In this document: one piece after another, positions 1-64,000 of the stretch | How the letters are laid out: each line of letters opens with the position of its first letter | Position numbering within the stretch: the first letter of the stretch is position 1 | Source: Burkholderiales bacterium | GTDB lineage: Bacteria; Pseudomonadota; Gammaproteobacteria; Burkholderiales; Casimicrobiaceae | Direction of reading: 5' to 3' | NCBI GenBank assembly: GCA_905339295.1 | Contig: CAJPFI010000050.1 | Coordinates: forward strand, 1-64,000 | Length of the DNA stretch: 64,000 nt | Translations under genes and position numbers: made by a program | The notes under the pieces: generated by a model | Told to the model about the DNA's origin: nothing | What the model saw: only the letters and a program-made list of their open reading frames with translations | Database searches by the model: none

Positions 1-87
1 CCGCGCACGGCGCGCCGAATCCGCTCGACCGTTCCTGGCACTGGCTTGTCGCTGCAATTCAGTCTGCTCGCTCTTCGTGAGTTTCAT
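1..87 (-). CDS. IS630-family transposase, N-terminal fragment (truncated by window edge)
   Basis: Twenty-nine codons are visible, starting at ATG 87-85 and running off the left edge. A GGAGG ribosome site lies at 94-98 on the minus strand. The peptide begins MKLTKSEQTELQRQASARNG and continues with RADSARRAR. This matches the start of IS630-type transposases, where a short basic helix precedes the helix-turn-helix DNA-binding domain. The DDE catalytic domain is not in the window. The call rests on resemblance of the N-terminus and on the TA-flanked terminus upstream. A GTG at 90-88 is an alternative start. Confidence 0.6.
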   Translation of the reverse strand, partial: MKLTKSEQTELQRQASARNGRADSARRAR

Positions 88-140
88 CACGCCCTCCGCA
101 GGCATGATGATACTACCGAATTAAGTGTTACAGTCCACTA
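1..140 (-). mobile_element. IS630-family element, right end only (cut by window edge)
   Basis: The stretch holds the first codons of an IS630-like transposase on the minus strand, preceded by about 50 bases of non-coding terminus. Read on the minus strand, the outer end begins GTGGACTGTAACACTTAA next to a TA dinucleotide at 139-140. IS630/Tc1 elements insert at TA and duplicate it, so 138/139 is the likely boundary. This is inferred from one end only; the matching inverted repeat and second TA lie outside the window. Confidence 0.5.
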
Positions 141-334
141 GTGCCCCGCTCCGGAGGTCCCTTGCGCAGGAACGGACGAGAAACCGCGCATCACGCGGTT
201 GCCGGGCTTGAGGGTATTCCCGAGTCCCGCGGCGCCCGGCGTCGCGCATTGCGCCGTTGTCGCCGCCCTTCCACGGGATCCCCCGGCTGCGGCGGGGTCG
301 TGCGGCAAGCGGCCTCCGGAGAGGGACACTGACC

Positions 335-1045
335 ATGGCCGTGCTCGAGGTGACCGGCGTCTCGAAGACCTTCGGCTCCGGCGAGCTGGCCGTGCAGGCG
401 CTCAAGCCGGCGACGTTCTCGGTCGAGCGCGGCGAGCTGATCGCGCTGCTCGGCCCGAGCGGGTCGGGGAAGAGCACGCTGCTCCTGTCGATCAGCCTGA
501 TCCTCGAGCCCAGCGCCGGGAGGATCGTGATGAACGGCGTGACGGTCTACGACAACGGCCGGACCGGCGTCGACGTGCGCGCGTTCCGACGCCGCAACAT
601 CGGCTTCGTCTTCCAGCAGCACAACCTGATCCCGTTCCTCACCGCGCAGGAGAACGTCGCGCTGATGATGCAGCTCAACGGCGCGAGCCGCCGCGACGCC
701 GCGCGCCGCGCGCGCGAGCTGCTGGGCTACCTCGAGATCGCGAACCGCGCGGACTCGCTGCCGGCCAACCTGTCGGGCGGCGAGCAGCAACGCGTGGCGA
801 TCGGCCGCGCGCTGGCGAACGAGCCTCCCCTCGTGCTCGCGGACGAACCGACCGCCGCGCTGGACACCGAGCGCGGCGTCAAGGTGATGGCGCTGCTGCG
901 CAAGATCGCGCGCGAGCGCGGGTCGGCGGTCATCACGGTGACGCACGACCGCCGGATGATCGAGGGCTTCGACGCGGTCTACCACCTCGACGACGGTCGC
1001 CTGTCGAAGCTCGAGACGGAAGCCGCGGACGCGGCCCGCGGCTGA
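335..1045 (+). CDS. ABC transporter ATP-binding protein, DevA/LolD/MacB type
   Basis: The product is a 236-aa nucleotide-binding subunit of a MacB/LolD/DevA-type exporter, which normally works with an FtsX-like permease and a periplasmic adaptor. Walker A GPSGSGKST is at about residues 40-48, the Q-loop FQQ near 93-95, the signature LSGGEQQR near 146-153, and Walker B LVLADEP near 166-172. A D-loop (AALD) and a switch histidine (THD) follow. The start at 335 is preceded by GGAGAGGGA at 318-326. No permease or fusion protein is adjacent: an IS630 end lies about 195 bp upstream and rlmM is convergent downstream. The partners are either left of the IS or lost. Substrate unknown. Confidence 0.85.
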   Translation: MAVLEVTGVSKTFGSGELAVQALKPATFSVERGELIALLGPSGSGKSTLLLSISLILEPSAGRIVMNGVTVYDNGRTGVDVRAFRRRNIGFVFQQHNLIPFLTAQENVALMMQLNGASRRDAARRARELLGYLEIANRADSLPANLSGGEQQRVAIGRALANEPPLVLADEPTAALDTERGVKVMALLRKIARERGSAVITVTHDRRMIEGFDAVYHLDDGRLSKLETEAADAARG

Positions 1046-1067
1046 GCACGCTCGCCGCGCGCGCGCC

Positions 1068-2153
1068 TCAGCGGCGCCGCAGCACGCAGCCGCTGACTTC
1101 CTCGCGGTCGTGGTAGAGGTGCCGGAACGCGACCGTCGCGTCGATGCCGGCCGCGTCGAGGCGGTCGCGGATCAGCGCCGCGCAGCGCTCGACCTCGTCG
1201 TGGCGCCTCTTCATCGGCAGCTTCAGGTTGAAGATCGCGTTGCGGGCCGTGCCGGTCGCGATCCAGTCGGCGACGAGCGACGCGATGCGGACCGGCTGCT
1301 CGACGATGTCGCAGACGAGCCAGTCGACGGGACGGCGCGGGCGCCACTTGAGTCCGTCGGCACGTACGTGCTCGACGTTCGGATCGCGAGCGAGCGCGGG
1401 CGCGAGCGCGCCGTTGTCGACGGCGGTGACCTGCAGGCCGCGCGCGACGAGCTGCCAGGTCCAGCCGCCGGGCGCGGCGCCGAGGTCGACGGCAGCCTGT
1501 CCCATGTGCAACAGCGCGTCCGTGCGGTCGCCCAGGAACACCGTGATCGCCTCGGCGAGCTTCAGCGCCGAGCGCGACGGCGCCGCGCGCGGCAACGCGA
1601 ACCGCGGGATGCCGAGCGGCCACGTACTGCCGGTGCCGGCCTCGCTCGTGCCGACGTACGAGGTCGTGCCGTCGACGAGGAACACGTGCGGGCGCCGCGC
1701 CGCCGCGCCGGCGACGAGGCCGCGTTCGCGCAACGCGGACGCGAGCCTGCCGTCGAGCGCGCGCGCGAGCGTCGAAAGCGCCTTGCCTTCGTTGGTGTCG
1801 GCGAATTCGATCCATGGCGCAAGCCATGGCGCGGCGTGTTCCGGCGAGGCCGCGAGCGCCGCGAGCGCGGCGACCAGCGGCGCGATGCGGTCGGGTCGCG
1901 TCGAGGCACCGACCGCGATCAGGTGCGGTCCGCTGCCCGTGAAGTGGCTGCGGAGGAATACCGGGGGTCGAACGGTGACGGCGCGTCGCCAGGCGGCACG
2001 ATCGTGCCGCGGCAGTCGCGCGACGACGAACGCCGCGCCCCGCGTCGGGTCGACCTCGATCGATGCGCGGGCGGTCCGCGCGATGGCGGCCAGGTCGGCC
2101 GCGGCCTCCGCTTCGAAGCCGGCGCGACACAACGCGAGCGCGATCGCCGTCAT
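1068..2153 (-). CDS. rlmM: 23S rRNA (cytidine-2498-2'-O) methyltransferase RlmM
   Basis: RlmM methylates the 2'-OH of C2498 in the peptidyl-transferase centre of 23S rRNA, using S-adenosylmethionine. The 361-aa length is close to the 366 aa of the E. coli enzyme. An N-terminal THUMP-like half is followed by a Rossmann methyltransferase domain. SAM-binding motif DLGAAPGGW lies at about residues 223-231. The catalytic K-D-K-E set is visible as K198 (SALKLAEA), the aspartate of VCDIVEQP, the second lysine in NLKLPMK and a glutamate near the end (REEVSG). The gene lies 49 bp downstream of rhlE on the same strand and may be cotranscribed with it. Confidence 0.93.
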   Translation of the reverse strand: MTAIALALCRAGFEAEAAADLAAIARTARASIEVDPTRGAAFVVARLPRHDRAAWRRAVTVRPPVFLRSHFTGSGPHLIAVGASTRPDRIAPLVAALAALAASPEHAAPWLAPWIEFADTNEGKALSTLARALDGRLASALRERGLVAGAAARRPHVFLVDGTTSYVGTSEAGTGSTWPLGIPRFALPRAAPSRSALKLAEAITVFLGDRTDALLHMGQAAVDLGAAPGGWTWQLVARGLQVTAVDNGALAPALARDPNVEHVRADGLKWRPRRPVDWLVCDIVEQPVRIASLVADWIATGTARNAIFNLKLPMKRRHDEVERCAALIRDRLDAAGIDATVAFRHLYHDREEVSGCVLRRR

Positions 2154-2202
2154 GTCGGCGCGACCAGCACCTCGCGCCCGCGCACGTGGCGCCCCGGGCG
2201 CG

Positions 2203-3744
2203 CTATGCCTTCTCGGTCTCTTGCGACGGGCTCTCCGGCGCGGTGTCCTGCGCCGGCGCCGCCGGCCGTTTCATCAGCAGCGCCGGGAGCTGGCGGTTCG
2301 CGCCGAAGCCGCGCCGCGCCGCCGCGCCGCCGTGCGCATGCGTTCCGGCGCGCGGCGCTTCCGCCGCGTGCGCGCGCGCCGGCTGGTCGGGGTTCCTCGC
2401 GTAGGCCTCCTCGCGCTCGGCTTCACGCGCAGCGCGACCCGCGGTCGGTGCGGACCGTACGCGATCCTCGCGCTCGGCACGGGGCGGTCGCGGCGCGCGC
2501 TCGGCCCGCTCGCGGCGCGCCTCGCCGTCCGCGCGGCCGCGCGCGGGCGGCCGCTCGCGACGCTCGCCACGGTCGCGGCCGGCGGCGGCGACGTCGATGT
2601 CGGGCGTCGAGATCGGGATCGTCCTCTTCAGGAGCTTCTCGATCTCGGTCAGGTACTTCATCTCGGCCGGGTCGACGAGCGAGATCGCCTCGCCCGTGGC
2701 GCCCGCGCGGCCGGTGCGGCCGATGCGGTGGATGTAGTCCTCGGGAACGTGCGGCAGCTCGTAGTTGACGACGAGCGGCAGGTCGTCGATGTCGAGGCCG
2801 CGCGCGGCGACGTCCGTCGCCACGAGCACCTCGAGCTTCGCGTCCTTGAACGCGGCCAGCGCCTCGAGGCGGGCGAGCTGGGTCTTGTCGCCGTGGATCG
2901 CCGAGGTGAGGAGCCCGTCCTTCTCGAGCTGGCGGGCCAGTCGCGAGGCGCCGTGCTTGGTGCGCACGAAGCAGAGCACCTGCCTGAGGCCGCGCGAGCG
3001 CACGATGTGCTCGAGCAGCGCGCGCTTGGCTTCCTGCGGGCACCTGTAGGCGCTCTGCGTCACCGTCTCGGCGGCAGTGTTGCGTCGCGCGACCTCGATG
3101 AGTTGCGGCTGGTTGAGGAGCGAATCGGCGAGCTTCTTGATCTCGCCGGAGAACGTCGCCGAGAACAGCAGGTTCTGGCGCTTCGCGGTCACCGGCATGA
3201 GCGCCATGATGCGCTTGATGTCGGGGATGAAGCCCATGTCGAGCATCCGGTCGGCCTCGTCGAGCACGAAGATCTCGACCTGCCCGAGATGCACGCTCTT
3301 CTGCTCGATGTGGTCGAGCAGGCGTCCCGGGGTCGCCACGAGGATCTCGACGCCGCCGCGGACGATCGGGAGCTGCTGCTTGATGTCGACGCCACCGAAC
3401 ACGCAGGTCGAGCGCACGCCCGTGTACTTGCCGTAGCTCTTGACCGCCTCCTCGACCTGGATCGCGAGCTCGCGCGTCGGCGCGAGGATCAGCGCGCGCA
3501 CCGGGTGGCGCGCGGGAGACGGGCTCGTGTTCGCCTGCGGGAGCAGCTTCTGCAGGATCGGCAGCGCGAACCCGGCGGTCTTGCCGGTGCCGGTCTGGGC
3601 GCCGCCCATGACGTCGCGCCCGGCGAGAATGACCGGGATCGCCTGCTGCTGGATCGGCGTGGGGGTGGTATAGCCGGCCTCCGCCACCGCCCGAAGCAAT
3701 TCGGGCGCGAGGCCGAGTTCGTCGAAACTCGGGGCACTGCTCAT
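2203..3744 (-). CDS. rhlE: DEAD-box ATP-dependent RNA helicase RhlE
   Basis: The product is a 513-aa DEAD-box helicase that remodels RNA, typically in ribosome assembly and cold adaptation. All core motifs are present: the Q motif ([10 protein letters not shown]), Walker [19 protein letters not shown] in [12 protein letters not shown], and the C-terminal [10 protein letters not shown]. Start [11 protein letters not shown] at 3744 is chosen because AGGAG lies upstream; in-frame codons further up lack support, though a GTG at 3747 is possible. The last ~130 residues form an Arg/Ala-rich low-complexity tail typical of RhlE for RNA contact. It is divergent from typA across a 224-bp intergenic region. 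Confidence 0.9.
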
Positions 3745-3911
3745 CACGACATCTCCTGAAGCGCGGCCCACTCGCGTGGCGAGTTCCGGTCCAGGCTGCG
3801 TGATAGCGGTGGAGAAAGTGCGACCGGAAACAATGACTTGGCAAGGATACAGCATTATCCGGGCCACGTCGATGCGCCGCCGCGGGGCGCGTCCGGCCCG
3901 CGCCGGCGCAC

Positions 3912-3941
3912 TGGCGGTACGCGGCCGCAAACCGTTATAAT
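3912..3941 (+). promoter_or_regulatory. Sigma70-type promoter of typA
   Basis: A perfect -10 box TATAAT lies at 3936-3941, with a weak -35 candidate TGGCGG at 3912-3917 (18-bp spacing). The start would be near 3948, giving a leader of about 20 nt to ATG 3969 or about 48 nt to ATG 3996. It is the only consensus TATAAT noticed in this GC-rich window. Confidence 0.55.
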
Positions 3942-3968
3942 GGAAGGCTTTTTGCCCGCCGCCCCTGA

Positions 3969-5858
<1,890 letters not shown>

Positions 5859-5900
5859 CCCCGCGCCGCCGGGCGCCGGCGACGGACCGGATGGGCGACA

Positions 5901-6950
5901 ATGGGCGACTTCCGGCCTGCCCGTCCGTCGATGCAAGTGCCCGAGCTCACCGTCACGACCGCCTCGCGGCTCGCCCGCGTCGCGCTCGCGAACGTTTCCA
6001 CCGAGTATCCGAACAAGCCGGACCACGTCCTCGGCTCGCCCGACGACCTGCGCGCGTCCCGCGAGCTGCATCCGGCGTTCTACGGCAGCTACGACTGGCA
6101 TTCGTGCGTGCACATGCACTGGCTGCTCGCGCGCGTCGCGCGGCTCGTGCCGGCGCTGCCCGAGCGCGCCGCGATCGTGCGGACCTTCGACGCGCACTTC
6201 GCGCCCGAGGCGATCGCGGCCGAGTGCGCCTACCTCGCGCGCCCGCACGCCCGGTCGTTCGAGCGCACCTACGGGTGGGCCTGGCTGCTCGAGCTCGCGC
6301 GCGAGCTGGGGCAGGGCGACGACGCGGACAGCCGGCGCTGGTCGCGCGCGATCGCGCCGCTCGCGGCCGCGTTCGCCGCGCGCTGGCGGGACTGGCTCGC
6401 TCGCGCGCGCTACCCGATCCGCCATGGCACGCACCCCAATTCCGCATTCGGCCTCGCGCTGGCGATCGACTACGCGCGCGCGGCGCAGGAACGGGCGCTC
6501 GAGGATGCGTGCGTGTCGCGTGCGCTCGCGTGGTTCGGCGGCGATCGAGACGCGCCGGCCGCGTGGGAGCCGTCGGGCGCGGACTTTCTCTCGCCGGCGC
6601 TGATGGAAGCGGACCTGATGCGCCGCGTGTTGCCGCACGAGCGCTACGGCGCGTGGCTCGCCGCGTTCCTGCCGGGCCTCGCGCACGGCGAGCCGCGGGC
6701 GCTTTTCGCGCCCGCCGAGGCGACCGACCGCTCCGATCCGCAGATCGTCCATCTCGATGGCCTCAACCTGTCGCGGGCGTGGTGCATGCGTGGCATCGCG
6801 AACGCGCTGCCGCCGGGCGACGCGCGGGCCGCCGTGCTGCGCGACGCGTCGCAGCGCCACGTCGCGACGGGCATGGAGGGCCTCGAGAGCGGCGACTACA
6901 TGGGCGCGCACTGGCTCGCCACGTTCGCGGTGCTGGCGATGACCGAATAG
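5901..6950 (+). CDS. DUF2891 family protein
   Basis: The product is a 349-aa soluble protein of the DUF2891 family, recognised from conserved blocks HPAFYGSYDWHSCVHMHWLL (about residues 54-73), FERTYGWAWLLELA and RHGTHPNSAFGL, and the terminal HWLATFAVLAM. There is no signal peptide or membrane segment. The repeated His/Trp-rich helical blocks resemble an alpha/alpha-barrel fold of glycan-active enzymes, but no activity is established and none is assigned. ATG 5901 is taken as start; ATG 5931 (MQVPELTV) lies in frame and fits the family N-terminus equally well. It lies 42 bp after typA. Confidence 0.75.
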   Translation: MGDFRPARPSMQVPELTVTTASRLARVALANVSTEYPNKPDHVLGSPDDLRASRELHPAFYGSYDWHSCVHMHWLLARVARLVPALPERAAIVRTFDAHFAPEAIAAECAYLARPHARSFERTYGWAWLLELARELGQGDDADSRRWSRAIAPLAAAFAARWRDWLARARYPIRHGTHPNSAFGLALAIDYARAAQERALEDACVSRALAWFGGDRDAPAAWEPSGADFLSPALMEADLMRRVLPHERYGAWLAAFLPGLAHGEPRALFAPAEATDRSDPQIVHLDGLNLSRAWCMRGIANALPPGDARAAVLRDASQRHVATGMEGLESGDYMGAHWLATFAVLAMTE

Positions 6951-7066
6951 GCACCGCCGCGTCGGCAGAGCCGCCGCCGCCCGCATCACGTCGGACGCCG
7001 GGCGAACTGCGGAGCGGCGACGCGACGGGCGCGCGCCTGGCTCGCGCGCTGCACCACCTCCCGCGC

Positions 7067-7072
7067 TAGAAT
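7067..7072 (+). promoter_or_regulatory. -10 box of rmuC, near-leaderless transcript predicted
   Basis: TAGAAT at 7067-7072 ends only nine bases before the rmuC ATG at 7082. Transcription normally starts about seven bases after the -10 box, so the mRNA would carry a 2-4 nt leader. No convincing -35 box or Shine-Dalgarno was seen. Confidence 0.45.
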
Positions 7073-7081
7073 CGCCCGACC

Positions 7082-8620
7082 ATGACCGACACGAATCTCC
7101 TGGTCGCGATCCTCGCCGCCGTCGCGATCGTCGGTGCGGTCGTCGTCGCGCTCGTCGCGATGGCGCTTTCGCGGCTCGCGACGCTCGCGCGCGCCCGAGA
7201 GGCGCTCGACCAGCGGATCGAGGGACTCGGCAAGGACCTCGCCGTCGTCCGGGCGCAGGGCGAGGATCTCGAGCGCGACCTGAAGCAGGACATGCTGGGG
7301 GCGCGCGCGGAGCTGCGGCAGGACCTCGCGATCGCCAGGGCCGAGCAGACGCAGGCGGCGCAGACGCTCCGCGGCGAGGTGGGCGATCGGCTGACGCAGT
7401 TCACCGGCACGACGCAGCAGCAGTTCGCCGCGCTCAACAAGGGGCAGGGCGACGCGCTGACGGCGTTCGGCGACCGGCTCGCGCAGTTCACGCTGTCGAC
7501 CCAGCAGGCGCTGCGCGACGCCTCCGAGCTCCAGGCCGGGCAGGCGAAGACGGCAGCCGACCGGCTGCAGGCGCTGACCCAGGCGAACGACCAGAAGCTC
7601 GAGGCGATCCGCGCCGGTGTCGAGCAGCGCCTCGATACGCTGCGCACGGAGAACTCGGCCAAGCTCGAGCAGATGCGCGCGACCGTCGACGAGAAGTTGC
7701 AGGCGACGCTCGAGGCGCGGCTGGGCGCGTCGTTCAAGCAGGTGTCCGACCGCCTCGAGCAGGTGCACCGGGGACTCGGCGAGATGCAGACGCTGGCGGT
7801 CGGCGTCGGGGACCTCAAGCGCGTGCTGTCCAACGTCAAGACGCGCGGAACCTGGGGCGAGGTCGCCCTCGGCAACCTGCTCGCGGACCTCCTGACGCCG
7901 TCGCAGTACGCGAAGAACGTCGCGACGCGGCCGGGCAGCAGCGAGCGCGTCGAGTTCGCGGTGCGCTTCCCGGGCCGGGGCGACGATGGCGCCCCCTGCT
8001 GGCTGCCGATCGACGCGAAGTTCCCGATGGACGACTGGCAGCGCCTTCAGGAGGCGGTCGAGCGCGCCGACGTCGCCGCGGTCGATGCGAGCCGGCGCGC
8101 GCTCGACGCGTTCTTCAAGCAGGAAGCGAGGGCGATACGCGACAAGTACGTCGAGCCGCCGCACACGACCGACTTCGCGATCCTGTTCGTGCCCACCGAG
8201 GGTCTCTTCGCGGAGGCGGTCGCGCGTCCCGGCCTCAGCGAGACGCTGCAGCGCGAGTTCCGCGTCACGCTCGCGGGCCCGACCACGCTCTCCGCGATGC
8301 TGAACAGCCTGCAGCTCGGCTTTCGTACGCTCGCGATCGAGAAGCGGTCGACCGAGGTGTGGCGCGTGCTCGGCGCCGTCAAGACCGAGTTCGGGCGCTT
8401 CGGCGACATCCTCGCGAAGACGCGCGAGAAGCTCGACCAGGTCGGCAAGACGCTCGACGACGCGGGCCGCAAGAGCACGACGATCGCGAGGAAGTTGCGC
8501 GACGTCGAGGCGCTGCCCGAGGCGGAGGCCGACCGTCTCCTCACGGGCGAAGGGGAAGGCGTGATCGACGTGGAGCCGGAGCCGGACGGCCGCGCCGCGG
8601 ACGCCGGCGAAGGCCGGTAG
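7082..8620 (+). CDS. rmuC: DNA recombination protein RmuC
   Basis: RmuC limits inversions and rearrangements at short inverted repeats and carries a restriction-endonuclease-like fold. The 512-aa protein has one N-terminal transmembrane helix (about residues 6-29) and a long coiled coil (about 40-240). The RmuC domain follows, with GTWGEVALGNLL, PIDAKFPMDDW and the region around FVPTEGLFAEA. It lies 12 bp upstream of mtfA and is probably cotranscribed. The start is fixed by the -10 box nine bases upstream. Confidence 0.9.
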   Translation: MTDTNLLVAILAAVAIVGAVVVALVAMALSRLATLARAREALDQRIEGLGKDLAVVRAQGEDLERDLKQDMLGARAELRQDLAIARAEQTQAAQTLRGEVGDRLTQFTGTTQQQFAALNKGQGDALTAFGDRLAQFTLSTQQALRDASELQAGQAKTAADRLQALTQANDQKLEAIRAGVEQRLDTLRTENSAKLEQMRATVDEKLQATLEARLGASFKQVSDRLEQVHRGLGEMQTLAVGVGDLKRVLSNVKTRGTWGEVALGNLLADLLTPSQYAKNVATRPGSSERVEFAVRFPGRGDDGAPCWLPIDAKFPMDDWQRLQEAVERADVAAVDASRRALDAFFKQEARAIRDKYVEPPHTTDFAILFVPTEGLFAEAVARPGLSETLQREFRVTLAGPTTLSAMLNSLQLGFRTLAIEKRSTEVWRVLGAVKTEFGRFGDILAKTREKLDQVGKTLDDAGRKSTTIARKLRDVEALPEAEADRLLTGEGEGVIDVEPEPDGRAADAGEGR

Positions 8621-8632
8621 CGGCGCGCGCGC

Positions 8633-9421
8633 ATGTTCGACGCGCTCAAGCGCTGGGGCCGCCGTCGCGTGCTCGCCCGCTCGGCGCTGCCCGACGCGCT
8701 GTGGGACGGGGCGGTCGCGTCGTTGCCCTTCGTCGCCGACCTCGCGCCTGCGGACCGCGCGCGGCTGCGCGACCTCGTCGTGCTGTTCCTCGACCGCAAG
8801 TCGATCGTCGGCGCCGGCGGCCATGACGTGACGCCCTCGCAGCGCGTGGTGATCGCCGTCCAGGCCTGCGTGATCGTGCTCGAGCTGGGCCTCGACTGGT
8901 ACGACGACTTCGAGAGCGTCGTCGTCTATCCCGACGAGTTCGTGCCCGGCTGGACCTGGGAGGACGAGGCCGGCGTCGTGCACGCGGCCGACGGCCCGCT
9001 CGCGGGCGAGGCGATGCCCGGCGGGCCGGTCGTGCTGTCGTGGCCGGACGTCGAGGCCTCGGCGGACTTCGAGGCCGCCGGCATGAACCTCGTCATCCAC
9101 GAGTTCGCGCACAAGCTCGACATGCGCGACGGCGACGCCAACGGCTGTCCGCCGCTCGCTTCGGCGCTCGAAGTCCGCGCGTGGAAGACGGCGCTCACGG
9201 CCGCCTACGACGACTTCGTCGCGCGCGTCGACCGCGACGAGGTGACCGCGATCGACCCGTACGCCGCGGAGAGCCCGGGCGAGTTCTTCGCGGTGCTCTC
9301 CGAGGTCTTCTTCGCATCGCCCGCGACGCTCGCCGGCGACTATCCGGACGTGTACCGGCAGTTCGCCACGTTCTACCGGCAGGATCCGGCGGCGCGCGCC
9401 GGCGCCCCGAGGCGCGGCTGA
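8633..9421 (+). CDS. mtfA: Zinc metallopeptidase MtfA (Mlc titration factor)
   Basis: MtfA in E. coli binds and inactivates the glucose repressor Mlc and has zinc-dependent peptidase activity related to the anthrax lethal-factor fold. This 262-aa protein carries the zinc motif HEFAHKLD at residues 156-163 and a downstream ESPGEFFAV glutamate as likely third ligand. The N-terminal WGRRRVLARSALPDALWD block is typical of the family. The gene ends nine bases before the convergent sulfotransferase stop. No mlc/ptsG homolog is in the window, so the partner here is unknown. Confidence 0.88.
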   Translation: MFDALKRWGRRRVLARSALPDALWDGAVASLPFVADLAPADRARLRDLVVLFLDRKSIVGAGGHDVTPSQRVVIAVQACVIVLELGLDWYDDFESVVVYPDEFVPGWTWEDEAGVVHAADGPLAGEAMPGGPVVLSWPDVEASADFEAAGMNLVIHEFAHKLDMRDGDANGCPPLASALEVRAWKTALTAAYDDFVARVDRDEVTAIDPYAAESPGEFFAVLSEVFFASPATLAGDYPDVYRQFATFYRQDPAARAGAPRRG

Positions 9422-9430
9422 GGACAGTCG

Positions 9431-10198
9431 TCACCGCAGCCAGTCGGCGAGATCCCAGCCGAGCATGCGCTCGAGCGCGCGCACGTCGGACTCGAAGACG
9501 CCGGCCAGCGCCGCGCGGCCGGCGTCGGACAGCGGCTCGACGTAGGTGCCCTCGTACGCGGTCAGGTGGCTCGGGAGGTCCACGGGCTCGAGGCCGAGGA
9601 AGGCGAGCACCGCGCCGACCGTGGCGGTGAAATCGTCGCGCAGGCGCTCGCTGCGCAGGACGAGCGTCTGGCCGCGGTCGAACGACGACCACAGCCGCCG
9701 GAGCTGGCGCGCATAGAGCCCGCGGGACAGGTACGAGTATTGCCGCTGCTCGGGGGGACGGCCTTCGCGCGTCAAGGCCAGCTCGGCGGCGATGGCGTCG
9801 GCGAACGCGAGGGGTTCCCTGCCTCCCGCGCGCTTCATGTTCCACTGCGAGTAGGCGCGCGCGACCGGGTCGCGCAGCAACAGGACCCACTTCATCGCCG
9901 GATTGTAGTCGCGGACCCTCGCCGCGGCGGGCGGCCACCAGCAATACGACGGCGTCGCGTCTCCGCACAGTCGCGTCGCGAGGTCGTTGCCGTACAGCGC
10001 GTGGTACGGCGCGACGTCGGGCCGGCCCTCCCGGAACAGCGAATCGTTGTCGAACCAGTGCGGCTCCTTGCGCGGCGACATCGACACCGACGGGTGGCGG
10101 CGCAGCAGCTCGTAGAGCACCGTCGTGCCGCCCTTCTGCGCGCCGCCGACCAGGAAATCGACGCGCGGCGACCCGCTGCCCGCCATCGGCAACGTCAC
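9431..10198 (-). CDS. Sulfotransferase, paralog 1 of 3
   Basis: The product is a 255-aa PAPS-dependent sulfotransferase of the Sulfotransfer_1 / heparan-N-sulfotransferase-like class. The 5'-phosphosulfate loop GGAQKGGTT lies at residues 18-26 and the 3'-phosphate site RDPVARAYS at 109-117, preceded by YNPAMKWVLLL. GTG 10198 is chosen as start because GAGG lies five bases upstream. It also gives 15 residues up to the conserved VDF, exactly as in the two paralogs upstream; ATG 10186 is the alternative. There is no signal peptide, so the enzyme is cytosolic. It is last in the minus-strand cluster, 109 bp after paralog 2, with a hairpin in the gap. The acceptor is unknown. Confidence 0.85.
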   Translation of the reverse strand: MTLPMAGSGSPRVDFLVGGAQKGGTTVLYELLRRHPSVSMSPRKEPHWFDNDSLFREGRPDVAPYHALYGNDLATRLCGDATPSYCWWPPAAARVRDYNPAMKWVLLLRDPVARAYSQWNMKRAGGREPLAFADAIAAELALTREGRPPEQRQYSYLSRGLYARQLRRLWSSFDRGQTLVLRSERLRDDFTATVGAVLAFLGLEPVDLPSHLTAYEGTYVEPLSDAGRAALAGVFESDVRALERMLGWDLADWLR

Positions 10199-10245
10199 GG
10201 ACGCCTCTCTCGGTTCCGGCACCCGCCGATGCGACGATCGCGACC

Positions 10246-10272
10246 TCGGCGCCAGGTCCGCCCTGGCGCCGA
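10246..10272 (-). terminator. GC-rich hairpin between sulfotransferase genes
   Basis: Perfect 11-bp arms (10246-10256 and 10262-10272) flank a 5-nt loop between paralogs 2 and 1. No U-tract follows on the minus strand. It may attenuate transcription or protect a processed end rather than terminate fully. Confidence 0.4.
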
Positions 10273-10307
10273 CGCGCCCGGGCGAGCGGCGCGGGAGCGG
10301 AACGCGG

Positions 10308-11075
10308 TCAACGGAGCCACTCGGACAGATTCCAGCCGAGCATGCGCTCGAGCGCGCGCACGTCCGACTCGTAGACGCGGACGATGTCGGCGCGGTCGGC
10401 CGCGGCGAGCGGCTGCTCGTAGCTTCCGGTGTTCTCCGGCGGCGCATCCGGCACGTCCATCGGGGGAAGGCCGAGGAAGCCGACGACCTCGCGGACCGTG
10501 TCCGGGAACTCGGCACGGAGCCGGTCGCTGCGCAGGACGAGCGTCCGGTCCCGCGGGAACACGGACCAGAGCCGCTCGAGCTGGCGGGCGTAGAACCCGC
10601 GCGAGAGGTAGGTGTAGGCGCGCGCCTCGTGCATCGTGGCGTTGCGCATGCGCCCGTCCTCGGCGGCCAGTGCCTCCCGGAAGCCGAGCGTCTCGCGTCC
10701 CCGCGTGCGCTCCATGTTCCAGTGCGAGTAGGCGCGCGCCACCGGGTCGCGAAGCAGAACGATCCACTTCATCCCGGGGTTGTAGTCCCGGATGCGCGCG
10801 GGTGCCGGCGGCCACCACCAGTAGGTCGGCGTGGCGTCGCACCACAGGCGCGGCTCGGACGGGTCGCCGAACAGCGCGTGGTAGCGCGCCGGATCGGGAA
10901 CGCCCTCCGCGTAACGCCGGTCGTTGTCGAACCAGTGGGCTTCCTTTCCGGCCGCGACGGCGACACCGGGATGCTCCTGGAGCACGGTTGCAAGCGCCGT
11001 CGTCCCGCACTTCTGGGCGCCGCCGATCACGAAGTCGACCCGCTTCCCGGCACCCGCCGAACCCCCCGGCGTCAT
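10308..11075 (-). CDS. Sulfotransferase, paralog 2 of 3
   Basis: The product is a 255-aa sulfotransferase aligning without gaps to the other two paralogs over at least the first 120 residues. The PAPS loop reads GGAQKCGTT (residues 18-26), with cysteine in place of the glycine found in the other two; the 3'-phosphate site is RDPVARAYS at 109-117. The ATG at 11075-11073 overlaps the TGA of the upstream FMN-binding gene in an ATGA arrangement, implying translational coupling. The C-terminus ERMLGWNLSEWLR is nearly that of paralog 1 (ERMLGWDLADWLR). Acceptor unknown. Confidence 0.85.
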   Translation of the reverse strand: MTPGGSAGAGKRVDFVIGGAQKCGTTALATVLQEHPGVAVAAGKEAHWFDNDRRYAEGVPDPARYHALFGDPSEPRLWCDATPTYWWWPPAPARIRDYNPGMKWIVLLRDPVARAYSHWNMERTRGRETLGFREALAAEDGRMRNATMHEARAYTYLSRGFYARQLERLWSVFPRDRTLVLRSDRLRAEFPDTVREVVGFLGLPPMDVPDAPPENTGSYEQPLAAADRADIVRVYESDVRALERMLGWNLSEWLR

Positions 11076-12571
11076 GCCGCCTTGCCCGGCGCGACCGCGG
11101 GAATCGGGTAGAGCACGTCGAGCGCGATCGATCCGCCGGTGGGCTGCACGAGGCGCACGTGGCAGCGCTCGAGCTCGCGCGCGTTGCGCACGCCGCAGCT
11201 GTGGGCGATCATGTCGATCTCCTTGTTCATGTTGGTCGCGTAGTTCGCGACGCGCAGGTATTTCTCCTCGACGACGAGCCCGCGCTGCAGTCGTGGGTTG
11301 TGCGTCGTGATGCCGGTCGGACAGGTGTTCGTCTGGCAGCGCAACGCCTGGATGCAGCCCAGCGCGAACATGAATCCGCGCGCGGTGTTGACGAAGTCGG
11401 CGCCGCAGCACAGCGCCCACGCGGCGCGCGCCGAGGTGACGAGCTTGCCCGATGCGACGAGTCGCACGCGCGGCTTGAGCCCCGCGGCGAGGAGCGCGTC
11501 CGCCACGCGCGGCAGCGCCTCGTCGATCGACAGCCCGACGTGGTCGGCCAGCGCCTGCGGCGCCGCGCCGCTGCCGCCCTCGCCGCCGTCGACGACGAGA
11601 AAGTCCGGCGCGTACTCGAGGCCGCGCGCGAGGATGCGCTCGGCCATCTCGTTCCCGAAATAGCGCCCGCCGATCGCGGTCTTGATGCCGACCGGCTTGC
11701 CGGTCAGGTCGCGCAGCCACGCGACCCTGTCGAGCAGTTCGTCCATCGTCCCGATGTCGGGATGACGGTTGGGGCTGATCGAGTCGCACCCCGCAGCGAT
11801 GCCGCGGATGCTCGCGATCACCTCGGTCACCTTGCCGCCCGGCAGCACGCCGCCCTTGCCGGGCTTCGCGCCCTGCGAGAGCTTGATCTCGAACGCGCGC
11901 ACCGTCTCGCGCGCGGCGATCTCGCGGATCCTCGCGTGGTCGTACTGGCCGTTGGCGTCGCGAACGCCGTAGCGCGCCGTGCCGATCTGCATGATCAGGT
12001 CGCAGCCGCCCTCGAGGTGGAACGGCGCGAGCCCGCCTTCGCCCGTGTCGAGCCAGCAGCCGGCCTCCTTCGCGCCGCGCGACAGCGCGCGGACGGCCGG
12101 CTCGGAGATCGCGCCGAAGCTCATCCCGCTGATGTTGACGATCGATTGCGCGACGAACGGCGTCCTGCACCATCCCTCGCCGATCGCGAGAGGCGGCGTC
12201 GGCAGTCGCTCGGACTCGAGCACCGGGAACGGCGCGTTCACGAAGATCAGCGCGCCCGACGCGTGCAGGTCGTAGGTCGAGCCGAATCCGATGATGCCGC
12301 CCTCGTTCTTCGCGAGCCGGTAGATCCACGAGCGTGTCGCGCGGTTGAACGGCATCTCCTCGCGGTCGTTCGCGAAGAAGTACTGGCGGAAGTACTCGCC
12401 CAGCTCCTCGAACCAGTAGCGGAAGCGCCCGACGACGGGAAAGTTGCGCAGGACCGTGTGCTTCTTCTGCGTGACGTCGCGCACGAACATCACGAACAGC
12501 GCGGCGACGAGCAGGAGCGCGACGAGCGTTCCCAGGCCCGCCTTCAGCATCTGCAGCCAGTCGACGTCCAT
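11072..12571 (-). CDS. FMN-binding glutamate synthase-like protein, membrane-anchored
   Basis: The 499-aa product has the FMN/synthase domain of glutamate synthase but no amidotransferase domain. One transmembrane helix at about residues 12-31 (GLGTLVALLLVAALFVMFVR) precedes a cytosolic TIM-barrel. The [3Fe-4S] motif C-x5-C-x4-C is visible as CIQALRCQTNTC, and FMN-site blocks include NISGMSFGAIS, KLSQGAKPGKGG and DGGEGGSGAAP. Start ATG 12571 is preferred over upstream ATGs because it lies after a G-rich stretch and just before the hydrophobic helix. The stop overlaps the start of sulfotransferase 2. Stand-alone members of this family (GltB2/YerD-like) have poorly defined substrates; activity with glutamate is not assured. 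Confidence 0.82.
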   Translation of the reverse strand: MDVDWLQMLKAGLGTLVALLLVAALFVMFVRDVTQKKHTVLRNFPVVGRFRYWFEELGEYFRQYFFANDREEMPFNRATRSWIYRLAKNEGGIIGFGSTYDLHASGALIFVNAPFPVLESERLPTPPLAIGEGWCRTPFVAQSIVNISGMSFGAISEPAVRALSRGAKEAGCWLDTGEGGLAPFHLEGGCDLIMQIGTARYGVRDANGQYDHARIREIAARETVRAFEIKLSQGAKPGKGGVLPGGKVTEVIASIRGIAAGCDSISPNRHPDIGTMDELLDRVAWLRDLTGKPVGIKTAIGGRYFGNEMAERILARGLEYAPDFLVVDGGEGGSGAAPQALADHVGLSIDEALPRVADALLAAGLKPRVRLVASGKLVTSARAAWALCCGADFVNTARGFMFALGCIQALRCQTNTCPTGITTHNPRLQRGLVVEEKYLRVANYATNMNKEIDMIAHSCGVRNARELERCHVRLVQPTGGSIALDVLYPIPAVAPGKAA

Positions 12572-12639
12572 CGCGCGCCCCCCGGTGCTCGCCCCGAGCG
12601 CGCGCATCTTACCGCGATGGCGCGCCGCGGTGCGGGCGG

Positions 12640-13407
12640 TCAACTCAGCCAGTCCGACAGGTCCCAGTCCAGCAACGCCTCGAGGCGGCGGATGTCAGGC
12701 TCGAAGAACCGCGCGAGCTTCTCCCGCGTGCCGGGATCGAGCGGCTTCTCGTATTCGCCGACGCGGGCGTCGACCGGATCGACCTTGCCCGCGGGCTCGA
12801 CGCCGAGGAACCCGAGGACGCGCCCGACGGTGCCGGTCGGGTCGTCGCGCAGCCACTCGCTGCGCAACGCCAGCACCTGCTCGCGGGGAAACAGCGCGTC
12901 GAGCTGCTCGATCTGGTACGCGTAGAAGCCGCGCGCCAGATACGAGTCGACCGACGAGAAGACGTCGGGACGCTCGAGAATGGTACGGACCTCGCGGTCG
13001 AGCGCCTCCTCGAACGGAAGGGTGGTCTCGCCCCGCGACCGCTCCATGTTCCAGTGCGAGTACGCACGCGAGGCCGGGTCGCGCAACAGGAGCACCCATT
13101 TCATCGCCGGGTTGTAGGCGCGGATGCGCTTCGCGGCCGTCGGCCACCAGGAGTAGATCGGCGTGGCCTCGCCGCACGGCATGCGGCCGAGCTTGTCGCC
13201 CCACAGTTCGTGGTACGGCGTCATGTCCGGGACTGCGCCGGCAAAGGCCGCCTCGTCGTCGAACCAGTGCGGCTCCTTGACGCGCGCCATCGCCACGCCC
13301 GGATGCCGGCGAAGCATCTCGTCGAGCGCGGTGGTGCCGCCCTTCTGCGCGCCGCCGATCACGAAATCGACGCGGAGCTGCTTCGCGGAAGGCGTCTCGT
13401 CACTCAT
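12640..13407 (-). CDS. Sulfotransferase, paralog 3 of 3
   Basis: First gene of the minus-strand cluster, also 255 aa. GGAQKGGTT (18-26) and RDPASRAYS (109-117) supply the PAPS contacts; the conserved KEPHWFD and YNPAMKWVLLL blocks match paralog 1 position for position. ATG 13407 gives the same 15-residue distance to VDF as the other copies. It lies 68 bp upstream of the FMN-binding gene. The tail is EALLDWDLSDWLS. Triplication with conserved length suggests related but distinct acceptors. No PAPS synthase or glycosyltransferase is in the window. Confidence 0.85.
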   Translation of the reverse strand: MSDETPSAKQLRVDFVIGGAQKGGTTALDEMLRRHPGVAMARVKEPHWFDDEAAFAGAVPDMTPYHELWGDKLGRMPCGEATPIYSWWPTAAKRIRAYNPAMKWVLLLRDPASRAYSHWNMERSRGETTLPFEEALDREVRTILERPDVFSSVDSYLARGFYAYQIEQLDALFPREQVLALRSEWLRDDPTGTVGRVLGFLGVEPAGKVDPVDARVGEYEKPLDPGTREKLARFFEPDIRRLEALLDWDLSDWLS

Positions 13408-13601
13408 GCGGTGTCGCGGGAGCGCGCTGCCGGGTCGTACCCGTCCCGGACCGCGGCGCCGGGCGTTCGCGATGCGGTCGCGAGGCCAGACGTCCGTCCG
13501 GCGTTCCGCCGCCGCACCCGATCGGCATCGACCATCCCGTTCCCGGATTCCCGTGAGGCGGGCGCATGATACCGCGCTCGTGCGCCTCGCCGTCCGGAGG
13601 A

Positions 13602-13629
13602 TTGTGAAACGCGGGCGGAGGCGTATCCT
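13602..13629 (+). promoter_or_regulatory. Putative promoter of the small secreted protein gene
   Basis: TTGTGA at 13602-13607 and TATCCT at 13624-13629 are separated by 16 bp. The predicted start near 13636 gives a leader of about 60 nt to ATG 13695. Confidence 0.35.
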
Positions 13630-13694
13630 TGGCCCGCTCCGGGAGGAGACGCCGGCCGGCGCATCCCGGCCATGCAACCACAGGAGGCCTCACG

Positions 13695-13940
13695 ATGAAA
13701 CTGCGCATTCTCGTCGCCGCCGTCGCGATCGCCGCGTCGGGCAGCGTGCTCGCGTTCCACTGTCCCGCCGACATGGCGAAGATCGACGCGGCGCTGGCGA
13801 AGAGCCCGAAGCTCTCCGACGCGCAGATGGCGGACGTGAAGAAGTTCCGCGCCGACGGCGAGGCGGCACACAAGGCCGGCCGGCACCAGGTGGCGGTCGA
13901 CACGCTCGCGAAGGCGATGAAGATCCTCGACGTCAAGTAA
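13695..13940 (+). CDS. Small secreted helical protein, unknown function
   Basis: An 81-aa protein with a clear signal peptide (MKLRILVAAVAIAASGSVLA, cleavage expected before FHCP). The start is fixed by CAGGAGG at 13681-13687. The mature part is about 60 residues, amphipathic and alanine/lysine rich, with one cysteine and the repeat-like phrases MAKIDAALAKSP and VDTLAKAMKILDVK. It is predicted periplasmic. I do not recognise the family. It is a single-gene unit between the sulfotransferase cluster and an EamA transporter, both on the other strand. Confidence 0.7.
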   Translation: MKLRILVAAVAIAASGSVLAFHCPADMAKIDAALAKSPKLSDAQMADVKKFRADGEAAHKAGRHQVAVDTLAKAMKILDVK

Positions 13941-13998
13941 CGGGCAGGGCCCCGGTTTCATCGCAACCCGCTCCCGGCCGCCGTCGGAATCCCGGCAG

Positions 13999-14895
13999 TC
14001 AACCCCGGGCCCGGACCTCTTTCGCGAGCAGCATCACCGCCGCGAGGATCAGCGCGCCGCCGGCCAGTTGCACGGACGCGATGCGCTCGTCGAGCACGAG
14101 CGCCGCGAGCGCGACGGTGACCGCCGGCTCGACCGTCGAGAGCGTCGACGCGCGCGTCGGCCCGATGCGCTTCAGCCCCGCGAAGAACCAGCTGATCGCC
14201 GCCACCGTCGAGACCAGCGCGATCGCGGCGACGGCGGTCCATCCGGTCGCGCCCGCCGGGAGGCTCGGCCCGCGTGCGAGTGCCAGCGCCGCGAACGGCA
14301 CCGTGGCGCTCGCGATCACCACGGTCGACATGACGAGCGGCTCGACGCGCGCCGCGACGCCGGTCGACACGACGATGTAGACCGCGTAGATCAGCGCGGA
14401 CAGCACGCCGAACGCGATGCCCGCCGGATGCACGCCACCGGGGCCGCCCGCGAGCGCGGGTCCCACGGTGAGCGCCGTGCCGGCCAGCGCGATCGCGAGC
14501 GCGACGATCGTGCGCGGCGCGAGCTGCTCGTGCCCGCGCCACGCGGCGAGCAGCGCGACGATCGCCGGGTTGAGGTAGAGCAGGAGGGCGACCAGCCCCG
14601 CGGGCGCGAGCGTGAGCGCCGTGAAGAAGCTCGCGGCCTGCCCCGCGTAGCCGACGGCGCCGAGCGCCACGAGCGTCGCGAGGTCGCGGCCGCGCGGCCA
14701 CGAGGCGCCGGCGGCCGCGCTCGCCGCGACGAGGATCGCGCCGGCGATCGTGAATCGCAGCGCGAGCAGCGTCGTCGTGTCGACCCCGTCCCGGTACGCG
14801 TAGCGCGCGAAGATCGCCATCGCGCCGAACGCGCTCGCGGACGCGACGACGAATGCCATGCCGGCGACGCGATTCGGTGGTTCGATCATGTTCAT
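13999..14895 (-). CDS. EamA/DMT-family transporter
   Basis: The 298-aa membrane protein has ten predicted helices arranged as two EamA repeats, the drug/metabolite transporter architecture. Helices such as GMAFVVASASAFGAMAIFARY and the second-repeat TGWTAVAAIALVSTVAAISWFF with RASTLSTVEPAVTVALA are diagnostic. Members export amino acids or metabolites; the substrate here is unknown. It is a single gene, with palindromic repeats in its upstream region. Confidence 0.85.
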   Translation of the reverse strand: MNMIEPPNRVAGMAFVVASASAFGAMAIFARYAYRDGVDTTTLLALRFTIAGAILVAASAAAGASWPRGRDLATLVALGAVGYAGQAASFFTALTLAPAGLVALLLYLNPAIVALLAAWRGHEQLAPRTIVALAIALAGTALTVGPALAGGPGGVHPAGIAFGVLSALIYAVYIVVSTGVAARVEPLVMSTVVIASATVPFAALALARGPSLPAGATGWTAVAAIALVSTVAAISWFFAGLKRIGPTRASTLSTVEPAVTVALAALVLDERIASVQLAGGALILAAVMLLAKEVRARG

Positions 14896-14937
14896 GTTGG
14901 CGGGTGCGGCTTCGGCGGGACGAACCGGGGCATCGAA

Positions 14938-15015
14938 AAGGCGTCAGGCTGAAGCCTGACCCACGACCTCGCGCATCGGGAAGGCGTCAGGCTGAAGCCT
15001 GACCCACGACCTCGC
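14938..15015. repeat. Two direct copies of a 35-bp unit holding a REP-like palindrome
   Basis: A 35-bp sequence occurs at 14938-14972 and again at 14981-15015 (period 43 bp). Each holds the 18-bp near-palindrome GTCAGGCTGAAGCCTGAC (14943-14960, 14986-15003) followed by CCACG. On the opposite strand it reads GTGG-GTCAGGCTTCAGCCTGAC, matching the array at 53326-53494 except for one A/T pair replacing a G/C pair in the stem. It sits between the EamA gene and mogA. Confidence 0.85.
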
Positions 15016-15041
15016 ACGGAGTCTCGGCGTGCGGACGCCTT

Positions 15042-15629
15042 CTACGCAGCCGGCGGGCGCTGCGCCGATTTCGGACGGAACGCCCTGCACACCGACTCGT
15101 CGGTCTCGACGTACGGCCCGCCGATCAGGTCGAGGCAGTACGGCACCGCGGCGAAGATGCCCGGCACCGCCACGCGCCCGTCCGCGTCCTTCAGACCCTC
15201 GAGCGTCTCGCGGATCGACTTCGGCTGCCCGGGCAGGTTGAGGACCAGCGTGCGCCCGCGCACGACGCCGACCTGGCGCGACAGGATCGCCGTGGGCACG
15301 AACGCGAGCGAGATCTGGCGCATCTGCTCGCCGAACCCGGGCATCAGGCGATGCGCGATCGCGAGCGTCGCGTCGGGCGTGACGTCGCGCGGCGCGGGGC
15401 CGGTGCCTCCGGTCGTGAGCACGAGCGCGCAGCCCGCGACGTCGCAGAGCTCGATCAGCGTGCGCTCGATCACCGGCTGCTCGTCGGGAATCAGCCGCTT
15501 CTCCGCCCGCCACGGGGTCGTGATCGCGGCGGTGAGCCACGCCTCGAGCGCGGGCAGGCCCTGATCCTCGTAGGCGCCGCGCGCGGCGCGGTCGGAGACG
15601 GACACGAGTCCGATGGCGAGAGTCTGCAT
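15042..15629 (-). CDS. mogA: Molybdopterin adenylyltransferase MogA
   Basis: MogA adenylates molybdopterin before molybdate insertion by MoeA. The 195-aa length equals that of E. coli MogA. Family motifs visible are IGLVSVSDRAARGAYEDQG at the N-terminus, TTGGTGPAPRDVTPDAT in the centre, and LNLPGQPKSIRETL with the terminal PYCLDLIGGP block. No other molybdenum-cofactor gene is nearby. It lies 42 bp after darP on the same strand. Confidence 0.93.
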   Translation of the reverse strand: MQTLAIGLVSVSDRAARGAYEDQGLPALEAWLTAAITTPWRAEKRLIPDEQPVIERTLIELCDVAGCALVLTTGGTGPAPRDVTPDATLAIAHRLMPGFGEQMRQISLAFVPTAILSRQVGVVRGRTLVLNLPGQPKSIRETLEGLKDADGRVAVPGIFAAVPYCLDLIGGPYVETDESVCRAFRPKSAQRPPAA

Positions 15630-15671
15630 GGTCGTGCGGGGCGCGGGCGGTGGAAGGTTGCGCCGTCGCGG

Positions 15672-16211
15672 TCAGGCGTCGCCCAGCGCGTGGCGCAACT
15701 CGCGGAACAGCTCGCGGAACGCGCGCGGCGCGTCGCCCCGCTCGCGCTCCGCTCGCGCGGCGTTCACGATGCGCGCGAGCAGCGCGCGATCGGCGGACGG
15801 GTGCTCGGCGACGAACGCGTCGAGGGCTTCCGCCTCGGCAAGGAGCCGGTCGCGCCAGCGCTCGAGCGCCGCGAAGCGCGCCTTCTCCTCCCGGGGCACG
15901 CTCTCCCAGCGATCGAGCGCCGCGCGGATGGGCTCCGGATCGACGTCGCGCATCAGCCGACCGACGAACTGCATCTGGCGGCGCCGCGCCTCGTGCCGGG
16001 TGATGCCCCGCGCGAGCCGGACCGCGTCGGCGAGCCGCTCCGGCAGGTCGAGCTCCCGAAGGCGGACGGGATCGAGCGCGACGAGTGTCTCGCCCAACGC
16101 CTGCAGCGCCTCCATCTCGCGCTTCAGCCGCGTCTTCGATGGGCGGCCGGCCCCCTCCTCGGCGGCCGGGAGGCGGTTTCGGGCGGGCGGGCGGCGGGTG
16201 GCGGCAGGCAT
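15672..16211 (-). CDS. darP: Ribosome-associated assembly protein DarP (YjgA, DUF615)
   Basis: DarP binds late 50S precursors near the peptidyl-transferase centre and helps 23S rRNA maturation. The 179-aa protein is close to the 183 aa of E. coli YjgA. It is mostly helical and highly charged, with the family blocks PSKTRLKREMEALQALG, RQMQFVGRLMRD and FRELFRELRH. ATG 16211 is chosen for length match; no strong ribosome site is visible. It is divergent from pmbA, a pairing common in proteobacteria. Confidence 0.88.
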   Translation of the reverse strand: MPAATRRPPARNRLPAAEEGAGRPSKTRLKREMEALQALGETLVALDPVRLRELDLPERLADAVRLARGITRHEARRRQMQFVGRLMRDVDPEPIRAALDRWESVPREEKARFAALERWRDRLLAEAEALDAFVAEHPSADRALLARIVNAARAERERGDAPRAFRELFRELRHALGDA

Positions 16212-16226
16212 GGGCGGGGGCGGCTT

Positions 16227-16235
16227 TGCTATGAT
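16227..16235 (+). promoter_or_regulatory. Extended -10 promoter of pmbA
   Basis: TGCTATGAT (TG at 16227-16228, TATGAT at 16230-16235) is an extended -10 element that can act without a good -35. It predicts a start near 16242 and a leader of about 80 nt before ATG 16321. Confidence 0.5.
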
Positions 16236-16320
16236 AGACGACGGTTTCCGTTCGCTCGACGCGAACGCGCCCGCGGCGGGAATCCGCCGGCGCGGTCGCG
16301 GAGGGCCGCCTGACCCGCCG

Positions 16321-17706
16321 ATGCCCGCGCCCACCGCCCTCGTACGACCCCGCGACGCCACGGCAACGCATGCCGCGCGGTTCCCGGTCGCCACCGCGGA
16401 GCTCGCCCGGGTCGCGGCCGTCGTGCTCGACGCCACTCGCACGGGCGGCGCCACGTCCGCCGAGGTCGACGTGTCGCAGGGTATCGGCCAGAGCGTTACG
16501 GTGCGCAAGGGCGAGGTCGAGACGATCGCCTACAACCGCGACAAGGGGCTGTCGGTCACCGTCTACGTCGGGCGCCGCCGCGGCCACGCGAGCAGCGCGG
16601 ACTTCTCCGACGCGTCGATCGGCGACACCGTCGCCAAGGCGCTCGCGATCGCGCGCTTCACCGCCGAGGATCCGTGCGCCGGTCTTGCCGATCCGGATCG
16701 CATCGCGCGAAGCTGGCCCGATCTTGACCTGTACCACCCGTGGGACCTCTCGGTCGAGGAGGCGATCGCGCTCGGCCGCGAGGCGGAGGCCGCGGCGCTG
16801 GCGGTCGACCGGCGGCTGGTCAACTCGGACGGCGCGTCGGTGTCGCGCGGCGAGAGCGAGTTCTTCCACGCGAACTCGCTCGGGTTCGGCGGCGGCTACC
16901 GGAGCTCGCGCCACCACATCGACGTCGCGGTGATCGGCGAGGACGCGGGCGGCATGCAGCGCGACTTCTGGTATACGGCCGCGCGATCGCCGCGCGACCT
17001 CGCGAGCGGCGTCGAGGTCGGCCGCATCGCGGGCGAGCGCACCACCCGAAGGCTCGGCGCGCGGCCGCTCGAGACGCTCGACTGCCCGGTGCTGTTCGAG
17101 GCGCCCGAGGCGGCCGACCTGATCGGCGCGTTCGTGCACGCGGTGTCGGGCGGGAGCCTGTACCGCAAGAGCTCGTTCCTGGTCGACTCGCTCGGCAAGG
17201 AGGTGTTCGCGCCGCACGTGTCGATGCGCGAGGAGCCCCATCTCGCGCGCGGCCGCGGCAGCGCGCCGTTCGACGCGGAAGGCGTGGCGACCGCGCCGCG
17301 CGACGTCGTCGAGCGCGGCGTCGTGCGCGGCTATTTCCTCGGCAGCTACTCGGCGCGCAAGCTCGGCATGGCCACGACCGGCAACGCGGGCGGCAGCCAC
17401 AACCTCGTCGTTTCGCACGGCGACGACGACCTGCCGGCGCTGATGCGCAGGATGGGCCGCGGCTTCCTCGTGACCGAGCAGCTCGGGCAGGGCGTCAACG
17501 CGGTGACCGGCGACTACTCGCGCGGCGCCGCGGGCTTCTGGGTGGAGGGCGGCGAGATCGCGTACCCGGTCGAGGAGGTCACGATCGCCGGCAACCTGCG
17601 CGAGATGTTCCGCGACATCGACGCGATCGGTCGCGATGTCGACCGCCGCGGCTCGCGCCACACGGGATCGATCCTCGTCGGACGGATGACCGTCGGGGGC
17701 CGATGA
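16321..17706 (+). CDS. pmbA: Metalloprotease PmbA/TldE subunit
   Basis: PmbA (TldE) pairs with TldD to form a zinc protease that trims peptides such as microcin precursors and CcdA. The 461-aa protein carries family blocks SQGIGQSVTVRKGEVETI near the N-terminus, GSLYRKSSFLVDSLGK in the centre, and TGNAGGSHNL with GVNAVTGDYSRGAAGFWVEGGEI near the C-terminus. It lacks an HExxH motif, as expected, because the zinc site is on TldD. No tldD is in the window. The stop overlaps the next start (ATGA at 17703). Confidence 0.92.
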   Translation: MPAPTALVRPRDATATHAARFPVATAELARVAAVVLDATRTGGATSAEVDVSQGIGQSVTVRKGEVETIAYNRDKGLSVTVYVGRRRGHASSADFSDASIGDTVAKALAIARFTAEDPCAGLADPDRIARSWPDLDLYHPWDLSVEEAIALGREAEAAALAVDRRLVNSDGASVSRGESEFFHANSLGFGGGYRSSRHHIDVAVIGEDAGGMQRDFWYTAARSPRDLASGVEVGRIAGERTTRRLGARPLETLDCPVLFEAPEAADLIGAFVHAVSGGSLYRKSSFLVDSLGKEVFAPHVSMREEPHLARGRGSAPFDAEGVATAPRDVVERGVVRGYFLGSYSARKLGMATTGNAGGSHNLVVSHGDDDLPALMRRMGRGFLVTEQLGQGVNAVTGDYSRGAAGFWVEGGEIAYPVEEVTIAGNLREMFRDIDAIGRDVDRRGSRHTGSILVGRMTVGGR

Positions 17707-19379
17707 TGGCCACGACGCAGCGCGCAGCGATGGGATCGCCACGCAGCCTCGGCAACCCGCTGGTCGCCTGGGTTCGCCGCCTGTCCGACCCGCTCGCGAG
17801 CGCGAACCACGCGGCCCGCTGGATCGGCGAGCTGCCGGGCGGCGACGTGCTCGCGATCCAGAAGGAGGCGCTCGACCTCGTCGCCGGGTTCCCGGGCTCG
17901 CGCCGCGACGTCGGTCCCGCGCAGGTCGAGGCGCTCCTGCGCATCGACGCGCGGCTCGAGCCGGTGATCGCGCAGATCACGCGCCAGTACACCGCCAGCT
18001 ACCAGAAGAGCTCGTCCGTCGAGTCGCGCCTGTGGCACGCCGCGTTCGACCTCGTGAAGGCGCTCATCGGCGCCTACCAGCTCGCGCTCAAGGCCGGGTA
18101 TCCGCGCGCGGACAACCGGCGCTGGCGCGCGATCCTGCCGTGGGTGCTCGTGCGCCTCGCGCACCATCGGGGACTCGACGGCCGCTTCAGGCTGTTCCGC
18201 TACAGCCACTGGATTCCGGCGCAGTGGCGCGACTTCCACGAGCTCTACGAGTTCGCGCGCATGCGCGGCTGGCAGCGCGAGCAGCTGCTGCTCGGGGGCG
18301 GCGGGTTCTCGCAGCCCGGCATCACGCTCGAGCAGGAGTACGTGCACACGCTGCTGCTGATGCGGCTCGATTCGGGCAACTTCACGCCCGACCAGGTCGA
18401 ATGGGTCGCGCGTCAGCTCGCGGACTGGGCCCCCACGCTGACGCTCGTCCCGCCGCCGGGCGAGGGCGCCGGGTTCTTCGTCGACCTGGCCGGATCGCAG
18501 GGGTTGAGGCGCCGCGACAAGCCGGGCATCGGCGGGCGCGTCCTGTGCCTCGACCTCGCGCCGGTCTACACGCGCGTCGTCGAGCGCATGCGCTGGCTGC
18601 CCGAGCAGGGCGACGCCGCCGCCGAGCCGGGCGAGCTCCCGTCGCGCGAGCAGCGACTGCTGCTGATGCGGCTCGCCTCGCTCTACGGGCCCGAGGCGAT
18701 CGCGAAGGCGCCGCGCGCCGAGCGCTACCGCACCGAGGCACAGGTGCGCGTCGTCACCGGACTGCCGTCGCTCACGCGCGCCATCGCCGAGATCGACCGG
18801 CTGCCCGACCAGGCGCGCATGCCCGGGATCGCTGCCGCGTACGACGAAGTCACGCAGATGGTCAGTCCCAACGCGAATCCGGAGAGCGTCGCCAGGCGCA
18901 TCCGCGGCACGATGTGGACGATGACCGACCGCAGCGAGACCGGATGCCGGCTGCTCGCACCGGCGAAGGAGGCGCCCGCGCGGCTGGGCGAGCTCGTCGC
19001 GATCCAGGACGGCGAGCGATGGATGCTCGCGGTCGTGCGGCGGATGCAGCGGCAGCAGGTCGACGAGATCACCGTCGGCGTCGAAGTGATCGCTCGCCGC
19101 GTGGTGCGCGTGCTGTTGCGCAGCTGGGCCGTGCCCGCGGACGGCGCGCGTCAGGCGGCCGACCGTCCGTTCTTCGGCCTCTACCTGCCGGCGCATGCCG
19201 ACAACCGGCAGTCCGCCCAGCGCAGCCTGATCGGCCCCGACGACCAGTTCGTCCCCGGCGGCATGATCGAGCTCGACACCGGCAACGCGCGCTACCTGAT
19301 CCGGTTCACGCAGACGCTCGAGCGCCAGTCCGGCTGGGCGTGGGCCCTCTTCAGCGCCGTCCGCAAGCTCGGGCCCTGA
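17703..19379 (+). CDS. Conserved hypothetical protein, possible degenerate PilZ-like C-terminal domain
   Basis: The 558-aa protein starts in an ATGA overlap with pmbA and is therefore probably translationally coupled to it. There is no signal peptide or membrane helix. The N-terminal ~380 residues look helical (blocks such as SYQKSSSVESRLWHAAFDL and RLFRYSHWIPAQWRDFHELY). The C-terminal part is beta-rich. Residues 409-414 read DRSETG, matching the D-x-S-x-x-G half of the PilZ c-di-GMP motif, and are followed by a beta-barrel-like stretch (ARLGELVAIQDGERWMLAVV). A convincing R-x-x-x-R partner is missing, so c-di-GMP binding is speculative. I do not recognise the N-terminal domain. Confidence 0.7.
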   Translation: MMATTQRAAMGSPRSLGNPLVAWVRRLSDPLASANHAARWIGELPGGDVLAIQKEALDLVAGFPGSRRDVGPAQVEALLRIDARLEPVIAQITRQYTASYQKSSSVESRLWHAAFDLVKALIGAYQLALKAGYPRADNRRWRAILPWVLVRLAHHRGLDGRFRLFRYSHWIPAQWRDFHELYEFARMRGWQREQLLLGGGGFSQPGITLEQEYVHTLLLMRLDSGNFTPDQVEWVARQLADWAPTLTLVPPPGEGAGFFVDLAGSQGLRRRDKPGIGGRVLCLDLAPVYTRVVERMRWLPEQGDAAAEPGELPSREQRLLLMRLASLYGPEAIAKAPRAERYRTEAQVRVVTGLPSLTRAIAEIDRLPDQARMPGIAAAYDEVTQMVSPNANPESVARRIRGTMWTMTDRSETGCRLLAPAKEAPARLGELVAIQDGERWMLAVVRRMQRQQVDEITVGVEVIARRVVRVLLRSWAVPADGARQAADRPFFGLYLPAHADNRQSAQRSLIGPDDQFVPGGMIELDTGNARYLIRFTQTLERQSGWAWALFSAVRKLGP

Positions 19380-19779
19380 GCGTTTCCTCGGTGTCGCCGC
19401 CGGGCGTGCGATGCGGCAGGTTCCCGCCGCGCGGGATGGACGCCCGCGGTGCCGAGTCACACAACCGCGGTTCCGGGGCTTCTCGTCCTGCCGCCGGGAG
19501 CGCGAACGACCGGGCCTTCCTGCAGGCGGGACCGACCCGGACGGCGAAAGGGTGTTCGCCCGGGCGGAAGCGACGAAGGCTGCCGCTGCGACGGAAGTGC
19601 GCGCATGGTTTTGGTGCGCCCCGGGAAGCGGCGCGGGCGCGAGGAAAGCCCCGGCCCTGCGTCCCCTGCCCCGGTCCGCGGCCCTACGAAAACCGTGGCG
19701 TTCCGGCCGGGGCGACCCTAGAATCCGCGTGGCTGACCGCTTGCGGCAGTTCCGATCCACGTCCCAGGAGGAGAGTGGC
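19380..19779 (+). other. 400-bp intergenic region upstream of the TRAP binding-protein gene
   Basis: No supported gene, RNA or repeat was found; the open frames here lack ribosome sites and family resemblance. A -10-like TAGAAT at 19719-19724 is the likely dctP promoter, giving a leader of about 49 nt; its -35 is weak. AGGAGGA lies just before ATG 19780. Confidence 0.5.
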
Positions 19780-20886
19780 ATGCAACGTCGTTCGTTCCTG
19801 AAACACTCCGGCATGGCGGGCATCCTCGCCGCCGGCTCGGCACCGGCGTTCGCGCAAGGCTCGCCCACGATCAAGTGGCGTTGCGCGTCCAGCTTCCCGA
19901 AATCGCTCGACACGATCTTCGGCGCGGCGGAAACCGCGGCGAAGGTCGTGAGCGACGTCACCGGCGGCAAGTTCCAGATCCAGGTGTTCGCCGCGGGCGA
20001 GATCGTCCCCGGCCTGCAGGTCGCCGACGCCGTGCAGAACGGCACGGTCGAGTGCGGCCACACCGCTCCGTACTACTACATCGGCAAGGACCCCACGTTC
20101 GCGTTCGGCACGGCCATCCCGTTCGGCCTCAACCAGCGCCAGTACGACGCGTGGTGGTATTTCGGCGGCGGCCGCGAGCTCTTCAACGAGTTCCTGAAGG
20201 ACTACAACATCACGTCGATCCTGTGCGGCAACACCGGGGCGCAGATGGGCGGCTGGTACCGCAAGGAGATCAGGACCGTCGCGGACCTGAAGGGCCTCAA
20301 GATGCGCATCGGGGGATTCGCCGGCCAGGTGCTCGCGAAGCTCGGCGTCGTGCCGCAGCAGATCGCCGGCGGCGACATCTACCCGTCGCTCGAGAAGGGC
20401 ACGATCGACGCGGCCGAGTGGGTCGGGCCGTACGACGACGAGAAGCTCGGCTTCAACAAGGTCGCCAGGTTCTACTACTACCCAGGCTGGTGGGAAGGCG
20501 GCCCGGCGCTGCACTACTTCTGCAACACCCCGAAGTACAACGAGCTTCCCGCCGAGTACAAGGCGGCGCTCCACGCGGGCTGCGCCGAAGGCAACACGTG
20601 GATGATGGCGAAGTACGACGCGCAGAACCCGGCGGCGCTGCGCAAGCTCGTCGCGGGCGGCACGCAGCTGCGCCCGTTCCCGAAGGCGGTGATGGACGCG
20701 TGCCACGCGGCGGCGATGGAGCGCTACGCCGAGGAGAACGCCAAGAATCCGAAGTGGAAGAAGATCTACGACAACCACCTCGCGTTCCAGCGCGAGCAGG
20801 TCCTGTGGTTCCGCGTGACCGAGAACACCTACGACAACTTCATGTCGTCGGCGGGCGCCACCGCGGCGGCGAAGAAGAAGAAGTAG
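19780..20886 (+). CDS. TRAP transporter periplasmic binding protein, DctP/TakP/FcbT1 type
   Basis: The 368-aa solute-binding subunit captures a small organic acid in the periplasm and delivers it to a DctQM permease. A Tat signal (RRSFLK at residues 3-8, cleavage after PAFA) indicates folded export. Blocks ASSFPKSLDTIFGAAETAAK, VQNGTVECGHTAPYYYIGKD and KGLKMRIGGFAGQVLAKLG match the 2-oxoacid/mannitol-chloroaromatic branch. The mature protein ends in a Lys-rich tail (AAAKKKK), which is unusual. No dctQM is adjacent; the only dctQM pair in the window is at 27711-30147 on the other strand. Confidence 0.9.
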   Translation: MQRRSFLKHSGMAGILAAGSAPAFAQGSPTIKWRCASSFPKSLDTIFGAAETAAKVVSDVTGGKFQIQVFAAGEIVPGLQVADAVQNGTVECGHTAPYYYIGKDPTFAFGTAIPFGLNQRQYDAWWYFGGGRELFNEFLKDYNITSILCGNTGAQMGGWYRKEIRTVADLKGLKMRIGGFAGQVLAKLGVVPQQIAGGDIYPSLEKGTIDAAEWVGPYDDEKLGFNKVARFYYYPGWWEGGPALHYFCNTPKYNELPAEYKAALHAGCAEGNTWMMAKYDAQNPAALRKLVAGGTQLRPFPKAVMDACHAAAMERYAEENAKNPKWKKIYDNHLAFQREQVLWFRVTENTYDNFMSSAGATAAAKKKK

Positions 20887-20910
20887 CCCCGCGCCCGGGA
20901 GCGAATGCCG

Positions 20911-20940
20911 GGGCTCGCGGACGTCACCGTCCGCGGGCCC
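20911..20940. terminator. Hairpin terminator between dctP and a USP gene
   Basis: A 13-bp stem with one G-T wobble (20911-20923 / 20928-20940) closes a TCAC loop. It lies between two convergent genes and could serve both. No U-tract is evident. Confidence 0.5.
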
Positions 20941-20982
20941 CGTTCCCGGCGGCGGCTCCGCCTGCGCCGGTTCCCCGGCGTG

Positions 20983-21867
20983 TCAGGCGTTCACCAGCAC
21001 GTCGCAGCGCGAAGCCGTCAGCACCTCGCGCGTGACGCTGCCGAGCAGCAGGTCTCCGGCTGCGCTCTCGCCGCGTTTGCCGATCGCCACCAGGTCGCAT
21101 CCGCCGGCGTCCTCCTGCTCGACGATGTGGCGAAACGGGTCGCCGTGGAGCACGAGCGGCGTCGCATCGCCCGGCGCCAGCCCCGCCGCGTCGCACAGCG
21201 CGCCGAGGCGCTGGCGCGCTTCCCGTTCGGCGGCGATCCGGTAGCGGCCGATGGTGTCCGCGTCGACGCCCGCGAAGCGCAACTTGCTTTCGTACGGCAC
21301 GTCGAACGCGTGGAGCAGCACGATCGATGCCCCGGGCGCGATGGCGCGCGCCAGCGCGAGGGAAGACGGCGACGCGCGCGAGAAATCCACCGGCACGAGT
21401 ACGCTTCGGTAGGGTTGGCGCGCCTCGCGCTTCACGACGAGCATCGGCCGCGTCGCCCGTCCGACCAGGCGCTCGGCGGTCGAGCCCAGCATCAGGTGGC
21501 GCACGACGTTCGTGCCGCGCGCACCGAGGACGAACAGGTCGGCGTCGATCGCGTCGGCATGCCGCTCGAGCTCCGGCAGGATCGGGCCGGTGGCGACGTG
21601 CACGCCCGCGACCACGCCGTATCGCTCGCGAAGCGATGCGGCCAGCGTGCGCATGTCGGCATGCGCGGACGCGAGCATCCGCGCCCCGACCTCCGCTGGA
21701 ATGTCGGCGACGAGCCGCCGAAGCCGATCGAGCAGCGCGAGTTCCGCGACGTGGACGAGGTCGAGCGTCGCGCCGGTGTCCGCTGCCACCAGCGCGGCAC
21801 GTTCGGCGGCGTGACGGGCGGGGGCGGACAGGTCGGTGGCCGCGAGCAGGCGTTTGGGTCGGGGCAT
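20983..21867 (-). CDS. Universal stress protein, tandem UspA domains
   Basis: The 294-aa protein has two UspA domains. Each keeps the ATP-binding pattern G-2x-G-9x-G-S: GARGTNVVRHLMLGS in the first half and GKRGESAAGDLLLGS in the second. It is a cytosolic nucleotide-binding stress protein. ATG 21867 is chosen because it immediately precedes the domain start (PKRLLAATDLS). It is divergent from the P-type ATPase gene across 137 bp. A second tandem USP lies beyond the ATPase. Confidence 0.87.
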   Translation of the reverse strand: MPRPKRLLAATDLSAPARHAAERAALVAADTGATLDLVHVAELALLDRLRRLVADIPAEVGARMLASAHADMRTLAASLRERYGVVAGVHVATGPILPELERHADAIDADLFVLGARGTNVVRHLMLGSTAERLVGRATRPMLVVKREARQPYRSVLVPVDFSRASPSSLALARAIAPGASIVLLHAFDVPYESKLRFAGVDADTIGRYRIAAEREARQRLGALCDAAGLAPGDATPLVLHGDPFRHIVEQEDAGGCDLVAIGKRGESAAGDLLLGSVTREVLTASRCDVLVNA

Positions 21868-21927
21868 CGCGCGCCGTGGCGACCCGGTGCGAGGATGCCG
21901 CCGACACGGCGACACCCGACGGGGGAT

Positions 21928-21936
21928 TGCTAGAAT
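21928..21936 (+). promoter_or_regulatory. Extended -10 promoter of the P-type ATPase gene
   Basis: TGCTAGAAT (TG at 21928-21929, TAGAAT at 21931-21936) predicts a start near 21943 and a 62-nt leader. The same nine bases occur upstream of glyA. Confidence 0.5.
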
Positions 21937-22004
21937 TGTCGGAGACTTCGACGCATGCCGCAAGCGAACGCTCGCCCCCTTCGAGGAGAACCGGCCTTGG
22001 CACG

Positions 22005-24743
22005 ATGACCGAACAACGCACCGCCCGCCGGACGGATGCGCTTCCGGCGACGCACTGGCATGCCCTCGACGAGGCCGAGGTGCGGCGCCGCCTGGGTACG
22101 GGGCAGGACGGTCTCGACAGCGGGGAAGCCCGCCGCCGCGCCCACGAGTGGGGTCGCAATGCGCTGGCGCCGCCGAAGCGCCGCGGGCCGGCGGCACGTC
22201 TCGTCGCGCAGGTCCACAACATCCTGCTCTACGTGATGCTGGCGGCCGCCGCGATCACGTCGTTCCTCGGGCACTGGATCGACACCGGCGTGCTGCTCGT
22301 CGCCGTCGCCGTCAACGTCGTCATCGGCTTCATCCAGGAAGGGAAGGCCGAGTCCGCGCTCGACGCGATCCGCGCCATGTTGTCGCCGCGTGCGACGGTG
22401 GTCCGCGACGGCCGGCCGCGCGAGGTCGACGCCGCGGAGCTCGTGCCGGGCGATCTCGTGCAGGTCGCGTCCGGCGATCGCGTCCCGGCCGATCTCCACC
22501 TGGTCGCGGCGAAGGGACTGCGCGTCGAGGAGGCGGCGCTGACCGGCGAGTCGTCGCCGGTCTCGAAGGTCTGCGGGCCGGTCCCGGTCGACGCGCCGCT
22601 CGGTGACCGCTTCGGCATGGCCTACTCCGGCACGCTCGTCGTTCACGGGCAGGGGAGCGGCGTCGTCGTCGCAACCGGCGAGCGCACCGAGCTCGGCGGG
22701 ATCAATCGGCTGCTTCGCACGATCCCGCCCATGAGCACGCCATTGTTGCGCCAGATCGACCGGTTCGGGCGCATCCTGGCGATGGCGATCGTCGCGATGG
22801 CAGCGGCGACGTTCGCGTTCGGCACCCTTTGGCGCGGCCACTCGGCGGCGGAGATGTTCGTCATGGTCGTGGCGCTGGCCGCCTCCGCCATTCCCGAGGG
22901 GCTGCCCGCGATCATGACGGTCACGCTCGCGCTCGGGGTCCAGCGCATGGCGCGCCACCGGGCCATCGTCCGGCGCCTGCCGGCGGTCGAGACACTGGGC
23001 TCGGTCACGGTGATCTGCTCGGACAAGACGGGCACGCTGACGCGCAACGAGATGACGGTTCGCCGAGTGGTGTGCGCGGACGGCGCGTTCGACGTGGGGG
23101 GCACGGGCTACACGCCGGTCGGCGAGTTCGTCCTCGGCGGCCACGTCGTCGACATCGACCGCCATCCTGCGCTTTCGCTGGCGATTCGCGCCGGCGTTCT
23201 GTGCAACGACGCGCGCCTGACCGAGGAGGGCGGCGAGTGGCGCATCGAAGGCGATCCCACCGAGGGCGCGCTGCTCGTGCTCGGGGACAAGGCCGGATTC
23301 ACGCGCAACGTCGGCAACGCGGAGTGGCCGCGCCTCGATACGCTTCCGTTCGAATCGGAGCACCGGTTCATGGCGACGCACCACCGCGACGCCGACGGCG
23401 AACCGTGGATCTTCGTCAAGGGAGCGCCCGAGCGCATCCTCGACGTCAGTGCGCTGCAGGCGGGTCCGGAGGGCGGGCAGCCGCTCGACGCCGACTACTG
23501 GCGACGCATGGCATACGACCTGGCGGCGCGCGGGTTGCGCCTGCTTGCGATCGCGGGCAAGCGGGCCGTTCCGGTCGGCGAGCGGCTGGACTTCGCCGAT
23601 GTCGAGGCGGGTTACACGATGCTCGCCCTCGTCGGCATCGTCGACCCGCCGCGCGAGGAGGCGATCCTGGCCGTGGACGAGTGCCACCGGGCAGGCATCC
23701 GCGTCAAGATGATCACCGGCGATCACGTCGAGACCGCGCGCGCCATCGGCGCGCAGCTCGCCATCGGCGTCGGCAAGCCGACGATCACCGGCGCCGAGAT
23801 CGCGGTGATGGACGACGCCGGATTGCGCCGCGTGGCGACGGACGTGGACGTGTTCGCGCGCGCGAGTCCGGAGCACAAGCTGCGTCTCGTGCAGGCACTG
23901 CAGGCCAACGGGCAGGTCGTGGCGATGACCGGCGACGGCGTGAACGACGCGCCCGCACTCAAGCGCGCCGACGTCGGCGTGGCGATGGGCATGAAGGGCA
24001 CGGAGGCCGCGAAGGAGGCGGCCGACGTGGTGCTCGCGGACGACAACTTCGCGACCATCGCGACGGCGGTGCGCGAGGGGCGCGCAGTCTACGACAACCT
24101 CAAGAAGTTCATCCTGTTCATGCTGCCCACGAACGGCGGCGAGGCGCTCGTGGTGATCGCCGCGATCCTGTTCGAGTTCACGCTGCCGCTCACCCCCGCG
24201 CAGGTGCTTTGGATCAACATGGTCACGTCCAGCACGCTCGGCCTGGCGCTCGCCTTCGAGCCCGCCGAGCGCGACGTCATGGCGCGGCGCCCGCGCCCGC
24301 CCGGCGAGGCGCTGCTCTCGCCGTTCTTCGTCTGGCGCGTGCTGATGGTGTCGGTCCTGATGATGGCCGGCGCGCTGGGGCTGTTCCTGTGGGAGGTCGA
24401 GCGCGGCACGGGAATCGAAACCGCGCGCACGATGGCGGTCAACGCGGTCGTCGTCGCCGAGATGTTCTATCTCGTCAACAGCCGCTTCGTGTTCGCGCCG
24501 GTCGTCAATCGCGCGGGGCTGCTCGGGAACCGGTACGTGCTCTGGGCGATCGTCGCGTGCATCCCGCTGCAGCTCGCGTTCACGCACGCGCCGTTCATGC
24601 AGCGTATCTTCGGCTCGGCGGACCTGTCGGCGCTAGACTGGCTCAAGGTCGTCGGTGCGGGGCTGCTGGTGTTCGCCGGCGCAGAGCTCGAGAAGCTCGT
24701 GATCCGGCGCACGAACCGGTTCCACCGTCTCGTCCACGCCTGA
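22005..24743 (+). CDS. Cation-translocating P-type ATPase (P2 type, Ca2+-ATPase-like, altered ion site)
   Basis: The 912-aa P-type ATPase has the N-terminal cation_ATPase_N domain, actuator motif TGES, phosphorylation site DKTGTLT (D340), nucleotide domain (KGAPERIL) and hinge TGDGVNDAPALKRADVGVAMG. M4 contains IPEGLPA and M5 TNGGEALVV, as in SERCA/PMCA-type pumps. M6 reads WINMVTSSTLGLAL: the aspartate that binds Ca2+ in WVNLVTD is replaced by serine, so the ion is uncertain. The gene is flanked by tandem-USP genes on both sides; the downstream one follows after 16 bp and is probably cotranscribed. Confidence 0.88.
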   Translation: MTEQRTARRTDALPATHWHALDEAEVRRRLGTGQDGLDSGEARRRAHEWGRNALAPPKRRGPAARLVAQVHNILLYVMLAAAAITSFLGHWIDTGVLLVAVAVNVVIGFIQEGKAESALDAIRAMLSPRATVVRDGRPREVDAAELVPGDLVQVASGDRVPADLHLVAAKGLRVEEAALTGESSPVSKVCGPVPVDAPLGDRFGMAYSGTLVVHGQGSGVVVATGERTELGGINRLLRTIPPMSTPLLRQIDRFGRILAMAIVAMAAATFAFGTLWRGHSAAEMFVMVVALAASAIPEGLPAIMTVTLALGVQRMARHRAIVRRLPAVETLGSVTVICSDKTGTLTRNEMTVRRVVCADGAFDVGGTGYTPVGEFVLGGHVVDIDRHPALSLAIRAGVLCNDARLTEEGGEWRIEGDPTEGALLVLGDKAGFTRNVGNAEWPRLDTLPFESEHRFMATHHRDADGEPWIFVKGAPERILDVSALQAGPEGGQPLDADYWRRMAYDLAARGLRLLAIAGKRAVPVGERLDFADVEAGYTMLALVGIVDPPREEAILAVDECHRAGIRVKMITGDHVETARAIGAQLAIGVGKPTITGAEIAVMDDAGLRRVATDVDVFARASPEHKLRLVQALQANGQVVAMTGDGVNDAPALKRADVGVAMGMKGTEAAKEAADVVLADDNFATIATAVREGRAVYDNLKKFILFMLPTNGGEALVVIAAILFEFTLPLTPAQVLWINMVTSSTLGLALAFEPAERDVMARRPRPPGEALLSPFFVWRVLMVSVLMMAGALGLFLWEVERGTGIETARTMAVNAVVVAEMFYLVNSRFVFAPVVNRAGLLGNRYVLWAIVACIPLQLAFTHAPFMQRIFGSADLSALDWLKVVGAGLLVFAGAELEKLVIRRTNRFHRLVHA

Positions 24744-24759
24744 GGAAGGAGGGTCCCCG

Positions 24760-25638
24760 ATGACGCCGGCCACGGACACGGATGCGCCGCCCTCGCGGCT
24801 CCTGCTGGCGACCGACCTGAGCGCGCGCTGCGACCGCGCGCTGGATCGCGCGGCGCAACTCGCCGGCGAATGGCGCGCCGAACTGGTCGCACTCACCGTG
24901 GTCGAGGCTCCGCAGGCGCCCGACCTGATCCTGGCGTGGGCGGCGCGCGAGGACGACGAGCGCGCGGCGCAGGTTGCGCGACAGCAACTGGAAGGTGATC
25001 TCGAGGGCCTCGGAATCCGGACGAGCGTCCGGGTTGTCCGGGGTGACGCCGCAAACGTGATCCCCGCAGTCGCGGCGAGCGCCGGCTGCGAGCTGATCGT
25101 GACCGGCATGGCGCGCAACGAGACGCTGGGCCGCTTCCTGCTGGGCTCGACCGTCGAGGCCCTCGCCCGCACGGCGTCGCAGCCGCTCCTGGTCGTGCGC
25201 AACCGGGTCCGGGGGCCGTATCGCCGGGTGGTCGCGGCCACCGATTTCTCCGATGCGTCGCGCGACGCGCTGCGGGCCGCGGTGCGCCTGTTCCCCGACC
25301 GCGATCTGACGCTCTTTCACGCCTGCACGATCCCGATGTCAGGACATGCCCACGACTCGCGGGTCGCCGCGATCCGCAGGCACGTCGAGGAAGGCGAGTG
25401 CGCCGCATTCCTCGCCGCGACCGACCTGCCCGCCGACGTCAGGCGGCGGTTGCGTGTGGTCGTCGAGGTCGGCGCGACCGCGACGACGCTGACGCGCCAC
25501 GTCCGCGAGCGGGGCGTCGATCTCGTGGTGACCGGCGCCCACGGCAGGCGCGGCGCGCTCGCGTCGCTCATCGGCAGCACCGCGCAGAAGCTGATCGACT
25601 GGCTGCCGTGCGACACGATGATCGCGCGCGCCGGCTGA
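24760..25638 (+). CDS. Universal stress protein, tandem UspA domains
   Basis: The 292-aa protein has two UspA domains. The second keeps the ATP motif GAHGRRGALASLIGS. In the first, the motif reads GMARNETLGRFLLGS, with arginine replacing the second glycine, so nucleotide binding there may be altered. A strong AGGAAGGAGGG ribosome site precedes ATG 24760. It lies 16 bp after the P-type ATPase, suggesting an operon in which the USP senses or tunes the pump. It is convergent with the antiporter gene. Confidence 0.87.
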   Translation: MTPATDTDAPPSRLLLATDLSARCDRALDRAAQLAGEWRAELVALTVVEAPQAPDLILAWAAREDDERAAQVARQQLEGDLEGLGIRTSVRVVRGDAANVIPAVAASAGCELIVTGMARNETLGRFLLGSTVEALARTASQPLLVVRNRVRGPYRRVVAATDFSDASRDALRAAVRLFPDRDLTLFHACTIPMSGHAHDSRVAAIRRHVEEGECAAFLAATDLPADVRRRLRVVVEVGATATTLTRHVRERGVDLVVTGAHGRRGALASLIGSTAQKLIDWLPCDTMIARAG

Positions 25639-25666
25639 CGGAAGCGTGACGCCGGTCGCGGGACAG

Positions 25667-25682
25667 GGCGGCACGAGCCGCC
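25667..25682. terminator. Short hairpin between convergent USP and antiporter genes
   Basis: GGCGGC-ACGA-GCCGCC (25667-25682) lies in the 51-bp gap between two convergent stops. No U-tract is evident. Confidence 0.35.
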
Positions 25683-25689
25683 GCTCGCG

Positions 25690-27423
25690 TCAGGCGTTCC
25701 CGGCCTGCTCCGCGCGCGATTTCGACGTCGCCGGCGACTGCGGGGCGAAGCGCTCCAGCACGTGTTCCGTCATCCCTTTCGCGAGCTCCTCTTCGCCGTA
25801 GAACACCGCGCCGATGCCGTCCCTGCGCAGGAGCTCGGACTCATCCTCGTTGTGCGTCCGGAGCACGATCTCGATGCCCGGATTGAGCTTGCGGGCGGTC
25901 TCGGCCATCTGCCGCACGCCGACGGGGTCCGGGATCGCGACGACGAGCATCGCCGCGGTCGCGATGTGTGCCTGGATCAGCACGGCCGCCTCCGCGGCGT
26001 CGCCCGACACCGCCGCCGTGCCCCGGTTGCGCAGGTCCTCGACGCGCTCGCGGTTGCGCTCGACGACGACGTACGGGATGCCGCGCTCGCGCAGCGCGCG
26101 GGCAATGCGCCGGCCGACGCGGCCGAAGCCCACCAGCACGACCTGCCCCTCGAGGAACTTGCGCTCGGTGCTCATCGGCAGCTCCGCGTAGGGATCGTCG
26201 CGGCGTCCCAGGCGCCGCGCGAGCTCGGAACGTTCGACCAGCCACCGGTTGACCGGCGCGAGCGACGCGAACAGGAACGGATTCAGCGCGATCGAGATCA
26301 GCGCCCCGGCGAGCACGAGGCTCATCCCTTCCTTCGGCAGCAGCCCGAGCGCGAGCCCGAGCCCGGCGAGGATGAACGAGAACTCGCCGATCTGCGCGAG
26401 GCTCGCCGCCACCGTGAACGCGGTGCTGAGCGGATAGCCGAACGCGAGCACGAGCGCCATCGCCGCGATCGACTTGCCGATGACGATGACGGCGACGACG
26501 CCGACCACGTGGATCGGCTCCTCGACGAGCACCGCGGGGTCGAACAGCATGCCCACGCCGACGAAGAAGAGGACCGCGAACGCGTCGCGCAGCGGAAGCG
26601 ATTCCTGCGCGGCGCGGTGGCTGAACTCCGACTCGCGCATCACCATCCCGGCGAAGAACGCGCCGAGCGCGAACGACACGCTGAACAGCCTGGCCGCGCC
26701 GAACGCGATGGTGATCGCCGCCGCGACGACCGCCAGCGTGAACAGTTCGCGCGAACCGGTGCGTGCGACCTGCCAGAGGAGCCACGGCAGCACGCGGCGG
26801 CCAGCGACGAGCATCACGACGACGAACGCGGCGACTTCGAGCAGCGTCTGCCCGACCGTGCGCCACATCGGAGCCGCGTCGTCGGCAGGCGCGCCCGAGA
26901 GGACGCCCGCGAGCGGCGGCAGCAGCACGAGGACCAGCACCGTCGCGAGGTCCTCGACGATGAGCCAGCCGACCGCGATGCGGCCGTTCATCGTCTCGAG
27001 GATGCCGCGGACCTCGAGCGCCTTGACCAGGACCACCGTGCTCGCGCACGACAGCGAGAGTCCGAAGACCAGTCCGGCGCCCGCATTCCAGCCCCACCAC
27101 CAGGCCATGACGATGCCCAGCGCCGTCGCGAGTCCCATCTGCGCCACCGCGCCCGGCAGCGCGATGCGCCGCACCGCGAGCAGGTCGCCCAGCGAGAAAT
27201 GCAGGCCGACGCCGAACATCAGCAGCATCACGCCGATCTCGGACAACTGCGAGGCGATCGCGACGTCCGCGACGAAGCCGGGCGTCGCCGGCCCGATGAT
27301 GACGCCCGCGAGCAGGTAGCCGACCAGCGCGGGGATCTTCAGCCGCTCGGCGGCGAAGCCGAGGATCAGCGCGAGGCCGAAGCCCGCGGCGATCGTCGTG
27401 ATGAGGGTCAGGTTGTGATCCAT
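25690..27423 (-). CDS. ybaL: YbaL-type K+/cation:proton antiporter with RCK domain
   Basis: The 577-aa CPA2 antiporter has about 12 membrane helices followed by a cytosolic RCK/TrkA-N domain. Early blocks PALVGYLLAGVIIGP and LLMFGVGLHFSLGDLLAV, and later GWLIVEDLATVLVLVLLPPLAG, match E. coli YbaL closely. The RCK nucleotide site is GFGRVGRRIARALRERG in the last third. No TrkA-C or ancillary KefF/G gene is present. The leader holds a 7-bp hairpin (27434-27450) and a weak -10 (TATTCT, 27470-27465 on the minus strand). Confidence 0.88.
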   Translation of the reverse strand: MDHNLTLITTIAAGFGLALILGFAAERLKIPALVGYLLAGVIIGPATPGFVADVAIASQLSEIGVMLLMFGVGLHFSLGDLLAVRRIALPGAVAQMGLATALGIVMAWWWGWNAGAGLVFGLSLSCASTVVLVKALEVRGILETMNGRIAVGWLIVEDLATVLVLVLLPPLAGVLSGAPADDAAPMWRTVGQTLLEVAAFVVVMLVAGRRVLPWLLWQVARTGSRELFTLAVVAAAITIAFGAARLFSVSFALGAFFAGMVMRESEFSHRAAQESLPLRDAFAVLFFVGVGMLFDPAVLVEEPIHVVGVVAVIVIGKSIAAMALVLAFGYPLSTAFTVAASLAQIGEFSFILAGLGLALGLLPKEGMSLVLAGALISIALNPFLFASLAPVNRWLVERSELARRLGRRDDPYAELPMSTERKFLEGQVVLVGFGRVGRRIARALRERGIPYVVVERNRERVEDLRNRGTAAVSGDAAEAAVLIQAHIATAAMLVVAIPDPVGVRQMAETARKLNPGIEIVLRTHNEDESELLRRDGIGAVFYGEEELAKGMTEHVLERFAPQSPATSKSRAEQAGNA

Positions 27424-27576
27424 GCGGGCCGTTCGTCCGCGCGGCGGACGCGTCGCGCAACGTCAGAATACCGCGCCTTCCGGTGCCGATCCCCGTGACG
27501 CCCGCATGCCCGAGCGGTCGCTCGTCACCGCGCGTCCGATGCACGGTCGCCGATCGTGACGTCCGGTTGCGCGAGA

Positions 27577-27602
27577 CCGGGACGCGTCGCGACGCGTCCC
27601 GG
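27577..27602 (-). terminator. 26-bp perfect palindrome downstream of dctM
   Basis: The 26 bases 27577-27602 are a perfect palindrome (ends CCGGGACGCG / CGCGTCCCGG) in the 287-bp gap between the dctM stop and the ybaL start. It would fold into a strong hairpin and could end the dctQM transcript before ybaL. No U-tract is visible. Confidence 0.45.
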
Positions 27603-27710
27603 AGTCGGGGAGCGAAGGCGAGTCCCGCCCCGCCGGCGGGCGCTCGTTGCGCCGACGAGGCTGAGCCGCACGCCGGCGCAGGCGGCCGCGAACGCCGGCG
27701 GGGCCCGCGG

Positions 27711-29498
27711 CTACTTCGCCTTGAGGGCCTCCTCGAGCGCCCGGTTCGCGTCCTCGGCCTGGCCTTCCTGCTTGTCGAGCATGTTCTCGAGCGGATCGTC
27801 GCTCGCCGGGCGCTCGCGCTCCCCCGGGTCGTCCTCGCCGAATCCGGACCCGGGCGACACCCGCTCCCCGAAATCCATCGTCGGGATCTGGATCTCCATC
27901 CGGCTCGGGTCGATCTTCGGCAACTCGTCCTTGTAGACCAGCACCATCTGCGGGAACAGGATGACCAGCCCGACCATGATGACCTGGATGCAGACGTAGG
28001 GCACCGCGCCCCAGTAGATCTGGCCGGTGGTGATCGGCGCCATCGTCTTCTTCGTGAGCTTGTCCACGTATTCCGTCGCCGGCGCGACACTGCGCAGGTA
28101 GAACAGCGCGAAGCCGAACGGCGGGTGCATGAACGAGGTCTGCATGTTGACGGCGAGCAGCACGCCGAACCAGATCAGGTCGATGCCGAGCTTGTCGGCC
28201 ACGGGCCCGAGCAGCGGGATGACGATGAACGACAGTTCGAAGAAGTCGAGGAAGAACGCGAGCAGGAAGACGAGGATGTTGACGACGATGAGGAAGCCGA
28301 GCTGGCCGCCGGGGAGGCCGGTGAGCAGGTGCTCGACCCACCTGTGCCCGTCGACGCCGTAGAAGGTCAGGCTGAACACCCGCGCGCCGATCAGGATGAA
28401 CACGACGAACGCGGTGAGCTTCGCCGTGACCTCCATCCCCTGTCGCATCAGACGCCAGGTCAGGCGGCGACGGGCCATCGCCATGATCAGCGCGCCGGAC
28501 GCGCCCATCGCGCCGCCCTCGGTCGGCGTCGCGACGCCGAGGAAGATCGTGCCGAGCACGAGGAAGATCAGCGCGAGCGGCGGGATCAGCACGAACGTGA
28601 CGCGCTCGGCGATCCGCGACAGGAGCCCGAGCTTCAGGACGTTGTTGATCACCGAAGCGAAGAACGCGACGCCGACGCCTATCGTCGCGCAGATCACCAG
28701 GCGCTCGTCGGTCGCGGTCTCCGGGTGCAACGCGTTGAAGTACAGCTGCCAGAACGCGACCGCGGCGGCCACCGACACCACGGTGAGGATGATGAGCGAC
28801 CGCGTTCCCGGCGAACCGTCGGGCTCCCGGATCGTCCGCGCCTCCAGCGGCAGCGCCGGAACCCACTGGGGCTTCACGAACGAGACGAGCAGCGTGTAGC
28901 CCGCGTAGAGGGCCGCCAGCACCATTCCCGGGATGAATGCCCCCGCGTACATGTCGCCGACCGAGCGGCCGAGCTGGTCGGCCATGATGATCAGCACGAG
29001 CGACGGCGGGATGATCTGCGCGAGCGTGCCGGACGCCGCGATCGTCCCGGCGGCGTAGCGCCGGTCGTAGCCGTAGCGAAGCATGATCGGGAGCGAGATC
29101 AGCCCCATCGAGATCACGCTCGCGGCGACGACGCCCGTCGTGGCGGCGAGCAGCGCGCCGACGAAGATCACCGCGTAGCCGAGGCCGCCGCGGACCGGGC
29201 CGAAGAGCTGGCCGATCGTGTCGAGCAGGTCCTCCGCCATGCCGCTGCGCTCGAGGATCAATCCCATGAACGTGAAGAACGGGATCGCGAGCAGCGTGTC
29301 GTTCGACATGATCCCCCACAGCCGCTCGGGCAATGCGCCGAACAGCGCCGGGGACAGCAGGCCGAGCTCGATGCCGATCAGTCCGAAGACGATGCCGTTG
29401 GCGGCCAGCGCGAAGGCGACCGGGTAGCCCAGCAGCAGGAAGAAGACCAGCGCCCCGAACATGAGCGGCGCCATGTTGGCGATCATGAACTCCGTCAT
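27711..29498 (-). CDS. dctM: TRAP transporter large permease DctM (FcbT3 type)
   Basis: The 595-aa transport subunit has about 12-13 membrane helices and uses a Na+ gradient to import organic acids. Diagnostic blocks are [56 protein letters not shown] and [15 protein letters not shown]. Most DctM proteins have about 430 aa. The extra length is due to a long central insert around residues 215-285, typical of the mannitol/chloroaromatic branch, and a hydrophilic acidic C-terminal tail of about 60 residues ([20 protein letters not shown] onward). It lies 58 bp downstream of dctQ. Confidence 0.92.
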
Positions 29499-29556
29499 GC
29501 CGGGACCTCCGGGCGGGCGGGGGCGAGGGCGAGCGCGACGGTCGCGGTCGCGGGGT

Positions 29557-30147
29557 TCACGTCGTCTCTCCGCGCTGCTTGAGGATCTCCTCGGCGAGCT
29601 CCTCCTCCAGCGTCTTCTCGTGGTACTTCTCGCCCGGATCCGGGATCAGCCCCTTCAGGAACGCGATCCGCTTGATCAGCTCCGAGACGCCCTGCACCGC
29701 GAGCAGCGCGAACCCCGCAGGAACGAGCGCCTTGGCCGGCCACAGCGTGAGCCCGCCGGCCGACGACGAGATCTCGCCGCTCACGAACGCGCGGACGAAC
29801 CACGGCCACGACTCGTACAGGATCAGCGCGGTCATCGGGAACAGGAAGACGACCGTCCCGAAGATGTCGATCCAGGTCTGCGTGCGCCGCGTGAACCGGC
29901 CGGCGACCACGTCGATCCGGATGTGCTCGTTGCGCAGCAGCGTCCAGCCGGCGCAGAGCAGGAACACCGCCGAGAACAGGTACCACTGGACCTCGAGGAA
30001 CGCGTTCGAGCTCATGTCGAACGCCTTTCGCACGATCGCGTTCATCGCGCTGACGACCACCGCGACGAGGATGAGCCAGGTGACGACGCGGCCGACGCGA
30101 TCGTTCAGCGCATCGATGGCCCGCGACAGGGCGAGCAGGGCATTCAT
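29557..30147 (-). CDS. dctQ: TRAP transporter small permease DctQ (FcbT2 type)
   Basis: The 196-aa small permease subunit has four predicted helices (for example [21 protein letters not shown] and [19 protein letters not shown]). ATG 30147 is supported by GGAGG six bases upstream; the longer open frame has no such site. The C-terminal 30 residues are Glu-rich ([13 protein letters not shown]), echoing the acidic tail of DctM. Gene order is dctQ-dctM. The binding protein expected alongside is about 7 kb away at 19780-20886. Confidence 0.88.
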
Positions 30148-30273
30148 GGGTCCTCCTTCGTCCGTCGACGGCGGGCGCGGCGCGCGGTTCCGGCTCGACG
30201 CGACCGGCCGGGTGGGCACCGCGCGCATTATAGGAGGATTCCCATGGCCGCGGCGCGGCCGTTCGAGGGGCGG

Positions 30274-30282
30274 TGCTAGAAT
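30274..30282 (+). promoter_or_regulatory. Extended -10 promoter of glyA
   Basis: TGCTAGAAT (TAGAAT at 30277-30282) predicts a start near 30289 and a 25-nt leader. The element lies in the short divergent region shared with dctQ. Confidence 0.5.
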
Positions 30283-30313
30283 CACCGATCGCCGCCGCCC
30301 GTCCGGGTCCCCC

Positions 30314-31561
30314 ATGTACGACCGCTCGCGCACGCTCGCCCAATCGGACCCAGACCTGTGGGCCGCCATCGTCGCCGAGAACCGGCGCCAGGAAGCCCAC
30401 ATCGAGCTGATCGCGTCGGAGAACTACGCGAGCCCCGCGGTGCTCGAGGCGCAGGGAACCCAGCTCACCAACAAGTACGCCGAGGGCTACCCGGGCAAGC
30501 GCTATTACGGTGGTTGCGAGTATGTCGACATCGCGGAGCAGCTGGCGATCGACCGGGCGAAGCAACTGTTCGGCGCGGGCATGGCGAACGTCCAGCCCCA
30601 TTCCGGTGCGCAGGCGAACCAGGCGGTCTTCTTCGCCGCGCTCAAGCCCGGCGACACGGTGATGGGGATGAGCCTGCCGCACGGCGGCCACCTGACGCAT
30701 GGCTCCCCCGTCAACCAGTCGGGCAAGTGGTTCAACGTCGTCGCCTATGGCCTCGACCCGGCGTCCGAGCTCATCGACTACGACGCGGCCGAGCGCCTCG
30801 CGCACGAGCACAAGCCGAAGCTCGTCATCGCCGGGGCGTCGGCGTACTCGCGCGTGATCGACTGGAAGCGCTTCCGCGCGATCGCGGACGCCGTCGGCGC
30901 GAAGCTGATGGTCGACATGGCGCATTACGCCGGGCTGGTCGCGGCCGGCGTCTACCCGTCGCCGATCGCCTTCGCCGACTATGTGACCACCACGACGCAC
31001 AAGACGCTGCGCGGACCGCGCGGCGGCCTCGTGATGGCCGCCGAGGCGTACGAGAAGTCGATCAATTCCGCCGTGTTCCCGGGACTGCAGGGCGGTCCGC
31101 TGATGCACGTGATCGCGGCGAAGGCGGTGGCGCTCGGCGAGGCGCTCGCGCCCGAGTTCAAGGCCTACCAGCGGCAGGTGCTCGACAACGCGCGCGTGCT
31201 CGCCACGGTGCTGCGCGATCGCGGCCTGCGGATCGTCTCGGGCGGGACCGACTCGCACATGTTCCTCGTCGACCTCCGCGCCAAGAAGATCACCGGCAGG
31301 GAGGCCGAGACGGCGCTCGCCCGCGCGCACATCACCGTCAACAAGAACACGATTCCGAACGATCCCGAGAAGCCGCTGGTGACGTCGGGCATCCGTCTCG
31401 GCAGTCCGGCGATCACGACGCGCGGGTTCGCCGAGCTCGACTGCGAGGAGCTGGGCCACCTGATCGCCGACGTGCTGGACAAGCCGCACGACGACGCCGT
31501 CGCCACGCGCGCCAAGGCGGGCGTCGCGGTGCTCACGACGAAGTTTCCGGTCTACCGGTGA
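30314..31561 (+). CDS. glyA: Serine hydroxymethyltransferase GlyA
   Basis: GlyA interconverts serine and glycine with tetrahydrofolate, feeding one-carbon metabolism. The 415-aa protein is of family length. The PLP lysine is K230 in [14 protein letters not shown]. Substrate and folate blocks [30 protein letters not shown] and [11 protein letters not shown] are intact. The gene heads the conserved glyA-nrdR-ribD-ribE order. A 225-bp inverted-repeat element separates it from nrdR. Confidence 0.97.
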
Positions 31562-31571
31562 CGCGACCCAG

Positions 31572-31796
31572 GAGTCAGGAATCAGAGGACAGGGATCCGA
31601 GGCGCGGAGATTCCCGCGGCAGCGCATCGAGCGCCGGGAGGCACTCGGGAAGCGCGCAAGGGACGCTCTCGAGGCGACTGGCGCCGATCGTCGATTGACC
31701 CGCACATCGTGATCCGCCGAATCCGATCATCGACGCTCGATGCGCCGCCACCGGACACGCCGGCGCCTCGGATCCCTGTCCTCTGATCCCTGACCC
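31572..31796. repeat. Inverted-repeat element between glyA and nrdR
   Basis: Two 34-bp arms, 31572-31605 and 31763-31796, are inverted copies with two mismatches and an uninterrupted 25-bp match. They flank 157 bp without a gene. Shorter echoes (TGATCCCTGA, TGATTCCTGATCCCC) continue to 31815, just before the nrdR start. The size and arms resemble a MITE or a long hairpin in the glyA-nrdR leader. No target-site duplication could be identified. Confidence 0.75.
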
Positions 31797-31816
31797 GTGA
31801 TTCCTGATCCCCGATC

Positions 31817-32308
31817 ATGAAATGCCCGTTCTGCACCAGTCTCGACACGCAGGTCATCGACTCGCGCGTATCCGATGCGGGCGACTCGATCCGGCGCCGG
31901 CGCCGCTGCATGGCGTGCCAGAAGCGCTTCACGACCTACGAGAACGTCGAGCTGCGGCTGCCGCAGGTCGTCAAGAGCGACGGCTCGCGAGCCGACTTCG
32001 ACGAACGCAGGATCCGCGTCGGGTTCCAGCGCGCGCTGCACAAGCGGCCGGTGCCCACCGAGTACGTCGACGCGTCGATCCAGCGCATCGTCCAGCACGT
32101 GCTGTCGCTGGGCGAGCGCGAGATCCCGTCGAGGCAGATCGGCGAGCTCGTGATGGACGAGCTCCGCAAGCTCGACAAGGTCGGCTACATCCGTTTCGCG
32201 TCGGTGTACCGGTCGTTCCAGGACGTCGCGGACTTCCGCGACGCGATCAAGGAGATCGAGGCGCCCGCGCGCCGGAGCAAGCGCGCGAAGCCGGCGTCCG
32301 CGCCCTAG
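31817..32308 (+). CDS. nrdR: Transcriptional repressor NrdR
   Basis: NrdR represses ribonucleotide reductase genes by binding NrdR boxes in an ATP/dATP-dependent way. The 163-aa protein has the N-terminal zinc ribbon CPFC...RRRRC-MAC (four cysteines within the first 34 residues), the [17 protein letters not shown] block, and a central ATP-cone ([20 protein letters not shown]). The tail is basic (RRSKRAKPA). Confidence 0.96.
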
Positions 32309-32621
32309 CCGGGGAATCCCTGCTCGAGTCCACGCAGCGCGTTCGCGCGCATGAGCCATTGTCCGGATGCCCCACGTTCCGTTGGTGCGCCGACCCTTCG
32401 GGACACGTGATCCGGGGCGCCGGCCCTGTCGCCGCCTTGCGGTCCGCGGTCTGCCGCGCCCTGCGCGCGGCGACGCGCCGTCGTCGCCGGCCGGCGCGTC
32501 GCGCCGCCGCGGGGCGGTGCAGGACATTCGAGTCGCCCGGGCCGGGATTTTCGCGCCAATTCCCGTCGAGTCTCCCGCACGCGTGGCCGCGGCAGTGCCG
32601 CCGCGCCCGCGCGACGTCGCC
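32309..32621 (+). other. 313-bp intergenic region nrdR-ribD
   Basis: No gene is supported. No FMN-riboswitch consensus was recognised. A GC-rich hairpin with 11-bp arms (32470-32480 / 32492-32502) is the only clear structure. Confidence 0.4.
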
Positions 32622-33731
32622 ATGACGGTCCCGGCGCCGGGCTCCGACACCGACCGCGCGATGATGGCGCGGGCGCTCGCGCTCGCGGCGCGCGGGCTGT
32701 GGACGACCACGCCCAACCCGCGGGTCGGCTGCGTGATCGCGCGCGGCGGCGACGTGCTGGGCGAGGGCTGGCACGAGCGCGCGGGCGGCGCGCACGCCGA
32801 GACCGCGGCGCTCGCCGACGCGCGTGCCCGGGGCCGCGACGTCCGCGGCGCGACGGCCTACGTCACGTTCGAACCGTGCAACCACACGGGCCGCACGCCG
32901 CCGTGCGCCGGCGAGCTTGTCGCGGCGGGCATCGGGCGCGTCGTCGCGGCGATGCACGATCCCAACCCGCTGGCGTCCGGCGGCGCCGCGCGGCTGCGCG
33001 AGGCCGGGGTCGCCTTCGACGTGGGCCTCCTCGGCGACGAGGCGCACGATCTCAACAAGGGCTTCGTCATGCGCATGACGCGCGGCCGCCCATGGGTACG
33101 CACGAAGCTCGCGGCGAGCCTCGACGGCAAGACCGCGCTCGCGTCCGGTGCGAGCCGCTGGATCACCGGTCCGGAGGCCCGCGCGGACGGGCATGCGTGG
33201 CGCGCGCGCTCGTGCGCGATCCTCACCGGCATCGGCACCGTGCGCGACGACGATCCCGAACTCACCGTGCGCGCCGTGGAGACGACGCGCCAGCCGCTGC
33301 GCGTGGTCGTCGACCGCCACGCGGAGACGCCGCCCGCCGCGCGCGTGCTCGCCGGCGGCAACGCGCTCGTCGTGACCGCGCGCGACGCGAATCCCGCGTG
33401 GCCGAAGGGCGTGAGATCGCTCGCGCTGCCCGACCGGGAAGGGCGCGTGGACCTGGAGGCGATGATGCATGAACTGGGCCTCCTCGGCGTGAACGAGCTG
33501 CACGTCGAGTCCGGCGCGCGCCTCAACGGCGCGTTGCTCGACGCGGGGCTGATCGACGAGATCGTGCTCTACCTCGCGCCCGGACTGATCGGCGACCCGG
33601 CGCGCGGCCTGTTCCAGCGTCGCGCCCCGCTCGGGCTCCTCGACGGGCGGACGCCCCTGGCATTCACGAGCGTCGAGCGCCTCGGCGCGGACCTGCGGGT
33701 CGTGGCGCTCGTGCTCCGGAGCGATTCCTGA
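32622..33731 (+). CDS. ribD: Riboflavin biosynthesis deaminase/reductase RibD
   Basis: RibD performs the second and third steps of riboflavin synthesis: deamination of the pyrimidine intermediate, then NADPH reduction of its ribosyl side chain. The 369-aa protein has an N-terminal deaminase with zinc motif HAE (GAHAETAAL) and PCNHTGRTPPC. The C-terminal reductase includes KLAASLDGKTALASG and WITGPEARADGH. ATG 32622 is chosen; no strong ribosome site is visible. The stop shares one base with the ribE start (TGATG), implying coupling. Confidence 0.95.
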   Translation: MTVPAPGSDTDRAMMARALALAARGLWTTTPNPRVGCVIARGGDVLGEGWHERAGGAHAETAALADARARGRDVRGATAYVTFEPCNHTGRTPPCAGELVAAGIGRVVAAMHDPNPLASGGAARLREAGVAFDVGLLGDEAHDLNKGFVMRMTRGRPWVRTKLAASLDGKTALASGASRWITGPEARADGHAWRARSCAILTGIGTVRDDDPELTVRAVETTRQPLRVVVDRHAETPPAARVLAGGNALVVTARDANPAWPKGVRSLALPDREGRVDLEAMMHELGLLGVNELHVESGARLNGALLDAGLIDEIVLYLAPGLIGDPARGLFQRRAPLGLLDGRTPLAFTSVERLGADLRVVALVLRSDS

Positions 33732-34360
33732 TGTTCACGGGCATCGTCCAGTCGGTCGGGTGCATCGTGTCGGTCGAGGCGGGACCGGGCGGGCGGCGGC
33801 TCGTCGTCGACGCAGGCGCGCTCGACTGCGGCGACGTCGCGGTGGGCGACAGCATCGCGGTGTCGGGATGCTGCCTCACGGTCGTCGCCGCGGACCGGAG
33901 CGCGGGCGGCGCCCGGCTCGCGTTCGACGTGTCGGCGGAGACGCTCGCCTGCACGAGCGGTCTCGACGCGCCCGGCGAGGTCAATCTCGAGAAGGCGCTG
34001 CGACTCGCCGACCGGCTGGGAGGCCACCTGATGACCGGTCACGTCGACGGGTTCGGGACCGTCGTGCAGCTCGATCGGGCCGCGGGCACGCGGCCCGACT
34101 CGTGGGACGCCGGCAGCGTGCGCCTGTCGATCGACGCGCCGCCCGCGCTCGCGCCGTACATCGCCGCGAAGGGCTCGATCGCGGTCGACGGCGTGAGCCT
34201 CACCGTCAACGGGATCGCCGGGGGGCGATTCCACGTGAACCTGATCCCGCATACACTGGCCGTGACGACGCTGCGGAGGCTCGCGCCCGGCGCCCGGGTC
34301 AACCTCGAGGTCGACCTGATCGCGCGTTACGTGGCGCGCTACGCCGACGCGACGAAGTAG
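33731..34360 (+). CDS. ribE: Riboflavin synthase alpha chain
   Basis: It dismutates two 6,7-dimethyl-8-ribityllumazine molecules to riboflavin and a pyrimidine. The 209-aa protein has two beta-barrel repeats. The first begins MFTGIVQSVG and has GDSIAVSGCCLTVV; the second has GGHLMTGHVDGFG and GSIAVDGVSLTVN. It is translationally coupled to ribD. The usual next gene, ribB(A), is not adjacent: mmsA follows after 74 bp, and ribB-ribH appear 27 kb further on. Confidence 0.96.
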   Translation: MFTGIVQSVGCIVSVEAGPGGRRLVVDAGALDCGDVAVGDSIAVSGCCLTVVAADRSAGGARLAFDVSAETLACTSGLDAPGEVNLEKALRLADRLGGHLMTGHVDGFGTVVQLDRAAGTRPDSWDAGSVRLSIDAPPALAPYIAAKGSIAVDGVSLTVNGIAGGRFHVNLIPHTLAVTTLRRLAPGARVNLEVDLIARYVARYADATK

Positions 34361-34434
34361 CCGCCGGGGTCAGACCCCGAATTCGCGGCGATCTGCCGGA
34401 CAAGCCCGCGCGATCGCGCACGAGGAGAGAGACG

Positions 34435-35943
<1,509 letters not shown>

Positions 35944-35949
35944 GAGGAG

Positions 35950-35990
35950 TCAGCCCCCGGTGTTGCTTGTCCGGGGTCTGAGCCCGTTTT
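35950..35990 (+). terminator. Terminator after mmsA
   Basis: A stem with one mismatch (35950-35960 / 35971-35981; CCCCGG pairs CCGGGG) is followed by GCCCGTTTT at 35982-35990. It lies in the convergent gap to the TonB-like gene. Confidence 0.5.
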
Positions 35991-36000
35991 GCGCGGGAGG

Positions 36001-36828
36001 TCATTTCGCGGAGGCCGCCGCCTTGCGTGCCGGTTCCGCCGCCACCCGCCCGCGCGCCTCGTCCGCCGTGACGCGCGAGAAGTGGACCTCGAGCGCGACC
36101 CATGCGCGCACCGGGCGGGTTCCGACGCGCGCAGGCTCGTGGACCAGGCGGTCGACGCGCTCGAGCACCCACGCCATCAGCTCCGGCGGACCGTCCAGCG
36201 CCTCCTTGTCGACGACACTGCCTTCCTCGTCCACGCCGAACCACACGAGCACGCGCCCCTCTACGCCCGCGTCGAGCGCCTCGATCGGGTAGCCGATCGT
36301 CTCCGGCGGCTTCAGGCGCACCGGGTACTCGGGCTCGCCCGGAAATCCCCGGAGGATCCGGCGCTCGATGTCCTCGCCGAGCTGCACCACGTTGCGCGTC
36401 TCGATGATCGCGACGCCCTCGCTCACCCTCCATCCGCCCTGGATGCCGGCGGGGGCGTCGATGCGGGCGGGCATGCCGGCCCACGGCGCCGGCGCGACGG
36501 CGGCGCGCACGCGCGGCGGATCGGGCAGCGGCCCGACGATCGCCGCCGCGACGCTCGCCAGCACCGGCGGGCTGGCCAGGTCGTCGGGGAGCGGATCCAC
36601 GGCCGCCGCGCCGACGAGCACCGCGTGGAGCGCGGTCGACGCGGCGCCGGCGGAACCGCCGTCGGGACGCACGAACATCGCGCCGAGACTCGCGATCGCG
36701 AGCGCGTGGATGACGATCGACGCGGCGAACGCGCCGCCGACCGGCGGCCATGCGTTGGCCGGGGGGGGCACTGCGCCGGCCGCCGCGGCGGCGGTCGGCG
36801 CGACCGTCGGTGTGTCGCGTCGCTCCAT
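36001..36828 (-). CDS. TonB-like protein with C-terminal TonB domain
   Basis: The 275-aa protein has a short N-terminal cytosolic part and one membrane helix (GGAFAASIVIHALAIASLGAMFV, about residues 31-53). A long Ala/Pro-rich periplasmic linker follows, then a TonB_C-like domain (YPIEALDAGVEGRVLVWFGV followed by DEEGSVVDKEALDG). ATG 36828 is taken because it starts just before the helix segment. Proteins like this transduce proton-motive force or act as periplasmic scaffolds; no ExbB/ExbD or receptor is nearby. It lies 95 bp downstream of pilY1, separated by a terminator-like hairpin, so it may have its own control. Confidence 0.72.
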   Translation of the reverse strand: MERRDTPTVAPTAAAAAGAVPPPANAWPPVGGAFAASIVIHALAIASLGAMFVRPDGGSAGAASTALHAVLVGAAAVDPLPDDLASPPVLASVAAAIVGPLPDPPRVRAAVAPAPWAGMPARIDAPAGIQGGWRVSEGVAIIETRNVVQLGEDIERRILRGFPGEPEYPVRLKPPETIGYPIEALDAGVEGRVLVWFGVDEEGSVVDKEALDGPPELMAWVLERVDRLVHEPARVGTRPVRAWVALEVHFSRVTADEARGRVAAEPARKAAASAK

Positions 36829-36863
36829 GTCCCGATCATCCCCGAACGCGCCGCCAAACGACA

Positions 36864-36888
36864 ACGGCCGGACGAGACGTCCGGCCGT
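36864..36888 (-). terminator. Terminator-like hairpin after the pilus operon
   Basis: Perfect 11-bp arms (36864-36874 / 36878-36888) with a 3-nt loop are followed on the minus strand by TGTCGTTTGG. This probably ends the pilV-W-X-Y1 transcript ahead of the TonB-like gene. Confidence 0.5.
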
Positions 36889-36923
36889 CGCCGTATCGCG
36901 CACCGCGACCGGTCAGCGCGGCG

Positions 36924-39900
36924 TCACTGGCCGATCAGCCGCCACGACATCCGGTGATCGCCGATGATGCTGGACTTCTTCAGGTCGACGTACATCGTCT
37001 TGCCGTCGGACCCGAGCGTGATCGCGAGCTTGAGCGTCGGGTCGTTCGGCGTGTCCGAGTGGATGTTGACGAACTCCATGCCGACCGCGCCCTCGGGCGC
37101 GTAGATCGACGAGACGACGGTGCCGCCGCCGTCGATCAGCTGGCTCGCCCCGAACGGGAAGGTGCGCACGTAGACGTTCGCGGCGAGCCCCGGCAGGCAT
37201 TCGTTCTCCGGCGGCAGCGACCCCGCGTAGCCCAGGAGGTTCAGCTCGGCGGCGATGGGAGAGATGATGCGCTCGCCCTTCGGCAGGTCGTGGTACCAGC
37301 CCTTGACCGACAGGGCCGAGAAGCCGTTGATCGTGTCGGTCAGCTTCGAGAAGTCGGCATCGGTCCTGGGCGCGTGCGGCAATCCGGCCGAGTTCATCCT
37401 GAGCGCGGTGCCGTCGCGGAACACGTACATCGTCTGGACCTGCTCGCCGTAGGTCACGAGGTCGTCCTCGTGCAGCAGGCGCCCGGTGCCGACCATCACG
37501 TAGCGGTCGACGCCGTTCGCGAAATCGACCTCGATCTGCGGCGCCATCGTCACCGCCTGCGTCGTGCCGTCGGTGCTGGTCAGCGTGGCGAACTTCTCGA
37601 CCTTCCAGGCGGACGTGTCGCTGCTCGAGACGTCGAAGCGCCAGACGTTGCCCAGCAGGTCGCCGCCGTAGATCTGCTCGAGGACCTGGTTCTTGAACGA
37701 GAGCACGAACCCGGAGACCTGCGCCAGCCCGGACGGATCGGACGACGAGCCGACCGAGGTCTCGAGCGTCCGCAGCAGCGTCCCGTCCGAGAGCTTGACG
37801 AAGTAGAGCTTGCCCTTGCCGGTGCTGTTGTGGCCGGACGTGAGGATCGCCACCCAGCCGTCCTTGTAGGTCTTCGCGATCAGCGGCTTGCCGTACGTGT
37901 AGCCCATCTCGGCGTCGCTGAACTCCCACATCACGTTCGCGGCGGCGTCCGCCTCGTCCGAGATGCTCGCGGGCGAGGTGACGTCGATCGCGTAGTAGCC
38001 CTTGCCGCCCTTGCCCATGCCGCCGATGAGCACCGTCTTCCAGGTGCCGCCGATGTCGACGTCGGCCGCGACGGGGGTCGAGTCGACGAACATCTGGTGC
38101 TTGAAGAACGGCTCCTTCTTCGCGAGCATGGCGAGGCCCTTGTCGGGCGTCGCGTCGTACACGAAGCTCGGCACGTACGCCCACAGCTCCTTGCCCGACG
38201 CTTCGTCGAACCCGTGCAGCATGCCGTCGTTGGCGCCGACGTAGACCATCTTCTTGCGCCCGGTCTGCGCCGTCTTGAACGCCTCGTAGCCCGGGTCGGT
38301 CGAGTCGGAGTACTGGCCCTTCGGGTCGCCCACGACCACCGGCGACGAATTGACGATGTCGCCCAGCACCTGCGAGCGGACGCGGAAGTTCTTGAGCGCG
38401 GAGCCCTCGTTGCTGCGGTCGCCGCGCAGGTACGCGATGATCTTCTTCTGCATGTCCGCGGTCGCGCCCAGCGTGGAACGCTGCCCCGCCTCCATGTCGT
38501 CGTAGCGGAACGGCACCGCCTTCTTCGCGGCCGGGCTCCACGTGATCACGTTGCGGTCGTCGTACCACGGCTCGTCGCCGGCCGACGCGGGCGTCACCTG
38601 CGCGGTCAGCACGTCGTGGTACTTGGTGCCGATCGAAACCTCGCCGCCGCCCTTCGGGTCGACCAGCACCTTCGTGAGCGTGCCGCCCCAGCCCGGCTCG
38701 ATCGTCACCCGGTAGATGAAGTTGTCCGCGGCCGTGAAGTTCACGTTCGAGAACGCGACGCCGGCGCGGGCGGCCTGCAGGTTCTTGATCTCGGACAGGA
38801 TCGACGCCATGCCGGTCTGCAGCTCGGCCGGATCGCGCGCATTGACGAACTGGCTGCGGCCGGTGACCGCGGCGTGCCACAGGTCGTCGACGCCGGTGAC
38901 GCCCGGACGGTTGACCGTCGGGGTCGGCGTCGTCCACGTGAGCGAGCCCGCGGCGATCTGGTCCTCGGTCTTCTTCGTGTTGAGCGACGACAGCACTCCC
39001 TCGGTACCGAGCGACAGCGCGGCGAAGTTGAGGTGCTGCCACTTGGCCGGATCGTTCTCGGTCGCCGGAACGTTGTTCTCGGCCACCGACGCGTCGAACG
39101 TCGGCGGGCGCAGGTCCTTCATCCAGTAGTGGAGCGTGTAGTCGGACAGCGAGTCCTCGACCGCGGTCGCGCCCTCCTTGATCTTGTTGGGCCACGCGGT
39201 GCCGGGAACCAGGTCGATGATCGACACCGGCATCGTGTCGTCCGACTTGGCCGGGATCACCGATCCGTCGGGGTTGCCGACCACCACGGCCGGCTTGGCC
39301 GGCTGGTTCGTGTACCCGTCGGTGAACATGATGTGGTAGTTCTTCTGGCACGACAGGTTGATCGGGTTGGTCGATCCCGAGAGGTCGGGGTGGGTCCCGG
39401 ACGAGGACTTGAACCACTCGCCGATGCGCGCGACGCCGTCGAGCAGCGGCGTGTCGTTGCCCATCGGCACCGTGACCCCGACGAGCTTGCCGTACCACTG
39501 CGAACGCTGGTTGCCCGCGCCGCCGGTGAAGTCGGCGAGCGTGAGGAACGTCGAGGCGGGAATGTTGGAGAGCGTGTGGAATCCGACGCGGAACTTGTCG
39601 GTCAGGTCGGAGAACGCGAGCGAGGTCACCGACTTCGCGGCGAGCATCCGCGTGCGGTAGTAGGCGAACCAGTTGGCGTAGTTGACGAGCTCGCTGGCCT
39701 CGGGCGTGGACGACGTGGCGTCGCGGGTGATCGTGTCGCCCGTCTCGAGCGTGTGCGTGATCGAGTCGGCCGGCGTGCCGTTGCGCACGATGATCTTGCC
39801 GTTCACGTAGTCGAGCTCGACCAGCTCGAACGCGGCATTGCCGTAGGCGTAGTTGTCGGCGGTCGCCGAGAGGTCGGTGCCGGCCTTGACGAAGCGAGGA

Positions 39901-41321
39901 TACTGGAAGACCGCCGTCTTTTCGGCCTGGCAGGTGCCCGTGCCGTAGCCGCGCCACTTGTCGTTCGTGTTGGTGGCGAGCCGCGTGTTGCACCACTGGA
40001 CGGCCGCCTTGTAGTAGTGCCGGTTGATCGACGCGGTGACCGTGCCGCACGATCCGGTCTGGCGGGTGTAGGCGCCGGACGGATAGGTCCAGCCCCCGGC
40101 CGTGCCGTCGGCATAGGTGAAGTTGTTGCGCCGGCAGACGTCGCCGACCGTGTTCGCGTCGTGCTCGTAGCGCAGGCCGAACGACGGGCTGGCCGCCCTG
40201 CTGATGACGGTGTTGCAGGCGGTGACCGGAGACGTCGAGGTTGCGCCGAGGACGCAGCGCTCGCCCTTCGGCTTGCAGACCGTGGGTCCCGCGCCGCAGG
40301 ACTTCACGCCGCAATCGTCCTGCGGCACCGTGGCGACAGGACATTGCATCGTGCAGACCGTGCACTCGGCCGGGTTCGTGCAGCCGGGCTCGCAGCCGAC
40401 CGGACGGGGCTCGAGCGGTACCGGGCAGACGTTGCCGCAGGCGACGCACCGGTCCGACGTGGTGGACGTCGTCTGGTTCATCTTGTTGGGATCGCAGAAC
40501 AGCACGCGCGTGGTGGTCGCGAAGAAATTCGCCGGCGCCGTGGTGCCGGTGTTGCGCGCGTACGGGTAGTTGTAGTCGCCGTTCACCGCCGGCGCGCCGT
40601 TGCCGCCCGCCGTGTAGGGGTAGCCGTTGATGCGGCAGTGGTCGCCGCCGATCGCGATGCCGTTCCGGTCGGCCGTGACGCCGCTCGGCGGCGTGAACGA
40701 ACCCGCGTAGTTCGTGTTGCACCAGACGCCGACGTTGACCTTGTTGCGCAGGTTGACGTACTTGGCCGGGAAGAGGAACGGGTCCGCCGGCACCTGCGAG
40801 TAGTTCGACGTGCTCGCGGCGTTCATGTCCGGGTAGGCCGTGCCGTCGTACTTGAGCGGCGCCGTGTAGGTCACCGACGGGTTGTAGAACATCGCGTTGA
40901 ACGAGGACGTCATCACCGCCGGCTTGCCGTCGCTGCCGCTGCCGTAGTTGGTGGGCCACGGGTTGGTCGCGAGCGACCCGGTAGGCATCCCCCACTCGGC
41001 GTGGATGTACTGCGGCATCGTCGCGCTGCCGGTGTTCCCGCATCCGGTCTGGCCGGTGCTCGAGCGGCAGTAGGTGGTGGCGGCGTTGGTGAGCGAATTG
41101 ACGACGACGTAGTCGGGCAGGAAGTCGAGGTTCATCGAGGTCGAGTCGTCCATCGTGAACACGATGTTCGGCTTCGCCTTGATGCTCACGTTGATCGGGC
41201 CGTCGGCGAGCGGGGTCGTCGCCGCGTACGCCACCGGCGTCAACGGGCCGAAGGCGATCAGGAAGGCCATCAGGGCCGCCAGCGCTCGGCGTGCGGGACG
41301 GGGTCGGGGGGCGGTCGTCAT
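36924..41321 (-). CDS. pilY1: Type IV pilus tip adhesin/assembly factor PilY1, with Cys-rich insert
   Basis: The 1465-aa PilY1 sits at the pilus tip with the minor pilins and supports assembly, adhesion and surface sensing. A signal peptide (cleavage near AYA-ATT, residue 33) is followed by a vWA-like N-terminal half with MIDAS residues DDSTS at 58-62. The C-terminal beta-propeller holds VYVGANDGMLHGFDEASGKE, LAQVSGFVLSF and YGGDLLGNVWRFDVS. An insert at residues 292-356 carries 12 cysteines in 65 residues; the insert is not a feature I know from this family. AGGAG precedes ATG 41321. It is last in the minor-pilin operon. Confidence 0.92.
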   Translation of the reverse strand: MTTAPRPRPARRALAALMAFLIAFGPLTPVAYAATTPLADGPINVSIKAKPNIVFTMDDSTSMNLDFLPDYVVVNSLTNAATTYCRSSTGQTGCGNTGSATMPQYIHAEWGMPTGSLATNPWPTNYGSGSDGKPAVMTSSFNAMFYNPSVTYTAPLKYDGTAYPDMNAASTSNYSQVPADPFLFPAKYVNLRNKVNVGVWCNTNYAGSFTPPSGVTADRNGIAIGGDHCRINGYPYTAGGNGAPAVNGDYNYPYARNTGTTAPANFFATTTRVLFCDPNKMNQTTSTTSDRCVACGNVCPVPLEPRPVGCEPGCTNPAECTVCTMQCPVATVPQDDCGVKSCGAGPTVCKPKGERCVLGATSTSPVTACNTVISRAASPSFGLRYEHDANTVGDVCRRNNFTYADGTAGGWTYPSGAYTRQTGSCGTVTASINRHYYKAAVQWCNTRLATNTNDKWRGYGTGTCQAEKTAVFQYPRFVKAGTDLSATADNYAYGNAAFELVELDYVNGKIIVRNGTPADSITHTLETGDTITRDATSSTPEASELVNYANWFAYYRTRMLAAKSVTSLAFSDLTDKFRVGFHTLSNIPASTFLTLADFTGGAGNQRSQWYGKLVGVTVPMGNDTPLLDGVARIGEWFKSSSGTHPDLSGSTNPINLSCQKNYHIMFTDGYTNQPAKPAVVVGNPDGSVIPAKSDDTMPVSIIDLVPGTAWPNKIKEGATAVEDSLSDYTLHYWMKDLRPPTFDASVAENNVPATENDPAKWQHLNFAALSLGTEGVLSSLNTKKTEDQIAAGSLTWTTPTPTVNRPGVTGVDDLWHAAVTGRSQFVNARDPAELQTGMASILSEIKNLQAARAGVAFSNVNFTAADNFIYRVTIEPGWGGTLTKVLVDPKGGGEVSIGTKYHDVLTAQVTPASAGDEPWYDDRNVITWSPAAKKAVPFRYDDMEAGQRSTLGATADMQKKIIAYLRGDRSNEGSALKNFRVRSQVLGDIVNSSPVVVGDPKGQYSDSTDPGYEAFKTAQTGRKKMVYVGANDGMLHGFDEASGKELWAYVPSFVYDATPDKGLAMLAKKEPFFKHQMFVDSTPVAADVDIGGTWKTVLIGGMGKGGKGYYAIDVTSPASISDEADAAANVMWEFSDAEMGYTYGKPLIAKTYKDGWVAILTSGHNSTGKGKLYFVKLSDGTLLRTLETSVGSSSDPSGLAQVSGFVLSFKNQVLEQIYGGDLLGNVWRFDVSSSDTSAWKVEKFATLTSTDGTTQAVTMAPQIEVDFANGVDRYVMVGTGRLLHEDDLVTYGEQVQTMYVFRDGTALRMNSAGLPHAPRTDADFSKLTDTINGFSALSVKGWYHDLPKGERIISPIAAELNLLGYAGSLPPENECLPGLAANVYVRTFPFGASQLIDGGGTVVSSIYAPEGAVGMEFVNIHSDTPNDPTLKLAITLGSDGKTMYVDLKKSSIIGDHRMSWRLIGQ

Positions 41322-41351
41322 CGTGATGCTCCTGGCGTCGTCGGCCGCGCG

Positions 41352-41966
41352 CTAGCGCAGCATGGCCTGCGCGAATGTGGTCGTGTTGTTCGGACCGTCG
41401 ACGCGGACGGTGAGGCGGTAGAACGGCACGCGGATCAGCTCGGGCTTGGTGAGCTCCATCGCGGTGGTCGCCTCCGATTTCTTCGGCGGGGACATGTCGC
41501 AGTTCGCGGCCGTGGCCGGGCCCGCGTCGAGGCACATGCGCTCGATCACGTAGCGGATCGTGTTGCCCGCCGCGTCGTTCTCGGCGACGAACGTCGACGG
41601 ATAGTTGTCGGGCTTGAGTCCCTGCAGGTCGTAGGGCACGCCGGCCTCGTCCTCGACCTTGCCCGAGTTCTTGATCTCGAAGCGGTACGGGTAGTAGTTC
41701 TGGTCGAGCTTCACCTGGTCGAGGTCCGGGATCAGGTTCTTCTCGAACATCGCGGCGACCGCGTTCTCGACCGCCCAGGTCGACGGCGGGATCGACGCCT
41801 GGCGGAATCCCAGGTTCGCGGTCACCGACAGGCCGGTGTCGACCGAGCGCACCAGCGCGATGCCGGCGATCGACAGCGCGACCATCACGATCAGCGCGAT
41901 GAACAGCACGACGCCGGACTGCGCACGGCGGGAGCGGGCCTTCCCGGAATGGCGGCTCATGGTCAT
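41352..41966 (-). CDS. pilX: Type IV pilus minor pilin PilX
   Basis: The 204-aa protein has a short basic leader ending RRAQSG at residue 18 and a hydrophobic N-terminal helix VVLFIALIVMVALSIAG. Like other PilX proteins it lacks Glu at mature position 5. The ATG at 41966 overlaps the pilW stop (ATGA), so ATG 41966 is preferred over 41960. The C-terminal half contains the PilX-type CxxDxG region (ERMCLDAGP). It forms part of the tip complex with PilV, PilW and PilY1. Confidence 0.87.
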   Translation of the reverse strand: MTMSRHSGKARSRRAQSGVVLFIALIVMVALSIAGIALVRSVDTGLSVTANLGFRQASIPPSTWAVENAVAAMFEKNLIPDLDQVKLDQNYYPYRFEIKNSGKVEDEAGVPYDLQGLKPDNYPSTFVAENDAAGNTIRYVIERMCLDAGPATAANCDMSPPKKSEATTAMELTKPELIRVPFYRLTVRVDGPNNTTTFAQAMLR

Positions 41967-43021
41967 CGGTTCCACATCGGGTTGCGCAGGGGCACGATCG
42001 TCTCGTAGACGCGGTAGCGGTAGTTCGCGGGCAGCGTGCCCTCCAGCGGATCGGGACAGACGTAGATCGTCGCTTCCTCGGGCGTGCACTCGAACAGCGT
42101 CCAGTCGAAGGCCGGGGCGTCGCGGGCGAACTCGTCGCTGCGCACGATCAGGCCCATCCGCACCGCCTTGATCCGGCGCAACTCCGCGCCGGTGAACACC
42201 CGCACCTTGTCCGGCGCGTAGTCGCCCGTGGCCGCGGTCCACTCGTCGACCGTGCCGTTGCCGTCGGTGTCGATGCCGTATTGCAGCTTGAGGTTCGCGA
42301 TCGACGACGCGAGCGGCTGCGCCGTCGCGCCGGCGGTCACGAGGTCGGTGCTGCGCAGCACGCCGCTGACGACGTCGAAGCGCACGCGCTGCGTGCTCGT
42401 CGCCGGCCCGATGTTGATGAGGCGCATCGTGGGCAGGTACTCGTGGGTCGACCCGGCCTGCGTCAGCACCACGTTGCCGTTGGCGTCGGGGGCGGTCACG
42501 GCGGTGATCTCGCGGCGCTCGCACTCGCCGCTGCCGGACATCACCACGACCATGTCGCCCTTCTTGAAGCCGGTCGGGCTCTGCACCGTGTAGCTCGTGC
42601 CGCCCGCATCGGTCTTCGCCATGAACACCGACGGCGTCACGACCGACCTCGAGGTGCCGTAGTTGACGACGATCGAGTCGGGCGTGTCGTCGTTCGCGCC
42701 CGGCGTCACGATGACCGCGAACGGCCGGAGCGTCGTCGCGACGTTGCCGGTGTCGGTGCAGGTCGCGAGGTCGTCCTGGTTCAGCATGATGCCGGCGCCG
42801 GCGTTGCCGAGCTCGGTGCCGAGCAGGTACATCGCGATCATCCCGGTCCGCTGCGCGTCGCCCGCCGAGATCGTCTGGCGCTTGACGCCCTCCGCGACCG
42901 CGAACGTCTGGTAGATGACGAGCACCGCGATCAGGCCGATCACCACGCCCACCATCAGCTCGATGAGCGAGATGCCGCGCTGGCGCGACGCGCGGACCGG
43001 AGGGAGGGGGCGCATGCGCAT
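41963..43021 (-). CDS. pilW: Type IV pilus minor pilin PilW
   Basis: The 352-aa minor pilin has a class-III prepilin leader RQRG (G16) followed by ISLIELMVGVVIGLIAVLVIY, with Glu at mature position 5. The long globular part contains the DTDGNGTVDEW loop, which looks like a calcium-binding site. Two bases separate it from pilV and it overlaps pilX by four. PilW helps prime pilus assembly at the tip. Confidence 0.88.
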   Translation of the reverse strand: MRMRPLPPVRASRQRGISLIELMVGVVIGLIAVLVIYQTFAVAEGVKRQTISAGDAQRTGMIAMYLLGTELGNAGAGIMLNQDDLATCTDTGNVATTLRPFAVIVTPGANDDTPDSIVVNYGTSRSVVTPSVFMAKTDAGGTSYTVQSPTGFKKGDMVVVMSGSGECERREITAVTAPDANGNVVLTQAGSTHEYLPTMRLINIGPATSTQRVRFDVVSGVLRSTDLVTAGATAQPLASSIANLKLQYGIDTDGNGTVDEWTAATGDYAPDKVRVFTGAELRRIKAVRMGLIVRSDEFARDAPAFDWTLFECTPEEATIYVCPDPLEGTLPANYRYRVYETIVPLRNPMWNR

Positions 43022-43023
43022 GG

Positions 43024-43494
43024 TCAGTTGTTGAGGCCGACCATCACCGCGCCGACGTACTGGTGCGGGGTCGCCTCGCCCGGGAGCTGCCAGCGGATGG
43101 TCACGGTGACGAGGTTGCTCGTCGACGACGGACCGGCGACGACGGTGACGGTCGGCGCGAGCGCGTCGACGCCCTTCACGCCGGGCAGCCGCTCGGCCGC
43201 CTCGACCAGCGCGGTGTAGCCGCTGCCGCCGGTGCCCGCGTCGCCCTCGTACATCGCCTCGATGTCGGGCCGGTTCATCGTCCACATGCGTCCCATCGCC
43301 GCGTTCGCGATCTGGATCGCCTCGCCGCGGTACTGCAGGTCGTTGGTGTTGCGGATCGCGACGGCCTGCAGGCCGACGAGGCCCAGGATGCCGAACGCGA
43401 AGATGAGTACGCCGACGAGCGCCTCGAGCAGGAACGCGCCGGACTGGCCGCGGCGCGTCGCGCGGCGGGATCGGACGGGGGAGGACGGTCGCAT
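43024..43494 (-). CDS. pilV: Type IV pilus modification/minor pilin PilV
   Basis: The 156-aa minor pilin has leader RRGQSG then AFLLEALVGVLIFAFGILGLVGLQ. Glu5 is kept, but the residue after the cleavage glycine is Ala rather than the usual Phe. The block GLQAVAIRNTNDLQYRGEAIQIANAAM is typical of PilV. It lies 8 bp after the GspH/FimT gene and 2 bp before pilW. Confidence 0.88.
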   Translation of the reverse strand: MRPSSPVRSRRATRRGQSGAFLLEALVGVLIFAFGILGLVGLQAVAIRNTNDLQYRGEAIQIANAAMGRMWTMNRPDIEAMYEGDAGTGGSGYTALVEAAERLPGVKGVDALAPTVTVVAGPSSTSNLVTVTIRWQLPGEATPHQYVGAVMVGLNN

Positions 43495-43502
43495 GTCGGG
43501 GG

Positions 43503-44051
43503 TCAGGCCGGGCAGCCGCGCGGGTCGGTCGCGTCGAGCTTGGGATCGCAGGAGCGGATGCCGACGCCGGTCGCGGCGGCGGTGTCGATGACGACGCGAA
43601 GCTTGCGCACGCCGGTGAAGCCGGAGGTCGAGTCGACGTCGATCGTGATGCGCTCGTCCAGCGCGGCCGCGTCCTTGTCGAGCACGCGCCCGAGCCCGTC
43701 GAACATGACCGTCGTGGTGCCGACCGGCGTGACCGTCAGCTCGACCTTCGGCGAGCCTTCGCGGAAGATCGCCTGGCGCAGCACGCTGTCGTCGGCGACG
43801 AGCTCGACCGTCCAGCCCTCCGCCGGGTCGATCACGAGCCTGACCTGCTGGTTGCGCTTGATCGCCTCGCCCTGCGCGATGCGCAGGCCGTCGAGCACGA
43901 GCTCGGTCGCGGTGCGCACCTGCTGGCTCGCGATCCAGGTCGAGTACATCGGCAGCGCCATCAGCGCGAGAATCGTGAAGATCGCGATCGCGACCATCAT
44001 CTCGATCAGGCTCATGCCGGTCTGGCGCGCCCGGGCGACGGCCGTGGCCAT
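43503..44051 (-). CDS. GspH/FimT-family pseudopilin (FimU/FimT-like)
   Basis: The 182-aa pseudopilin has leader ARQTG (G12) and helix MSLIEMMVAIAIFTILALMALP, Glu at mature position 5, and a GspH domain (LVLDGLRIAQGEAIKRNQQVRLVI). The mature chain ends in a region with two cysteines (RSCDPKLDATDPRGCPA), which may be disulfide-linked. It is the second of two FimT-like genes here; by position next to pilV it is probably the FimU equivalent. Confidence 0.85.
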   Translation of the reverse strand: MATAVARARQTGMSLIEMMVAIAIFTILALMALPMYSTWIASQQVRTATELVLDGLRIAQGEAIKRNQQVRLVIDPAEGWTVELVADDSVLRQAIFREGSPKVELTVTPVGTTTVMFDGLGRVLDKDAAALDERITIDVDSTSGFTGVRKLRVVIDTAAATGVGIRSCDPKLDATDPRGCPA

Positions 44052-44053
44052 GG

Positions 44054-44512
44054 TCAGCAGCTCCCGTCCTTGCGCGTGACCCAGCAATCGGTCTTCGTCG
44101 TCCAGCCGGAGGGCAGCGCGTTGGTCTTCTTCGCGCCCGACGCGACGATCTGGTATTCGAAGCCGGTCATCCCCGCCGACCCCTTGCCCGTCGCCACCAC
44201 CGTGTAGTTGGTCGCGGACGCGTCCTTGCAGGCGATCGTGAATCCCGCGTCGCCCGTGTCGGTCGGGTTGGCGACGCCGCAGGCGCCTCCGTTGGCGTAG
44301 GTCCGGTTGTCCATGAAGTACTGCTCCATCCGGACCCGGAAGTCGGACAGCTTCGAGGTCGCGTCGATGATGCGGCCGCGCAGCACGTAGTCCCGGTACA
44401 TCGGGATCGCGACTGCCGCCAGGATCGCCGCGATCGCGACGGTGATCATGAGCTCGATCAGCGTGAAGCCGCGCGCGCGGTGGGCGCGTCGGGCAGTGCA
44501 GGCGTGGGCCAT
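44054..44512 (-). CDS. pilE: Type IV pilin PilE
   Basis: The 152-aa type IVa pilin has leader ending RARG (G15) and the classical helix FTLIELMITVAIAAILAAVAIP with Glu at +5. The C-terminal pair of cysteines (DCWVTRKDGSC) forms the D-loop disulfide. ATG 44512 is chosen because GAGG lies nine bases upstream; the ATG at 44521 has GAGG directly abutting it. It lies within the minor-pilin cluster, so it could be a minor pilin rather than the main subunit. It has its own promoter. Confidence 0.88.
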   Translation of the reverse strand: MAHACTARRAHRARGFTLIELMITVAIAAILAAVAIPMYRDYVLRGRIIDATSKLSDFRVRMEQYFMDNRTYANGGACGVANPTDTGDAGFTIACKDASATNYTVVATGKGSAGMTGFEYQIVASGAKKTNALPSGWTTKTDCWVTRKDGSC

Positions 44513-44538
44513 GGCGGTCATCCTCGTGGTTGCCACGA

Positions 44539-44567
44539 ATCCTAGGGGTCGCGGCCGGCCGCGGCAA
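44539..44567 (-). promoter_or_regulatory. Sigma70 promoter of pilE
   Basis: On the minus strand TTGCCG (44567-44562) and TAGGAT (44544-44539) are 17 bp apart. The predicted start near 44532 gives a leader of about 20 nt. Confidence 0.5.
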
Positions 44568-44678
44568 ACGGCCCCGACCAATGGCTCGCCCCGGGGAACG
44601 GACGGCGCCCGCGCATCGCGAAGCGGGTGGAGTCGGCCTGGCGTCCGCTCGAGGCGGACGGGAGCGCGGGCGGCCGGG

Positions 44679-45248
44679 TCAGGGACACCGGTCGCGGGTC
44701 CGGACCGTCCGGACCCGCCCGGTCGCCGCCAGCACGACCTCGAGCGCGTCCTGGCCCGGCCGGCAAACCCGGAACGTTCCCATCTGCAGCGCACCGGACA
44801 GGCGGCGGGGCTCCCCGAGCGGCGTGAACGAGACATAGTCCTCGACCGGGCGGTTGCCTCCGACCGTGATCGAGGCGACCGCCGGCGGGTCCCAGGCGAT
44901 GGGCGGCTCGCCGTCGAGGGGTCTGCCCTCGGAGCCGGGATCCGCGTGCACGATCCAGCCGCGGGTCCATTCGCCGTCGTCGGCGCAGGTCGAGGCGTCG
45001 GTGCTCTTGCAGAGGTTCACGCGATGCCCGCGCTTGATCGCCTCGGTGCGTGCCCGCTCGAGGGCGGTCGCGAGCGTCTGCGCCCGGTTGGCGAGCTCCT
45101 GGCGCGCGAGCCAGTGGTGCCAGGTCGGCAGCGCCAGCGCGGTCACGACCGCCAGGAGCGCCAGGGTCACGGCGACCTCGATCAGCGTCAACCCGGCCTC
45201 GCGCGCTTCGTCGCGCCGGACCGGTCCCGGGTTCGGTCCGGTTGCCAT
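44679..45248 (-). CDS. fimT: GspH/FimT-family pseudopilin (FimT)
   Basis: The 189-aa pseudopilin has leader EAREAG (G19) and helix [22 protein letters not shown]. Glu5 is kept and Leu replaces Phe at +1. The GspH domain follows ([22 protein letters not shown]), with cysteines in [10 protein letters not shown] and a terminal C. ATG 45248 gives a leader of ordinary length; the longer frame starts at 45284. A 166-bp gap with the pilE promoter follows, so it may be transcribed separately from the rest. Confidence 0.82.
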
Positions 45249-45348
45249 CCGCCGATGCTCGCGGCCGGCCCGTCCGCCCGCCATCGCCCGGACGGCCGAG
45301 CTCCGACGGCCGAAGGCGCGGGACCGCGGCCGGCGCGCACGCTTGCCC

Positions 45349-45376
45349 TTGACGGCAATTGATTTAGTTCTAAACT
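45349..45376 (+). promoter_or_regulatory. Promoter with MarR-like operator for the aryl-CoA catabolic cluster
   Basis: TTGACG (45349-45354) and TAAACT (45371-45376) are 16 bp apart. The palindrome TTTAG-TT-CTAAA (45363-45374) overlaps the spacer and the -10 box. It lies in an AT-rich island within very GC-rich DNA. A repressor bound there would block polymerase; the MarR protein encoded at 48692 is the obvious candidate. Confidence 0.55.
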
Positions 45377-45480
45377 ATCTACCCGGGGGCGTTCGTGGCC
45401 CCGTCGTTCGGGAATCCGCGACGACGCCCCGCTTCGAACCCGACGGTGTGCGCGGTCCGCGCACCCCCATGGAGGACGTG

Positions 45481-47913
45481 ATGCCCGCACCACGGCGGAT
45501 CCTGTGCATCGGCGGCGGCCCCTCCGGGCTCTACTTCGCGATGCTGGCGAAGAAGGCCGATCCGTCGCGCGTCGTCCGCGTGGTCGAGCGCAACCGTCCC
45601 TACGACACGTTCGGCTGGGGCGTGGTGTTCTCGGACCAGACGCTCGGCAACCTCGAGGCGGCCGACGCCGAGACGGCGCACGAGATCGCCGGCGCGTTCA
45701 ACCACTGGGACGACGTCGAGGTGAACTTCCGCGGCCGCACGATCACCTCGGGCGGACACGGGTTCTGCGGGATCGGCCGCAAGCGGCTGCTCAACATCCT
45801 GCAGAAGCGCTGCGAGGACCTGGGCGTCGAGCTCGTGTTCGAGCGGCAGGTGACCGACGACGAAGCCGAGGCCCGGGCGTTTCGCGCCGATCTCGTGATC
45901 GCGTCGGACGGGCTCAACAGCCGCGTCCGCGAGAAGTACGCCGATGCGTTCCGGCCGGACATCGACGTCCGCCGCTGCCGCTTCGTCTGGCTGGGCACGA
46001 AGCGGCGCTTCGACGCGTTCACGTTCGCGTTCGTCGAGACGCCGCACGGCTGGTTCCAGGCGCACGCCTACCAGTTCGACGGCGACACCTCGACGTTCAT
46101 CGTCGAGACGCCGGAGGAGACGTGGAAGGCCGCGGGGCTGGAGGCGATGAGCCAGGAGGAGGGCATCGCCTTCTGCGAGCGGATGTTCGCGCCGTGGCTC
46201 GACGGTCACCCGCTCCTGTCCAACGCCGCGCACCTGCGCGGGTCGGCGATCTGGATCCGCTTCCCGCGCGTCGTCTGCGGGCGCTGGGTGACCTGGCGGG
46301 AGGAGGACAGCCCTGAGACCGTGCCGCGGGACGCCCTCCGCGGAGACGGGGAAGCTCCGGGTCGCGCTTCGATCGGCGGGCGCGCCGGCAGGCGCTGGCC
46401 GGTCGTGCTGATGGGCGACGCCGCGCACACCGCGCATTTCTCGATTGGCTCGGGGACCAAGCTCGCGTTCGAGGACGCGATCGCGCTCGACCGCGCGATC
46501 CGCGGCGCGCCGGATCTCGCGTCGGCGCTCGAGACCTACCAGGCGGAGCGCAGCGTCGAGGTGCTGAAGATCCAGAACGCCGCGCGCAACTCGACCGAGT
46601 GGTTCGAGAACGTCGCCCGCTACACGGCGCTCGAGGCCGAGCAGTTCGCCTACAGCCTGCTCACCCGGAGCCAGCGCATCTCGCACGAGAACCTGCGCCT
46701 GCGCGACGCGGGCTATGTGGCGCGCGTCGAGTCGTGGTACGCGTCGCGCGCGGGCGCGGGCGACGCGCCGCGGCCGCCGATGTTCGCGCCGTTCGCGTTG
46801 CGCGGGATCGAGCTCGTCAACCGCGTCGTGGTGTCGCCGATGGCGCAATACTCGTGCGTGGACGGCATGCCCGACGACTACTACCTCGTGCACCTCGGCA
46901 GCCGCGCGCACGGCGGCGCCGGGCTCGTGTTCACCGAGATGGTGTGCGTCGCGCCCGACGCGCGCATCTCGCTGGGCTGCGCGGGGCTGTGGAACGACGC
47001 GCAGGGGCGGGCATGGAAGCGGATCGTCGACTACGTGCACGCGCGCACGCCGGCGAAGATCGCGCTGCAGCTCGGCCATGCGGGCCCCAAGGGATCGACG
47101 CAGAAGGGCTGGGAGGCCGCGGACGAGCCGATCGTCGAGGAGGACGGCAGGCGCAACTGGCCGCTGATCGCGCCCTCCGCGGTACGCTACGGCCCGTCGA
47201 ACCAGGTGCCGCGCGCGATGACGCGCGCGGACATGGACGCGGTGCGCGACGCGTTCGTCGCTGCGACGAGGCGCGGCGCGGAGGCCGGCTTCGACTGGCT
47301 CGAGCTGCACTGCGCGCACGGCTACCTGCTCTCGGCGTTCCTGTGCCCGCTGACCAACCGGCGCGACGACGGGTACGGCGGGACGCTCGCGAATCGCTGC
47401 CGCTGGCCGCTCGAGGTGTTCGGCGCGATGCGCGCCGCCTGGCCCGCGGACCGGCCGATGTCGGTGCGCATCTCCGCGCACGACTGGGCGCCGGGCGGGA
47501 ACACGCCGGACGACGCCGTGGCGATGGCGCGCATGTTCAAGGACGCCGGGGCCGACCTGATCGACGTGTCGTCCGGGCAGACGACGCGCGCCGCGAAGCC
47601 GGTCTATGGCCGCATGTACCAGACGCCGTTCGCCGATCGCGTGCGCAACGAGGCCGGCATCGCGACGATGGCGGTCGGGGCGATCTTCGAGCCCGACCAC
47701 GTCAACAGCATCCTGATGGCCGGGCGCGCCGACCTGTGCGCGCTCGCGCGCCCGCACCTCGCGGATCCCTACTGGACGCTGCACGCGGCCGCGCGGCTCG
47801 GCTACGAGGACGCGCCGTGGCCGGTGCAATACCTGACCGGCAAGGCGCAGCTCGAGCGAAATCTCGCGCGCGCCGCGGTCGAGGCCGCGAACCTGCCCGA
47901 GGCGGGCGGATGA
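45481..47913 (+). CDS. Fused flavin monooxygenase/old yellow enzyme: 2-aminobenzoyl-CoA monooxygenase/reductase or salicylyl-CoA 5-hydroxylase
   Basis: The 810-aa protein fuses two flavoenzymes. Residues 1-415 are a PHBH-type FAD monooxygenase: dinucleotide motif IGGGPSG (10-16) and second FAD motif [14 protein letters not shown] from residue 312. Residues from about 432 are an old-yellow-enzyme FMN reductase ([40 protein letters not shown]). Only aryl-CoA hydroxylases of the 2-aminobenzoyl-CoA (Azoarcus) and salicylyl-CoA types are known with this fusion. In the former, oxygenation is followed by ring reduction to 2-amino-5-oxocyclohex-1-ene-carboxyl-CoA. GGAGG five bases upstream fixes ATG 45481. 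It heads an operon with ATGA/GTGA/TGATG overlaps. Confidence 0.85.
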
Positions 47914-48695
47914 GCGGTCCGGGGCCGCTGTCGGGCAGCCACGCCGTCGTCACCGGCGGCGGGCGCGGCATCGGGCTCGCGATCGCCGGGCGCCTTGCCG
48001 CGCTCGGCGCCTCGCTGTCGCTGCTGGGTCGCGACCGGTCGACGCTCTACCATGCGGTTCAGTCGCTGCCGCGGGGCAGCCGGTGCGACGCGCACGTCTG
48101 CGACGTCGCCGACGCGGCGTCGGTCGAGCGCGCGTTCGCCGCGATCGCGACGGCGGGCCACAAGGCGTCGATCCTCGTGAACAGCGCCGGGGCCGCGAAG
48201 AGCGCGCGCTACGCGCTGACCGACGAGGCGCTCTGGCGCGAGATGCTCGACGTGAATCTGTCGGGCACCTACCGCTGCATCCGCGCCGCGCTGCCCGCGC
48301 TCCTCGAGGCCGGGGCCGGCCGCATCGTCAACGTCGCGAGCACCGCGGGCGTGATCGGCTACCCGTACGTCTCCGCGTACGTCGCGGCGAAGCACGGCGT
48401 CGTCGGGCTCACGCGCGCGCTCGCACTCGAGCTCGCGTCGACACCCGTGACCGTCAACGCGGTGTGCCCCGGCTACACCGATACCGACCTCGTGCGCGGC
48501 GCGATCACCAACATCGTGGCGCGCACGGGCCGCAGCGAGGCCGACGCGCGGAGCGCGCTCGCGGCACGCAACCCGCAGAAGCGCCTGGTGTCGCCCGACG
48601 AGGTCGCCTCCGCCGTCGCCTGGCTGTGCCTGCCCGAGTCGCGCTCGGTCACCGGCCAGGCGATCATGGTCGACGGTGGCGAGGCGGCAGGGTGA
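47910..48695 (+). CDS. Short-chain dehydrogenase/reductase
   Basis: The 261-aa SDR has cofactor motif TGGGRGIG (15-22), NSAG near residue 90 and catalytic Y157-x3-K161 (YVAAK). VDGG near the end is typical of FabG-like members. It overlaps the monooxygenase stop (ATGA) and the MarR start (GTGA). In the cluster it is placed to reduce or oxidise a ring keto/hydroxy-acyl-CoA intermediate; the exact step is inferred. Confidence 0.85.
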
Positions 48696-49219
48696 ACGGC
48701 GTGACGCTCGCACGCCTCCCCGCGCGTCAGGACCACGAGTCGCGCCTGACCGACGACCACCACGACGCGCTGCGCCTGTGGCTGCGCCTGCTGACCTGCA
48801 CGACGATGATCGAGCGCGGCATCCGGCGGCGGCTGCGCGAGCGCTACGCGATGACGCTCGCGCGCTTCGACCTGATGGCGCAGCTCGAGCGCGCGCCGTC
48901 CGGCCTGCGGATGGGCGAACTGTCGCGCCGGCTGATGGTGACGGGAGGAAACGTGACGGGGCTCGTCGCGCAGCTCGTCGACGAGCGCCTGGTCGAGCGG
49001 CGGCCGGTCGCGAACGACCGGCGCGCGCACGTCGTGCGGCTGAGCGCGCGCGGACGCGCGGCGTTCGTCGCGATGGCCGCCGAGCACGAGCGATGGATCG
49101 TCGAGCTGACCGGCGGGCTTCCCGCCGCCGAACGCGACCGCCTGCACGCGCTGCTCGGCAGGCTCAAGGCTTCGGTGCGCGCGCGGGAACCGGATCCGTA
49201 CCGGGCGGACGGCAAGTGA
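48692..49219 (+). CDS. MarR-family transcriptional regulator
   Basis: The 175-aa MarR regulator has a winged helix ([20 protein letters not shown], then [20 protein letters not shown]). The GTG start at 48692 overlaps the SDR stop and has GAGG seven bases upstream. MarR proteins in aryl-CoA clusters are usually released from DNA by the pathway's CoA thioester. The TTTAG-TT-CTAAA palindrome at 45363-45374 is a likely target. Being inside the operon it would autoregulate. Confidence 0.87.
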
Positions 49220-49247
49220 GGCGCCCCGCGGGCGCGAGGGAGGAGCG

Positions 49248-50084
49248 ATGAGCATGGACGGACACCGCCGGCCGTACGCCGGCCACCGCGCGACCCATTT
49301 CCGCTTCGAGGCGAGCGGCGACGGCAGGGTCGCGACGATCACGCTCGACCGGCCCGAGCGCAAGAACCCGCTCTCGTTCGACTCGTACGCCGAGCTGCGC
49401 GACCTGTTCCGCGGACTCGTCCATGCGAGCGACGTGAAGGCGGTCGTCGTGACGGGCGCGGGCGGCAACTTCAGCTCGGGCGGCGACGTGCACGAGATCA
49501 TCGGCCCGCTGACGCGGATGCAGGCGCCGGGGCTCCTCGAGTTCACCCGCATGACCGGCGACCTCGTGAAGGCGATGCGCCACTGTCCCCAGCCGGTCGT
49601 CGCGGCGGTCGACGGCGTCTGCGCGGGCGCGGGCGCGATGGTCGCGCTCGCCTCCGACATCCGCATCGGCACGCCGCGCGCGAAGACCGCGTTCCTTTTC
49701 GTGCGCGTCGGGCTCGCGGGCGCCGACATGGGCGCCTGCGCGCTCCTTCCGCGCATGATCGGCCAGGGGCGCGCGAGCGACCTGCTCTACAGCGGCCGCG
49801 CGATGAGCGCCGACGAAGGCGCGGCCTGGGGTTTCTTCCAGCGCGTCGTCGAACCGGAGCGCGTGCTCGCGGAGGCGCAGGCGTACGCGCGCGCGCTCGC
49901 GGACGGCCCGACGTTCGCGCACGCGATGACCAAGACGCTGCTGCACCAGGCGTGGGCGATGGACCTCGACGCCGAGATCGAGGCCGAGGCCCAGGCGCAG
50001 GCGATCTGCATGCAGACCGAGGACTTCCGGCGCGCGTACCGCGCGTTCGCCGCGAAGGGCTCCCCGACGTTCGAGGGCAACTGA
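49248..50084 (+). CDS. Crotonase-family enzyme lacking both classical catalytic glutamates
   Basis: The 278-aa crotonase-fold protein has the oxyanion-hole block [15 protein letters not shown]. Where enoyl-CoA hydratases have GGGCELA (Glu144) it reads GAGAMVA, and the Glu164 position (QPEILLG) aligns with LFVRVGL. An aspartate in [10 protein letters not shown] is retained, resembling the D-x-G region of ring-opening or ring-closing crotonases such as BadI and MenB. It is therefore unlikely to be a simple hydratase; ring hydrolysis of a beta-keto-acyl-CoA is one inference. GGGAGGAGCG precedes the ATG. Confidence 0.82.
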
Positions 50085-51277
50085 TGCGCCCGACGGCCAT
50101 CGACACCCCTTTCTTCGATGCGCCGCACCGCGAGCTCGCGTCGGCGCTCGATGCCTGGGCGGCGCGCGAATCCGCGAACCGAAGCCACGGCGCCGACGTC
50201 GACGCGACGTGCCGCGCATGGGTGCGCTCGCTCGGCGAGGCGGGATTCCTGCGGCACTGCGTCCCGGCGGCGCACGGCGGCGCCACCGCGTCGCTCGAGT
50301 CGCGCGCGCTTTGCGTCGCGCGCGAGGTGCTCGCGTACCACGACGGGCTGGCCGACTTCGCGTTCGCGATGCAGGGGCTCGGCAGCGGCGCGATCACGCT
50401 TGCCGGCACCGAAGCGCAGCGCTCTCGCTGGCTTCCCGACGTCGCGGGCGGGCGGGCGATCGCGGCGTTCGCACTCTCGGAGCCGGGCGCGGGTTCCGAC
50501 GCGGCGGCGCTGTCGACGGCCGCGCGGCGCGACGGCGCGCACTGGGTGCTGGACGGCGAGAAGACATGGATCTCCAACGGCGGGATCGCCGACGTCTACT
50601 GCGTGTTCGCCCGCACCGGCGAGGCCCCGGGGGCCAGGGGCGTCTCGGCATTCGTCGTGCCGGCCGACGCGCCGGGGCTCGCGATCGCCGAGCGCTTCGA
50701 GGTGATGGCGCCGCATCCGCTCGCGCGACTCGCGTTCGAGGCATGCCGGCTGCCCGCCGACGCGCTGCTGGGCGTGCCGGGCGAGGGGTTCAAGCTCGCG
50801 ATGCGCACCCTCGACATCTTTCGCGCGTCGGTCGCCGCCGCGGCGCTGGGATTCGCGCGGCGCGCGCTCGACGAGTCGGCGTCGCGCGCGCTCGGGCGGC
50901 GGATGTTCGGCGGCGCGCTCGCCGACCTGCAGCTCACCCAGGCGGCGCTGGGCGACCTCGCGACCGAGGTCGAGGCGGCCGCGCTGCTGACCGCTCGCGC
51001 CGCGTGGAAGCGCGACACCGGCGGGGCTGCGGCGCGCACGACGCGCGAGGCGGCGATGGCGAAGCTCGCGGCGACCGAGGCCGCCCAGCGCGCCGCCGAC
51101 CGCGCGGTGCAGCTGCACGGAGGCGAGGGTGTTCGGGTCGGCGCGCTCGTCGAGCGGATCTACCGCGAGGTGCGCGCGCTGCGCATCTACGAAGGCGCGA
51201 CCGAAGTGCAACGGCTGATCGTCGGGCGCGACGAGCTCGCCCGGCGGTCGGCACCCGGAGGAGGAGGCCCGCGATGA
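50084..51277 (+). CDS. Acyl-CoA dehydrogenase
   Basis: The 397-aa flavoprotein of the acyl-CoA dehydrogenase family has [30 protein letters not shown], and the C-terminal catalytic region [16 protein letters not shown] with its glutamate present. It overlaps the crotonase stop (TGATG) and the ligase start (ATGA). In the cluster it would oxidise a cyclic or ring-opened acyl-CoA, passing electrons to ETF; substrate inferred only from context. Confidence 0.88.
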
Positions 51278-52896
51278 CCACGACCGCGCATGTCGACACC
51301 TACGCCCGAGACCGCCTGCCGCCGCGCCGCGAGTGGCCGGAGATCGTCTTCGACCTGCCCGAGCTCGCCTACCCCGAGCGCATGAACTGCGCGTCCGAGC
51401 TCCTCGGCGGCGCCCTCGCCCGCGGGCAGGGCGACCGCATCGCGGTCCGCTCGTCCACGGGCCTGTCGTGGACCTACCGCGAGCTCGACCACCTCGCCAA
51501 CCGCATCGCGCGCGTGCTGGTCGAGGACCTCGGCGTGGTTTCCGGCAACCGGGTGCTGCTGCGCGGTCCGAACAGCCCGATGATGGCGGCGTGCTGGTTC
51601 GCGATCATCAAGGCCGGCGCGATCGCGGTCGCGACGATGCCGCTGCTCCGCGCGAAGGAGCTGACCGAGATCGTGACCAAGTCCGCGGCGTCGCACGCGC
51701 TGTGCGACGCCCGCCTCGCCGAGGAGCTCGAGCTCGCGCGTCCGGCGTGCCCGACGCTTCGGCGCGTCGCGCTGTTCGAGACGGACGCGGCCGACGGCGT
51801 CGAGCGGCGCGCGGCGATGAAGCCCTTCGCGTTCGACGACGTCGCGACCGCGGCCGAGGACGTCGCGCTGATCGCGTTCACGTCCGGCACGACCGGCAAG
51901 CCCAAGGGCACGATGCACACGCACCGCGACGTGATCGCGGCGTGCGACTGCTGGCCGAAGCACACGCTGAAGGCGACGGCGGACGACGTGTTCACCGGCA
52001 GCCCGCCGCTTGCGTTCACGTTCGGGCTGGGCGGGCTGCTGACCTTTCCGTTGCGCATCGGCGCGTCGACGCTGCTGGTCGAGCGGCCGTCGCCCGAGGC
52101 GCTGCTCGACGTCGTCGAGCGGCTCCGGCCGACCGTGCTGTTCACCGCGCCGACGTCGTATCGCGCGATGGCGCCGCAGGCGCGCGGCCGCGACCTCGCG
52201 AGCCTGCGCAAATGCGTGTCGGCGGGCGAGGCGCTGCCGGCCGCGACGCGCAGGCTCTGGAAGGACGCCACCGGCATCGACATCATCGACGGCATCGGGT
52301 CGACCGAGATGTTCCACATCTTCATCTCGCACCCCGACGACGACGTGCGGCCCGGCGCGACCGGCAAGCCGGTGCCCGGCTACCGCGCGTGCGTGCTGGA
52401 CGACGACGGCAAGCCGCTGCCGCGCGGGCAGGTGGGGAGGCTCGCCGTCAAGGGGCCCACCGGCTGCAAGTACCTCGACGACCCGCGGCAGGCGAATTAC
52501 GTCAAGGGTGGCTGGAACCTGACCGGCGACGCGTACCTGGTCGACGCCGACGGCTGGTTCGTCTACCAGGCGCGCACCGACGACATGATCGTGTCGGCCG
52601 GCTACAACATCGCCGGGCCGGAGGTCGAGGCGTCGCTGATGGCGCACGCGGCGGTCGCCGACTGCGGCGTCGTGGCCGCCCCCGACGAGGAGCGCGGCAT
52701 GATCGTCAAGGCCTACGTCGTGCTGAGGCCCGGCCATGCCCCCGACGACGCGACGACGCGAGCGCTGCAGGACCACGTCAAGGCCACGATCGCACCCTAC
52801 AAGTACCCGCGCGCGATCGCGTATGTCGCGTCGCTGCCGCGCACCGAGACCGGCAAGCTGCAGCGCTTCAAGCTGCGGCAGATGGCCGCCGCGTGA
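51274..52896 (+). CDS. Aryl-CoA ligase, 2-aminobenzoate-CoA ligase type
   Basis: The 540-aa ANL-superfamily ligase makes an acyl-AMP and then the CoA thioester. AMP motif [12 protein letters not shown] is at about residues 202-213, with [11 protein letters not shown] and the C-terminal catalytic lysine in RTETGKLQR. The N-terminus ([19 protein letters not shown]) resembles ligases annotated as 2-aminobenzoate-CoA ligase in Burkholderiales and Azoarcus. GGAGGAGGAGG precedes the ATG, which overlaps the upstream stop. It supplies the CoA ester for the fused monooxygenase. Confidence 0.85.
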
Positions 52897-52921
52897 ACCG
52901 CGCCGCGCAGGGAGCTCCGCG

Positions 52922-53335
52922 ATGAGGAAGCTGCAGCCGCCGGGCTGGGCGGAGCCGAAGGGCTACGCGAACGGCGTCGCCGCGACCGGGATGTTCGTCG
53001 CGATCGGCGGACAGATCGGCTGGAACGCCGCGCAGTCGTTCGAAAGCGACGACTTCGTCGCGCAGGCGCGGCAGGCGCTCGAGAACGTCGTCGCCGTGCT
53101 GGCGGAGGCGGGCGGCCGGCCGGAGCACATCGTCAGGATGACCTGGTACGTCGTCGACTGCGACGAGTACGTGGCGTCGCAGCGCGAGCTCGGCCGCGCC
53201 TACCGCGACGTCGTCGGGCGCCACTACCCGGCGATGACCGCGGTCGAGGTGAGCCGGCTGGTCGAGCCCCGCGCGAAGGTCGAGATCGAGGCGACGGCGA
53301 TCGTCCCGGACCATGCCGCAGGGGCGTCGGGCTGA
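52922..53335 (+). CDS. RidA-family enamine/imine deaminase
   Basis: The 137-aa RidA-fold protein hydrolyses reactive enamines/imines to ketones and ammonia. Arg112 (VSRLVEP) matches the essential Arg of E. coli RidA, and the KVEIEATAIV strand is typical. GGGAG precedes ATG 52922. Its position supports removal of the amino group from an enamine intermediate such as 2-amino-5-oxocyclohexene-carboxyl-CoA. The last three codons and the TGA lie inside a palindromic repeat unit (53326-53343). Confidence 0.87.
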   Translation: MRKLQPPGWAEPKGYANGVAATGMFVAIGGQIGWNAAQSFESDDFVAQARQALENVVAVLAEAGGRPEHIVRMTWYVVDCDEYVASQRELGRAYRDVVGRHYPAMTAVEVSRLVEPRAKVEIEATAIVPDHAAGASG

Positions 53336-53494
53336 AGCCCGACCCACATGTCGATCGTGGGCAGGGCTTCGGCCCGACGGAATCCGTGGGTCGGGCTTCA
53401 GCCCGACGGAACCCGTGGATCGGGCTTCATCCCGACGGAATCCGTGGGTCGGGCTTCAGCCCGACGGAATCCGTGGGCCGGGCTTCAGCCCGAC
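53326..53494. repeat. Tandem array of REP-like palindromes, 29-bp period
   Basis: Five units start at 53361, 53390, 53419, 53448 and 53477, exactly 29 bp apart. Each has the 18-bp core GTCGGGCTTCAGCCCGAC (first and third units imperfect), joined by an 11-bp linker close to GGAATCCGTGG. A sixth core in opposite orientation lies at 53326-53343 and covers the ridA stop. The family recurs at 14938-15015 with a compensatory stem change. The array separates ridA from maiA. Confidence 0.9.
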
Positions 53495-53555
53495 AGAACC
53501 GCCGCGAACCGCAGCGCGCGACCGGCCGCACGGGCATTCGCAGAGCCGACGTGCG

Positions 53556-53561
53556 TACAAT
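53556..53561 (+). promoter_or_regulatory. -10 box of the maiA operon
   Basis: TACAAT at 53556-53561 predicts a start near 53568 and a 28-nt leader before ATG 53596. It lies just after the repeat array, suggesting that maiA and downstream genes are a separate transcript. The -35 is weak. Confidence 0.4.
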
Positions 53562-53595
53562 CGACGTTCGGCGATGTCCGCCATCGCGTCCGTCG

Positions 53596-54237
53596 ATGAA
53601 GCTCTACGACTACTTTCGCTCGTCGGCCGCGTATCGCGTCCGGATCGCGCTGGCCCTCAAGGGCCTCGCCCCGGCGCGCGAGTTCGTCCCCCTGCGGCGC
53701 GGCGTCCAGCGCTCGGACGACTACCTGAAGCTCAATCCGCAGGGACTCGTGCCCGCGCTCCTGCTCGACGACGGGCAGGTGCTCACCCAGTCGCTCGCGA
53801 TCCTCGAGTATCTCGACGAGACGCACCCGTCGCCGGCGCTGCTGCCGCCGGGCGCGGCGGCGCGCGCGCGCGTGCGCGCGATCGCGCTCGCCATCGCGTG
53901 CGACATCCATCCGCTCGACAACCTGCGCGTGCTCGACTACCTGACCGGCACGCTCGGCGTGTCCGACCAGGCGCGCGACGGCTGGTACCGGTACTGGATC
54001 GACGTCGGCTTCGAGGCGCTCGAGCGGCAGCTGGCGTCCGATCCCGCCACCGGCCGGCATTGCCACGGCGACGCGCCCACGCTCGCCGACGTGTGCCTCG
54101 TGCCGCAGATGGCGAACGCGCGTCGCTTCCACGTCGACCTCGCGCCGTACCCGACACTCGTCCGCATCGACGCGGCGTGCAACGCCATCGTCGCGTTCGC
54201 GGACGCCGCGCCCGCCCGGCAACCCGACGCCGAGTGA
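53596..54237 (+). CDS. maiA: Zeta-class glutathione S-transferase: maleylacetoacetate/maleylpyruvate isomerase
   Basis: The 213-aa zeta-GST isomerises a cis-double bond with glutathione. The active-site motif is SSAAYRVRIALALKG (about residues 9-23), and LNPQGLVPALLLDDG binds glutathione. These enzymes serve tyrosine breakdown (maleylacetoacetate) or the gentisate route (maleylpyruvate). The next gene is a fumarylpyruvate-type hydrolase rather than a full-length fumarylacetoacetase, which favours the gentisate role. No dioxygenase is in the window. Confidence 0.88.
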   Translation: MKLYDYFRSSAAYRVRIALALKGLAPAREFVPLRRGVQRSDDYLKLNPQGLVPALLLDDGQVLTQSLAILEYLDETHPSPALLPPGAAARARVRAIALAIACDIHPLDNLRVLDYLTGTLGVSDQARDGWYRYWIDVGFEALERQLASDPATGRHCHGDAPTLADVCLVPQMANARRFHVDLAPYPTLVRIDAACNAIVAFADAAPARQPDAE

Positions 54238-54269
54238 GCTCGCCGCCCGTCTTCAGGAGCCCGGACCCG

Positions 54270-54977
54270 ATGACCACCGTGATCCCGATGTGGGACGCCC
54301 CGACCGTGCCGGTGGACGGCACCGGCGCGCGCTTCCCGGTGCGCCACATCTACTGCGTCGGGCGCAACTACGCCGAGCACGCGAAGGAGATGGGCGGCGA
54401 CGCGACCAAGGAGCCGCCGTTCTTCTTCACCAAGCCGGCGGACGCGATCGTCGCGGTCGGCCCGGGCGAGGTCGGGACGATGGCCTACCCGCTCGCGACG
54501 AAGAACCTGCATCACGAGGTCGAGATGGTGGTCGCGATCGGGCGCGCGGGCACCCGGGTGACGCCTGAGCAGGCGCGCGAGCTGATCTTCGGCTACGCGG
54601 TCGGCCTCGACATGACGCGGCGCGACCTGCAGCACGACATGCGCGAGAAGAAGCGGCCGTGGGACATCGGCAAGTCGTTCGCGCAGGCCGCGCCGATCGG
54701 GGCGATCCACCCGGTGGCGTCCGGCGGCCACCGCCGGCGCGGCGCGATCACGCTCGACGTCAACGGCGCGCGCCGGCAGACCGGCGACCTCGCCGACATG
54801 ATCTGGGACGTCCCGCACACGCTCGCGTTCCTGTCGCGGATGTACGAGCTCCTGCCCGGCGACCTCGTCTACAGCGGAACGCCGGCGGGCGTCGGCGCGG
54901 TCGTCGCGGGGGACCGGCTCGACGCGCGGATCGACGGGCTCTCGCCGCTCGCGATCGAGATCGTGGCCGCCCGATGA
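54270..54977 (+). CDS. FAH-family hydrolase, fumarylpyruvate hydrolase-like
   Basis: The 235-aa FAH-fold protein cleaves a diketo acid with a divalent metal. The N-terminal FPVRHIYCVGRNYAEHAKEM matches NagK-type fumarylpyruvate hydrolases. Metal ligands are in the HHEVEMVVAIG block, and GYAVGLDMTRRDLQ and YSGTPAGVGAV complete the family pattern. CAGGAG precedes ATG 54270. With the isomerase upstream it would yield fumarate and pyruvate. The stop overlaps the next start. Confidence 0.85.
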   Translation: MTTVIPMWDAPTVPVDGTGARFPVRHIYCVGRNYAEHAKEMGGDATKEPPFFFTKPADAIVAVGPGEVGTMAYPLATKNLHHEVEMVVAIGRAGTRVTPEQARELIFGYAVGLDMTRRDLQHDMREKKRPWDIGKSFAQAAPIGAIHPVASGGHRRRGAITLDVNGARRQTGDLADMIWDVPHTLAFLSRMYELLPGDLVYSGTPAGVGAVVAGDRLDARIDGLSPLAIEIVAAR

Positions 54978-55831
54978 CCGGCGCCGCCCCGGAGCTCACC
55001 TCCGAGGAGGTCGAGCGCGGCTACAACAACCGCGAGGCGGTCCCCGATCACGCGCGCTGGATCGCGACGTGGGGCGAGCTCTCCCGCGCCGCGCTCGCGA
55101 GCGGGCGCGTCGTTCGCGACCTGCGCTACGGCCCGAATCCGAAGGAGACGCTCGACCTGTTCCTGCCGGCGGGCACGGTGCGCGGCACGTTCCTTTTCCT
55201 GCACGGCGGCTACTGGCGCGCGCTCGACAAGGACGTCCACGCGTTCGTCGCGCCGCCGCTGACCGCTCGCGGCATCGCGGTCGCGGTCGCGAACTACGAC
55301 CTGTGCCCGCAGGTGAGCGTGTCGACCATCGTCGACGAGTGCGCGCGCGCGGTAGCGTGGCTCGCCCGCGACGGCGGCACGCACGGCGCCGATGCGCGCC
55401 GGCTCGTCGTCGGCGGGCATTCGGTCGGCGGGCACCTGTCGGCGATGATGCTCGCGCACGACTGGCGCGCGAACGGCTTCGCGTCCTGCCCGGTCGCCGG
55501 CGCGCTGTCACTGTCGGGCGTGCACGACCTGCGGCCGCTCGTGCGGTTCTCGTACAACGTCGACCTCCGCCTCGACGACGTCGAGGCGGCGAGGCTGTCG
55601 CCCGCGTTGCTCGAACCGCGGTGCGACGCGCCGCTCGCGATCGCCGTCGGCGGCGCGGAGACCGGCGAGTTCCTGCGCCAGGCCCGCCTCATGTGGGACG
55701 CCTGGCCGCGCAACCGGCCGGCGGGCATGCGCGGGCCGCTGGTCGTGCCGGGCAAGCACCACTTCGACGTGGTCGTCGAGCACGCCGACCCCGGATCCGC
55801 CGTGACGCAGGCCACGCTCGCGCTGTTCTGA
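54974..55831 (+). CDS. Alpha/beta hydrolase with HGGYW motif, kynurenine formamidase-like
   Basis: The 285-aa alpha/beta hydrolase has the oxyanion motif HGGYW at 77-81, nucleophile Ser150 in GGHSVGGHLSA, and a C-terminal histidine in GKHHFDVV. HGGxW with this layout is characteristic of eukaryote-type arylformamidases, which hydrolyse N-formylkynurenine to kynurenine. The kynurenine pathway yields anthranilate, the likely substrate of the neighbouring CoA cluster. Esterase activity on other substrates cannot be excluded. It overlaps the upstream stop (ATGA). Confidence 0.72.
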   Translation: MTGAAPELTSEEVERGYNNREAVPDHARWIATWGELSRAALASGRVVRDLRYGPNPKETLDLFLPAGTVRGTFLFLHGGYWRALDKDVHAFVAPPLTARGIAVAVANYDLCPQVSVSTIVDECARAVAWLARDGGTHGADARRLVVGGHSVGGHLSAMMLAHDWRANGFASCPVAGALSLSGVHDLRPLVRFSYNVDLRLDDVEAARLSPALLEPRCDAPLAIAVGGAETGEFLRQARLMWDAWPRNRPAGMRGPLVVPGKHHFDVVVEHADPGSAVTQATLALF

Positions 55832-55884
55832 TCGCGGACCGCGCGCCTCCTTACATCCCTCGAGACGCGAACGACCGGCGGCGG

Positions 55885-55908
55885 CGCGCCGGGTTCGTGC
55901 CCGGCGCG
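55885..55908 (+). terminator. Hairpin after the hydrolase gene
   Basis: Perfect 9-bp arms (55885-55893 / 55900-55908) with a 6-nt loop lie 54 bp after the stop at 55831. It probably separates the catabolic operon from the TetR-RND operon; no U-tract. Confidence 0.4.
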
Positions 55909-56024
55909 GTCCACGGACACGACGGTTGCCGATCCGGTCCCGGTGCCCCGGGGAAAGGCGGCGGGATGCAGGGCCCGGGATCGATGGACCGATCCGGGTT
56001 GCCGCCCCTCGGGACTTCGGGGTC

Positions 56025-56081
56025 TTGACAACTGACCATCGGTCACTTACGCTGTTCTCAAATGACCCGCGGTCATTTGAG
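56025..56081 (+). promoter_or_regulatory. Promoter with two TetR-type operators upstream of tetR-RND
   Basis: A consensus -35 TTGACA (56025-56030) is 17 bp from TACGCT (56048-56053). The palindrome TGACC-ATC-GGTCA (56033-56045) lies in the spacer. A longer one with 11-bp arms, CTCAAATGACC (56057-56067) and GGTCATTTGAG (56071-56081), covers the start region. Both share GACC-3-GGTC, so the TetR protein encoded next probably binds both. Confidence 0.7.
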
Positions 56082-56110
56082 GGCCGGCTTCCGGCCACGC
56101 TGCGGGGTGC

Positions 56111-56800
56111 GTGACGGGCGTCATGGTGATTCGACAGCGGGCGATCCAAACGGAAGACAAGGAGGAGCGCCACCAGGCGCTGCTCGACGCGGCCGAGCGG
56201 CTGCTGCTGCGCTCGCCCGAGCGCATGGCGAGCGTCGCCGAGGTGGCGGTCGAGGCCGGACTCGCGAAGGGCACCGTGTACCTGTACTTCCCGAGCAAGG
56301 AGGAGCTCCTGCTCGCGCTGCACGAACGCAACGTGCAGGGTTTCTTCCGCGCGCTTGGCGCACTCCTCGACGGCGATGGCCCGGTGACGGTCGAGAACAT
56401 CCTCGCGCTGACGCACGCGCACATGGTCGATCCGCCGCTCTTCCTGCCGCTCGCGTCGCGCTGCTTCGGGCTGATGGCGCAGTCGATCCCGGTCGAGACC
56501 GCGATCGCGTTCAAGCAGCGGATGGCGGGGCGCCTCGAGCGCGCCGGCGCGGGGCTCGAGCGCCACTTCGCGACGCTTGCGCCCGGCGCGGGCCTGGTGC
56601 TGCTGCGTCACAGCTACGCGCTGATCCTGGGGCTGTTCCAGATGGCGGGCGCGCAAGGCGTGTGTCCGGGAACCGCGACCGGCCACGAGCCGGCGATCCT
56701 TCAGTTCGGTTACCCCGACGACCTCGACCGCGCGCTCACCGCGCTGTGGCGTGGCGTCGTGGGCGAGCCGGCCGCGCGGGTGCCCAGGAGGCCGTCGTGA
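56111..56800 (+). CDS. TetR/AcrR-family regulator of the RND operon
   Basis: The 229-aa TetR-family protein has an N-terminal helix-turn-helix (SVAEVAVEAGLAKGTVYLYFPSKEELL) and a helical ligand domain. The start is GTG 56111 or ATG 56123; no strong ribosome site decides it. Its stop overlaps the GTG start of the membrane-fusion gene (GTGA). The promoter upstream carries two related palindromes, so autoregulation and repression of the efflux genes are expected. Confidence 0.87.
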   Translation: MTGVMVIRQRAIQTEDKEERHQALLDAAERLLLRSPERMASVAEVAVEAGLAKGTVYLYFPSKEELLLALHERNVQGFFRALGALLDGDGPVTVENILALTHAHMVDPPLFLPLASRCFGLMAQSIPVETAIAFKQRMAGRLERAGAGLERHFATLAPGAGLVLLRHSYALILGLFQMAGAQGVCPGTATGHEPAILQFGYPDDLDRALTALWRGVVGEPAARVPRRPS

Positions 56801-57921
56801 ATCGGCGTACCTGGTTCGCGCCGCTCGCGGCGCTCGCGCTCGCGTCCGTCCTCGCCGCGTGCTCGAAGCACGACGCCCCGCCCGAGGCCGTGAGGCCGGT
56901 CAAGCTCGCCCGCGTCGCGCTCGGACAGGCGGGCAGCGCGGCCGTGTTCGCCGGCGAGGTGAAGCCGCGCCACGAATCCGACCTGGGCTTTCGCATCGCC
57001 GGAAAGGTCGTCGCGCGGCACGTCGACGTGGGCGCGCGCGTGACGAAGGGCACGCCGCTCGCGCGCCTCGATCCGTCGGACGTCGCGCTGCAGGCGCAGG
57101 CGGCGCGGGCGGCGGCCGCCGCGGCCGAGACCGAGTACCAGTTCGCGAAGTCGGAGTTCGACCGCTACGCGAACCTGCACGACCTGAGGTTCGTCTCGGC
57201 GAGCGCGCTCGACCAGAAGCGCAACGCGATGAACGCGAACCGCGCGAAGCTCGAGCAGGCGCGCGCGCAGCTCGCCGTCGCGGGGAACCAGGCCGCGTAC
57301 GCGGCGCTCGTCGCCGACGGCGACGGCGTCGTCACCGCGGTGAGCGCCGAGGTCGGCCAGGTGGTGAGCGCGGGCCAGCCGGTCGTGCGCGTCGCGCGCG
57401 AGGAGGAGCGGGAGGTCGCGATCGCCGTGCCCGAGAACCGGCTCGACGAGCTCAGGGACGCGCGGGCGCTCGGCGTCGTGCTTTGGGCGAAGCCCGACCG
57501 GATCTATGCGGCGAAGGTGCGCGAGGTCGCGCCGGCCGTCGACGCCGCGACGCGCACGTTCGCGGTGCGCGTGTCGATCGTCGAGCCCGACGCGGAGGTG
57601 CGCTGGGGCATGACGGCGAACGTCGTGCTGCAGGGCGCGAGCGACGACGCCTCCGCGCTGGTGCCGTCGTCCGCGATCTACCACGGCGAGGACGGCAGGC
57701 CCGCCGTGTGGATCTTCGATCCGGCGCAGCGCACCGTCAGCCTCCGCGCGGTCACGCTCGGCGGCTTTCGCGAGGACGGCGCGCTCGTGTCGTCCGGCCT
57801 CGCGGAGGGCGAATGGATCGTCGCCGCCGGCGTTCACAAGCTGCGCGCCGGCCAGCAGGTGAAGCCGTGGGACGCGGGAGCCGCGCCGGCCCCTGTCGCC
57901 TCCGCCGCGCCGCGCGCCTGA
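56797..57921 (+). CDS. RND efflux membrane-fusion lipoprotein (HlyD/AcrA type)
   Basis: The 374-aa periplasmic adaptor has a lipoprotein signal with lipobox LAAC (Cys22). It has a biotinyl-lipoyl-like domain (FRIAGKVVARHVDVGARVTKG), a short coiled coil (about 95-150) and a beta-barrel domain. The GTG start at 56797 is supported by AGGAGG five bases upstream and by overlap with the tetR stop. It links the inner-membrane pump encoded next to an outer-membrane channel that is not encoded here. Confidence 0.88.
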   Translation: MNRRTWFAPLAALALASVLAACSKHDAPPEAVRPVKLARVALGQAGSAAVFAGEVKPRHESDLGFRIAGKVVARHVDVGARVTKGTPLARLDPSDVALQAQAARAAAAAAETEYQFAKSEFDRYANLHDLRFVSASALDQKRNAMNANRAKLEQARAQLAVAGNQAAYAALVADGDGVVTAVSAEVGQVVSAGQPVVRVAREEEREVAIAVPENRLDELRDARALGVVLWAKPDRIYAAKVREVAPAVDAATRTFAVRVSIVEPDAEVRWGMTANVVLQGASDDASALVPSSAIYHGEDGRPAVWIFDPAQRTVSLRAVTLGGFREDGALVSSGLAEGEWIVAAGVHKLRAGQQVKPWDAGAAPAPVASAAPRA

Positions 57922-57942
57922 CCCGCGTCCCGTCCGTCCGCC

Positions 57943-60900
57943 ATGTCCGCCGAAACGCCGACGGGAGCGCCCGCGTCCTCCCGCTTCAACCTGTCCGAGT
58001 GGGCGCTGCACCACCGCTCGCTCGTGTTCTACCTGATCGTCGTGTGCGCGACACTCGGCGCGCTCGCGTACACGAAGCTCGGCCAGTCCGAGGACCCGCC
58101 GTTCACGTTCAAGGTGATGGTGGTGAAGACGAACTGGCCGGGAGCCTCGGCGCGCGAGGTCGAGCAGCAGCTCACCGACCGCATCGAGCGCAAGCTGCAG
58201 GAGGTGCCCAACGTCGACTGGGTGCGCAGCTACTCCAGGCCCGGCGAGTCGATGGTGTTCTTCCAGATCCGCGACTCGGCGCCGGCCGCCGCGGTGCCGG
58301 AGACCTGGTACCAGGTCCGCAAGAAGGTCGGCGACGCGCGAAACACGCTGCCGTCCGGCATCCAGGGCCCGTACTTCAACGACGAGTTCGGCGACACCTA
58401 CTCGTCGATCTACGCGATCGTCGGCGATGGCTTCGGCTACCGCGAGCTGAAGGACTTCGGCGACAAGGTCCGCGCCGAGCTCCTGCGCGTTCGCGTCGTC
58501 GCCAAGGTCGACTTCATCGGCGAGCAGGAGGAGCAGGTCTTCGTCGAGGTGTCGAACGCGAAGGTCGCCACGCTGGGCCTCGAGCCGCGCGAGGTCGCCG
58601 CGACGCTCGCCGCACAGAACCTGGTCGCCGCGTCGGGCACGTTCGACACCGCCACCGACCGGATCGTGCTGCGCCCGTCCGGCGCGTTCGACTCGCTCGA
58701 CGCGATCCGCGACCTGTCGATCCGCGCGGGCGGGCGGGTGTTCCGCCTCTCCGACATCGCGACGGTGACGCGCGGCTACGTCGACCCGCCGCAGCAGACG
58801 ATGCGCGTCGCCGGGCGCGAGGCGCTGGGGCTCGGCATCACGATGGCGGCCGGCGGCGACGTCGTGCGCCTCGGGCGCGACCTCGACGCGGAGGTCGCGC
58901 GCCTGCGGACGCAGCTGCCGGTCGGCGTCGAGATCGTGCAGGTCGCGAGCATGCCGGCCGCCGTGCAGCGGTCGGTCAACCAGTTCGTGCGCTCGCTCGC
59001 CGAGGCGGTGCTGATCGTGCTCGCGGTGTCGCTCGTGAGCCTCGGCCTGCGCACCGGGCTGGTCGTCGCGGTGTCGATCCCGCTTGTACTCGCGGCGACC
59101 TTCCTCGGCATGTGGCTGTTCGGCATCGGCCTGCACAAGATCTCGCTCGGCGCGCTGATCCTGTCGCTCGGGCTGCTCGTCGACGACGCGATCATCGCGG
59201 TCGAGATGATGGCGATCAAGCTGGAGCAGGGCTACGACCGCTTCCGCGCCGCGAGCTACGCGTGGACGTCGACGGCGTTCCCGATGCTGACCGGCACGCT
59301 CGTGACCGTGGCGGGCTTCCTGCCGATCGCGACGGCGAAGAGCTCGACCGGCGAGTACACGCGCTCGATCTTCGAGGTCTCGGCCATGGCGCTGGTCGCG
59401 TCGTGGATCGTCGCGGTCGTCGTGATTCCCTACCTCGGCTACCGGATGCTGCCCTCGGGCGCCGCGCTGCACGGGCCATCGCTCGCGACCCGGCTGCGCG
59501 CGCGATTCACCGGGACTGCGCCGCCCGCGGCGGTCCACCGCGACCCGGCGGATCCGGACGCGGTCTACCGGACGCCGTTCTACACGCGCCTGCGCGCGTT
59601 CGTCGACGCGTGCGTCGCGCGCCGCTGGGCCGTGCTCGGCGCGACGCTCGCCGTGTTCCTGGCCGCGCTCGCGCTGTTCCGCGCCGTGCCGCAGCAGTTC
59701 TTCCCGTCGTCGTCGCGCCCCGAGCTCCTGGTCGACCTGCGGCTGCCGGAAGGCAGCTCCTACCAGGCGACGCTCGCGCAGGCGAGGAAGCTCGAGGCGA
59801 TCCTCGAGCTTGAGAAGGGCATCGACAGCTACGTGGCGTACGTCGGTGCCGGCAGCCCGCGCTTCTACCTTCCGCTCGACCAGCAGCTGCAGCAGTCGAA
59901 CTTCGCCCAGTTCGTGCTGGTCGCGGCGAGCAATGCCGAGCGCGAGCGGCTGCGCGCGCGACTGCTCGAACGCTTCGCGGCCGACTTTCCGGAGCTTCGC
60001 GGCCGCGTGTCGCGCCTCGAGAACGGCCCGCCGGTCGGCTTCCCGGTGCAGTTCCGCGTCTCGGGCGAGGACATCGGCGAGGTGAGGCGCATCGCGCGCG
60101 AGGTCGCCGCGGCGATGCGCCGGGACGCGGACGCCGTGGACGTGCAGTTCGACTGGGACGAGCCGGTGAAGTCGATCCGGCTCGTCGTCGACCAGGACAA
60201 GGCGCGCCTGCTCGGCTTCTCGTCGCAGGACATCGCCGCCTTCCTGAACAACGCGATCTCGGGCGTCACGGCGACGCAGTACCGCGAAGGGGACCGCCTG
60301 ATCGACGTCGTGCTGCGCGGCGCGCCGGAGGAGCGCGCGCGCGTGTCGTTCCTCAAGGACCTCTCGATCCCGACGAAGGGCGGCAAGCCGGTGCCGATCA
60401 CGCAGCTCGCCGAGATCCGCTACGGGCTGGAGGAGGGCATCGTGTGGAGGCGCAACCGGCTGCCGACGATCACCGTGCGCGCGGACGTGCGCGGCGACGC
60501 GCAGGGGCCGGACGTGGCCAACCGCATCGAACCCACGCTCGCCCCGATCCGCGCGACGCTCCCGCTGGGCTACCGGATCGAGATGGGCGGCGCGGTCGAG
60601 GACTCGGCCCGCGGCCAGTCGTCGATCGCGGCGGGCGTGCCGCTGCTCGTCGTCGTCGTGCTCACGCTGCTGATGATCCAGCTGAGGAGCTTCGCGCGCA
60701 CGCTGATGGTCGTGCTGACCGCGCCGCTCGGGCTGGTCGGCGTCGTCGCGGCGCTGCTGCTGTTCGGCAAGCCGTTCGGCTTCGTCGCGATGCTCGGCAC
60801 GATCGCGCTCTCGGGGATCATCATGCGCAACTCGGTGATCCTGGTCGACCAGATCGAGCAGGACATCGCCGCGGGCGCGCCGGCCTGGGACGCGATCGTC

Positions 60901-61140
60901 GGCGCGACGGTGCGCCGCTTCCGGCCGATCGTGCTCACCGCCGCGGCCGCGGTGCTCGCGCTGATCCCGCTCACGCGGAGCGACTTCTTCGGCCCGATGG
61001 CGGTCGCGATGATGGGCGGCCTCGTCGTGGCCACGGTGCTGACGATCGCGTTCGTGCCGGCGCTCTACGCGGCGTGGTTCCGCGTCCGCCGGCCGCGGCA
61101 GGACGCCGAGGCGGGCGCGCCGGAAGTCGCCTGCGCCTGA
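57943..61140 (+). CDS. RND efflux transporter, inner-membrane pump
   Basis: The 1065-aa AcrB-superfamily pump has 12 helices in two homologous halves with large periplasmic loops. TM4 carries the proton-relay LLVDDAIIAVEMM, and the second half has IMRNSVILVDQIEQ. Blocks SEDPPFTFKVMVVKTNWPGAS and YSRPGESMVFFQI place it with VexF/MdtB-like pumps of broad specificity. No outer-membrane factor gene follows; ribB starts 78 bp downstream on its own promoter. Confidence 0.92.
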   Translation: MSAETPTGAPASSRFNLSEWALHHRSLVFYLIVVCATLGALAYTKLGQSEDPPFTFKVMVVKTNWPGASAREVEQQLTDRIERKLQEVPNVDWVRSYSRPGESMVFFQIRDSAPAAAVPETWYQVRKKVGDARNTLPSGIQGPYFNDEFGDTYSSIYAIVGDGFGYRELKDFGDKVRAELLRVRVVAKVDFIGEQEEQVFVEVSNAKVATLGLEPREVAATLAAQNLVAASGTFDTATDRIVLRPSGAFDSLDAIRDLSIRAGGRVFRLSDIATVTRGYVDPPQQTMRVAGREALGLGITMAAGGDVVRLGRDLDAEVARLRTQLPVGVEIVQVASMPAAVQRSVNQFVRSLAEAVLIVLAVSLVSLGLRTGLVVAVSIPLVLAATFLGMWLFGIGLHKISLGALILSLGLLVDDAIIAVEMMAIKLEQGYDRFRAASYAWTSTAFPMLTGTLVTVAGFLPIATAKSSTGEYTRSIFEVSAMALVASWIVAVVVIPYLGYRMLPSGAALHGPSLATRLRARFTGTAPPAAVHRDPADPDAVYRTPFYTRLRAFVDACVARRWAVLGATLAVFLAALALFRAVPQQFFPSSSRPELLVDLRLPEGSSYQATLAQARKLEAILELEKGIDSYVAYVGAGSPRFYLPLDQQLQQSNFAQFVLVAASNAERERLRARLLERFAADFPELRGRVSRLENGPPVGFPVQFRVSGEDIGEVRRIAREVAAAMRRDADAVDVQFDWDEPVKSIRLVVDQDKARLLGFSSQDIAAFLNNAISGVTATQYREGDRLIDVVLRGAPEERARVSFLKDLSIPTKGGKPVPITQLAEIRYGLEEGIVWRRNRLPTITVRADVRGDAQGPDVANRIEPTLAPIRATLPLGYRIEMGGAVEDSARGQSSIAAGVPLLVVVVLTLLMIQLRSFARTLMVVLTAPLGLVGVVAALLLFGKPFGFVAMLGTIALSGIIMRNSVILVDQIEQDIAAGAPAWDAIVGATVRRFRPIVLTAAAAVLALIPLTRSDFFGPMAVAMMGGLVVATVLTIAFVPALYAAWFRVRRPRQDAEAGAPEVACA

Positions 61141-61187
61141 GGCGCGCCGTCCGGAGGCGGTCCGCCGGCGCGCGCCGGCGCCGGAGG

Positions 61188-61193
61188 TAGAAT
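61188..61193 (+). promoter_or_regulatory. -10 box of the ribB operon
   Basis: TAGAAT at 61188-61193 predicts a start near 61200 and an 18-nt leader containing AAGGA before ATG 61218. Such a short leader leaves no room for an FMN riboswitch. Confidence 0.5.
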
Positions 61194-61217
61194 GCACGGC
61201 CCGAACCAAGGATCCCC

Positions 61218-62321
61218 ATGGCGCTCGCCTCCATTCCCGAGATCGTGGCCGACCTGAAGGCCGGCCGCATGGTCGTGCTCGTCGACGAGGCGGACCGCGA
61301 GAACGAGGGCGACCTCGTCCTCGCGGCGGAATTCGTCACGCCGGAAGCGATCAACTTCATGGCGATGCACGCGCGCGGCCTCGTGTGCCTGACGCTCACC
61401 GAGGACCGCTGCCGCCAGCTCGCGCTGCCGCTGATGGTGAGCCAGAACCGCTCGGGACACGGCACCAACTTCACCGTGTCGATCGAGGCGGCCGAGGGCG
61501 TGACGACCGGCATCTCGGCGGCCGACCGGGCGCACACGGTGCGCGTCGCCGTCGCCGCGGATGCGAAGCCGTCCGACGTCGTCCACCCGGGCCACGTCTT
61601 TCCGATCATGGCGCAGCCCGGCGGCGTGCTCGCGCGCGCGGGCCACACCGAGGCCGGCTGCGACCTCGCCGCGCTCGCGGGGCTCACGCCCGCCGCCGTG
61701 ATCTGCGAGGTGATGAAGCCGGACGGCACGATGGCGCGCCTGCACGATCTCGAGACCTTCGCCGCCTCGCACGGGCTCAGGATCGGCGCGATCACCGACC
61801 TGATCCACTACCGCAGCCGCACCGAGAAGCTCATCGAGCGCATCGCCGAGCGGCCGATCACGACGCCGCACGGGACGTTCCGGCTCGTCGTCTACCGCGA
61901 CAAGCTCTCGGACGCGACGCACCTCGCGCTCGTGCGGGGCCCGGTCGCGCCGGACGCCGAGACGCTGGTGCGCGTGCACGAGCCGCTGTCGGTGATCGAC
62001 CTGCTCGACGCGCAGGACGCGACGCACTCGTGGACCGTCGCCGCGGCGATGGAGGCGATCGATCGCGCCGGCCGCGGCGTGATCGTGCTGCTGCACCGGC
62101 CCGAGTCCGCGCAGGAGCTGCGACGGCGCGCGATGGCGAGCGAGGCGCCGGCGAGTTCGAAGCTCGATCTGCGCAACTACGGCATCGGCGCGCAGATCCT
62201 GCGCGACCTGAACGTGGGCCGCATGCGCCTGCTCGCGCGGCCGCGCAAGATGCCGAGCATGGCCGGATTCGACCTCGAGGTGACCGGCTACGAGGATCCG
62301 CCGGCGCTTCGCGCCGGCTGA
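61218..62321 (+). CDS. ribB: 3,4-dihydroxy-2-butanone-4-phosphate synthase with degenerate GTP cyclohydrolase II-like domain
   Basis: The 367-aa protein has an intact N-terminal RibB domain that makes the four-carbon unit of riboflavin: DEADRENEGD at 23-32, RSGHGTNFTVS, and HTEAGCDLAALAGL near 137-150. The C-terminal ~165 residues resemble RibA but lack the three zinc cysteines and the SECLTGD motif; the equivalent reads HEPLSVIDLL. It keeps the terminal GIGAQILRDLNVGRMRLL. GTP cyclohydrolase II activity is therefore unlikely, as in RibBX-type proteins, and a separate ribA is expected elsewhere. Confidence 0.92.
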   Translation: MALASIPEIVADLKAGRMVVLVDEADRENEGDLVLAAEFVTPEAINFMAMHARGLVCLTLTEDRCRQLALPLMVSQNRSGHGTNFTVSIEAAEGVTTGISAADRAHTVRVAVAADAKPSDVVHPGHVFPIMAQPGGVLARAGHTEAGCDLAALAGLTPAAVICEVMKPDGTMARLHDLETFAASHGLRIGAITDLIHYRSRTEKLIERIAERPITTPHGTFRLVVYRDKLSDATHLALVRGPVAPDAETLVRVHEPLSVIDLLDAQDATHSWTVAAAMEAIDRAGRGVIVLLHRPESAQELRRRAMASEAPASSKLDLRNYGIGAQILRDLNVGRMRLLARPRKMPSMAGFDLEVTGYEDPPALRAG

Positions 62322-62332
62322 GCGGGGCCGCG

Positions 62333-62797
62333 ATGGCGCCTCGCCGCATCGCCCCCTCGACCGACGGCGCCGGGCGCCGGGTCGCCGTCGTCGTCTCGCG
62401 CTTCAATCCGGCGATCGGCGACGGGCTCCTCGCCGGGGCGCTGCGTGCGCTCGCGGAGTCGGGCGTCGCGGACGCCGACGTGCTGGTCGTGAGCGTGCCG
62501 GGCGCGCTCGAGGCGCCGCTCGCGCTGCAGCGGCTCGCGCAGGACGGCGAATTCGACGCGCTGGTCGCGCTGGGCGCGGTCATCCGCGGCGAGACCTACC
62601 ACTTCGAGATCGTCTCGAACGAGTCCGCGGCGGGCGTGTCGAGCGTGATGCTCGAGTTCGGCATCCCGATCGGCAACGGCATCCTGACCTGCGACACCGA
62701 CGAGCAGGCGCTCTCGCGCATGGACGCGAAGGGATACGAGGCCGCGCAGGCGGCGCTCGAGCTCGCGAATCTGTCCGATGCCCTCGACGACGACTAG
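62333..62797 (+). CDS. ribH: 6,7-dimethyl-8-ribityllumazine synthase
   Basis: RibH condenses the pyrimidine with the RibB product to make lumazine, the substrate of RibE. The 154-aa protein has [27 protein letters not shown] and [14 protein letters not shown] with catalytic His90. It lies 11 bp after ribB and overlaps nusB by 20 bp. Family members form 60-mer or pentameric shells. Confidence 0.95.
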
Positions 62798-63248
62798 GAC
62801 CTCGCCGCGCCGCCGCGCGCGCGAGCTCGTGCTGCAGGGTCTCTACCAGCGACGGCTCTCGGGGAACGCGTCCGCCGACGTGCGCGCGCAGCTAGCCGAG
62901 AGCAGCGGCTACGCGCGCGCCGATGCTCGTTACTTCGACGACCTGTGGCGCGGGCTGGCCGACGACGCCGACGCGATCGTCGAGCGCCTCGCCCCGCTGC
63001 TCGACCGTGCGCCTGCCGAGCTCTCGCCGATCGAGCGCTCGATCCTCGCCATCGGCGCATGGGAGCTCGAGCACCGCCTCGAGATCCCGTACCGCGTCGT
63101 CATCAACGAGGCGATCGAGCTCGCGAAGTCGTACGGCGGCACCGACGGCCACAAGTTCGTCAACGGCGTGCTGGACCGGCACGCGGCCGCCGTGCGCGCG
63201 GACGAGATCGCCGCGCTGGCGCGCGAGCGCGGCGCCGGCGCGCGCTGA
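62778..63248 (+). CDS. nusB: Transcription antitermination factor NusB
   Basis: NusB binds boxA RNA with NusE (S10) in rRNA antitermination. The 156-aa helical protein shows [48 protein letters not shown] and KFVNGVLD. It overlaps the end of ribH by 20 bp, a common ribH-nusB arrangement. Confidence 0.95.
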
Positions 63249-63262
63249 CGGGGGGCGCGCCG

Positions 63263-64000
63263 ATGCGACCGCCCGCCGGCAGTGCGGTGAGCGAGGCGCG
63301 CGGCGAGTTCGCGCTGATCGCGCGCCACTTCGACCGGCCGTCGCGAGACCCGTCGGTGCACGTGGGCGTCGGCGACGACGCGGCAGTCGTCGCGCCGACG
63401 CCCGGCCACGAGGTCGTGCTCGCGGTCGACATGATGGTCGAGGGGCGCCACTTCCTGGCCGGCACGGATCCGGAGGCGCTCGGCCACAGGATCCTCGCGG
63501 TCAACCTGTCGGACATGGCCGCGATGGGCGCGCGGCCGCGCTGGGCGTTGCTCGCGGGGGCGCTGCCCGATGACGACGACGCGTGGCTCGCGGCGCTCTC
63601 GCGCGGACTGTTCGCGCTCGCGCACCGGCACGGCGTCGACCTCGTCGGCGGCGACACGACGCGCGGTCCGCGCAACCTGTGCCTCACGATCGCCGGCGAG
63701 GTGCCCGCCGGCAGGGCGATCCTGCGCAGCGGCGCGCGCGAGGGCGACGACCTGTGGGTGTCCGGCACGCTCGGCGACGCGATGCTGGGGCTGGCGGCGC
63801 TCGAAGGGCGGACCTCGCTCGACAGCGCGTCGCGCGCGGGGTGCGTCGCGCGCCTCGAGCGGCCCTCGCCGCGCGTCGCGCTCGGCGTCGCGCTGCGCGG
63901 CGTCGCGGGCGCCATGCTCGACGTGTCCGACGGTCTCGTCGGCGACCTGGGCCACATGCTCGACGCGTCGCGCGTCGGCGCGATCGTCGACCTTGCCGCG
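63263..64000 (+). CDS. thiL: Thiamine-monophosphate kinase ThiL (3' end beyond window)
   Basis: ThiL phosphorylates thiamine monophosphate to the diphosphate cofactor. The 246 visible codons include GEFALIARHF, GVGDDAAVVAP, the metal-binding NLSDMAAMGARP and GGDTTRGPRN, and LDVSDGLVGDLGHM. The frame is open at the right edge; about 70-80 residues are missing relative to family length. ATG 63263 follows a G-rich ribosome site; a downstream GTG (VSEARGEF) is closer to the usual N-terminus. It lies 14 bp after nusB. Confidence 0.92.
   Translation, partial: MRPPAGSAVSEARGEFALIARHFDRPSRDPSVHVGVGDDAAVVAPTPGHEVVLAVDMMVEGRHFLAGTDPEALGHRILAVNLSDMAAMGARPRWALLAGALPDDDDAWLAALSRGLFALAHRHGVDLVGGDTTRGPRNLCLTIAGEVPAGRAILRSGAREGDDLWVSGTLGDAMLGLAALEGRTSLDSASRAGCVARLERPSPRVALGVALRGVAGAMLDVSDGLVGDLGHMLDASRVGAIVDLAA

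Follow-up and report, generated by a model that had tools for sequence, protein, structure and literature searches.

A seven-gene operon predicted to serve CoA-dependent, ring-reducing 2-aminobenzoate degradation in a Burkholderiales bacterium

The operon at positions 45481-53335 of the window (the whole analyzed stretch of 64,000 nucleotides from contig CAJPFI010000050.1) encodes a fused FAD monooxygenase/old yellow enzyme (OYE) labeled by NCBIfam as salicylyl-CoA 5-hydroxylase, which raises the question of whether its products act on salicylate or on 2-aminobenzoate (anthranilate). Sequence comparison indicates that the operon very probably serves aerobic CoA-dependent, ring-reducing degradation of anthranilate of the abm type.

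Organization of the operon and adjacent genes

The seven-gene block given in the preliminary description was confirmed: all genes are on the + strand, each has a start and a stop codon with no internal stops, and neighbors either overlap (by 4, 4, 1, and 4 bases) or are separated by spacers of 28 and 25 bases. The protein classes named there were each matched by Pfam and NCBIfam profiles. The features of the operon and of the three genes following it are as follows:

45481..47913, +, fused FAD monooxygenase/OYE, 810 aa (NF006101, 1328 bits, cut-off 1078; PF01494, PF00724)
47910..48695, +, short-chain dehydrogenase/reductase, SDR (PF13561/PF00106)
48692..49219, +, MarR-family regulator (PF12802)
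49248..50084, +, crotonase-fold protein, PaaG-like (NF006107, 475 bits; nearest solved structure 3g64)
50084..51277, +, acyl-CoA dehydrogenase family protein (PF00441/PF02770/PF02771)
51274..52896, +, aryl-CoA ligase, most likely an anthranilate-CoA ligase (PDB 4wv3, 334 bits; 53% identity to the pAL1 ligase)
52922..53335, +, Rid-family protein with Met105 in place of the RidA arginine (PF01042)
53596..54237, +, MaiA-type isomerase, maleylacetoacetate/maleylpyruvate (MAI; TIGR01262, 281 bits)
54270..54977, +, fumarylpyruvate-hydrolase-like FAH protein (PF01557; PDB 6j5y, 4maq)
54974..55831, +, alpha/beta hydrolase, possible kynurenine formamidase (Ruegeria hydrolase, 40%; PDB 4e11 ranked third)

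The set and order of the seven genes were seen again in other genera and one other phylum, and the operon is therefore not a chance arrangement; the order was repeated in Burkholderiales, Alphaproteobacteria, and Meiothermus. One promoter-like site was found upstream of the operon, at 45349 (0.2 in shuffled sequences), and three terminator-like sites were found (2.5 in shuffled sequences). The MAI, FAH, and alpha/beta hydrolase genes, which follow the RidA gene after a 260-base gap, may belong to the operon as well: in locus L006 all three lie downstream of RidA with one additional gene between, and locus L052 has matches for MAI and the alpha/beta hydrolase. The PDB matches of the FAH protein included 6j5y (FAA hydrolase family protein, 273 bits) and 4maq (putative fumarylpyruvate hydrolase, 258 bits). 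The alpha/beta hydrolase was 40% identical over 235 residues to a Ruegeria hydrolase adjoining tryptophan 2,3-dioxygenase (TDO), kynurenine formamidase 4e11 was third among its PDB matches, and it may itself be a kynurenine formamidase. The genome contains both gentisate and homogentisate dioxygenases, and the MaiA at 53596..54237 was the sole copy above the family cut-off in a search of this genome; MAI and FAH may or may not take part in an anthranilate route.

The gene set of the operon is already known, since it has dozens of relatives and fits the abm gene clusters of Azoarcus (Aromatoleum) evansii, reportedly described by Schuhle et al. in 2001. The A. evansii cluster is said to encode a fused monooxygenase/OYE, a 2-aminobenzoate-CoA ligase, three beta-oxidation-type enzymes, a MarR regulator, and a 'translation inhibitor' (Rid) protein, as well as an ABC substrate-binding protein. 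The operon resembles this cluster in its one-protein FAD monooxygenase-OYE fusion and in the presence of crotonase, acyl-CoA dehydrogenase, dehydrogenase, MarR, and Rid genes in one operon, and it has a ligase whose sequence favors anthranilate. By contrast, inspection by eye of the genes called between 44.6 and 56 kb revealed no ABC substrate-binding protein, and MAI, FAH, and alpha/beta hydrolase genes follow the operon.

Anthranilate or salicylate as the substrate

The best PDB match of the ligase was anthranilate-CoA ligase 4wv3 (334 bits; best benzoate-CoA ligase, 298 bits), and its identity was 53% to the ligase of plasmid pAL1 but 34% and 27% to two ligases of OYE-less clusters. One report describes the pAL1-encoded ligase of Arthrobacter Rue61a, equated here with that of locus L087 by position and product, as active with anthranilate (PMC3534580). 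The operon ligase is most likely an anthranilate-CoA ligase. The pAL1 locus also has a fused monooxygenase/OYE and a Met-type RidA; it differs in that crotonase, acyl-CoA dehydrogenase, and SDR genes are not nearby, while FAH, a short cupin, a thioesterase, and PaaX regulators are present. Ligase specificity is not readable from identity alone, with the nearest proven ligase 53% identical, and the same chemistry might act on another ortho-substituted benzoate, e.g., a substituted anthranilate; this is quite unlikely, since the upstream genes of three relatives indicate plain anthranilate sources, namely, TDO beside the fused enzyme of Ruegeria, quinaldine for plasmid pAL1, and quinolone for Rhodococcus, where the fused gene lies near aqdC1 (quinolone breakdown). 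Quinolone breakdown ends in anthranilate.

The fused protein comprises an FAD monooxygenase domain (approximately residues 1-430) and an OYE/FMN reductase domain (approximately residues 431-810) and appears to be of the 2-aminobenzoyl-CoA monooxygenase/reductase type. Both OYE histidines, His610 (codon 47308-47310) and His613 (47317-47319), are kept in it, and this pair (ELHCAH) aligns with the His pair of XenA; given the intact pair, ring reduction by the fusion is possible. The AlphaFold model of the fusion was of middling quality (mean pLDDT 76, with residues 612-614 below 50), and therefore no active-site geometry was taken from it. A scan of viral contigs revealed no relative.

Salicylate as the substrate, a candidate prompted by the NCBIfam name, would imply that salicylyl-CoA is 5-hydroxylated to gentisyl-CoA, that gentisate dioxygenase acts next, and that the lower pathway consists of MAI and FAH. 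The two latter proteins are of types typical of gentisate degradation, and a gentisate dioxygenase does exist elsewhere in the genome. However, this dioxygenase, the only match of its family in the genome (contig C21, 512 bits, cut-off 442), adjoins its own OYE-less monooxygenase paralogue (L100), of the salicylate type, and a dihydroxybenzoyl-adenylate-synthase-like ligase, and no match was found within 9 kb of the operon. In the salicylate route, the acyl-CoA dehydrogenase, SDR, and Rid protein would have no evident use. This route was rejected as improbable on the ligase likeness, the intact OYE histidines, the dioxygenase location, and the neighboring genes, and the earlier preference for anthranilate is supported by the same evidence, including the Rid and beta-oxidation-type neighbors and the separate OYE-less paralogue. 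The name salicylyl-CoA 5-hydroxylase is probably misleading for this fusion, because of the ligase, both histidines, and the dioxygenase location, and also because the genome has the salicylate-type paralogue and a TDO-like gene.

The latter (C28, 370 bits, below the family cut-off of 390.7) and a weakly kynureninase-like gene (56 bits, cut-off 246; no NCBIfam match at E 1e-20) are on another contig than the operon. With the alpha/beta hydrolase perhaps acting as formamidase, they may supply anthranilate from tryptophan.

The OYE-less gentisate clusters L088, L090, L091, L094, and L100 are presumably of the sdg type (salicylyl-CoA to gentisate). Their FAD monooxygenases are 36-39% identical to the N-terminal domain of the fusion, and they likewise have a CoA or adenylating ligase; they differ from the operon in that the OYE domain is absent, a gentisate-dioxygenase-like gene is in reach, and matches to Rid, SDR, and acyl-CoA dehydrogenase were all absent. 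The four plasmid loci among them (L088, L090, L091, and L094) also have FAH and an isomerase.

Gene contexts of relatives and the first OYE histidine

In a phylum sample of 88 loci from 76 other genomes (72 fused, 16 OYE-less; reach 9 kb), crotonase was found in 58/72 fused versus 0/16 OYE-less loci and RidA in 49/72 versus 0/16, with SDR near 53 of the 72 fused genes; no crotonase, acyl-CoA dehydrogenase, or SDR was nearby in the actinobacterial fused loci examined. Gentisate-dioxygenase-like genes were found in 3/72 fused versus 11/16 OYE-less loci (the five OYE-less loci without a match in reach being L179, L183, L184, L185, and L233), and tryptophan-dioxygenase or kynureninase-like genes in 13/72 versus 0/16. 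Counted per genus, the values were 3/45 versus 2/5 (p = 0.072) and 9/45 versus 0/5 (p = 0.57), respectively.

The view that a fusion always means anthranilate and ring reduction was ruled out by six fused enzymes near gentisate-dioxygenase-like genes (L153, L195, L196, L239, L240, and L245). In each of them, Gln replaces the first OYE His, which was retained in the remaining 159 fused loci examined, and the His pair was present in 155/155 of the fused loci that had no gentisate-dioxygenase match within reach. The fusion had also been regarded as known from both 2-aminobenzoyl-CoA monooxygenase/reductase and salicylyl-CoA 5-hydroxylase; the second part did not hold well, since five of the seven annotated plasmid loci with gentisate-type genes lacked OYE and the other two were fused with the first OYE His lost. 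In a quick-type tree with SH-aLRT support only, from which L240 was left out by the motif filter, the Gln-type enzymes occupied two branches; L186 (His), at a contig edge with its downstream context beyond reach, grouped with them, and the placement of L088, a long branch among the fused rows, is not trusted. A class-wide search for relatives of L195 matched 18/369 genomes (best foreign match, 68% identity).

The six Gln-type loci, together with the MAI and FAH genes downstream of the operon, could suggest that the operon's fusion only hydroxylates 2-aminobenzoyl-CoA and that 5-hydroxyanthranilate then undergoes gentisate-type ring cleavage followed by FAH and MAI. This is highly improbable, as the fusion has His where all six have Gln, and no match to a gentisate-type dioxygenase lies within 9 kb.

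Rid protein, crotonase, and the proposed route

A deaminase and beta-oxidation-type enzymes had been taken to favor anthranilate; the neighbor types stood, but the names deaminase and hydratase overstate what is known, because the predictive Arg is missing from the Rid protein, as are both hydratase glutamates from the crotonase. In the alignment, Met105 (codon 53234-53236) replaces the RidA arginine, as in 121/124 Rid proteins near fused genes; according to two papers, the Arg105-equivalent predicts RidA deaminase activity (PMC5619798, PMC4433059). Met-type RidA also adjoins benzoyl-CoA pathway genes, a setting without an expected enamine. In the crotonase, aligned by eye, Met131 and Arg153 occupy both hydratase Glu positions (Glu144 and Glu164 in the rat enzyme), and Asp160 (49725-49727) is conserved. 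Glu was absent from both positions in 138 relatives, and Asp160 was present in 137, with one gap. PaaG (epoxyphenylacetyl-CoA isomerase), found among the matches following 3g64, is among the nearest functionally studied relatives (about 35% identity); it likewise lacks the hydratase glutamates, and its Asp136 aligns with Asp160.

In the anthranilate route, the ligase would form 2-aminobenzoyl-CoA, the FAD half of the fusion would hydroxylate C5, and the OYE half would reduce the ring to 2-amino-5-oxocyclohex-1-ene-1-carbonyl-CoA, the product established for the Azoarcus fusion (PMC4539516). The Rid-type protein would hydrolyze this enamine to 2,5-dioxocyclohexane-1-carbonyl-CoA and ammonia; its Met may replace the carboxylate-binding Arg because the substrate acid is masked as a thioester. 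A C7H8O4-CoA, perhaps cyclohexanedione-carboxyl-CoA, was detected in anthranilate-grown Arthrobacter (PMC3534580). The PaaG-like crotonase would catalyze hydrolytic ring opening or a double-bond shift, the acyl-CoA dehydrogenase and SDR would carry out later beta-oxidation-type redox steps, and MarR would respond to an aryl-CoA. A search of open-licence papers found no enzyme assignment for the steps after dearomatization.

It is quite possible, though on balance somewhat doubtful, that one OYE residue sets the fate of 2-aminobenzoyl-CoA: with His610 the ring would be reduced, with the Met-type Rid as CoA-thioester enamine hydrolase and the PaaG-like crotonase opening the ring, whereas with Gln there would be hydroxylation only, feeding a gentisate-type dioxygenase; this could provide the genes that the old indole/isatin-anthranilate-gentisate route has lacked. 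The comparison of relatives flags deaminase, hydratase, and, for the fusion, salicylyl-CoA 5-hydroxylase as unsafe names and narrows the post-dearomatization steps to a few testable proteins. If the His/Gln rule is true at the bench, one residue would distinguish ring-reducing from hydroxylating forms among the database entries.

Gene block and its distribution

The preliminary description had placed seven overlapping or closely spaced genes at 45481–53335, and all seven were found there on one strand, with neighbours overlapping by 1–4 bases or lying 25–28 bases apart. They encode an 810-residue protein uniting an FAD monooxygenase with an old-yellow-enzyme (OYE) half (the fused enzyme), followed by an SDR, MarR, a crotonase, an acyl-CoA dehydrogenase, an aryl-CoA ligase and a Rid protein (RidA). 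Genes for MaiA, FAH and an alpha/beta hydrolase come after RidA across a 260-base gap containing a 29-base tandem repeat (4.9 copies, 53356–53498), most copies of which include an inverted repeat with the pattern GGGCTTCAGCCC; a 17-base repeat unit had six matches in the window with up to two mismatches, versus 0.06 expected. The same three genes follow RidA in the close relative L006, with an extra acyl-CoA dehydrogenase in between, and MaiA and the hydrolase do so in locus L052. By-eye naming placed genes resembling minor pilins, together with a long PilY1-like one, upstream of the operon (36924–45284, minus strand) and TetR- and RND-efflux-like genes downstream (56111–61140, plus strand).

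The gene cluster itself is already known and recurs widely. An anthranilate-CoA gene cluster has reportedly been known since 2001, and the available text of PMC6221969 describes it as vital for anthranilate in an indole degrader. The nearest named relatives were betaproteobacterial metagenome genomes, and the host is accordingly probably a betaproteobacterium. GTDB contigs held 401 relatives; in all of the best 80 the enzyme was fused, and matches within 9 kb were found for the crotonase (77/80), acyl-CoA dehydrogenase (74/80), RidA (68/80), ligase (52/80), MarR (46/80) and SDR (23/80), with SDR, MarR and dehydrogenase scored at at least 40% identity and many stretches being short. These 80 included Meiothermus, from another phylum (L010, same gene order). 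In a draw of 398 genomes from the phylum, the monooxygenase domain was detected in 77 (E 1e-30); the phylum sample comprised the 88 gene places that this search listed in 76 other genomes (72 fused and 16 OYE-less). Four loci (L018, L022, L030 and L062) had no ligase relative in the available stretch, and their RidA was followed by a second acyl-CoA dehydrogenase with 27–30% identity to that of the window.

Fused and OYE-less monooxygenases

The fused and OYE-less architectures occur in different gene company. In the phylum sample, a gentisate-dioxygenase-like neighbour was found at 3/72 fused versus 11/16 OYE-less genes, a crotonase at 58/72 versus 0/16, RidA at 49/72 versus 0/16, and a tryptophan 2,3-dioxygenase or kynureninase-like neighbour at 13/72 versus 0/16. 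Since these loci are related to each other, the counts were repeated by genus, giving 3/45 versus 2/5 (p = 0.072), 38/45 versus 0/5 (p = 0.00037), 31/45 versus 0/5 (p = 0.0055) and 9/45 versus 0/5 (p = 0.57), respectively. Just one of the five dioxygenase references, that of the own genome, passed the curated gentisate family cut-off of 442 bits, the other four scoring 226–271 bits; five scanned dioxygenases beside fused genes (306–330 bits) were also below it. The substrate of such sub-cut-off enzymes could be gentisate or a near relative, e.g., 5-substituted anthranilate or salicylate.

A tree restricted to the monooxygenase domain divided OYE-less from fused rows at a branch with SH-aLRT 100, except for L088 (long branch). 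Annotated plasmids were consistent with the split: OYE-less and gentisate-type genes occur together on those of Pseudarthrobacter Sphe3, Rhizorhabdus RW1, Rhizobium AB2/73, Phaeobacter and Agrobacterium, and the fused gene adjoins tryptophan 2,3-dioxygenase in Ruegeria, lies near aqdC1 in Rhodococcus BG43 and is present on the quinaldine plasmid pAL1. The window ligase has 53% identity to that of pAL1, a plasmid for which anthranilate-CoA ligase activity is published (PMC3534580, partial text), and its best solved match is the anthranilate-CoA ligase 4wv3. An OYE-less monooxygenase and a benzoate-CoA-ligase-like domain share one reading frame in L085 (12014–14728) and L180 (8221–10905), from Rhizobium leguminosarum and a genome of the same phylum. 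Automatic annotation is the basis on which a 2026 Massilia paper, as far as its available text goes, names sdgC and a salicylate CoA route (PMC13215587); since another Massilia strain (L081) carries a fused, anthranilate-type operon, that label is worth checking.

The own genome, serving as a control, contains one further monooxygenase-domain copy, an OYE-less protein of 380 residues encoded on contig C21. Its gene adjoins a gentisate dioxygenase (512 bits, above the cut-off) and a dihydroxybenzoyl-adenylate-synthase-like ligase (548 bits, cut-off 724), and it was read as salicylate type. On contig C28, a tryptophan 2,3-dioxygenase family match slightly below the cut-off (370 versus 390.7 bits) adjoins a weak kynureninase match (56 bits, cut-off 246). 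The window alpha/beta hydrolase has 40% identity to a Ruegeria gene adjoining tryptophan 2,3-dioxygenase, and its PDB matches include a kynurenine formamidase in third place; judged by these similarities, it could be the formamidase otherwise missing from the tryptophan route.

The His pair of OYE proteins binds the substrate, and the window enzyme retains it (His610 and His613). Across the loci compared (72 from the phylum sample, 80 from GTDB contigs and 6 that are named or from the own genome), His-His was found in 155/155 fused loci with no gentisate-dioxygenase match in reach and Gln-His in 3/3 with such a match (L153, L195 and L196, all from the phylum sample), Gln replacing the first His. 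Seven additional fused plasmid loci divided likewise: L239, L240 and L245, which have a gentisate-dioxygenase-like gene (in L245 about 4.6 kb away on the opposite strand), carry Gln, and L241–L244, which have none, carry His.

Gln-type fused genes and loci, all near a gentisate-dioxygenase-like gene and FAH
L195, 9934–12261, minus strand: fused gene
L240, 3624–16010: fused locus
L196, L239, L153 and L245: other fused loci

In the monooxygenase-domain tree, which excludes the OYE half, Gln types fell on two branches (L195/L196/L239 and L153/L245), the first also holding the His-type L186, whose locus lies at a contig edge. Because His-to-Leu variants of AfOYE1 retain about 30% activity (PMC10787880, partial text), Gln does not prove an inert OYE half. 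L240 also has indolepyruvate-oxidoreductase genes, a thioesterase, a carbon-nitrogen hydrolase, an Asp/Glu racemase and a cyclase-family gene, with no CoA ligase among its annotated genes. A route from isatinate through 2-aminobenzoyl-CoA to a 5-hydroxy product is possible for Gln-type loci; the genes of the gentisate branch are termed unrevealed in the accessible part of PMC6221969. Topic-level searches of open-licence literature, partly in excerpt and not aimed at residues by name, turned up no publication describing the His/Gln difference.

Active-site residues of the crotonase and Rid protein

At the positions corresponding to the two hydratase glutamates (alignment by eye), the operon crotonase has Met131 and Arg153. 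Among 138 relatives, none had Glu at either position, and Asp160 was present in 137 (gap in one). This residue aligns with Asp136 of PaaG (3hrx), which, by the entry title, is mutated in the solved PaaG structure 6sla. The closest solved relative, 3g64, is named a putative enoyl-CoA hydratase. The missing glutamates and the Asp160 match make an isomerase or ring-opening hydrolase more likely than a hydratase.

The Arg of RidA normally binds the carboxylate of the substrate. Arg105 is regarded as deciding deaminase activity (PMC5619798 and PMC4433059, partial texts), and the operon protein has Met there, as do 121 of the 124 Rid proteins encoded close to fused genes (Asn and Leu in one each, one cut off, Arg in none). 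Three of four own-genome paralogues were read, with Arg, Cys and, in L238, Met. As the acid here would be a CoA thioester, Arg loss is a trait that a dedicated enamine-CoA hydrolase might show. Against this reading counts that this second Met-type copy, on own contig C31 (L246, 9413–16428), adjoins 2-oxoacid oxidoreductase genes and the benzoyl-CoA route genes had, oah and dch, all three above their NCBIfam cut-offs. When 250 genomes from the order were searched with this copy, 32 places in other genomes were listed, 20 of which were examined: the fused enzyme was in reach at 16, L255 had benzoyl-CoA genes near Rid (matches to Rid, oxidoreductase, oah and dch), L262 had a gentisate-dioxygenase match and lacked the fused enzyme, and L248 and L252 (the latter ending at the contig end) showed neither context. 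The deciding residue was Met in 17 places and unreadable in three. A Betaproteobacteria study predicts a Rid gene in the benzoate (BoxR) regulon (PMC6449761, available text). Open-licence searches, not residue-specific and partly in excerpt, found no paper on a Met-type Rid of the anthranilate-CoA pathway.

Proposed pathway

The ligase step, 5-hydroxylation and ring reduction would proceed as in Azoarcus, where this chemistry is published (PMC4539516, partial text). Deamination would come next, which fits C7H8O4-CoA, perhaps cyclohexanedione-carboxyl-CoA, observed in anthranilate-grown Arthrobacter; the presumed later steps are ring opening, dehydrogenation and that of the SDR. Near three actinobacterial fused loci (L087, L093 and L243), crotonase, acyl-CoA dehydrogenase and SDR were not matched; these loci have instead a short cupin, a thioesterase and a Rid gene, with FAH in L087 and L093. 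Therefore, a second set of later steps perhaps operates there, and the pathway may have two downstream routes.
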